A DNA stretch of 33,777 bases, taken from contig PMBG01000090.1 in assembly GCA_003153755.1 (NCBI GenBank), forward strand, positions 1-33,777, given 5' to 3'. This document shows, piece by piece, positions 1-33,777 of this stretch (positions are counted from its first letter, which is position 1; the number at the start of each line of letters is the position of its first letter). The notes beneath the pieces are model-generated. The model was given only the letters and a program-made list of their open reading frames with translations, searched no databases and had not been told where the DNA came from. The position numbers and the translations under genes were made by a program. This DNA is from Chloroflexota bacterium (GTDB lineage: Bacteria; Chloroflexota; Limnocylindria; Limnocylindrales; CSP1-4).

Positions 1-101
1 GTCACGAAGAAGATCGTCCCGAAGCGCCGGAGGCTGTTGGCCGGGCGCAGGTTGACGGCACGCAGACCCGCGAGCCGAAGCTTCGGAACCGCGGTCGTCA
101 T
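1..101 (-). CDS. 5' end of an unidentified gene, cut by the window edge
   Basis: Only the first 33 codons are visible. On the minus strand an ATG follows a strong Shine-Dalgarno (GGAGGA, about 6 nt upstream), and the frame stays open to the window edge. The product begins MTTAVPKLRLAGLRAV and continues with NSLRRFGTIFFV, a basic stretch followed by hydrophobic residues, which would suit the cytoplasmic lead-in to a first membrane helix. It lies 131 bp downstream of the MFS exporter gene on the same strand, so the two could be co-transcribed. Family and function cannot be told from this fragment. Confidence 0.55.
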   Translation of the reverse strand, partial: MTTAVPKLRLAGLRAVNLRPANSLRRFGTIFFV

Positions 102-232
102 CTGGGTCCTCCGAAAGTCGCGCACGTCCACGCCGGGCGTGCCTTTGCATGCTTCTCAGAATCTGATCGAATCGGGTGCCGGGCGCGAGGATGAGAACCC
201 TGCGTGCGTGGGAATCGCCCGTGCAACGTGCC

Positions 233-1690
233 TCAGGCGGTCGGCGCGGCCGGGATCTCGCGTCCCCGGCGAATCGCACTGGCGAGGCCCCAGGCGCCTA
301 CGACGAGCGAGACCGCGAGCAGGACGGCGGATGATCCGAAGAAGTCGGCGGCCGGCCCCACGACGATGATCGGGAGCAGGCTCGAAACCGATACGAGCAT
401 GTTGAGGATGCCGAAGACCCGACCTCGGACCTCCTCGGGGAGTTCCTCCTGGAGCTGGGTCTGCGCGGAGATGGCGACCACGGCATAGCACATGCCCGAC
501 ACGAAGGCGATACCCACGACTACCGAGAGCATGGAAACGGCCTGGTTGAGGTCCTGCGCGCCGTTGGCGCCGGCCGCCCCGGCTATCTGGACATTGAGGA
601 AGTGCCAGATCGAGCCGAGACCGGATAGCAGAGCGAGCAGCAGCCCGAGAACGATCAGCCCCGCCTCGATGATCCGCCGCCTCGGGAAGTTGTGGCCGTA
701 GGCGTTGACGCCGAGGACTCCCGTGACGATCCCCACGCCAAGAGGCAGGATGACCACGACCAGGCCCTTGTCGCCGAGCCCAAGGGACGTCTTGGCGAAG
801 TCCGGGCCGAGCACGGCGAGGATGCCGATCAGCGCTCCGGTGACCCCCATGTACGAGAGCGACCAGCCCACGTTGTGGTGCTCGCGGATGTAGGCGATGC
901 CCTCGACCAGTTGCCCGAACGTGCCCTCGACGGCCTTCCCGGCGACCACAACCGTGTGAACGGATGCGCCCTTGGGGACCGGCCTCGGGAGGGCCGCCGG
1001 CAGCGAGAAGGGGAGCGTCGACGGAAGCAACGTGGGCGGCGGCTCCGGCGGGAGTGATTTCGGCAGGACTATGCAGAAGACGGCAGCCACGAAGTAGAGA
1101 GCGGCCACTATCAGTATCAGCGTCTGCGGGCCGGCAATGGCGATGACAAACGGTCCGAACAGGGCAAAGCCCAACGCGAAGGCGGCGTTGGTCGTCAGGG
1201 CAAAGAGGCCGTTGGCGGCCAGCAACTGGGATTTCGGAACCAGGTAGGGGATCATCGAGGCCTCGGCCGGCCCGAAGAACGTCGTCAGAGTGGAAATCAC
1301 GATCATCAGCAGATATAGAAGGAGCAGGTTGCCGCTGACGAAGAAGACCACCACGAAGGCCACGCCGCGGAGCACATTCGTGGCGACCAGGATGAGCCGC
1401 TTGTCCGCCCGGTCCACGAAGACGCCGGCGATGGCCGAGAAGAGGATCGCCGGGGCAAGAAAGCACAGCAGAAGAACGCTGATGGCGATCTTTGAGCCGC
1501 TGTAGGTGGACGTGATGATGACCAGCAGGCCGAGCATGACCATGTTGCCGCCGACCATGGTCGACAGCTGGGCCAGCCACAGGAGCAGGAACGGCCGGTT
1601 GCGCAGCACCGCGATGCCGCCGCCACCCTCAGGAAGGGTGCCGACCACGCGCACGTTCGTTATCGCTGTCTCAGGCGATGGGGTCGGCAT
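233..1690 (-). CDS. MFS transporter (EntS-like exporter type)
   Basis: A 485-residue integral membrane protein of the major facilitator superfamily. After about 28 polar N-terminal residues it begins RNRPFLLLWLAQLSTMVGG, the usual MFS_3/EntS first helix. About 12 hydrophobic segments follow, with a loop-2 motif-A-like stretch (FVDRADKRLILVATNVLRG) and a long Pro-rich central loop near residues 210-250 between the two six-helix halves. The second half carries another motif-A-like segment (LPEEVRGRVFGILNML). The family exports small molecules such as siderophores, macrolides and other drugs by proton antiport; the substrate here is unknown. The ATG start has only a weak GGGG-type ribosome binding site, so a start a few codons downstream is possible. 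Confidence 0.85.
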   Translation of the reverse strand: MPTPSPETAITNVRVVGTLPEGGGGIAVLRNRPFLLLWLAQLSTMVGGNMVMLGLLVIITSTYSGSKIAISVLLLCFLAPAILFSAIAGVFVDRADKRLILVATNVLRGVAFVVVFFVSGNLLLLYLLMIVISTLTTFFGPAEASMIPYLVPKSQLLAANGLFALTTNAAFALGFALFGPFVIAIAGPQTLILIVAALYFVAAVFCIVLPKSLPPEPPPTLLPSTLPFSLPAALPRPVPKGASVHTVVVAGKAVEGTFGQLVEGIAYIREHHNVGWSLSYMGVTGALIGILAVLGPDFAKTSLGLGDKGLVVVILPLGVGIVTGVLGVNAYGHNFPRRRIIEAGLIVLGLLLALLSGLGSIWHFLNVQIAGAAGANGAQDLNQAVSMLSVVVGIAFVSGMCYAVVAISAQTQLQEELPEEVRGRVFGILNMLVSVSSLLPIIVVGPAADFFGSSAVLLAVSLVVGAWGLASAIRRGREIPAAPTA

Positions 1691-1756
1691 TTGTGCCCCG
1701 CTGTGACATCTCGATCACGTGTCGGAACCTGCTGCGTGTTGCCCGGGCCTTCTTGG

Positions 1757-1794
1757 AAAAGCAGGAACGGCCCTCCGTCTAGGGCCGTTCCTGC
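1757..1794 (-). terminator. Rho-independent terminator of the GlsB-like gene
   Basis: A perfect 14-bp inverted repeat (GCAGGAACGGCCCT and its complement) has a 6-nt loop and is followed, read on the minus strand, by TTTT. It begins 47 nt after the stop codon of the GlsB-like gene and lies between that gene and the start of the MFS gene, so it should stop glsB transcripts before the exporter. Confidence 0.85.
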
Positions 1795-1841
1795 TGGGTG
1801 GTTCTGAGCGCGAGGAGAGCGCTCGAGCGCGCCCTTTGCGA

Positions 1842-2126
1842 CTAGCGGCGGCCGAAAACGTTACGGCGCCCGCCAAGGCTCTGGTATACGGCGATGACGA
1901 TGATCGCGCCGACGACGGCCACGATGATGCTCGTCAGGTTGATGCCGGTCACGTCGGCGATCTTGAGTACATCTGCGGCCACCCATCCGCCGACGATCGC
2001 GCCGACGATACCGAGGACGACCATCATGAAGAGACCCTCACGGGTGCCCATGAGTTCGCTGGCAACGAAGCCGGCAATCGCGCCGACGACCAGCCAGGCA
2101 AGCAGTGTCATATTGGGAATATCCAC
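1842..2126 (-). CDS. GlsB/YeaQ/YmgE family small membrane protein
   Basis: A 94-residue protein with three hydrophobic helices and the glycine-rich pattern of the transglycosylase-associated (GlsB/YeaQ/YmgE) family: AWLVVGAIAGFVAS near the start, then GIVGAIVGGWVA, and a C-terminal helix ending in basic residues. The length is usual for the family. Members are small inner-membrane proteins linked to general or envelope stress; no biochemical activity is firmly known. The GTG start has AAGGA about 6 nt upstream. A strong terminator follows, so the gene looks monocistronic. Confidence 0.88.
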   Translation of the reverse strand: MDIPNMTLLAWLVVGAIAGFVASELMGTREGLFMMVVLGIVGAIVGGWVAADVLKIADVTGINLTSIIVAVVGAIIVIAVYQSLGGRRNVFGRR

Positions 2127-2306
2127 GGAAGTCCTTCTTTCGAAGCTGTGTGCTTATGCCCGATCAAGCAGGGAGGGCTTGCCCTGGCATTGCACCGTAG
2201 GCTTTCGACGCCGCTCCCGCGAGGATGGAAACCCTGCCGGGGGTCTTTCGGCCGGCCACGCGACACTGGGTTCTTTTCCGCCCGGCCGCCCACCATACTG
2301 TGGAAC

Positions 2307-5300
2307 GTGACGCCATCGGCGGTCCCTGCGGAATCTCAGCTCGTCGTGATCGGATCATCGGCGGGCGGCATCGAGGCGCTCTCGCGCGTGGTCGCGAGCC
2401 TGCCGGTCGACTTCCCCGCGCCGATCGTGATTGCCCAGCATCTGGATCCCCGCCGGCCCAGTCACCTGCACGAGATTCTCGCCCGCCACGCCACGCTGCC
2501 CGTCCGAGTGGTCGAGGAGCGAGAGGCCCTCGAGAACGGCGTGATCTTCGTGGTCCCTTCGAACCGGATCGTTGACCTGAGCCAGGGCGACCTCCGGCTT
2601 CATCCGGCCAGGGCCGGCGCGGTCGCGCCATCCATCGACGTGCTGTTCGAGAGTGCGGCTGGTGTCTTCGGCCCCGGGCTCATCGCCGTGATCCTGACGG
2701 GCTCCGGGTCGGACGGATCCTCGGGCGCCTGGCACGTGAAGCAGGCAGGTGGGGCGGTAGTCATCGAGAATCCCGCGACGGCGATGTTCCCGTCGATGCC
2801 GAGCTCCATCCCGCCGTCCCTGGTCGACGCCACGGCAGACCTGGACTCGATCGGATCGGTCCTGAGCGATCTCCTTGCGGCAGGCAACCCAGCTGCGGAC
2901 GGGCGCGATCACGACGAGCTGAGCCGGATCCTCGAACGGATCCACGAACGCAGCGGCATCGACTTCGGCAGCTACAAGCCGCCCACCATCCTGCGGCGAT
3001 TGCACGGCCGGATGACGGCCACCGCCCGCCCTACGGTCGCCGGGTACGCGGCATACCTGGAGTCCAATCCCGAGGAGTACGCCCGGCTCGTCAACAGCTT
3101 CCTGATCAAGGTCACGGAGTTCTTCCGGGACCCGAAGCTGTTCGATTACTTGCGCGATCGCGTCCTGCCCGAGCTCATAGCGGAGGCGCGGCGCGACGGC
3201 CGCGAACTCCGCATATGGTCGGCAGGCTGCTCGAGTGGCGAGGAGGCCTACTCGGCCGCGATCGTCGTTGCCGAAGCCCTGGGAGACGAGCTTCCGTGGC
3301 CCGGGGTTCGGATCTTCGCGACTGACATAGATCGAGACGCGATTGCCTTCGCGCGCCGGGGAGTCTATCCGGCCAGCGCTGTCGGGAGCCTGCCCGCCGG
3401 CGCTCGAGATCGCTACTTCAGCAAGTCGGACGGCGGGTACGAGGTCAACAAACAGCTGCGCGCCATGATGGTCTTCGGCGAGCACGATCTCGGCGAGCGA
3501 GCGCCCTTCCCTCGGATCGATCTCCTGCTCTGCCGGAACGTCCTCATCTACTTCGCCGCGCCGATGCAGCGGGTTGCCCTGGAGACCTTCGCGTTCTCGC
3601 TGCGGCCGGGTGGCCGTTTGGTCCTGGGGGTCTCCGAGACCGTCGCGACTTTGCCGGAGCCGTTCGAGCAGGAGAACGCGCGCCTGCGGATCTATCGGCG
3701 ACTGGCCGGGAACTACGCGATTCCACCGATGCGACCCGCGGTCCTCCGCCCGCGTCGAGGCCCTGAGTCGCGGCTCGACCAGGCCATCCGTGTCACCCAC
3801 CGAGATGTTCGTCGCGAGGCGGAGTCGTCGGCGTCGGCGGACAACCTGCTCCTGAATCTGAGCGTCGGCGTTGTGGTCGTCGATCCGCGCTACTACATCC
3901 TCCGGATCAACTCCGCGGCCCGCCAGATGCTCGGGATCCACGGCACGGCCTACGACCAGGACTTCATCCATCTCGCGGAGGCACTTCCGGCCAGCGCGAT
4001 CCGAGCCGCGATCGACTCGGCGTTGACCGGCAAGACCAGCTCGGCCGTCTTCGAGGTCGAGCCCGCCGACGCCGCCAGCGAGACGGCCCATTTCATCGAG
4101 GCCACCATCCGGCCGTATCGCGTCGAGGCGCGTGCCATCGAGGGGGTAGTCGTCGAACTCACGGACGTGACCAGGCTCGAGCAGGAGCGCCGCGCCGAGG
4201 CGCGGACCAAGCACCGGCTCGAGAAGGCCGTGGCCACCAACGCCCGGCTCCTGCGAGCCAACGAGGAGCTGACGGCCCTGGTGGCCGAACTCCGGACGGG
4301 CAATGAGGCGATGCTCCTGGCCAGCGAGGACGCCCAGGCCACGAGCGAGGAAGTCGAGACCGTCAACGAGGAGTTCCAGGCGACCAACGAGGAGCTGGAG
4401 ACCCTCAACGAGGAGCTGACGGCGAGCGTAGAGGAACTTCGTGTCGCAAACGAGGATCTCGCGACTCGCACCGAGCAGCTGAGCGTCCAAACCGGCGCGC
4501 TCGAACAGCAGAGACTGAGCCTCCAGGAAGAGCACGATCGCCTGCGATCGATACTGGCCAGCCTAGGCGATGCGATCGTCGCGGTGGACCACGAAGGCCG
4601 CGTCATGGTGACCAACCACGCCTACGACAGGCTCTTCGGGGGCGCCGACGCCGAGATCGAACCCGAGGATGCCGCGGGCCTGCCACTTCCTTCATCCGAA
4701 CGGCCACAGCAACGGGCCGCTCGAGGAGAGCGATTCCGCATGGAATTTGCCGTGACCCAGCCCGATGGATCGCGGCGCTGGTTCGAGGCCGTGGCCGAGC
4801 CGCTCACCGCCGGGGACCGGACCTGGGGCGGGGTGCTGGCGATCCGGGACCTGTCCGAGCGAACGATGCGTCTCAGCCTGGAGCGGTTGATGGCCGCGGC
4901 GGGCCACGAGCTGAAGACCCCGGTCGCCGCATTGCATGGGTACCTCCAGCTCGTGGATCGGTACCTCGACCAGAAGGACGAAGTCCAGGCTCGCGCCTAC
5001 TCGACCCGGGCGCTCGCGCAAACCAGGAAGATCGGTGACCTCGTCGAGCGCCTCTTCGACGTGAGCCGCATCCAGTCCGGTCGGTTGGAGCTCGTCGCCA
5101 CGACGATCGATCTCGTCGAGGTGGTCTGCGATGCGATCGAGGTGGCCGAGACGCTGCCGAAAGCACCACCCATCCACCTGTCGCCGACTCGCGGTCCGAT
5201 CCTCGTACGCGCTGATGCGGGCCGGCTGGAGCAGGTCTTCGTCAACCTACTCGCGAATGCCGTAGAGCATGCCGAGAGGTCGCCCGTCGACGTGACTGTG

Positions 5301-5585
5301 CGCCGGTCCGGCTCATTCGCGACCGTGGAGGTCCGCGACCACGGCCCGGGGATCGCCAGCGACGTGCTGCCGCAGCTCTTCCAGCCGTATGCACGGCTGG
5401 GGCAGAAGCCGTCGGCGGGGCTGGGCCTGGGGCTCTATCTGGCACGGGAGATCGTCACCGCCCACGGCGGAACGATCGATGCCGCGTCCAGCCCCGGTGA
5501 GGGGACCGTCATCGTGGTTCGGCTCCCGATCGGCAAGCGGAAGACGCGCGGCCACGAACAACCTCCGACGGGAGCGAAAGAGTGA
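2307..5585 (+). CDS. CheB-CheR-PAS-PAS-histidine kinase fusion protein
   Basis: A 1092-residue multidomain signalling protein. Residues 11-190 are a CheB methylesterase domain with the catalytic Ser in GSSAGG (S18), His in QHLD (H45) and Asp in LTGSGSDG (D136). Residues 205-465 are a CheR methyltransferase with an SAM-binding WSAGCSSGEEAYS motif and CRNVLIYF. A PAS domain (about 510-625) is followed by a long coiled coil rich in ATNEELETLNEEL-type repeats (640-745) and a second PAS (about 745-850). The C terminus is a HisKA/HATPase kinase: H867 in GHELKTP, N box near 975-990, G1 near DHGPGIA, G2 near GLGLGLYL. There are no membrane helices, so it is probably cytoplasmic. The reading frame is open much further upstream, but homology to CheB starts a few residues after this GTG; no good Shine-Dalgarno is seen, so the start is uncertain. 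It overlaps the next gene by 4 nt and probably phosphorylates that regulator. No receptor or other chemotaxis gene is near. Confidence 0.9.
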   Translation: MTPSAVPAESQLVVIGSSAGGIEALSRVVASLPVDFPAPIVIAQHLDPRRPSHLHEILARHATLPVRVVEEREALENGVIFVVPSNRIVDLSQGDLRLHPARAGAVAPSIDVLFESAAGVFGPGLIAVILTGSGSDGSSGAWHVKQAGGAVVIENPATAMFPSMPSSIPPSLVDATADLDSIGSVLSDLLAAGNPAADGRDHDELSRILERIHERSGIDFGSYKPPTILRRLHGRMTATARPTVAGYAAYLESNPEEYARLVNSFLIKVTEFFRDPKLFDYLRDRVLPELIAEARRDGRELRIWSAGCSSGEEAYSAAIVVAEALGDELPWPGVRIFATDIDRDAIAFARRGVYPASAVGSLPAGARDRYFSKSDGGYEVNKQLRAMMVFGEHDLGERAPFPRIDLLLCRNVLIYFAAPMQRVALETFAFSLRPGGRLVLGVSETVATLPEPFEQENARLRIYRRLAGNYAIPPMRPAVLRPRRGPESRLDQAIRVTHRDVRREAESSASADNLLLNLSVGVVVVDPRYYILRINSAARQMLGIHGTAYDQDFIHLAEALPASAIRAAIDSALTGKTSSAVFEVEPADAASETAHFIEATIRPYRVEARAIEGVVVELTDVTRLEQERRAEARTKHRLEKAVATNARLLRANEELTALVAELRTGNEAMLLASEDAQATSEEVETVNEEFQATNEELETLNEELTASVEELRVANEDLATRTEQLSVQTGALEQQRLSLQEEHDRLRSILASLGDAIVAVDHEGRVMVTNHAYDRLFGGADAEIEPEDAAGLPLPSSERPQQRAARGERFRMEFAVTQPDGSRRWFEAVAEPLTAGDRTWGGVLAIRDLSERTMRLSLERLMAAAGHELKTPVAALHGYLQLVDRYLDQKDEVQARAYSTRALAQTRKIGDLVERLFDVSRIQSGRLELVATTIDLVEVVCDAIEVAETLPKAPPIHLSPTRGPILVRADAGRLEQVFVNLLANAVEHAERSPVDVTVRRSGSFATVEVRDHGPGIASDVLPQLFQPYARLGQKPSAGLGLGLYLAREIVTAHGGTIDAASSPGEGTVIVVRLPIGKRKTRGHEQPPTGAKE

Positions 5586-6190
5586 TCCGGCTGGCGATCC
5601 TCGAGGATCACCCGGCCATCTCGGAAGGGCTGACGGCGCTCATGAAGGGCGAGCCGGACGTGACCGTGGTGGGGACCGCGCGGGATAGCGTCGCGGCGGA
5701 CCGCCTGATCGCGGCCCAATCGCCCGACGTCATCCTGTGCGACATCCGTCTGGCGGGGACCGTGGACGGGCTGGAGATCCTCGCCCGCCATACTCCGGGC
5801 CCGGCGTTCATCATGCTGAGCGCGTACTCGTATCCAAGCTACTACGCCACAGCTGTAGAGCGCGGAGCAAAGGGCTTCCTCTCGAAGATGGCGACTATCG
5901 AGGAGATCCTCGCGGCAGTGCGAATCGTCGCCGCCGGAGGCATGGCCTTCCCGGATGCCGCTCGCCGATCCGCTCGGACCGCTCTCCGCCCGCCGACGCC
6001 GCGCGAGGCCCAAATCCTGGCTCTCGTGGCCGAGGGGCACGCCAATGCCGAGATCGCCGATCTCCTGTCGCTGCGGGTCAAGACGATCGAGAGCCAGCTT
6101 CGCCGGATGTTCGACCGCTACGACGTGACGAGCCGGACCTCGCTGGTGCGCGTGGCCCAACGACAGGGATGGATCGAGGGCGGCCAGTAG
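5582..6190 (+). CDS. NarL/FixJ-type response regulator (LuxR HTH)
   Basis: A 202-residue two-component regulator. The receiver domain occupies about residues 1-120, with acidic residues E8/D9, phospho-acceptor D54 in LCDIRL, S80 and K102 in FLSKMA. The C-terminal LuxR-type helix-turn-helix (about 135-198) starts TPREAQILALVAEGHANAEIA and includes VKTIESQLRRMFDRY. The GTG start overlaps the stop of the kinase gene (GTGA), so translation is coupled and the kinase is the likely partner. Targets are unknown. Confidence 0.92.
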   Translation: MIRLAILEDHPAISEGLTALMKGEPDVTVVGTARDSVAADRLIAAQSPDVILCDIRLAGTVDGLEILARHTPGPAFIMLSAYSYPSYYATAVERGAKGFLSKMATIEEILAAVRIVAAGGMAFPDAARRSARTALRPPTPREAQILALVAEGHANAEIADLLSLRVKTIESQLRRMFDRYDVTSRTSLVRVAQRQGWIEGGQ

Positions 6191-6239
6191 ATCGCCCGCA
6201 GACAGGGTATTCATCCTCGCGCCCGGCCCAAGTTCAGGC

Positions 6240-6315
6240 CTACCGTCAATAACGGCAGTGGCCGGAGCGTCTCCCGACGGTAGACCGGGAGGCGACCGCG
6301 CCGGCACGAGCGTGC
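6240..6315 (+). promoter_or_regulatory. Possible structured RNA leader with a pseudoknot
   Basis: In the 276-bp gap before the DUF3494 gene, CGTCTCCCG (6268-6276) pairs with CGGGAGGCG (6286-6294) as a 9-bp stem with one G-T wobble. Seven bases of its 9-nt loop (ACGGTAG, 6277-6283) are complementary to CTACCGT at 6240-6246. Further small hairpins are CCGT/ACGG (6243-6254) and GGCAC/GTGCC (6303-6316). The arrangement would allow a pseudoknot as in riboswitches, but I do not recognise a known class; c-di-GMP and cobalamin consensus elements do not fit. It could instead be the response regulator's 3' region. Confidence 0.35.
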
Positions 6316-6466
6316 CTGAGCACGAGTCACTGATGACGACCCCAGAACAGGTCTCGCCTGCTGCCGATCTGGCAGTCGGATTACCCGCACGCCGAACTGC
6401 TCCGACGGCAACGGACCGAGCGCACACATAGTCGGCCCACGACACGTGGGCAAGGAGATCAAGCCA

Positions 6467-7453
6467 GTGAACCGTACAGCCAGCGTTCCTATCAGACTCG
6501 CAGCCGCCGTGCTGTTCATCGGCCTGGCGGCAGCCGGCTGCGCCGGTGCCGGTGCCAGTGCCAGTGCCAGCGGGTCCACGAGTCCGACTTCGCCTGCGGC
6601 GCCGAGCCAAACCGCCTCGGAAATCCCGACTCCGATCGACACTCCCGCATCAACCGCGATAGTCGTAACCGACCCGATGAGCGCCGCCGAGGCAACCACT
6701 GCCCCCGCAGCCAATGCCGAGGCGACGAAGGCGCCCGCAGCCAATGCCCCGGCAGCCACAGCGAAAGGCGCTACGGCCGCAACTGCTGCGCTCCCGGCCG
6801 GGCCCGCGTCGGTGAATCTCGGAACCGCAGGCAACTTCGTGCTTCTGTCAAAGGCCGGAATCTCAACCACGGGAACAACCAGGATCACGGGCAATATCGG
6901 AGTCAGCCCAATCGCTGCTACCGGCCTTACCGGATTCGCGCTGGTCCTGGATAAGTCCGGCGCATTCTCTCAATCAATTGCAGTGGTCGGGAAGGTTTAT
7001 GCCGCCAACTACGCCGTCCCAACGCCCAGCGTGCTAACCGTGGCCGTGAAGGACATGGAGACCGCCTACACCAACGCGGCAGGGCGGTCGGCTGGTGCCA
7101 CAGGGCTGGGCGCCGGAAACATCGGCGGGCTGACGCTGGCCCCCGGCGTCTACAGATGGGGCACCGACGTCACGATCCCCACTAACCTGACCCTTTCGGG
7201 CGGCGCGAACGACGTCTGGATCTTCCAGATCTCGGGGAACCTCTCGGTCAGCTCCGCCAAGCAGGTGATCCTCGCGGGCGGGGCGCTGGCCAAGAACATC
7301 TACTGGCAGGTTGCCGGGACAACAACGCTCGGCACCACCTCTACGTTCAACGGAACCATCCTATGCAAGACGAACATCGCACTACGGACGGGCGCCGTTC
7401 TGAACGGTCGAGCATTTGCCCAGACCGCGATTACGCTTGATGCCAATTCTTGA
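6467..7453 (+). CDS. DUF3494 (ice-binding-like) lipoprotein
   Basis: A 328-residue secreted protein. The N terminus is a lipoprotein signal peptide with lipobox AAAGC (Cys25). A low-complexity Ala/Ser/Thr/Pro linker runs to about residue 110. The rest is a DUF3494 beta-solenoid domain, recognisable by NFVLLSKAGISTTGTT, GNIGVSP, APGVYRWG, DVWIFQISGNL and the terminal GAVLNGRAFAQTAITL. The family includes bacterial ice-binding proteins but also many adhesin-like proteins with no proven ice activity, so the role (ice binding, surface attachment) is open. The GTG start is preferred over an in-frame GTG seven codons upstream because AAGGAG lies 9 nt before it. The gene stands alone. Confidence 0.85.
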   Translation: MNRTASVPIRLAAAVLFIGLAAAGCAGAGASASASGSTSPTSPAAPSQTASEIPTPIDTPASTAIVVTDPMSAAEATTAPAANAEATKAPAANAPAATAKGATAATAALPAGPASVNLGTAGNFVLLSKAGISTTGTTRITGNIGVSPIAATGLTGFALVLDKSGAFSQSIAVVGKVYAANYAVPTPSVLTVAVKDMETAYTNAAGRSAGATGLGAGNIGGLTLAPGVYRWGTDVTIPTNLTLSGGANDVWIFQISGNLSVSSAKQVILAGGALAKNIYWQVAGTTTLGTTSTFNGTILCKTNIALRTGAVLNGRAFAQTAITLDANS

Positions 7454-7505
7454 GCCGCGAGCACTTTGAGAACCGGCTCCGCATCGGACCCAAGGTGGTC
7501 TGACC

Positions 7506-7560
7506 GAGCCTCAGCGACAACTCGCCGGGAAGCCGTTCCTGCGCGAGTTGTCGTGGGCTC
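7506..7560. other. Long hairpin downstream of the DUF3494 gene
   Basis: CGACAACTCGC (7515-7525) is perfectly complementary to GCGAGTTGTCG (7543-7553), with a 17-nt loop. An outer GAGCC/GGCTC pair extends it. No T tract follows on either strand, so it is not a classical terminator, although it lies about 50 nt after the DUF3494 stop. A copy of the dispersed repeat follows directly. Confidence 0.5.
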
Positions 7561-7565
7561 TGAAC

Positions 7566-7661
7566 GTTCTCCGAACCGTTACCGTATCCGCGGTTCGGGT
7601 TCCCACGCCGAATGGCTTCGCCGCCGAATCAGGTGCTCTTCATGCACTGCGCGGTGAGCCC
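7566..7661. repeat. Dispersed repeat, left copy
   Basis: About 95 bp aligning by eye at roughly 75 percent with 33553-33646. Shared blocks include GGTTACC or CGTTACC, CGGTTC, CACGCCGAATGG and GCCGAATCAGRTGCTCT. In this copy CCGAACCG (7571-7578) and CGGTTCGG (7591-7598) form an 8-bp hairpin. The 3' part carries the TCAGRTGCTCT core that recurs in front of the tRNA-like sequences. No coding frame is shared between the copies. Confidence 0.6.
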
Positions 7662-7675
7662 CCCCGAGATTGCCC

Positions 7676-8068
7676 CTAATGCGGGCCCGTGAAAAGGATG
7701 TTGCCCGTCTCCGCCCGGCTAAGGTCTGGTAGCACCCGCTTCCGCCGTTTGGGATCTACCAATACGCTGATGGTAGCGCCGGGTTGCAGATACGGAACCA
7801 TCTCGCTGGGAATGTCGTGCCGGCACACCGCGGCATACGGCGCTCCACCCCCTGGAGGCGTGACAAGCATCGAAATCTTGTACACGATGTTGAACCCGGC
7901 CATGCTCGTCTGGATGCGCTGCATGGTCTCGTCGATGGACCGGACAACAGCTGTCGAGGGTAAGCCATTCTCGATCTGATAGGTTGCGCTCCGGTCTCGC
8001 CAGATAGCAAAAGCGACAATTCCCAGGCCCAGCGCCGGGATCGCCATCATGCCCAGGACAATCTCCAC
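7676..8068 (-). CDS. Hypothetical membrane-anchored protein
   Basis: A 130-residue protein with one N-terminal hydrophobic helix (about residues 3-22), then WRDRSATYQ and a soluble domain. The domain contains TAVVRSIDETMQRI, a beta-rich YKISMLVTPPGG segment and LQPGATISVLVDPKRRKRVL. That last pattern (a bound argument followed by a conversion to a Val-Asp-Pro strand) resembles small DUF3592-like domains, but I do not recognise the family with certainty. The GTG start has GGAGGAG 5 nt upstream, which supports it as a real gene. No operon partner is adjacent. Confidence 0.7.
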   Translation of the reverse strand: MEIVLGMMAIPALGLGIVAFAIWRDRSATYQIENGLPSTAVVRSIDETMQRIQTSMAGFNIVYKISMLVTPPGGGAPYAAVCRHDIPSEMVPYLQPGATISVLVDPKRRKRVLPDLSRAETGNILFTGPH

Positions 8069-8285
8069 TTAGCTCCTCCGATAATCCGACTCCGACTCAA
8101 GCGAGCCTCTACCAGCAGAGACTGCGGAGGCCTTCGCCCAATACGACTCCGTCGGCGGCCAAAGGTTCGCTTGAAACTCTGCTTTGCGTCTCGATCGGTC
8201 CGATTTGTGACTCGCTGCCCGCACCGGCAATATAGCGGCTGCTGACATAGCGGCTGAGAGCGAGATTTGGCTTGAGGAGGTCACG

Positions 8286-8537
8286 GTGAAGGACGGGATT
8301 TGCCCGAAGTGCGGACAGGCGAGCGTGTACGAGCAGGAGATGGGGGTTACCTATCGCAGTTCACACGGTGGCGCCTTCGTGATGGACGGCACCTGGCAGG
8401 TCGCCCACGACTGCGATACGCGCAGCTATTTGTGCATCCGCTGCGGCTACTTCGAGAACTACGTCGATGACGCCGAGATGCTGGCGAAGATCCCGACGGT
8501 CAAGGGGTGGACCCTCGTCGCCCCCAATCGCTTCTAG
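8286..8537 (+). CDS. Small zinc-ribbon protein, copy 1
   Basis: An 83-residue protein beginning MKDGICPKCGQASVY, with a second cysteine pair in CIRCGYFENYV. The CxxC...CxxC spacing fits a zinc ribbon. Between them is DCDTRSYL. The C terminus (VDDAEMLAKIPTVKGWTLV) is shared with the next copy. The GTG start follows GAGGAGG about 6 nt upstream. Function is unknown; small zinc ribbons can bind nucleic acid or protein partners. Confidence 0.75.
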   Translation: MKDGICPKCGQASVYEQEMGVTYRSSHGGAFVMDGTWQVAHDCDTRSYLCIRCGYFENYVDDAEMLAKIPTVKGWTLVAPNRF

Positions 8538-8654
8538 ACCGGACCGGCATCGCGTCGAACCTTTGGCTCGCCAGCGAGGTCGTCCACCTGGAGGCGGCGA
8601 TCGCCGAGCGGATGTAGTCGGGGCCGACGGGGCAGGAGAATTCAGGAGGTCACC

Positions 8655-8906
8655 GTGAAAGACGGGATCTGCCCAAAATGCGGGCAGGCGAGCGTGTACG
8701 AATGCACGAAGGGAGTCACTTACGGCAACACTGGTGCGGGCCCGTTCGTGATTGAAGGCGGATGGGGGTCGGTCGGGCACGAGTGCGACACGCATAGCTA
8801 CCTGTGCACAGGCTGTGGCTACTTCGAGAACTACATCGACGATGCCGAGATGCTGGCGAAGGTTCACACGATCAAGAAGTGGACCCTCGTGAGCCCGGGT
8901 CGATAG
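8655..8906 (+). CDS. Small zinc-ribbon protein, copy 2
   Basis: A tandem paralogue of the preceding gene and also 83 residues. It starts MKDGICPKCGQASVYE, keeps the second CxxC as CTGCGYFENYI, and ends DDAEMLAKVHTIKKWTLV. The upstream ribosome-binding segment (AGGAGGTCACCGTGAA) is nearly the same as in copy 1, so the duplication included the 5' region. The middle (residues 17-45) is the most divergent part: copy 2 has an extra cysteine in YECTKG that copy 1 lacks. Function unknown. Confidence 0.75.
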   Translation: MKDGICPKCGQASVYECTKGVTYGNTGAGPFVIEGGWGSVGHECDTHSYLCTGCGYFENYIDDAEMLAKVHTIKKWTLVSPGR

Positions 8907-8924
8907 AACGATCGTGAAGCGCCG

Positions 8925-9296
8925 ATGAGCCCGACCGGCGGCCCCGTCGACATCCCCGTCGGGGGTCGGCCGCCGCGAAAACGCCCCTTGAGCCAGGTCG
9001 ACCGAGACTTCATCGAGTCAATCAAGCGGAGCGAATCGTTCGAGGGTTTTGAGGCGCGGGTTGGAGAGACGGAGACGTATCGTCTGCAAATCCTTGGCCG
9101 GGGCGAGATGGCTTTCTACCAGGAGGGCGGGCGCGCGCTTCTGTTCGAGATCGACCCGCGGGGAGGGATCCTGTCGCGGTCGATCCGCCGCTGGGACGAT
9201 GGCCTTAAGGTCACCAACGAAGAACGAGCCGTGGTCGTCGACCGAATGTCGGCCTACCTCCGTTCGCGAGGCGTCGAAGACGTTCGGGTCATTTGA
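8925..9296 (+). CDS. Hypothetical protein
   Basis: A 123-residue, charged, soluble protein with no signal peptide or membrane helix. The core runs SESFEGFEARVGETETYRLQ, then GRGEMAFYQEGGRALLFEID, and a C-terminal helix with VVVDRMSAYLRSRG. The alternating strand/helix pattern looks like a small alpha-beta domain, but I do not recognise the family. It starts 18 nt after the second zinc-ribbon gene, so the three may be one transcript. The ribosome binding site is weak (GAAG). Confidence 0.6.
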   Translation: MSPTGGPVDIPVGGRPPRKRPLSQVDRDFIESIKRSESFEGFEARVGETETYRLQILGRGEMAFYQEGGRALLFEIDPRGGILSRSIRRWDDGLKVTNEERAVVVDRMSAYLRSRGVEDVRVI

Positions 9297-9479
9297 CCCA
9301 TCCATGCGGCCACTATCCATGCGGCCCGACCGATCACAGTCAAGCCCAAACAGACCGACAGCAGCTCGACGCCCACCGGCGTGTCCTCGGGCGGCCACCG
9401 CCGGGCTAGTACCCTGAGCGGGGAGCGAGACCAGGCCCGTTCGTCGATTCGGGTACTTCACAAGCGTCGAGCTCAGAAG

Positions 9480-9618
9480 TCAGTCGTCAGTGGTCACGTC
9501 GAAGGTGACTGGCGCAACACCGAGGGTTCGAGCGATCAAGCCACGGGCACCGTCCAGCACCCCGGCCGTCGGCGATCAACTCACGATCGCTTGCCATGCG
9601 CTGACGTAGCTCGTCCAT
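9480..9618 (-). pseudogene. Possible frameshifted gene remnant
   Basis: On the minus strand an ATG after GGAGGTGGGGG begins MDELRQRMASDRELIADGRG. After a one-base shift the adjacent frame reads VLDGARGLIARTLGVAPVTF to a stop. Both halves look protein-like, suggesting a small gene broken by a frameshift. It lies beside the decayed transposase. No family is recognised, and it could be chance. Confidence 0.25.
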
Positions 9619-9697
9619 CACTCACCCCCACCTCCTCGACGCCGTAGGCAAGGATCATCCTCGACCAGCTGGCGCGGTCGGTCAAGCCGCGAGGATG

Positions 9698-10170
9698 TCA
9701 GATCGGCTCGAGCTTTGCGGACAAACGACCCAAGCCGGTGTAACCCCGATCGGCGACGATCGCGGCGACCCTGGGCAGGCGATTGGCGCTGAACTCGTCG
9801 GCGAGGCGTTCGCGACCGACCTTCACGTCGTGCGGCTTCGCCGGATCCACCCGAGTCGCAATCGGCAAACCCAGGATCTCGATGACGATGCTCCGCTTGG
9901 CTCCGATCGGGCGACCGCCTCGTCCGCTGGCGTTGTGAAAGGTGAGGCCAGCTCGGCCGCCTCGCACGGTCTGGCCGTCAATCATCACCATCGAGGGATC
10001 GGCCTGGCGGTTCTTCTTGAGTCTGATCTCCTGGGCGAGCAGCTTCATCGCCCGATCCCAGACGCCGTTGCCCCGCCAGCGTCGCCACTGTTGCCAAACG
10101 GCAGGCCAGGGCGGGTATCGGTCAGGATGAGCAGCCACTCCGGGTCTTCCAGCTCGATTACCGCCGCCAT
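9698..10170 (-). mobile_element. Decayed IS5-family transposase
   Basis: The N-terminal piece MAAVIELEDPEWLLI is typical of the DUF4096 start of IS5-type transposases. The frame then shifts directly into AAHPDRYPPWPAVWQQWRRW, so some 40-50 usual residues are deleted and the frame is broken. The DDE part follows with the first Asp in VMIDGQTVR and the second in VADRGYTGLG, but the protein stops soon after, before the C-terminal Glu region. It is therefore inactive. No terminal inverted repeats or target duplication could be assigned. The nearest relatives would be of the IS1031/IS427-like type by motif. Confidence 0.8.
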
Positions 10171-10256
10171 GCCGGGCGGTCTGGCGGGCGGGGGTGACAG
10201 GTTATGTGGCACAGACGGGCCAACCCGAGCGTGAAAGTTCATTCACAGGCTCTTAG

Positions 10257-10334
10257 CCGGGATCAGATGCTGGCTCTATACTGGCCGCCGTCGCGCTCGA
10301 GATCGTGGCATCGGATCAGATGCTCTATCTGAGC
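10257..10334 (+). repeat. Two tRNA-antisense repeat motifs upstream of the tRNA-like sequence
   Basis: ATCAGATGCT occurs at 10262 and, 53 bp later, as GCATCGGATCAGATGC at 10308-10323, which can itself form a 5-bp hairpin. The second copy continues CTCTA-TC-TGAGC. Read as reverse complement this is the D-arm plus anticodon-stem part of the tRNA-like sequence that starts 40 bp after the core. The same 40-bp spacing holds at the right edge of the window. Confidence 0.65.
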
Positions 10335-10354
10335 GTGGACTTGCGACAAACAGG

Positions 10355-10393
10355 GCGCCCGTAGCTCAGTGGATAGAGCATCTGACTTCGGAT
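10355..10393 (+). pseudogene. 5' half of a tRNA-Arg(UCG)-like gene
   Basis: Acceptor strand GCGCCCG, TA, D-stem GCTC/GAGC with loop AGTGGATA, anticodon stem TCTGA and loop CTTCGGA (anticodon UCG) match a normal tRNA through the anticodon loop. After GGAT the sequence no longer gives the expected TCAGA stem, variable loop or T-arm. It is therefore a truncated tRNA copy, not a functional gene. Confidence 0.7.
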
Positions 10394-10481
10394 TGCCCGG
10401 ACGTATGCTCTGTCCGCTACGAGGGGATGGGGCATGCAAAACGAGCAGGATCAGATGCTCTAGGTGAGCACGGTCGGGCGC
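10355..10481. repeat. Imperfect inverted repeat containing the tRNA half
   Basis: Three blocks of the tRNA half are repeated downstream as reverse complements in mirrored order: GCGCCCG with CGGGCGC (10475-10481), GCTCA with TGAGC (10465-10469), and TAGAGCATCTGA (10374-10385) with TCAGATGCTCTA (10451-10462). This gives 24 potential base pairs around a 65-nt loop, a hairpin instead of a cloverleaf. Confidence 0.65.
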
Positions 10482-10755
10482 TTGCCATTCTCGACTTCAA
10501 GGTGAGAGGCCGGATTATACGCCTCGGCGCCTGGGCTCTCGCCCGTTAGGCATCACCCGATCGGGCGCGTCACGGCGATTAGGCGGCACCGATCCGGTCG
10601 TGGTTCCACCTGAGTCGCACTGAGGGCGGGCCACCGGCCTTGAAGACGTCGGTTGAGACTCTCACACCTTCACTGGGTGCAACTCAGTCGGATGCGGCCG
10701 TTTGTTATCAGCCCGCTAACGATCCGATTGCACTCCACTCTCATCGTCTGACCCG
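10482..10755. other. Intergenic stretch with no recognised gene
   Basis: No convincing ORF, tRNA or terminator is seen in these 274 bp before the HAD phosphatase gene. They presumably hold that gene's promoter, which I could not locate with confidence. Confidence 0.5.
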
Positions 10756-11706
10756 ATGATCACGTACCAAGACGTTCCGAGCCGCCTTGGCGAGCCCCAG
10801 TTGCTCGCATGCGATCTCGACGGAACGCTCCTCGACCCGGACGGCATCCTGCGGCCGGCAATTCGCGACGGCATCGGGGCTGTGGTTGCCGCCGGTGTCC
10901 GCGTCGTGCTTGCCACGGGTCGATCGACCTGGGGGACGACCGCAGTCGCCCATGGACTCGGCCTGTTCGGGCCGCACATCACGATGAACGGCGGCACGTA
11001 CGGCTCGCCGGTGACCGGCGAGCTGGTCTGGGCCCGTCGCCTCACGCCCGATGTCGTAGTCGATGGGCTCGTGTTCGCGCAGGAGATCGGCTCGTCGCCC
11101 CTGATGTGTTTCCTCCACCGCCACGTCTGTCAACGGGGCCGAAACGGCGAACCCTCCGTGCCCGACTTTGCGGACGGCCCGCGCCTCCGCGTCGTGGACT
11201 CGCTCGTGGACATGGCCGACTACGGTCCGATCAGGATCTACATACCGGTCCCGGCTGTCGAACACTCGCGGTTCGTGGCGCAGGCGCAGGAGTGGTTCGG
11301 CGATCGGGCGTCGATCGTGTACGGCGACCAGAACGGCCTCGAGGTTATGGCGCCGGGCACGAACAAAGGCGAGGCGCTGCGTCTCGTGGCGGCCTCGATG
11401 GGCCTGGAGATGGACGAAGTGGCGGCCATCGGCGACGGGCCGAACGACAGGGAGATGCTGAGGTGCGCCGGCCGAAGCGCGGTGCTGCTGCCGCAGCCGG
11501 GCGCCGCGCCGGTGGCGGGGCTCCCATTTGGGGAAGCGACGGAGGTGGTTCCGTCGTCGGCTGACGACGGTGCTCTGGAGGCCTTGCGTCGCTTCTTTCC
11601 CTCGATCGAATTCGGCCGGACGGGAGCTGTTAGGAACCTGCGAATCGCCGGTAGATCGCGGCGTGACGACGACCCGGGGCCCGGCCTGGACACGACGGCC
11701 GCCTGA
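10756..11706 (+). CDS. Cof-type HAD-IIB phosphatase
   Basis: A 316-residue cytoplasmic hydrolase of the haloacid dehalogenase superfamily, Cof/YbiV subgroup. Motif I is CDLDGTLLDPDG (nucleophile and acid Asp residues), motif II lies in VVLATGRSTWGT, the Lys motif in GTNKGEALRL and motif III in IGDGPNDREML. The central cap between them is the C2 type. Such enzymes dephosphorylate sugar phosphates, flavin nucleotides or similar metabolites; the substrate cannot be deduced. The C-terminal 30 residues (RSRRDDDPGPG) are polar and probably disordered. The ATG start has no clear Shine-Dalgarno. Confidence 0.88.
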   Translation: MITYQDVPSRLGEPQLLACDLDGTLLDPDGILRPAIRDGIGAVVAAGVRVVLATGRSTWGTTAVAHGLGLFGPHITMNGGTYGSPVTGELVWARRLTPDVVVDGLVFAQEIGSSPLMCFLHRHVCQRGRNGEPSVPDFADGPRLRVVDSLVDMADYGPIRIYIPVPAVEHSRFVAQAQEWFGDRASIVYGDQNGLEVMAPGTNKGEALRLVAASMGLEMDEVAAIGDGPNDREMLRCAGRSAVLLPQPGAAPVAGLPFGEATEVVPSSADDGALEALRRFFPSIEFGRTGAVRNLRIAGRSRRDDDPGPGLDTTAA

Positions 11707-11809
11707 GGCACCCAATCGACCGCGGCTTCGCCTGCACCGCCCTCGACCGCTACGATTGCCTTCGACCCAATGGGTCGGGCATATGAGATGGATCCGGAGG
11801 AAGCTCGCT

Positions 11810-14668
11810 GTGGCTGGTCAAGACCCCGATCCGATGACCCCCGACAGCCTGGAGCATGCCCTCGGGTGGCTGGAACGCAACCTCGACGACATGACGGACG
11901 CCGCCCGCCGCCAGGGCGAGGCCATCCGCCGGCAGACAACGATGCTGCCCCCGGTTCTGTCGGTGCCGTCGACCGAAGCGCCGGCATCTACCGAGGACGT
12001 TGCCGCCGGCGCGGCCAGGGCGATCGCCGCATACGACGCTCTTCGAGCCTCTTCGGGCCGCACGGCGTCCACGGCGTCCAGGCCGTCCACGCCGTCCGCC
12101 GCAGTCGCGAAGCCTGCGTCCCAGGCCGATCCTTCGGCCGTTCCCGCCGATCCCACGGCGCCACCGTCGGCACCCACCACCGATTCCACCACGCCGCTTC
12201 TCGATTCCCTCGGACGCGACCTCACGGCACTCGCAGCTCGGGGTGAGTTGAGCCCCATCATCGGCCGGCAAGCCGAGATCGGGTCCGTGATCGAGATCCT
12301 GTGCCGCTCAACCAAGCGCAACCCAGTCCTGCTCGGACCCGCCGGATCGGGCAAGACGGCGATCGTGGAGGGTCTGGCACAGCGCATCGCCGCGGGCGAC
12401 GTGCCGGAGATGCTGAAAGGCACGCGGATCGTGGAGATCCCGCTGGCGTCGCTCGTGGCCGGCACCAGTTACCGCGGCCAGCTGGAAGAACGGCTGCAGG
12501 CGCTCGTGAAGGAGGCGTCGCGGCCCGGGATCGTCCTGTTCTTCGACGAGGTGCATCTGCTGGCGGGCGCCGGCAAGAGCGACGGCGGTCTGGGCGCCGA
12601 CCAGGTGTTCAAGCCGGCGCTCGCGCGCGGCGACATCGCCGTTATCGGCGCCACCACGCCCGACGAGTACCATGCCACGATCGAAAAGGACGACGCTCTG
12701 GCACGCCGCTTCACGACGCTGGCCATCCACGAACTGTCGAAGGACGAGACCAGGCCGATATGCCTCGCGGTCCGGGACCAGCTCGCGAAGTCGCGCGGAG
12801 TGACCGTCGCGGACGACGCGATCGACGTCCTCCTGGCGTTCGCCGAGAAGCGCATCGCCAATCGACGCTTCCCCGACAAGGCAATCGACCTGCTGGAACA
12901 GGCCGTGGCGGAGGCCATCGTCGCCGGTCGGAAGACCGTGTCCGCCGACGACGCCACTCGGACTACCCAGGTCTGGGAGACGCGAGCCTCGTCCACGCCC
13001 ACGCTGGATCGTTTCGGGCGGGACCTGATCGCCCTGGCGAAGGCCGGCTCACTGACGCCGATCGTAGGACGTGAGCGCGAAATCGACGCCGTGACGGAGA
13101 TCCTGCTCCGTCGAACCAAGCGAAACCCGCTGCTTCTGGGTCCGGCCGGATCGGGCAAGACGGCCATCGTGGAGGGTCTGGCCGAGAAGATCGCCGCCGG
13201 CGACGTGCCGGCCGCCTTGTCCGAGATCCGCATCTTCGACGTCGCGATCTCCTCGCTCGCCGGCGCAATCGAGCGCGAACCGGACCGCCTGCGCGATTTC
13301 CTGGCCGAAGCGCGCCACCCATCCGTGGTGGTGTTCTTCGACGAGATCCACCAGCTGGCCGCTCCCACGTCGCGTGTTCTCTCGGAGTCGCTCAAGCCGG
13401 CCCTGGCACGAGGCGACCTGGCCTGCATCGGCGCAACGACTGGAGCCGAGTACCAGGCTTACATCGAGCCCGAGGCGGCGCTGGCCCGCCGTTTCTCGCC
13501 CGTTCAGGTGGAACCTATGGACGACGCCGGCGTGCGCATGGTGCTCGTGGCCGTGCGGGATGGACTGGCGAAGTCGCGAGGCGTCCGCGTCACGGATGAG
13601 GCCCTTGACGAGATGATCGATCTCGCCGACGCGTACATGCCCGGGCGATCGTTTCCGGATAAGGGCGTAGACCTGGTGGAACAGGCCGTGGTCTTCGGTG
13701 TGGTCCGCAAGATGGCCGTCGTCGATCGCGACGCCGCCCGCGAGTCGACGGCCGCTTTTCTCGGGCTCCTGCTGGATCCCTCCGACGCGCTGATCGCGCT
13801 GAAGTTCGCAATCGCGCGAAAGGGCCTGCTCCCGGCCGATGCCGCCGCGGCGTTGCTCGCCCGTCTCGGTGTAACGCTCCGCGGCCTCGATGCGCGAGCA
13901 GCTCGTCCGGATGCCGTCGTGCTGCTCGCGGGTCCCGCTGCGGCCGCGGCCGATCAATTGTCCGCGACCTGCGCCGAGGCGCTTTTCGGCAGGACGACCG
14001 CGCGGATCACGATCGATCTGTCGTCCATGACGGAAGACTCGACAATCTCCACGCTGCTGGGCTCCGCGCCCGGTCTTGTCGGATCCGATCGCACGTTGCC
14101 GCTTCACGAGTTGCGCCGCTCGCCGCGGCAGGTTGTGCTCTTCACCGGCATGGACCGGTGCGCGGCCTCCATCCGCCAGACGATTGGAGCGGCCGCGGCG
14201 AGCGGGGCCTTCACGGACGCGATGGGACGGACGATCCCATTGAGTTCGGCGGTGGTCGTGCTCACCGCCCCTGATCTACCCGTGTCCGTTGCCGCGGATC
14301 TGGCAGCGTTGCTTGGGCCGGACGTGGTCGGTGTTTGCGACGTGGTTGCGACCGCCGCCGCCGCCCCGGCCGCGGCGGCGGGCACGGACGGAACGGACTG
14401 GATTGCCGGCGAACTGCTGGCGCCCCTAGCCCGCCGCTTCGCTCGGTCGGGCATCAACGTGACTTTCGACCCGGCTTTCGTGGAGTGGCTCCGGGTGCAC
14501 CTGAACGGCAACGGCGCCGGCGACCGACCCGCGGAAACGCCGGACGCGTTCGTGGATCGGGTGGTCACGCCTGCGCTACTCGCGTCGGTGGGGAAAGCGG
14601 CGGGCGCCAGATACACGGCCGTAATCGTGGACGGCGCGCCGGTACTTCACGCGTCCGGCGAGCGCTAG
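11810..14668 (+). CDS. Clp-like AAA+ protein with two D1-type modules and a degenerate D2
   Basis: A 952-residue ClpA/ClpB-related ATPase. Residues 1-130 are helical then Pro/Ser/Thr-rich; no Clp_N repeat domain is seen. Module 1 (about 133-390) has Walker A GPAGSGKT (176-183), pore loop TSYRGQLEERL (219-229), Walker B VLFFDEVH and sensor IGATTPDEY. Module 2 (about 399-650) is a second D1-type copy with Walker A GPAGSGKT (444-451), Walker B VVFFDEIH and IGATTGAEY, but its pore loop has become AGAIEREPDRL, without the Tyr. The third part (about 655-945) aligns with a ClpB D2 yet has lost Walker A (AGPAAAAADQLS) and Walker B (VVLFTGMDRC). Ordinary ClpB/ClpC has one D1 and one active D2. The GTG start follows GGAGGAA at 7 nt; upstream codons would overlap the HAD gene. 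It is convergent with the TelA operon (6-bp gap). Probable role: protein remodelling; substrate unknown. Confidence 0.88.
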   Translation: MAGQDPDPMTPDSLEHALGWLERNLDDMTDAARRQGEAIRRQTTMLPPVLSVPSTEAPASTEDVAAGAARAIAAYDALRASSGRTASTASRPSTPSAAVAKPASQADPSAVPADPTAPPSAPTTDSTTPLLDSLGRDLTALAARGELSPIIGRQAEIGSVIEILCRSTKRNPVLLGPAGSGKTAIVEGLAQRIAAGDVPEMLKGTRIVEIPLASLVAGTSYRGQLEERLQALVKEASRPGIVLFFDEVHLLAGAGKSDGGLGADQVFKPALARGDIAVIGATTPDEYHATIEKDDALARRFTTLAIHELSKDETRPICLAVRDQLAKSRGVTVADDAIDVLLAFAEKRIANRRFPDKAIDLLEQAVAEAIVAGRKTVSADDATRTTQVWETRASSTPTLDRFGRDLIALAKAGSLTPIVGREREIDAVTEILLRRTKRNPLLLGPAGSGKTAIVEGLAEKIAAGDVPAALSEIRIFDVAISSLAGAIEREPDRLRDFLAEARHPSVVVFFDEIHQLAAPTSRVLSESLKPALARGDLACIGATTGAEYQAYIEPEAALARRFSPVQVEPMDDAGVRMVLVAVRDGLAKSRGVRVTDEALDEMIDLADAYMPGRSFPDKGVDLVEQAVVFGVVRKMAVVDRDAARESTAAFLGLLLDPSDALIALKFAIARKGLLPADAAAALLARLGVTLRGLDARAARPDAVVLLAGPAAAAADQLSATCAEALFGRTTARITIDLSSMTEDSTISTLLGSAPGLVGSDRTLPLHELRRSPRQVVLFTGMDRCAASIRQTIGAAAASGAFTDAMGRTIPLSSAVVVLTAPDLPVSVAADLAALLGPDVVGVCDVVATAAAAPAAAAGTDGTDWIAGELLAPLARRFARSGINVTFDPAFVEWLRVHLNGNGAGDRPAETPDAFVDRVVTPALLASVGKAAGARYTAVIVDGAPVLHASGER

Positions 14669-14674
14669 CGGGAC

Positions 14675-15412
14675 TCAGCCTCGAGTTCGCTCGCGCACTG
14701 CTTCGCGTTCCGAAACTGCAGGCTCACCTTGCGCCAGCGCCACCGGCGCACTCGGCGCGCTCACCGCCGAGGCGGACCCGGAGGGTTCGGGAATGTCGAG
14801 CGACGAACCGCCGAACTTCTCGGCCAGGAACCGACCGTGAGCTTCGAGACGGTCCGTGTCGTGTGCCACTATCGCCTCGGCCACCTCTGACATCTTCTGG
14901 TTCATAAGGTTCAGTTGAGCCAGCAACGTGTCATGAGCGCTCTTCCGACCGCCCAGGCTCCGGTTGGCGTAGAGGCGGGGGAGGGCCAGGTATGCGTTCA
15001 GCGCTTCCGGCAGATACGACAGGGCCGTCTGCCGGATCAGGTAGACGTTCGGATCCACGGCCGCTTGCCCGCTGTTGCCGCCGTTGCCGTTCCCGAGCGT
15101 CACCAAGATGGAGTCGCGGATCTGGCCGACGGTCGCGTAGATGTCGTCCTCCACACGACCCTTGATCGACCTCATGAGCTGGTCGAGGGCGTTCTTGATG
15201 CTCGCCGAATCGCCGGCTCCCGCAAGCGTCAGATCCAGCGCGCGTTCGCCGGGGACCAGAAGCGCGCCGATCAGGTACAAGCCCGCCGTGATCGGAAGCC
15301 ACTCGGTGCCGGGGATCAAGCCGCCGAAGTGAAGCGCCAGGCCTCCCAGCGCGAGCAGGCAGGCGACGATGTTCTTTCGCGAGTAGAGGAACGCCTCCAG
15401 GCGTCGGCTCAC
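14675..15412 (-). CDS. XpaC-like membrane protein of a TelA operon
   Basis: A 245-residue protein with two N-terminal membrane helices (about 14-32 and 38-54), then a helical cytoplasmic region (IKNALDQLMRSIKGRVEDDI, later LLAQLNLMNQKMSEVAEAI) and a disordered Pro/Ser/Ala tail. This layout and its position at the end of a telA operon fit the XpaC (5-bromo-4-chloroindolyl phosphate hydrolysis) family, whose real activity is unknown. The GTG start overlaps the stop of the VWA gene by 4 nt, so translation is coupled. Family assignment rests partly on context. Confidence 0.65.
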   Translation of the reverse strand: MSRRLEAFLYSRKNIVACLLALGGLALHFGGLIPGTEWLPITAGLYLIGALLVPGERALDLTLAGAGDSASIKNALDQLMRSIKGRVEDDIYATVGQIRDSILVTLGNGNGGNSGQAAVDPNVYLIRQTALSYLPEALNAYLALPRLYANRSLGGRKSAHDTLLAQLNLMNQKMSEVAEAIVAHDTDRLEAHGRFLAEKFGGSSLDIPEPSGSASAVSAPSAPVALAQGEPAVSEREAVRERTRG

Positions 15413-17022
15413 TGATAGCCTCTGATCTGTTTGAAGATTTGGTCCAGGGATGTCGTCTTCGCATCGAAGACGGTGCCGCCGGTCAGGGTCGCGATCGACT
15501 TCATATCGCTGACCGCACCCTCGCCAAAGAGTATCGGATAGACATGAACCGCCTGAACGTTGGCGGGCAGGCTCTGATACTTCGACTGTAGGTTGCCATA
15601 GCTGTCGCCGGTGTTGCTCTCTCCGTCGGTCATGAGCACGATCGAGTAGAGCCGGTTGGGGTCGTTCGAGACGCTGGTGCCGACGACCGAGTAGGCACGG
15701 TCGAGGGCGCTGTAGATGGCGGTGGAGCCGCCGGCATCGAGCCCGTCGATGTATTGCCGGATCGCGGACATATCGGGGCCGTTGGGGTTTGTGTCGTCGA
15801 TCGTGAAGGTGCGGACGTCGTTCACGTCGGTCGAGAATGTGATGAACGTCACGTCCTCACGAGCGCGGAAGCGTGAGAACTGCCCGGTCACCGACGTGTC
15901 CAGGCCGGTCAGCTGGGTGAGGGCGTGCTTGAGGTTGTCGAGCCGATCGCCGTTCATGGAGCCCGACAAATCCAGAACGAAGATAGCACTGGCGGGCCGC
16001 CGGACTTGATCGAGGTAGGTGGTGAGCAGCGAGTTGATCGTGTCCAAACGAGATGGGAAGGGAAGCGAGACCAGGGTGGTGGTCGGGAACTTGGGGTCCA
16101 GCGCGACTCCGGGAATCGCCGGGCGGCGATTCGTGTCGGTCATGATCCGGCGCTGCTGCTTGGGGTCCAGGAGCCAGCCCACGACCTTCTGGTACGCGGG
16201 CTGCTTGGCCGAATTCAGCAGCATCAGCGGGTAGTCCGCGGTGAGGATCCCTTCCTTCGGGTACACCAGGGAGAGCTTCTCGGTGAGCTGGCTGCCCGCG
16301 TTGAGCGACATCAGGACGGACTCGTAGTTCACGATTCCGTCGATGTTCGCCTGTTGCCGCACGTAGTCATCCGCAAGAAAGCCCGACGATCCCGCCGTCA
16401 GTACCTGGCCCTTGAAGAAGTCCTTCAGCGCCGCCGTGTCGATCTTGCCGGTGTCGATCGCGTCGGAGCTGCCTGACAGCGCAGTGGCCACGCCGATCAG
16501 CGCCGAAAGCCCGGTGTTGGAGCTGGCCGGGTTCGTCATCGCGAACTTGAACGAGCCGCTCGCCGAGGCCGTCTGGACGTCCTTCCAGGTCACGTCCGGT
16601 CTTCCGGCCCAGTCCAGCCGGGTCGCAACGGACTGCTTCACCCCGATGACAACCGGGCTGAGCATGATCTTGTTGGAGGCGACAACGCGCTTGCCCGCGT
16701 TCGGCAGGAGCTTCAGGTAGTTGCCCAGGCTGAACCAGGCAACGTCGACCTGCTCTCCGCCGTCGATTCGCTCGGCGCCTTCGAGGGTGCCTGAGTAGCT
16801 CAACGACAGCGTGACTCCGGTGGCCGCCCGGAGATCGTCGAGCATCGGCACGATGTCCTTGACCTCGGAGCCGGCCAGCACCGTGAGCGTGTTCGGGTCG
16901 TTGGGATCGACCACGGGAGACGCGCCTGAGCTGTCGCACGCCGTGGCGCTTGCCGCCAGAACTGCGACGGCGGCGATGACGCCTAGCCTGCGTCCGATGT
17001 CCCCCAAATATGGGCGGCGCAT
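15409..17022 (-). CDS. Solute-binding plus VWA-domain lipoprotein
   Basis: A 537-residue exported lipoprotein with lipobox SATAC (Cys29). Residues about 40-330 are a periplasmic-binding-type domain (TLTVLAGSEVKDIVPMLDDL, VDVAWFSLGNYLKLL, ASSNTGLSALIG). The C-terminal 190 residues are a von Willebrand factor A domain with an intact MIDAS: DLSGS, then a Thr within GGSTAIYSAL, then MTDGES. Proteins with this pair of domains are commonly found next to TelA. The VWA domain should bind a protein ligand through a divalent metal; the binding-domain ligand is unknown. The ATG has AGGAGGGG upstream and lies 12 nt after telA. Confidence 0.9.
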   Translation of the reverse strand: MRRPYLGDIGRRLGVIAAVAVLAASATACDSSGASPVVDPNDPNTLTVLAGSEVKDIVPMLDDLRAATGVTLSLSYSGTLEGAERIDGGEQVDVAWFSLGNYLKLLPNAGKRVVASNKIMLSPVVIGVKQSVATRLDWAGRPDVTWKDVQTASASGSFKFAMTNPASSNTGLSALIGVATALSGSSDAIDTGKIDTAALKDFFKGQVLTAGSSGFLADDYVRQQANIDGIVNYESVLMSLNAGSQLTEKLSLVYPKEGILTADYPLMLLNSAKQPAYQKVVGWLLDPKQQRRIMTDTNRRPAIPGVALDPKFPTTTLVSLPFPSRLDTINSLLTTYLDQVRRPASAIFVLDLSGSMNGDRLDNLKHALTQLTGLDTSVTGQFSRFRAREDVTFITFSTDVNDVRTFTIDDTNPNGPDMSAIRQYIDGLDAGGSTAIYSALDRAYSVVGTSVSNDPNRLYSIVLMTDGESNTGDSYGNLQSKYQSLPANVQAVHVYPILFGEGAVSDMKSIATLTGGTVFDAKTTSLDQIFKQIRGYQ

Positions 17023-17034
17023 CTGGGTCCCCTC

Positions 17035-18306
17035 CTACTTCAAACTGAGGCTCGTGCCGTCGCCAGATTGATCGCGCGAGCGAGCGCGATCGAGGTACGT
17101 CTGGGCCTTGCCGATCTGGGTGGACAGCGCGTCGATCGTCTTGCTCATGTTGTCGAGCGCCTTGATCTTGAACGTGTCGATCTCGTCCATCGTGGCGTAG
17201 ATGTTGTCGAATGCCGCCTGCAGCTTCTGCACGTCAATCGTGGAAGAAGCGGCCTGCTCGTTGATCTGAGTCGACTGCTGGCGCAGCAGCACGGACGTGC
17301 TCTCGATCAGGTTGGAGGTCGTGCTGTTGAGGGCTGTGATCTGATCCAGAACGAGCTTCTGGTCGGAGAGCGCCTGCGCGACGATGACCGCGGTGCGAAG
17401 CGCCGAGACGGTTGTGGTCGTGGCCCGGTCCACGCCGCGGATAAGCTCCAGGTTGTTGCGACGGATCACGTCCAGCGCCAGGTAACCCTGCACGCTGACC
17501 GCGAGTTGCGTCGCCAGATCCTGCACCTTCTGCCGAACGGTGAAGAGCATGTCCTCCTTGAGGACTTTGGCCTTGTCGGGGTCGGTGGTCTCGATCTGCG
17601 CGATGCGAGCGGTCAGTCCGGCGTCGAGCTTCTGGGCCAGGTAGATGTACTGGCGCAGCCGTTCCATGATCTGCCAGAGGTTGGCCTTCTCCTGCTCGAT
17701 GTCGGCGTTGTCCTGCTGGAGCGAGTCCTGCCCGTGGTACAGCGCCGTGATGATCGCGTTGATGTGACCCTGGCTTGACTGGTACTTGGCGAAGTAGTCG
17801 CGCAGTCGGTCACCGAACGGCAGTATGCCGAGTATCTTTTTGGGCGAGAGCATGTCGCCCTGATGCGCCGGGTCCAGGTCGTCGATCTGGCGGCGCAGCT
17901 GGACGAGGCTGCTCGATACCGCGGACGAGCCCGAAAGGCCGCCCTTCTGCATGGACGCGACAGGACGATCCAGCAGCCGCGATGAGACCTGGGCCGACGC
18001 CTTGATGTCGTCCTCGCCGAGCTTGCGAATGTCGGTCACTTTGGCGTCGAGCTTGGGGTCGTTGACGTCCAGGCTGGAGATGGCGTCCAGATAGCCGGCC
18101 ACCATGCCGTCGAGCTTCTTGACCGTCTCGGGGTCGAGCTTCACGGCGTCCGTGGCCTGAGTTGGGGCCACAGCAGCGACTGGCGCGGGCGGGGTCAGCG
18201 TCAGCGTGCCGGTCTCGGCCGTCGCGCTCGCGGCCGCGGGCGACGCCGCGCCGGCGGGGGATGCCGCCGGAGCCGAGATGTTGTCGATGTCCAGGGAGTC
18301 GGTCAC
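17035..18306 (-). CDS. telA: TelA-family toxic anion resistance protein
   Basis: A 423-residue, almost fully helical cytoplasmic protein of the TelA/KlaA family. The first 50 residues are an Ala/Pro-rich tail. Family landmarks include FGDRLRDYFAKYQSSQGHIN, LYHGQDSLQQDNADIEQEK, QYIYLAQKLDAGL, VSVQGYLALDVIRRNN and DVQKLQAAFDNIYATMDEID. Members were named for tellurite resistance and are now usually seen as parts of envelope or chemical-stress systems together with VWA and XpaC proteins, as here. The GTG start has GGAGG about 8 nt upstream. It is the second gene of a tight four-gene operon. Confidence 0.92.
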   Translation of the reverse strand: MTDSLDIDNISAPAASPAGAASPAAASATAETGTLTLTPPAPVAAVAPTQATDAVKLDPETVKKLDGMVAGYLDAISSLDVNDPKLDAKVTDIRKLGEDDIKASAQVSSRLLDRPVASMQKGGLSGSSAVSSSLVQLRRQIDDLDPAHQGDMLSPKKILGILPFGDRLRDYFAKYQSSQGHINAIITALYHGQDSLQQDNADIEQEKANLWQIMERLRQYIYLAQKLDAGLTARIAQIETTDPDKAKVLKEDMLFTVRQKVQDLATQLAVSVQGYLALDVIRRNNLELIRGVDRATTTTVSALRTAVIVAQALSDQKLVLDQITALNSTTSNLIESTSVLLRQQSTQINEQAASSTIDVQKLQAAFDNIYATMDEIDTFKIKALDNMSKTIDALSTQIGKAQTYLDRARSRDQSGDGTSLSLK

Positions 18307-18335
18307 GGAAGGGTCCTCCAGCGGGGGGCGGGCTG

Positions 18336-19442
18336 CTAGCCGTTTGTGTACAGCTGCTCGAGTCGGGTAATCATCTTCTCGAGGGTTTCATATGTAGGTG
18401 GGTCGATCACCGAGACGATCGAGTCGGGGACGGGGAGCGCATTGTCCGACACGAACTTCTTGAAGCTGGCTGTGTCGCTCGTCCGGAAGCCGAACTCGGT
18501 CTCGAGTTGACGAATCCCCGGATCGCTCGAGAGGAATTCGCCCAGCAGCTTCGCGTTGTCATCCAGCGCAACCAGGCTGTGCTTGGAGAAGATGGTCGGC
18601 TCCGGATACATCAGCTGCATATTGGCCGTGATGCTGCCGTCCTTGGAGGCCGCACGAGTGATGTATTGCGATTCGTAGATCATCACCATTGGGCTCTTGC
18701 CCATGCCCTGCACCAGATAGTCGTCGAAGGGAACCTCGGTGCTGTTTTCAACGAACCCCTGCTTGAGGAAGAGCGGCGAGACGACCGGCATCACCGTGTT
18801 CACATCCGGATCGCTCTGGACGATGTTGTCGCCGTTGGCGACATAACTCGCGAGCGATAGATACATGGCCGCCGAGTTGGAGGTCCTCGGGTCCGTCGAC
18901 GTGATCAGGACGGACTTGTTGACCTGATAGTCCGTGTTCCCCGACAGATCGGACCACCGGGTGCCTTTGCCGATCAGCTTGATGAACGCGTCCATGTCCA
19001 ATCCGATGTACCCACCGCGCTGATGCGCGACACCGGCCCCGAGCAGAAGGTTCACGATCGGTTTCCAGGAGGCGATCACCATCGGCGTATAGAACGGCTG
19101 ATAGATCGTGCTCCCGGGATGGTCGTTCTTGATCTTCTGTGCCGCGGGGACGCCAGCCGGAAAGGCGAAGTCCAGCTTCGATAGGTCCGACTGGGCGATC
19201 TGCCGGGATCCGGCGGTCCTCACGTTCACCACGAATCCGCCCCGCGCGAGGGCATCGATCACCCGCTGATCCTGGAAGAACGGCAGCTTCTCGGAGCCGA
19301 TCAGGCCGCTCAAGGCCATCGTGGGCGTGGGGCTGGCCCCGGACGACCCGACGTGAATCGAGGTCGCGATGCCTATGCCGACACCGATGATCAGGATGAC
19401 GGCCAGAGCGACGGCTGCCACTCGACGAGGTGCTAATGCCAC
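18336..19442 (-). CDS. Membrane-anchored solute-binding-like protein
   Basis: A 368-residue protein with one N-terminal helix (about 8-30) that has no lipobox, so it is probably a signal anchor, followed by an extracellular domain. GLIGSEKLPFFQDQRVIDAL, IYQPFYTPMVIASWKPIVNL, TDPRTSNSAAMYLSLASYV and KSPMVMIYESQYI are the style of periplasmic-binding folds, distantly like the binding half of the VWA lipoprotein. It is the first gene of the TelA operon, 29 nt before telA. The GTG chosen here has GAGAGGAG at 7 nt; a TTG six codons upstream is possible but overlaps that ribosome binding site. The ligand is unknown. Confidence 0.75.
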   Translation of the reverse strand: MALAPRRVAAVALAVILIIGVGIGIATSIHVGSSGASPTPTMALSGLIGSEKLPFFQDQRVIDALARGGFVVNVRTAGSRQIAQSDLSKLDFAFPAGVPAAQKIKNDHPGSTIYQPFYTPMVIASWKPIVNLLLGAGVAHQRGGYIGLDMDAFIKLIGKGTRWSDLSGNTDYQVNKSVLITSTDPRTSNSAAMYLSLASYVANGDNIVQSDPDVNTVMPVVSPLFLKQGFVENSTEVPFDDYLVQGMGKSPMVMIYESQYITRAASKDGSITANMQLMYPEPTIFSKHSLVALDDNAKLLGEFLSSDPGIRQLETEFGFRTSDTASFKKFVSDNALPVPDSIVSVIDPPTYETLEKMITRLEQLYTNG

Positions 19443-19613
19443 CCCGATGCTCCTCTCCAAGTCCCGAGCGATTTGCCGGCCCGGACGCGGTGCTTACGAA
19501 GTTGACGGCGTCCCGACGCCGGACTGTTTCTGGCCCATCGGTGTCCGCGAATGTGGGCTCCAGCCTTCGTCCGAACCCAATTCGAGAGGTGAGTCCATCG
19601 TGAAATGGGTTTG

Positions 19614-19630
19614 TTAACGGAGTACTAACG
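19614..19630. promoter_or_regulatory. Pho-box-like direct repeat before the TelA operon
   Basis: TTAACG (19614) and CTAACG (19625) are direct repeats exactly 11 bp apart, the spacing of PhoP half-sites. They lie about 175 bp upstream of the start of the first operon gene, with the repeats pointing away from the operon. No good -10 could be assigned. Confidence 0.35.
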
Positions 19631-19639
19631 AGACAATAA

Positions 19640-19987
19640 GGGGCGCGGCCTGTCCTGCCAGCGCGCGTCCCCTGGTGAGACTCGCCACGGCGCCGGGAGG
19701 TTCGACGTCGGCAATCTGCGCGTGCGACCGGCTGTCGCCGGATGGCCGCGGTTGAGCGATACCTCAGCCAGGCCGGGTCGCAATCGGACTCGTTCGCCGA
19801 CACGGATCCAATGACCGGGAGGATCGGATCCGTGCGGCGGCGGGCGAACAGTCTGGCTCGCTTTATGCCTTACCGAGACTCTCGCTTGCCCTGGGTTCGT
19901 TGGAGTCGGGTTTCCCCCGATCCGGGCGCTCGGTCTGCCGACGTTCCCGAACGTCTCAGGTGCTGAATGAGTGATGTGCCCGGATCC
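19640..19987. other. Intergenic region with one small hairpin
   Basis: No convincing gene is seen. GACGTT-CCCG-AACGTC (19940-19955) forms a 6-bp hairpin some 30 nt beyond the stop of the minus-strand surface-protein gene. This is a terminator-like place, but there is no T tract. Confidence 0.35.
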
Positions 19988-20428
19988 TCAGGGGCGAATG
20001 TCGGGCAGGCGGTTCCTCCGTCGATACCACACGACGGCGATCAGGGCGCAGGGGAGTGCCAGACAGATGAATAGGAGCAGCAGGATTGGCGTGGAGCCGG
20101 ACGTACCGATGGGGCCGTCCCATGATGAGGTAGCGGGTGGCGTTGCGGACGAGCCCGGGGTCGCGGTGGCACCGCCGATGGATTCGACCGGGGTGGGCGT
20201 GGCGATCGGGGAGGGCGTGGGGACCGGGGAGGCAGCATCGCCCTCAACCACGCCGCTGACGCTGACGATCGCCCTGGAGAGTTCCGAAGGAGAGGGCGAC
20301 GGAGTCGCGGCATCCGCAGGCACCACAACCGGAGCCGGCAGGTCGGAGTTGGCGGAGGCGCCGGTCTCGGCGCCCATCAGCACGACGGCGAGGCCGAGTA
20401 CCAGTAACAGGACTGAGAACCTTCGCAC
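19988..20428 (-). CDS. Secreted, C-terminally anchored Thr/Pro-rich protein
   Basis: A 146-residue protein with a signal peptide (VRRFSVLLLVLGLAVVLMG), a low-complexity Ser/Pro/Thr stretch with the PTPSPIATPTPV linker style seen in the neighbouring cohesin proteins, and a C-terminal membrane helix (TPILLLLFICLALPCALIAV) ending in WYRRRNR. No folded domain is evident between the two membrane segments, so it may be a spacer or a small surface anchor. The start is inferred: the GTG at the head of the signal peptide has GAGGG upstream, while longer frames add a non-signal-like extension. Confidence 0.6.
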   Translation of the reverse strand: MRRFSVLLLVLGLAVVLMGAETGASANSDLPAPVVVPADAATPSPSPSELSRAIVSVSGVVEGDAASPVPTPSPIATPTPVESIGGATATPGSSATPPATSSWDGPIGTSGSTPILLLLFICLALPCALIAVVWYRRRNRLPDIRP

Positions 20429-20616
20429 CGGTACGACACCCTCGGGATCTGGATCGGTCAATAGGAACGCTGTCGGGAACTCTAGCAGCCACAATCGGTT
20501 TGGGCCATGGGGCGGTCCCCTTGACGCACCGATTGAGCAAAGCTTAGCGGCGCGGAGCAGCTAAGCCCCGGCGGGTCGCGGAATTCATCCGAATCCGGTA
20601 CCAAAAGGCGGTTGCG

Positions 20617-20659
20617 CTAACGCACCGGAAACACAGCGAACATGAAGCCCTTCTACGGT
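20617..20659 (+). promoter_or_regulatory. Pho-box-like element and candidate promoter of the cohesin gene
   Basis: CTAACGCACCG is followed immediately by GAAACACAGCG, giving AAC-type half-sites 11 bp apart. A TACGGT (-10-like, TAnnnT) sits at 20654-20659, about 20 bp further on. This is the layout of an activator-dependent promoter in which PhoP-type sites replace the -35. The sequence is close to the element in front of the dockerin-PstS gene. Confidence 0.45.
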
Positions 20660-20717
20660 GACTCCCGTATGCGGTCTCTGGGACTCGGTGGGAGTCCCTC
20701 CTTGCCACTGGAGGAGG
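20660..20717 (+). promoter_or_regulatory. Leader with alternative hairpins near the ribosome binding site
   Basis: GGGAGTC at 20690-20696 can pair with GACTCCC (20660-20666). The overlapping GAGTCCC (20692-20698) can instead pair with GGGACTC (20680-20686). CCTCC (20697-20701) can pair with GGAGG of the ribosome binding site (20710-20714). The three pairings are partly exclusive. Whether 20660-20666 is transcribed depends on the true start site. Confidence 0.35.
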
Positions 20718-20725
20718 CATCGTTC

Positions 20726-21565
20726 GTGCACATCCGTCGTAGGAGCGGGATCGTCGCAGCCCTGTCCCTCGCGCTGCTCTCGTTTGTCGTCGTGGGGAAC
20801 GTAGCCGCGGCTGGCAGCGCTACTCTGCGAATTGTCCCCAGTTCGGACACCGTAGCGAAGGGCGCAAACTTCACCGTCCGCGTGGTTCAGAACGCCAGTG
20901 TGCCTACTTCCGGCACCTCGGCGACCGTCACTTTCGACAAGACCAAGGTCCAGGTTCAATCCGTCGAGCGGGGCCAGGCCCACAAGGCGTCGCCGGTCTT
21001 CCTGCCGTCCGACCTGCCGGGTGCAATAGCCGCGGCCAACCGCAGTGGCCAGCTCAAGAGCATCGCCACGGCCTTCCTGCCACCGGACAACGTTCCGACC
21101 GGGGATCAGGACTTTCTCATCATTACCTTCTCCGCGATCGGTTGCGGCCAGGTGAGCTTTGGCCTGCCGATCGGGACGCAGGGAGTGGATGCGGTGCTGA
21201 TCGATGGCACCGAGGCCGGATGGGGCAATCCGGTTCCGGTGACCACGAAAGGGGCAACAGTAAGCATCGACTGCAGCGCGACCGCCCCGACCGAGGCGGC
21301 AGCGACGGACGCGCCGGCAGCGGCAGCCGCGGCAGCCGCTGCCGTCTCCAAAGGCCCGGCTGACACCGCGAATGCGGCGCCCGCCGAAACGGTTGCGGGC
21401 GTGACCGACCCGCCGGTCGTGAACGCTGCGGTCGTCGGGACGAACGGCACTTCGGCCGGATCCGGCGGCAGCCTTCCGCTCTGGCTGCCCCTGCTCCTGG
21501 CGATCCCGGCCCTGCTGCTCATCGGCTTCGTGCTGCTCAAGCGCCCTATCCGCAAACCCGGCTAG
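20726..21565 (+). CDS. Membrane-anchored cohesin-domain protein
   Basis: A 279-residue surface protein: signal peptide (about 1-30, ending VVVGNVAAAG); one cohesin-like domain (about 31-184) starting ATLRIVPSSDTVAKGANFTV with the strand SATVTFDKTKVQVQSVERG and the later DFLIITFSAIGCGQVSFGLP; an Ala-rich linker; and a C-terminal membrane helix (about 250-270) with a basic tail KRPIRK. Cohesins bind dockerins; the only dockerin in the window is in the next gene, so the two products probably interact outside the cell. The GTG start follows GGAGGAGG at 8 nt, and the signal peptide begins there. Confidence 0.85.
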   Translation: MHIRRRSGIVAALSLALLSFVVVGNVAAAGSATLRIVPSSDTVAKGANFTVRVVQNASVPTSGTSATVTFDKTKVQVQSVERGQAHKASPVFLPSDLPGAIAAANRSGQLKSIATAFLPPDNVPTGDQDFLIITFSAIGCGQVSFGLPIGTQGVDAVLIDGTEAGWGNPVPVTTKGATVSIDCSATAPTEAAATDAPAAAAAAAAAVSKGPADTANAAPAETVAGVTDPPVVNAAVVGTNGTSAGSGGSLPLWLPLLLAIPALLLIGFVLLKRPIRKPG

Positions 21566-21577
21566 GCACTCGCGCTG

Positions 21578-21601
21578 CGCATGGCGATCGAAGGCCATGC
21601 G
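21578..21601. terminator. Hairpin after the cohesin gene
   Basis: CGCATGGC and GCCATGCG form an 8-bp perfect stem with an 8-nt loop, 12 nt after the stop codon. No T tract follows, so its strength as a terminator is doubtful. Confidence 0.4.
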
Positions 21602-21727
21602 ACGAAACTCGACCATCGCCAAACCTGCTGGCTCATTCGGGCTGAACGTGCAGTCCTGACCGAATAGGCCGTCCATCCGAGGAACGGAGGTGAGAAAGGA
21701 CCGAATCTCGGCGCATGGCTCTTGAGA

Positions 21728-21749
21728 TTAACACACCGAAACCCTTAGC
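21728..21749 (+). promoter_or_regulatory. Pho-box-like element before the dockerin-PstS gene
   Basis: TTAACACACCG followed by AAACCCTTAGC matches the TTAACA-type half-site of Gram-positive PhoP boxes and repeats at 11 bp. It strongly resembles the element before the triple-cohesin gene (ATAACACACCG-ATAACGG). Its position, only about 20 bp before the start codon, is too close for a normal activator site. Confidence 0.4.
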
Positions 21750-21765
21750 GAGGAACCAGACAACG

Positions 21766-22926
21766 ATGAACATGTTGTCGAAGACCATTCGGACGCTGTC
21801 GGCCATGGTTGGCTCGGCCGTCCTGGTCGCGGGCACGCTTGTAGTGGCCGCCCCGGGCATGGTCGCCGCCGCCGGGCAGTGCCCGATCACCATCAATGAG
21901 CAGGGCTCCACAACCGTGTACCCGGCTCTCATCGCAGCGCAGGCCGGTTTCCAGGCTTCTACCGGCTGCACCATCAACATCGTCGGCAACGGCTCCGGCG
22001 CCGGCCTCACGGCCCTTCTCGCCGGCCAGGTCAACATTGCCGCTTCCTCCCGCCCGCTCAACGCGGGCACCGAGCAGAACAACCTCTACGCGTGGCAGAT
22101 CGGCGGCGACGCCATGGTGCTCGCCGTCCAGAACTCCTCCGCGATGAGCGCGATCAGCTCGATCTCCGTGAACCAGGTTCAGGGCATCTACCAGGGCACG
22201 ATCACGAACTGGAACCAGATCAACGGGTCGTACCCCAGCATGCCCATCGTTCCGCGTTCACGCACGACCGTCTCGGGCAGCTACAGCGATCAGCTGCGGC
22301 TCTTCGGGATCAACACCGGCCTGGAAGCGACCACCATCACCAACACCGGTCTTCCCCGGCTCGCCACGAGCCAGGATGAGGCCGACGCCGCCTGCAACAA
22401 CGCGGGCCAGGTTGTCTATACCAGCCTCGCCAACCTCCTGACGTTCGGCCCCGCCGGCTCCGGTTGCCTCAAGGCGCTCTCGCTTGCAGCGGGCAGCACC
22501 TCGAACTTCGTCGCACCGAGCGTGACCAGCGTCCAGAACGGGACGTACCCCGCCCCGCGCCAGCTCTTCCTCGCCATGCAGAAGTGGGCCGTCCTCGGCG
22601 GCACCGCCACGACTGACACCTCGGCCAACGTGAAGGCCATGGACCTCGTCAACTACATGCTCAGCACCGCCGGTCAGACCACGGTCGCGCAGGTCGGGTT
22701 CGTGAACGCTGCCGTCCCGGCAGCGCAGCCGGTCCTCGACTACGACGTGAACCTCGACGGCGCCATCAGCCTGGGCGACCTGGGCAACATCACCGGCCGC
22801 TGGGGCCAGACCTCTCCCTGCAACGGCTGGATCCGTGCCGACGTGAACAACGACGGCGGCGTCGGTCTCGCCGACATCGGCAGGGTCACCGCGCATTGGG
22901 GCCAGGTGGGCTTCGTCGCCCCGTAG
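21766..22926 (+). CDS. PstS-like phosphate-binding protein with a C-terminal dockerin
   Basis: A 386-residue secreted protein. Residues 1-37 are a signal peptide without a lipobox. Residues 38-320 are a PstS-type binding domain: NEQGSTTVYPALI, IVGNGSGAGLTALLAGQV, SSRPLN, QGIYQGTITNWNQING, VPRSRTTVSG. The C-terminal 60 residues form a dockerin with two calcium-binding F-hand repeats, DVNLDGAISLGDLGNITGRW (327-346) and DVNNDGGVGLADIGRVTAHW (359-378). A PstS normally carries a lipid anchor in cells without an outer membrane; here the dockerin seems to replace it, binding a cohesin. It is the first gene of the pst operon, which includes a cohesin-PstC. The ATG has GAGGAA at 10 nt; an ATG two codons later is also possible. 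Confidence 0.9.
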   Translation: MNMLSKTIRTLSAMVGSAVLVAGTLVVAAPGMVAAAGQCPITINEQGSTTVYPALIAAQAGFQASTGCTINIVGNGSGAGLTALLAGQVNIAASSRPLNAGTEQNNLYAWQIGGDAMVLAVQNSSAMSAISSISVNQVQGIYQGTITNWNQINGSYPSMPIVPRSRTTVSGSYSDQLRLFGINTGLEATTITNTGLPRLATSQDEADAACNNAGQVVYTSLANLLTFGPAGSGCLKALSLAAGSTSNFVAPSVTSVQNGTYPAPRQLFLAMQKWAVLGGTATTDTSANVKAMDLVNYMLSTAGQTTVAQVGFVNAAVPAAQPVLDYDVNLDGAISLGDLGNITGRWGQTSPCNGWIRADVNNDGGVGLADIGRVTAHWGQVGFVAP

Positions 22927-22970
22927 GCTCGCTGATCAACTGTCCTAGGGAATAAGTGAGGAGTAAGACA

Positions 22971-24020
22971 GTGAATCGCACTCGCACCAAGCTGGCCGCT
23001 CTCGGCATGGGCGCCCTGCTGACAATCGGCGCGCTCGTGCTCCCGATGTCGGCTTTCGCGGCCGGTAACTCGATCTCGGTCAGCCCGTCGACCACGACGG
23101 TCTCGCCCGCCGGCAGCATCGGCAGCACCTTCTCCGTCAACGTCACCGCCAACGGCACCGTTGCCATCAGCGGCGCCGGGGCGGCCCTCAACTTCGACAA
23201 GACCCGCCTCCAGGTGACCGCCCTCGCCAAGGACGCAACTGAGGTCGCCAACGGCGTCTCTTACGCCGGCTTCCCCACCGCCGCGACGACCGCCACCTTC
23301 ATCGCCAACGCCAACGCGGCCGGCCAGATCCCCACAATCGCTTGGACGTACACCGACGGCGCGAGCGCCGAGACCGCCGGCGTTGAGCACGGCATCTTCA
23401 GCGTGACCTTCCAGGTCATCGCTGTCGGCAACAGCAGCATCGATCCCATCATCGGCCTCGGCGGCCTTCTTGACGGCACCTCCGCCAACTACGGCGCATC
23501 GCTTTCTTCGATCTCGCTGAACAGCGGCGTGGTCTCCAACCCCGCGCCGACCGCGACGCCGGTTGCCACCCCGACGCCGGTTGCCACTCCGACCCCGGTT
23601 CCGGCTTCGGCTCCCCCCGGCTCGGGCACGACCAACGTCAACGGCACCCTCGACTCCGGCTTCCTGGGCCTCACCGTCCCGGCCAACGTCACGATCCCGC
23701 TCGTTCGGAACGCGACCAACACGAAGGACGTTCAGGTCACCGTGTTCAGCAACATCATGTGGAACCTGCAGGTCAGTGACCCCAAGGCCACGCACACCGG
23801 CTTCATGACCGACGGCGTCAAGGTTCTCTCGAACCCGATGCACGTCCTCGCGGCGCCGACCGCCGACGCCAACCTGTCCAACCCCACCACCCCCAACACC
23901 ATCGTCTCAGGCTCGAACAGCGCCAACGTCATCTCGACGCTGAGCCAGTTCGTGGCCTCGACGGACCAGCCCGGCTCCTACGGGATCCAGATCCTGTACT
24001 CGGCCGTATCCGGGTTCTAG
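22971..24020 (+). CDS. Cohesin-like protein with a C-terminal WxL-like domain
   Basis: A 349-residue secreted protein: signal peptide 1-31; a cohesin-like domain (about 32-190) with ISGAGAALNFDKTRLQVTAL and GIFSVTFQVIAVGNSSI; a PVATPTPVATPTPV linker (about 191-215); and a C-terminal beta domain (about 220-349) containing WNL at residue 264 and the ending QPGSYGIQILYSAVSGF, which resembles WxL cell-wall-binding domains. It has no membrane helix, so the WxL-like domain is probably the surface attachment. The cohesin part resembles the first cohesin of the triple-cohesin protein (both contain GVSYAGFP). The GTG start has GAGGAG at 7 nt, only 44 bp after the dockerin-PstS gene. Confidence 0.8.
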   Translation: MNRTRTKLAALGMGALLTIGALVLPMSAFAAGNSISVSPSTTTVSPAGSIGSTFSVNVTANGTVAISGAGAALNFDKTRLQVTALAKDATEVANGVSYAGFPTAATTATFIANANAAGQIPTIAWTYTDGASAETAGVEHGIFSVTFQVIAVGNSSIDPIIGLGGLLDGTSANYGASLSSISLNSGVVSNPAPTATPVATPTPVATPTPVPASAPPGSGTTNVNGTLDSGFLGLTVPANVTIPLVRNATNTKDVQVTVFSNIMWNLQVSDPKATHTGFMTDGVKVLSNPMHVLAAPTADANLSNPTTPNTIVSGSNSANVISTLSQFVASTDQPGSYGIQILYSAVSGF

Positions 24021-24038
24021 ACCCGAAACGTTGACCCC

Positions 24039-24068
24039 GAGGGGGGTGGCCGTAAGACCACCCCCCTC
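24039..24068 (+). terminator. Strong hairpin inside the pst operon
   Basis: An 11-bp perfect stem (GAGGGGGGTGG and its complement) with an 8-nt loop is followed by CTCTCTT. It lies between the WxL-like and DUF916-like genes. It may act as a partial terminator, or protect the upstream mRNA, making the secreted genes more abundant than the permease genes. Confidence 0.7.
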
Positions 24069-24090
24069 CTCTCTTGACGGAAGGCGACGG

Positions 24091-25161
24091 ATGCACTCTC
24101 ACCTCGGACGAACTGTTCGTGCACTCCTGTTCGGAGCCTTGCTCGTGCTGGGGCAGGCCGGCATCTCGGCCGCGGCGTCGCCCTCGACCCCGCAGGCGTC
24201 CCCGACCGTGCAGATACCAGTGGACAAGGGGGCCCTGAACGTTACGCCCCCCGTGATCAGCCTGGCAGCTACGCCCGGTGCTTCGACCACCGCCGAGCTG
24301 ACGGTGCGCTCCGCCGCTCTCCAGGACGTGAAAGTCGTGGCCGCTGGATTGGGCCAGACGACGGATGGCGGCTTCCAGCCCATCGAGGCCGCGCAGGACG
24401 CGAGCCCCTATTCCGCCCGATCGATGATCACGGTCAGTCCTCAAAGCTTCCGGATGCAGCCCGGCGACTCCCAGATTGTCAAGGTAACCGTCAACGTCCC
24501 TACCGGCGCCGGCGATGGCACCCGCTACGCCATCCTCAAGATCACCAGCACGCCCGTCTCCGGCACGGAGAACGTCGGCTTCGGCACCGAGCTTGGCGTT
24601 AGCTCGCTGATCACCCTGACCAACACCAGCCAGACGAAGACGGGCTCCATCAGGGCCCTCGCCGTCGGCAAGCCGGTCGCGGGCCAACCCCTGGTCGTGA
24701 CCGGGACGATCGTGAACACGGGCAACTCCCACTACGGAGCCACGCCCAACCCGGTGAACGCCATCGCCACTCTGACCAACGCAAACGGCGACGTCGTGAC
24801 CAGCGGCAAGACCGTCCTCACCGGGAACTCGATCGTGCCCACCTTCGGCCGTCAGTTCTCGATCTCCCTCAGGGCGGGCAACGGCCTGAGCGACGGCAAG
24901 TACCGTCTCGCGGCCGAGGCGGCCCTGCAGGATGGCACCGTCCTGGACCAGAAGTCGCTCGATTTCACGATCTCAGGTGGTGAGGTTGTTCTTGGGGCAA
25001 CCGCGGCGACGTCCGGCAACGGGCCAGCCGGCAATGGAAACTCCGACAGCGGGGGGATGCTTGTACTGATACTCGGTGCGTTCACCGCTGCCCTGCTCGT
25101 TCTCGTCGTGATCAACGTGCTGATCTACCGCCGTCGCCAGAACCGCCCGGCCGCGGAGTGA
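24091..25161 (+). CDS. DUF916-like membrane-anchored surface protein
   Basis: A 356-residue protein: signal peptide (about 1-29), a beta-sandwich region with VTPPVISLAATPGASTTAEL and the line ITVSPQSFRMQPGDSQIVKV typical of DUF916/PapD-like domains (about 46-170), a second Ig-like domain (about 190-315) with VVTGTIVNTGNSHYG, a Gly/Ser linker and a C-terminal helix (about 321-343) ending YRRRQNR inside the cell. DUF916-type proteins normally accompany WxL proteins and help hold them at the peptidoglycan; the upstream gene has a WxL-like domain, so the pair may work together. The ATG has GGAAGG at 6 nt. Confidence 0.75.
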   Translation: MHSHLGRTVRALLFGALLVLGQAGISAAASPSTPQASPTVQIPVDKGALNVTPPVISLAATPGASTTAELTVRSAALQDVKVVAAGLGQTTDGGFQPIEAAQDASPYSARSMITVSPQSFRMQPGDSQIVKVTVNVPTGAGDGTRYAILKITSTPVSGTENVGFGTELGVSSLITLTNTSQTKTGSIRALAVGKPVAGQPLVVTGTIVNTGNSHYGATPNPVNAIATLTNANGDVVTSGKTVLTGNSIVPTFGRQFSISLRAGNGLSDGKYRLAAEAALQDGTVLDQKSLDFTISGGEVVLGATAATSGNGPAGNGNSDSGGMLVLILGAFTAALLVLVVINVLIYRRRQNRPAAE

Positions 25162-25186
25162 TCCTACCGGCAAGGAGAGCGCGGCC

Positions 25187-27454
25187 TTGGACCTGAACAA
25201 GAGCGTCGGCTGGCTGCCGCACCGTCGCATACGGCTGGCGTCCGCGGCGCGTGGCCTGCTTGCCGTGGCGTTCGCGGTGACGACCCTCCTTGGCGTCAAC
25301 GGCACGGCATCCGCTGCGTCCGGGGCCACGATGAAGGTGAGCCCGTCGGTCTCGAGCATTGCCGGCGGCACGACTTTCACCGTCGATATCGTCGAGAGCG
25401 CGAGCGTCGGCACTATCGGCGCGAACGCGACCCTCACGTTCGACCCAACTCTGGTCCAGGTCACCGGCATGAAGGCAGGGCCCGCATATGGCAAGGGCCT
25501 CTCTTTCTTCGGCATCTCATTCGATGGTTCAACCGAGAAGGCGGGGGCCGCCGCGACCAAGGCAAACCAGACCGGGACCGTGGTCTTCGAGGCCTCGGGC
25601 ATCATTCCGGCGGGTGATGCCACGGTCGTCACCATGACGATGGAGGCCGTCAAGGGTCCGGGCGGCAAGGCGAGTCTCAGTCTCCGCGCCCCGTCTCTGC
25701 TCGATCAGGACGGTAACGCCCTGCCCATCACCGGCACGAACGGCGCCGTGACGGTCGCGCCGACGCCTGGAGTGACCGCCCCTCCGAAGCCTTCGGGCCT
25801 GGTGGACGCCAGTGCGCTACCCGACTCCGCCGTGATGACCTTGATCCCCGAGCGCCCCCAGGTGGCCGTCGGCGAATCCGTGACCGTCGAAGTCAAGATC
25901 GCCACCACCAGCACTCAGATCGGGCTGATCAAGGCATCCCTCGCATTCGACAGCTCGTTGCTTCAGGTCCAGAAGGTCGAAGCTGGGCCTCTTGTGAAGG
26001 GAGCGACGCTTCAGTCCGGTCTCACAACGATCGCGGCTGGTATCGACCTGGCGAATTCGAGCGGCAAGCTGAACGAAGTCCGGATCACCGTACCGTCCGG
26101 AGCGGACTCGCAGGGGATGGATGGCACCGTCCTGATAATCACCCTGAAGGGCGTCGCCAACGGAACCTCCACGCTTGACCTGGGCGCGGGACTGGAGACG
26201 CCCGATGCCGGATCCATCCCGGTCGTCGCACAGCCGTCGCAGCTCGTCGTGGGCTCCGGTGGCACGCAGCCGGACGCCGGCACAACCGGCACCGACTCGA
26301 ACGGCGGAGGGGGCGGGGGTGCCGACCCCTTGTTCGTCGCGCTCGCCGCGATCCTGACCCTGCTGGCGCTTGGGGACTTGATCATCCTCGTGTTGCCTCG
26401 GCGCGCCGGGAGGCAGCGGCTCTCGCTGCGCCGATGGCCGTTCGTCGTCTCGCTTGCACTTGGGCTCATCCCAGTGCTCATGTTCGCCGGAATTGTTGTG
26501 ATCGTCGTTATCAACGCCTTGCCGGCGGTTGGCGACCCGGGTCTTGGATCGCTTCTCGGCGACAAGTTCATCTACCAGTTCTCCGGCCAGGGCACGCAGG
26601 GCAATTGGACGTGGGGCCTGCTGCCAGCTCTGTGGGGAACTGTCGAGATCACGCTTGTGGCGGTTCTCGTGGCCCTGCCGGTGTCTCTCGCCATGGCGGT
26701 CGTCTCCACGGAATTCCCCATGGGCCCAGTCGGACGAGTGGTCCGGCCACTCGTAAGCATGCTGTCGGGCATCCCGCCGATCGTCTACGCCGTCTCGCTC
26801 CTTGTCTTCGTCCACCTATTCATGATCCCCAAGTTCGCCGCCAACTCGTCCTTCAACGCGTTGAAGTTGGATCCGACGACGATTGGGGCGAACGCCGCGA
26901 CGTGGCCGCCGTCGGGCGTGCCCTTCGACCCAGGGTCGTATCCGTGGGGAACCACGATGGTCGGCGGCAATAGCGTCCTGCTCGGCGGGATCCTGGTGGC
27001 GCTACTACTCGTTCCGTTCATGACCCCCATGATCGCGGACGCGATCCGGAACGTTCCGACGTCGGCCCGCGAAGCCTCATTGGCCTTGGGAGCCAACCGG
27101 GCCTACACCCTGCGCCGGGCCATCCTGCCGATGGCAGTGCCGGGAATGATCACGGCCGTTGTACTCGGCACGCTCAAGGCAATCGGCGACATCGTGATCG
27201 TGTCCCTGGCCGTCGGGTGGGAAGCCAACTCGATTCCCAATCCGGTGTTCGACGTACTCGAGAAGACCCCGTCGCTCGCCGCGCAGGGAGCGAACATGAT
27301 CACGCCCTTCAATACGCCCGGAGGCGGCCCTTCGGTGCAGCCGGCGGCGTCGATTGGGTTCCTGACCGCCCTGCTCTTCCTGCTTGCCGCCGCCGCCATG
27401 GTCCTTCTGATGAACTACTTGAAGGCGCGCTGGCGCCGGAGGCTGGGCGCATGA
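25187..27454 (+). CDS. pstC: PstC phosphate permease with two N-terminal cohesin-like domains
   Basis: A 755-residue fusion. Residues 1-45 are a signal-like helix. Cohesin-like domain 1 covers about 46-191 (ATMKVSPSVSSIAGGTTFTV, ANATLTFDPTLVQVTGMKAG) and domain 2 about 214-354 (VMTLIPERPQVAVGESVTVE, KASLAFDSSLLQVQKVEAG). After a Gly/Asp linker a membrane helix (about 381-403) leads to a basic loop RRAGRQRLSLRR and the PstC core (about 415-755): ALWGTVEITLVAVLVALPVS, LSGIPPIVYAVSLLVF and the EAA loop EASLALGANRAYTLRRAILP (629-648) that contacts PstB. Positive-inside charges put the cohesins outside. Ordinary PstC is about 300-340 residues with no such domains. The TTG start has AAGGAG at 9 nt. 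The stop overlaps the start of pstA (ATGA). Confidence 0.92.
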   Translation: MDLNKSVGWLPHRRIRLASAARGLLAVAFAVTTLLGVNGTASAASGATMKVSPSVSSIAGGTTFTVDIVESASVGTIGANATLTFDPTLVQVTGMKAGPAYGKGLSFFGISFDGSTEKAGAAATKANQTGTVVFEASGIIPAGDATVVTMTMEAVKGPGGKASLSLRAPSLLDQDGNALPITGTNGAVTVAPTPGVTAPPKPSGLVDASALPDSAVMTLIPERPQVAVGESVTVEVKIATTSTQIGLIKASLAFDSSLLQVQKVEAGPLVKGATLQSGLTTIAAGIDLANSSGKLNEVRITVPSGADSQGMDGTVLIITLKGVANGTSTLDLGAGLETPDAGSIPVVAQPSQLVVGSGGTQPDAGTTGTDSNGGGGGGADPLFVALAAILTLLALGDLIILVLPRRAGRQRLSLRRWPFVVSLALGLIPVLMFAGIVVIVVINALPAVGDPGLGSLLGDKFIYQFSGQGTQGNWTWGLLPALWGTVEITLVAVLVALPVSLAMAVVSTEFPMGPVGRVVRPLVSMLSGIPPIVYAVSLLVFVHLFMIPKFAANSSFNALKLDPTTIGANAATWPPSGVPFDPGSYPWGTTMVGGNSVLLGGILVALLLVPFMTPMIADAIRNVPTSAREASLALGANRAYTLRRAILPMAVPGMITAVVLGTLKAIGDIVIVSLAVGWEANSIPNPVFDVLEKTPSLAAQGANMITPFNTPGGGPSVQPAASIGFLTALLFLLAAAAMVLLMNYLKARWRRRLGA

Positions 27455-28839
27455 CCGACTCGGTTGGGAGCATGACGGACGCCGTTGGTCGCACGAGCGA
27501 CGCCGACGGACATGGACTGATGTCGCGAATCGCGGACAATCTCGCCGGGCGGGAGCGAGTGACGCTCGGCCTCCCTCTCGCTGCGGCCGCGATCTGTGCC
27601 GCGGTGGGGCTTGGTGCCCTCTTCTTCAACGGAGTCGACGCCGCATCGTTGCCGGCGATGGGCCTGCTTGGCGCTTGCCAGCTCACAGCCGTCGCGACCA
27701 CTTATAGACGGACCGCGAGCCTGGACCGGCGGGCGACCCTGCTACTGGTGCTCTGCATTGCGGCAACCCTGGTCCTGTTCGTGGCCCCAGAGTGGATGTA
27801 TGGCTGGAACATAAACGGAATCATCCACCACTCCGTGCTGTCGGTGCCGCTCCTGCTGCTCATGTCAACGGCAACTGCCGCACATTCCGTGAGGGCACTG
27901 ATGGGCGCGTCTCCGAGCGGGCGCGATCTCTCACTGTATCCGTGGCTCATCCTCCCGATTGCCCTCGCCTTGATCGCCTACGGAATCCTCGTCGGAGACA
28001 TCGTTGCCTCCGGAATCGGCGGTTTGAATTTGAATCTGCTCACGACGGTTGGGGCGTCGGCGGGCAACGGATACGTGCCGGGATTCCTCAACAACATCCT
28101 GGGCACGTTCCTGCTGATGTTCATGACTCTCGTCATCGCGTTCCTGCCGGGCGTCGGAGCGGGCGTGTTCATGGCCGAGTATCCGGGGCGATTGGCCGGG
28201 TTGATCGACTTCTGCACGCAGATGCTTCGAGCGGTCTCGATGTTCGTGATCGGAGCTGCTGCCTTCGGACTCGTGCATCTCCTGAGCTCCTGGAAGGCCG
28301 ACGACCTGCTGTCCCAACTGGTGCGGGGTTCCTACTCGGATTCGAGCGGCCAGACCCTTCCGGAGCACGGGTCATTTCTGTTCGCCGCCGTGATTCTCGG
28401 CCTCCTGGTGATGCCGGTGATTGCGAAGCTGACGGAGGAAGGGCTGCGCTCCGTGCCGAGGGAGATTCGAGAAGGCTCGATCGCGCTGGGCGCTACGGAG
28501 GGCCATGGATTGCGGCGGATCCTTCTTCCGTGGGCCGCGCCCAACATCCTGACGGGCCTCGTGCTCGCGGCGGCGGAAGCGAACGGGAGCCTGGCGGTGC
28601 TCGTATTCCTCGGCGTGATCGGCGAACACGGCGTGGGCCCCTTGAGCGGCGTGACCACACTGGACTACTCCATCTTCGAGATCAGCTGGGGGCCGATGCA
28701 GTACACCAGGGTGATGGAGCAGTACCGGCTTACGGCCGCCCTCGTACTGCTCCTCCTGACGATGGGGCTCACCGTCCTCGCCATGCTCCTCCAGCGACGC
28801 TTCGCGACGCGCTATCGCGGCTCGCTGACTTCCAACTAA
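27451..28839 (+). CDS. pstA: PstA phosphate permease with an N-terminal extension
   Basis: A 462-residue membrane protein. The PstA core (about 165-462) has AYGILVGDIVASGIGGLNLN, TFLLMFMTLVIAFLPGVGAG, GVFMAEYPGRLAGLIDF and the EAA loop REGSIALGATEGHGLRRILL that contacts the ATPase. Normal PstA is about 280-300 residues. Here about 160 additional N-terminal residues carry roughly four extra hydrophobic helices (near 37-55, 60-80, 92-112 and 125-143). The start codon overlaps the pstC stop, with GGAGG 8 nt upstream, so translation is coupled. Together with PstC it forms the channel of the phosphate ABC importer. Confidence 0.9.
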   Translation: MTDSVGSMTDAVGRTSDADGHGLMSRIADNLAGRERVTLGLPLAAAAICAAVGLGALFFNGVDAASLPAMGLLGACQLTAVATTYRRTASLDRRATLLLVLCIAATLVLFVAPEWMYGWNINGIIHHSVLSVPLLLLMSTATAAHSVRALMGASPSGRDLSLYPWLILPIALALIAYGILVGDIVASGIGGLNLNLLTTVGASAGNGYVPGFLNNILGTFLLMFMTLVIAFLPGVGAGVFMAEYPGRLAGLIDFCTQMLRAVSMFVIGAAAFGLVHLLSSWKADDLLSQLVRGSYSDSSGQTLPEHGSFLFAAVILGLLVMPVIAKLTEEGLRSVPREIREGSIALGATEGHGLRRILLPWAAPNILTGLVLAAAEANGSLAVLVFLGVIGEHGVGPLSGVTTLDYSIFEISWGPMQYTRVMEQYRLTAALVLLLLTMGLTVLAMLLQRRFATRYRGSLTSN

Positions 28840-28890
28840 GGGGCCCCCAAAGGGCTTGCCCGGACAGGTCATGAACTCGGAGGTTTGCTC

Positions 28891-29694
28891 GTGGAGACCA
28901 TCGAAGTAGCCAACGTCATGGAGACCGAAGGGCTTCGCATCTCCTACGGGAAGCGCGAAGTGCTCAAAGGCGTTTGGGTGCCCATAGCCAAGGGCAAGGT
29001 CACGGCAATCGTCGGCCCATCCGGCTGCGGCAAGACCACGCTCCTGCGAAGCCTCAACCGGCTCACCGACTTGAACTCGAACTGCAAGGTGCAGGGACGG
29101 ATCACTCTGGACGGCGACAACTGCGTCTCGATGGATCCGGTTCTGCTGCGCAGACGTGTAGGCATGGTGTTCCAGAAGCCGAACCCGTTCCCGATGTCTA
29201 TCCGCGACAACGTGCTGTACGGCGTGCAAGCCCAGGGAATGAGCAAGGAAGGCCATGACGACATCGTGGAGTCCAGCCTGCGAAAAGCCGTCATCTGGGA
29301 CGAGGTGAAGGATCGGCTGGGCCATAGCGCCTTGGAACTCTCCGGTGGCCAGCAGCAGCGTGTATGTATAGCCCGGACGCTCGCGGTGAACCCTGAAGTC
29401 GTGCTCATGGACGAGCCGGCCGGTTCTCTCGATCCTCGTTCCACGCTGCTCCTCGAGGAGAGCATCATGGAGATGCGAGGCCAATACACGGTTGTGATCG
29501 TCACCCACGACGTACCCGAGGCCCGTCGCATCTCGGACTTCATAGCGTTCATGTACGAAGGCCGACTCGTGGAGTTCGGTGAGACAGAGCAGCTGTTCAG
29601 TGCGCCTCGTGAAGAAGCGACTCGCGACTACCTGGCCGGCGGGCTCGTGACGGTGGCGCCGGTTGCCCGGGAGGATGAAGCGCCGGCCGCGTAG
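28891..29694 (+). CDS. pstB: PstB phosphate ABC transporter ATP-binding protein
   Basis: A 267-residue ATPase of the usual PstB length. Walker A is GPSGCGKTT (42-50), Q-loop FQKPNPFPMS (94-103) as typical for PstB, signature LSGGQQQR (150-157), Walker B VVLMDEPAGSLDP (170-182), and H-loop VTHD (204-207). It energises phosphate import through PstC and PstA at the inner face of the membrane. The GTG start is preferred to a TTG two codons earlier because GGAGG is 7 nt from the GTG and only 1 nt from the TTG. No phoU follows; the gene is convergent with the triple-cohesin gene. Confidence 0.95.
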   Translation: METIEVANVMETEGLRISYGKREVLKGVWVPIAKGKVTAIVGPSGCGKTTLLRSLNRLTDLNSNCKVQGRITLDGDNCVSMDPVLLRRRVGMVFQKPNPFPMSIRDNVLYGVQAQGMSKEGHDDIVESSLRKAVIWDEVKDRLGHSALELSGGQQQRVCIARTLAVNPEVVLMDEPAGSLDPRSTLLLEESIMEMRGQYTVVIVTHDVPEARRISDFIAFMYEGRLVEFGETEQLFSAPREEATRDYLAGGLVTVAPVAREDEAPAA

Positions 29695-29856
29695 GTCATC
29701 AGGGGCGGACTCGGCGGAGCCTTCGTCGCCGATGTCGCCGGCGCTACGGTAGCCCCAGTAGACGACGTCAGGTCCGGAGAAGGCCGTGAACGTGTTGTTG
29801 ATGCGCGAGTCGTGCACGAGCACCACCGGGTCACCGGGCGCCCGCTTCCGACATCG
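29695..29856 (-). other. Coding-like fragment between convergent genes
   Basis: Read on the minus strand, this gap between pstB and the triple-cohesin gene gives a protein-like segment: DPVVLVHDSRINNTFTAFSG, then DVVYWGYRSAGDIGDEG. There is no start with a ribosome binding site, and the frame then runs antisense through pstB without protein-like character. It may be a remnant of a lost gene; the family is not recognised. No terminator was seen for pstB. Confidence 0.3.
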
Positions 29857-32103
29857 CTAGGCGCGGAGTGGCCCTTCGCTCTTACCTGATCCCGAGCCGG
29901 TCGTCGGAGAGACCCAACCGCGTACGAGTCCGGGGAGACCGTAGCGGCGGAGCGCCAGGAGGGCCAGTGCCCAGGCGTATACCGGAATCAGGAGCAGCAT
30001 GCCGAACGTCGATCCGTTGTCGCCGGCGACTGCAGCGCCCAAAGCCGCGTTTGGAGTCTGTGCCGCTGCGTGAGTTCGCGCCGGCGCGGCCGCCGCGATG
30101 ACGGTCGCTTCAGGCGTATCGGTAGGTGCCTCCACGGCAACCGTTAGTGGAGTTGCCGCGGCTGGCCTGTATACGGCGCGAACGGGCGCGCGGGTCGGCG
30201 TGTGCGTTGGAGTGGGCGTTGGGGTTGGAGTCGGGGTTGGAGTCGGCGTGGGCGTCGGCGTCGGCGTGGCGTAGCTGCATGCGATCGTCACGGATCCCCC
30301 GGTAGCCGAGAGTGGCATCTTGTTGCCGTACAGGATGTCGTTGTCGTTGATGTTGGGGCGCCCGTCGTTCATGAGCGCGTCGAAGGGGCCCACCGGGAGG
30401 CTCAGTTCGGACTGGCCGCATGCGATCGCCTTGAACGTGACGTTGAGGAACACCTCATCCCCCGCGGGGAGGGAGTCGTACGCATTGAAGTTGGCGCCTA
30501 CGGTCGCCAGCTTGCCGCTGGCGTTGGCAGACGAGATGTTGTTGGTACGCCAGCCTACATAGGTAGGGGCAGTTGCCCAGTTCGGGCCCCTGGTAATCGA
30601 GTCGACCTGGAGCAAGGTATGGTCGAAGACCAGGCTCGCCTCGACGCCGCTCACCAGAGTGGAGGCGTGCTCCTTGATCTGAACGGTGAAGTAGCCGTTG
30701 ATAGCCGCCGCGCTGGGATGCGCCGGCTCCAGCCAGAGGTAGTTGGGCTCCTGCGGGGCGGCGCTCGAGCTGTCCGAGGGAGTCGGCGTTGGGCTGCCGC
30801 TCGGGGCGTCTGTCGCGCTCAGGACGGACTCTGACGGCGTCGGTGATGGTGCCGGCGAGCACGCGACGTCGAATGAGATTCCTGCGGCGGACACGGGCAG
30901 CGTATTGCCATACACGATGTGGTTGTCGTCGACGTTTGGTCGCCCGTCGACCATGTACGCGTCGAGCGGCCCCACCGGCAGACCCAGGTCGGCCCGCCCG
31001 CACGAGATGGCCTGGAAGGTGACGTTGACAAAGACCTGATCGCCCGGCGCCACGTTGGCGGGCTGCATGAATGCGGCACCAACGGTGCCGAGCCGCCCGG
31101 AGCCGTTTGCCGTGGCGATCTTTGCCGAATTGGCTCCAAGGAACCAGGGCGCCTCTTCCCAGGCCGTGCCCCTGGTCACGGACGTGATCTGAAGCAGGCC
31201 CTTGTCATAGGTAAGGCCCACCTGCACGCCGCTTACGGGAACGGACGCGTGCTCCACGATCTGAACGGTGAACGTGCCGCCTGCGGCCGCGCCGGTTGGA
31301 GGCACGATCGAGAAGTTGTTTGCAGCCGGAGGGGGCGTCGGGCTCGGCGTGGGCGTCGCGACGGGCGTCGGCGTGGCGACTGGCGTCGGCGTGGCGCATG
31401 GATCCGGAGTAGTCGAGGGGGTCGCGGTCGATGCCGGCGTTGCGGTAGACGTTGAGACCGCGGTTGGGCACGGAGTCGGCGTGGGGCATGGGTTCGTGAT
31501 GACGCCGCTCACGAGAGAGTTGACCGGCAGCGGATCGCCGTATGTGGTCGGTGGCGTGCTCGGTCCATAGAATCCGGTGCCGTCCAGTAACCCGCCGATT
31601 CGGTCAACCACCAGTCCCAGCGTGGAGTTGCCGCAGGCGATGACCTGGAACGTGGCATTGAAGATCCCGGCGTTCGTTCCCGCGGCGATGGCCCCGCCGT
31701 ACGTCGTGGCGTCGCCATCGGCGAAGCTCCAGGCTATCGTGGGGATCGTGCCTGTCGAGTTCGCGCTGGTGAGGAATGCAGCCAGGCTCGAAGCACCGGG
31801 GAAGCCCGCGTAGCTGACACCCAGGGCGACGACGTCGGCCGCCCTGGCCACGCCGGTCAGCTTCAGACGGTTCTTGTCGAAGGTCACGCCGACGCCCGCG
31901 CCGCTGAGAGGTTTCGTGGCGTTGGCCTGCACCGACACAGTGAAGGTGCTGCCGTTGGTGGTGACTTGAGAGTCGATGCTGATCGTGTTGCCGGACGCGA
32001 ACACCGGTTGTCCCAGGCTCAGACCGCCCAACGCCAGTAGAGTCCCAAGGGCAAGCGCCAATGACCTCATTCTGTACCGGCGAGGTCGCTGGGTCGGAAT
32101 CAC
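29857..32103 (-). CDS. Triple-cohesin, membrane-anchored scaffold protein
   Basis: A 748-residue surface protein: signal peptide (about 1-37), three cohesin-like domains (about 38-205, 264-412 and 455-600), separated by Thr/Pro linkers (including PVATPTPVATPTPSP, the same style as in the pst-operon cohesin), a long TPTPTP stretch, an Ala-rich segment and a C-terminal helix (about 700-725) followed by a polar tail. Domains 2 and 3 are close to each other (FTVQIVEHASVPVSGVQVGL versus FTVQIKEHASTLVSGVEASL), while domain 1 resembles the pst-operon cohesin (GVSYAGFP). It could hold several dockerin-bearing proteins at once, like a small scaffoldin. The GTG start has AGGAGGAG at about 5 nt. It lies 105 bp downstream of the lipoprotein pstS, with its own candidate promoter between. 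Confidence 0.88.
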   Translation of the reverse strand: MIPTQRPRRYRMRSLALALGTLLALGGLSLGQPVFASGNTISIDSQVTTNGSTFTVSVQANATKPLSGAGVGVTFDKNRLKLTGVARAADVVALGVSYAGFPGASSLAAFLTSANSTGTIPTIAWSFADGDATTYGGAIAAGTNAGIFNATFQVIACGNSTLGLVVDRIGGLLDGTGFYGPSTPPTTYGDPLPVNSLVSGVITNPCPTPTPCPTAVSTSTATPASTATPSTTPDPCATPTPVATPTPVATPTPSPTPPPAANNFSIVPPTGAAAGGTFTVQIVEHASVPVSGVQVGLTYDKGLLQITSVTRGTAWEEAPWFLGANSAKIATANGSGRLGTVGAAFMQPANVAPGDQVFVNVTFQAISCGRADLGLPVGPLDAYMVDGRPNVDDNHIVYGNTLPVSAAGISFDVACSPAPSPTPSESVLSATDAPSGSPTPTPSDSSSAAPQEPNYLWLEPAHPSAAAINGYFTVQIKEHASTLVSGVEASLVFDHTLLQVDSITRGPNWATAPTYVGWRTNNISSANASGKLATVGANFNAYDSLPAGDEVFLNVTFKAIACGQSELSLPVGPFDALMNDGRPNINDNDILYGNKMPLSATGGSVTIACSYATPTPTPTPTPTPTPTPTPTPTHTPTRAPVRAVYRPAAATPLTVAVEAPTDTPEATVIAAAAPARTHAAAQTPNAALGAAVAGDNGSTFGMLLLIPVYAWALALLALRRYGLPGLVRGWVSPTTGSGSGKSEGPLRA
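30195..30270 (-). repeat. Thr-Pro-coding minisatellite
   Basis: About a dozen 6-bp units (GGCGTC, GGGGTT, GGAGTC and similar on the plus strand) encode the uninterrupted Thr-Pro linker of the triple-cohesin protein. A shorter, similar tract is near 31345-31400. Such hexamer runs can change length in frame. Confidence 0.8.
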
Positions 32104-32131
32104 AGGCTCCTCCTGATGGACGTACGCGGCG

Positions 32132-32175
32132 ATCCTAGGCGGCGATTGTGTCCAGACCGTTATCGGTGTGTTATT
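32132..32175 (-). promoter_or_regulatory. Pho-box-like element and candidate promoter of the triple-cohesin gene
   Basis: On the minus strand ATAACACACCG is followed by ATAACGG, half-sites 11 bp apart (32157-32175). TAGGAT (32132-32137) lies about 20 bp downstream as a -10. The ACACACCGA block is shared with the element before the dockerin-PstS gene. Confidence 0.5.
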
Positions 32176-32208
32176 GCCTCGGCGATCGAGCCTTGTTCCG
32201 GGGGTGGG

Positions 32209-33117
32209 CTACCTGGCGACCGGGGCGTACGAGAGGCTGGGGATGAGGCCGTTCTGAACGTCCGGACTCATCATGTAGTCGAGGAAGGCGGCCGTCAGAC
32301 CCGTGGGCTGGCCGAGCGTATACATATGGCCGTCCGCCGAAAGCTTGTACGTGCCGGCTGTCATGTTCGGGACGGTCGCGTCGGAACCGTCGAGCTGGAG
32401 GCCGTTGAGCTTCCCCTTGTTCGCCGGATCGTTGTAGTACGCGAAGCCGATGACGCTCATGGCGCCGCTGGTCTTCGTCACGGCCGTAGTGACCGCACCG
32501 TTGGAGTCTTCGGTCAGGATCTGGCCGCTGGTGGTTTCGTTCAGTCCGCCGAGCACGATCTTCTTGAAAGTCGCGCGGGTGCCGGACGAGGCGGGCCGGA
32601 AGATGAGGATGATCGGCTCGTCGGGACCACCGACGTCTTTCCAGTTGGTGATCTTGCCGGTCCAGATGTCGACGTGCTGCTGGGTGGTCAGGTTCTTGAC
32701 GGTGACGTCGGGGTTGGTGACCACGATCCAGCCTTGCTTGGCGACGATGTGGTCGATGAGCTTGTTGGCGTCCGGAGTCGCCAGCTTGCTGTCGGCGGTG
32801 ACGTCAGACTCGCCAATCTGGACTGCGCCCTGGGAGACCTGACTGAGGCCGGTGCCGGAGCCACCGCCGTTGACGATGATGTTGGCACCGGGGCACGCCG
32901 CGACGTACTGCTTCGCGGCCGCGTCGATGAGCGGCTGAAGGGCCGTGGAGCCGGCGGTCGTGATCGTGCCGGTCTGGCAGTTGAGCGCGCCGGGGGCTAA
33001 GGAAGCCTTGGGCGTCGTGGCGGCGCTCGATGGCGAAGCTGTTGATGAGCCGCATCCCGAAGCCAGCACCACTACCGCGACCACGATCGCGACGAGACTG
33101 CCCTTGCCTTTGAGCAC
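32209..33117 (-). CDS. pstS: PstS phosphate-binding lipoprotein
   Basis: A 302-residue exported protein with lipobox VLASGC (Cys22), then a Ser/Ala/Pro linker and a complete PstS domain: TITTAGSTALQPLIDAAAKQ, VNGGGSGTGLSQVSQGAVQI, GESDV, QQHVDIWTGKITNWKDVGG, IFRPASSGTRATFKK and the C-terminal TAAFLDYMMSPDVQ. It binds phosphate at the cell surface and delivers it to PstC/PstA. Unlike the second PstS of this window it has a lipid anchor and no dockerin. The GTG start has AGAGGAG about 8 nt upstream. Confidence 0.93.
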   Translation of the reverse strand: MLKGKGSLVAIVVAVVVLASGCGSSTASPSSAATTPKASLAPGALNCQTGTITTAGSTALQPLIDAAAKQYVAACPGANIIVNGGGSGTGLSQVSQGAVQIGESDVTADSKLATPDANKLIDHIVAKQGWIVVTNPDVTVKNLTTQQHVDIWTGKITNWKDVGGPDEPIILIFRPASSGTRATFKKIVLGGLNETTSGQILTEDSNGAVTTAVTKTSGAMSVIGFAYYNDPANKGKLNGLQLDGSDATVPNMTAGTYKLSADGHMYTLGQPTGLTAAFLDYMMSPDVQNGLIPSLSYAPVAR

Positions 33118-33193
33118 AGCGTTCTCTCCTCTCTCGTGGGGCGACCGCCTGAGCCGGGCCCGCTCCCACTAATGAACAGAGCGTCCTGCCGCT

Positions 33194-33224
33194 GGTTTAA
33201 CGCGGTTCTGCCCCGCGGTTAACG
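33194..33224. promoter_or_regulatory. Pho-box-like repeats upstream of pstS
   Basis: TTAACG occurs at 33197 and 33219 on the plus strand, exactly 22 bp (two helical turns) apart, about 80-105 bp upstream of the pstS start. GTTAAC is palindromic, so the orientation is not certain. A CATTAG -10-like hexamer lies about 20 bp nearer to the gene on the minus strand. Confidence 0.45.
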
Positions 33225-33264
33225 TTTGCGGCCACTGCGCAATCCCAAGGCTTGTTCGTACACA

Positions 33265-33284
33265 GGGGTTCCGAACTGAACCCC
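33265..33284. other. Small perfect hairpin
   Basis: GGGGTTC and GAACCCC form a 7-bp stem with a 6-nt loop in the pstS upstream region. No T tract lies next to it; the role is unknown. Confidence 0.4.
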
Positions 33285-33299
33285 GACCGCGAGGGAGCT

Positions 33300-33485
33300 A
33301 TGCAACCGACAACCGTGACAGTCTCGTCCACCGAGCCTGCCGAACATGGCGGTGTGTGGTCCGCTGGTCAGACACCCGAGGCCGGCGTTCGCAGCGGCAG
33401 TAGACCACGGTTCGCAGCGATCCCTGACGGGCCGTGGCGACTCCAGGAGCTGCACGTTCGCAACCGCACCGAGTTGTCTGGGTAG
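33300..33485 (+). CDS. Possible small hypothetical protein
   Basis: A 61-codon frame starts at an ATG with GAGGGAG about 4 nt upstream and encodes MQPTTVTVSSTEPAEHGG and, near the end, DGPWRLQELHVRN. It has no signal peptide, membrane helix or recognisable motif. Third-position GC is only moderately biased, so it may not be a real gene. Confidence 0.22.
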   Translation: MQPTTVTVSSTEPAEHGGVWSAGQTPEAGVRSGSRPRFAAIPDGPWRLQELHVRNRTELSG

Positions 33486-33552
33486 CGGCCATGTTCTGAC
33501 ACGGTTGGCGGTCGCATCGGTTACGCCAAAGGCTCCCGATCGCCTGCCATCA

Positions 33553-33646
33553 ACGCTTCGAACGGTTACCATGTCCCGGTTCCTGGTCTTCCACGCCGAA
33601 TGGTCACATCGCCGAATCAGATGCTCTACATGCTCTGTGCGGCGAA
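33553..33646. repeat. Dispersed repeat, right copy
   Basis: This is the partner of the copy that follows the DUF3494 gene, sharing GGTTACC, CGGTTC, CACGCCGAATGG, GCCGAATCAGATGCTCT and CATG-CTGTGCGG. Its hairpin arms are less perfect than in the left copy. The final part merges into the array of tRNA-antisense motifs. Confidence 0.6.
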
Positions 33647-33736
33647 GCGCCACCCGTAGCAGCGGATCAGATGCTCGCCCGACACGGTATCGGTCGACCT
33701 CGACGGTCTGCATCGGATCAGATGCTCTACGTGAGC
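33614..33736 (+). repeat. Three-copy array of a motif antisense to a tRNA 5' half
   Basis: ATCAGATGCTC starts at 33616, 33666 and 33717, giving a period of 50-51 bp. The last copy reads GCATCGGATCAGATGC-TCTA-CG-TGAGC. Its core starts exactly 40 bp before the tRNA start, the same as at the internal locus. TCAGATGCTCTA and TGAGC are the reverse complements of the anticodon-stem/D-stem and D-stem parts of that tRNA. Confidence 0.7.
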
Positions 33737-33756
33737 CTGGAACAGGCACAAATCGC

Positions 33757-33777
33757 GCGCCCGTAGCTCAGTGGATA
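33757..33777 (+). tRNA. 5' end of a tRNA gene or tRNA-like copy, cut by the window edge
   Basis: GCGCCCG-TA-GCTC-AGTGGATA gives the acceptor strand, the linker and the first half of the D-arm, the same 21 bases as the internal tRNA-Arg-like copy. The anticodon is outside the window, so identity (Arg by similarity) and integrity are unknown. Confidence 0.6.

Follow-up and report, generated by a model that had tools for sequence, protein, structure and literature searches.

How could a solute-binding protein be held at its importer when it has no lipobox? The question is raised by a Pst-type operon in a 33,777-nucleotide stretch of Chloroflexota DNA (the window), in which PstS ends in a dockerin and PstC carries two cohesins. 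The window is part of a 59,768-base contig from a metagenome bin of 3.3 Mb, which is 69% complete. On the plus strand, the genes are arranged in the order cohesin-TM, PstS-dockerin, cohesin plus WxL-like protein, WxLIP-like protein with a membrane helix, cohesin-cohesin-PstC, PstA and PstB (Table 1); from PstS-dockerin through PstB, the gaps between the genes are 45 bases or less. After PstB, the minus strand encodes a three-cohesin membrane protein, followed by a PstS with a lipobox. No tRNA or Rfam matches were found in the window. The same locus set is present in three related genomes, G043, G016 (92% complete) and G046, and its core is present in G204 and G640. G204 is a closed genome of one contig (1.7 Mb, 99% complete), all others are incomplete metagenome bins.

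Table 1. Features of the pst-cohesin locus. Local profiles contain the sequences of this locus, so their E-values are not independent.
Feature	Position	Strand	Details
Secreted cohesin with C-terminal membrane helix (cohesin-TM)	20642..21565	+	cohesin 20816-21277; TM 280-298 (hydropathy)
PstS-type binding protein, signal peptide, C-terminal dockerin, without lipobox	21766..22926	+	386 aa; PBP_like_2, Dockerin_1
Dockerin	22726..22914	+	Ca loops DVNLDGAISLGD (22744-22779) and DVNNDGGVGLAD (22840-22875), read from sequence
Secreted cohesin protein with WxL-like C-terminal domain	22956..24020	+	cohesin 23067-23549; invariant Trp
WxLIP-like surface protein with C-terminal membrane helix	24031..25161	+	TM 343-361 (hydropathy); orthologs in G204, G640
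Signal peptide, cohesin 1, cohesin 2, extra TM helix, PstC permease	25187..27454	+	Pfam, TIGR02138, AlphaFold2
PstC cohesin 1	25325..25762	+	local profile 7.5e-36; Pfam 22.7 bits; fold Z 16.3
PstC cohesin 2	25829..26257	+	local profile 2.3e-33; Pfam 33.7 bits; fold Z 15.3
Extra membrane helix of PstC fusion, residues 384-402, then basic loop RRAGRQRLSLRR	26336..26392	+	hydropathy
PstA-like permease	27451..28839	+	TIGR00974 8.9e-37; ATGA overlap with PstC stop, start read from sequence
PstB-like ATPase	28885..29694	+	TIGR00972 334 bits
Membrane protein with three cohesins (31483-31986, 30856-31320, 30274-30744)	29857..32103	-	Pfam Cohesin 8.5e-17; local profile; TM 700-718
Separate PstS, lipobox at Cys22, without dockerin	32209..33117	-	TIGR02136 214.5 bits (cut-off 206.6)

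The PstS-dockerin protein matches PBP_like_2 with an E-value of 2.5e-24. Its residues 326–373 match Dockerin_1 near the cut-off of 22.9 bits, with 19.6 bits in hmmscan (E 0.0011) and 23.4 bits in the genome scan; the local dockerin profile, which contains this very sequence, gives an E-value of 6.5e-29. The relatives in G204, G016 and G640 exceed the Dockerin_1 cut-off in the genome scan, and the G640 relative reaches 34.6 bits. The dockerins of the window, G016 and G640 are composed of two F-hand repeats with all calcium ligands (D-x-N/D-x-D...D). As judged by the PROSITE PS51257 pattern, the lipobox is absent from the PstS-dockerin proteins of the window, G016, G046 and G204, and is present in the separate, non-dockerin PstS of the window, G016 and G046. 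Both the two-repeat dockerin at the end of PstS and the missing lipobox had been claimed in the initial annotation, and both are borne out by these results. The G043 protein passes a loose lipobox pattern; the same Cys is kept in close relatives, in which the pattern fails. A lipobox at this N-terminal Cys was ruled out, since three of the four close relatives have Gln or Thr at position -1. The Cys may instead pair with a second conserved Cys.

The cohesin-PstC protein matches BPD_transp_1 (1e-15) and, over two stretches, Pfam Cohesin (1e-10; 42.4 bits, cut-off 24.1). AlphaFold2 modeling of residues 43–375 with a 28-row alignment gave two domains, with block-mean pLDDT mostly 78–96, and both domains show the jelly-roll fold of cohesins, matching solved structures (Z values in Table 1). 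The best Foldseek match to this model is the cohesin dyad 3l8q (E 1e-16), and the PDB sequences nearest to cohesin 2 are the C. cellulolyticum cohesins 1g1k and 2vn5 (E 0.002). A similar fold is also found in an adhesin (9ifr). According to hydropathy, the signal peptide and the cohesins are followed by the extra helix, the basic loop and then the permease helices; such a layout places the cohesins outside the membrane. The proposal that PstC carries two cohesin-like domains outside the membrane thus agrees with profile, predicted fold and topology, and profile and fold together identify both domains as cohesins. Chance or an assembly error behind the fusion was ruled out, because the same fusion occurs in four genomes.

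Further cohesins are encoded on both sides of PstC. The cohesin-TM protein gives an E-value of 2e-53 with the local profile, which contains this sequence, and 18.1 bits with Pfam Cohesin, below the cut-off; its G016 ortholog reaches 24.2 bits, above the 24.1 cut-off. It precedes PstS-dockerin in the same order in four of four genomes (window, G043, G016 and G046). The cohesin of the WxL-like protein was missed by Pfam in the window and detected by the local, non-independent profile (1.1e-39), and its G043 ortholog scored 24.6 bits in the genome scan. In the G016 ortholog, the N-terminal domain was missed by Pfam and is a cohesin by predicted fold (Z 15.0). The C-terminal domain resembles WxL by motif alone, and the Pfam WxL profile did not match the window protein. 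WxLIP_PGBD matched four of the six orthologs of the WxLIP-like protein, all below threshold (best E 0.055). With Pfam scores below threshold, membership in the WxL and WxLIP families was not accepted, and the names are retained as a likeness. The three-cohesin membrane protein scores 62.1 bits with Pfam Cohesin (cut-off 24.1). A cohesin plus WxL-like protein was also observed on a short contig in G041 (L019:22-1362), a bin of 84% completeness in which PstS-dockerin was not found.

Using Pfam and the local profiles, we counted the cohesins and dockerins of each genome. The window genome (69% complete) has one dockerin and seven cohesins, all inside the window: one on cohesin-TM, one on the WxL-like protein, two on PstC and three on the minus-strand membrane protein. 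The numbers of dockerins and cohesins are one and five in G016, two and seven in G046, one and seven in G043, and one and three in G204. In these five genomes, they are always on or beside PBP-dockerin or Pst proteins. In G043, a second contig carries two of the seven cohesins, adjoining the lipobox PstS of this genome; in G204, the sole dockerin is on PstS and the cohesins are confined to the pst operon. G640 has further dockerins beyond that of PstS. In a survey of the class, PstS with this dockerin was found in 4 of 177 genomes and cohesins in 5, including all 4, an association that exceeds chance. In a survey of the phylum, 251 of 400 genomes have a PstS-like match; three of the listed matches extend into the dockerin, and all three genomes have cohesins in the same operon. 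The expected co-occurrence of dockerin-PstS with same-locus cohesins is therefore seen in every case, four of four in the class and three of three listed in the phylum. Because the cohesins and the dockerin make up a closed set within the locus, their pairing is the natural reading. A cellulosome was ruled out, as PstS carries the only dockerin found in the 69% complete window genome, and the 99% complete G204 agrees. Beside its pst-cohesin locus, G046 encodes a second PBP-dockerin protein (L042:7465-9765), with an N-terminal β-propeller (SBBP repeats). In family f10 of the same phylum (L077, L078, L079, L080 and L081), cohesin plus dockerin proteins are located near an ABC ATPase gene, and two ATPase stretches are present in four of the five loci.

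In type I dockerins, the residues at loop positions 10 and 11 contact the cohesin. In repeats 1 and 2, respectively, these positions are LG and LG in G016, LG and LA in the window, MA and MA in G640, and VL and VL in G204. They are similar between the repeats inside a lineage and different across lineages, a pattern compatible with matched pairs that would have two binding modes. The G043 dockerin (L017:7944-9119) has lost calcium ligands in both repeats, and positions 10 and 11 stay LG and LA. Compared to the other positions, of which 10 of 58 were changed, the calcium-ligand positions were changed in 6 of 8 (Fisher p 0.0018). The dN and dS values are 0.14 and 0.48 for this dockerin and 0.15 and 0.57 for the PBP part. 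Since the changes sit on the ligands and the rates resemble those of the PBP part, the domain is not simply decaying, and it is possibly a calcium-free variant. In one of the two G046 dockerins, repeat 2 has lost ligands. We also modeled the G016 PstS dockerin together with the cohesin encoded by the following gene, as one frame in which the two intervening stops were read as Ser; this joining is a modeling device and makes no claim about the organism. AlphaFold2 gave block means of ∼85–88 for the dockerin core and mostly 89–97 for the cohesin, but a pTM of only 0.62, values that score the folds only.

The operons of G204 and G640 point to a possible origin of the fusion. G204 is grouped in a class other than that of the window, and the operons of both genomes are diverged. 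In both genomes, the core contains PstS-dockerin, the WxL-like and WxLIP-like proteins, cohesin-TM, PstC and PstA, with PstB in G204; cohesin-TM is a separate gene upstream of a PstC without cohesin, and in G640 the two reading frames overlap where that of PstC starts. Because cohesin-TM is separate and just upstream of PstC there, the fusion of the window clade looks like a join of neighboring genes. The locus-linked PstC of all six genomes group in a single clade (100/99) separate from canonical PstC, in a tree in which long branches meet. Besides G204 and G640, no further cohesin-bearing pst operons were found among the phylum cohesin loci examined. At the expected place of PstB, G640 has transposase- and integrase-like genes (L146:1854-3909, read from sequence).

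Given these observations, the locus probably encodes an accessory Pst-type importer, the secreted PstS of which is docked through its dockerin on cohesins of the permease and of other surface anchors. PstS would be secreted by means of a cleaved signal peptide, carrying its C-terminal dockerin and no lipid anchor. The dockerin would plug into the two cohesins on the PstC arm outside the membrane, and the same dockerin would also plug into the single cohesins of cohesin-TM and the putatively wall-associated WxL-like protein, and into the three cohesins of the second membrane protein. This binding would presumably depend on calcium. PstS would thereby gather around its own permease and dock on it, and would have additional sites in the wall zone. 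The initial annotation had PstS tethered to its own permease. The closed set of cohesins and dockerin supports a tether of this kind, but the claim is too narrow: the genomes of the window clade have five to seven cohesins each, spread over a number of surface proteins among which the permease would be just one place of anchoring, and two other lineages have no cohesin on PstC. We somewhat favor a picture in which cohesin sockets on the permease snap-fit a dockerin-tipped PstS, within a dedicated surface array that includes wall and membrane scaffolds and instead of a lipid anchor or a covalent fusion.

PstS might instead dock mainly on the scaffold-like proteins of the wall zone (cohesin-TM, the three-cohesin-TM protein and cohesin-WxL), which would act as a capture layer, with the PstC cohesins serving another purpose or retaining the permease within that layer. 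Five of the seven cohesins in the window are carried by proteins other than PstC, the PstC of G204 and G640 is without any cohesin, and the cohesins of PstC change more quickly than its permease part (55% versus 70% identity to G043), all of which favor such a layer. However, no dockerin besides that of PstS was found in the 92% complete G016, so the cohesins that PstC retains in four genomes would have no other known partner, and we consider the capture layer unlikely. Less probable still is a reading in which the cohesin-like domains serve adhesion, the dockerin is a vestige, and the importer works in the ordinary way with a PstS that is soluble or has some other anchor. The loss of calcium ligands from the G043 dockerin and from one repeat in G046 could be read in this way, as could the similar fold of the adhesin 9ifr, but the G043 changes concentrate on the ligands while dN and dS match those of the PBP part, and dockerin-PstS was found only alongside cohesins in the class and phylum surveys.

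A different doubt concerns the substrate and is compatible with docking on permease and surface anchors. Compared to the TIGR cut-offs, the scores are 106 versus 206.6 bits for PstS-dockerin, 128.8 versus 196 for PstC, 127 versus 193 for PstA and 334 versus 343 for PstB; none of the four subunits reaches the curated cut-off. Each of the six genomes has a canonical PstC above the cut-off at another place, and the locus is thus a second, diverged Pst-like system. That the tethered importer carries another anion is possible, if doubtful: the low scores of PstS, PstC and PstA and the canonical PstC elsewhere speak for it, but PstB scores 334 bits to the PstB family, and GSTT, GxGxG and SG are kept in the alignment of the six PstS-dockerin proteins. 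These motifs align with the phosphate site as defined in E. coli PstS. The annotated phosphate uptake is thus suggested by family only, for a diverged Pst-like system (PstC 129 versus 196 bits) in a genome with a canonical PstC elsewhere.

In a literature search, for which subscription papers were mostly out of reach, no cohesin-bearing permease and no dockerin-PstS were found reported. The ABC importers GlnPQ and OpuA have their binding domain covalently fused to the permease. Like them, the locus would keep the binding protein at the permease; different from them, the plug would be separable and non-covalent, if the binding holds. Compared to canonical PstSCAB, the binding protein, the two permeases and the ATPase are all present, with a PstB-like ATPase close to its family, but a dockerin is found instead of the lipobox, and PstC has two cohesins, an extra helix and a separate clade. 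With type I cellulosomes (1ohz, 2vn5), the locus shares both folds, the two-repeat calcium-loop dockerin and several cohesins per dockerin type. Different from cellulosomes, the window is without a glycosidase, the cargo is a solute-binding protein, and the cohesins are on the permease and small anchors. ANME archaea have dockerins on ABC binding proteins of the NikA/OppA and TroA types, together with multi-cohesin proteins in the genome and no cellulose degradation (Chadwick et al. 2022, PMC9012536), which resembles our locus; however, these are archaea, and the section that describes them mentions no permease cohesin, no pst genes and no single self-contained operon. As in Gram-positive WxL/WxLIP clusters (PMC10599100), a WxL-like domain adjoins a surface protein with a C-terminal helix, but here the Pfam matches are below threshold and the genes are linked to a pst operon and cohesins. 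If true, docking would add a third means, next to lipid anchors and fusions, by which ABC importers keep their binding proteins close, and it would assign a concrete function to cohesin-dockerin pairs outside cellulosomes. With one dockerin and three to seven cohesins at one locus, these operons are natural small systems for binding tests, and they include dockerins apparently lacking calcium sites.

Other genes of the window were noted as well. On the minus strand (15409–17022 and 17035–18306), a solute-binding domain fused to a VWA domain adjoins a TelA-family gene. A CheB-CheR-PAS-histidine kinase fusion of 1288 aa is located at 1719–5585, and an ice-binding protein (PF11999, 5.8e-73) at 6446–7453 suggests a cold habitat.
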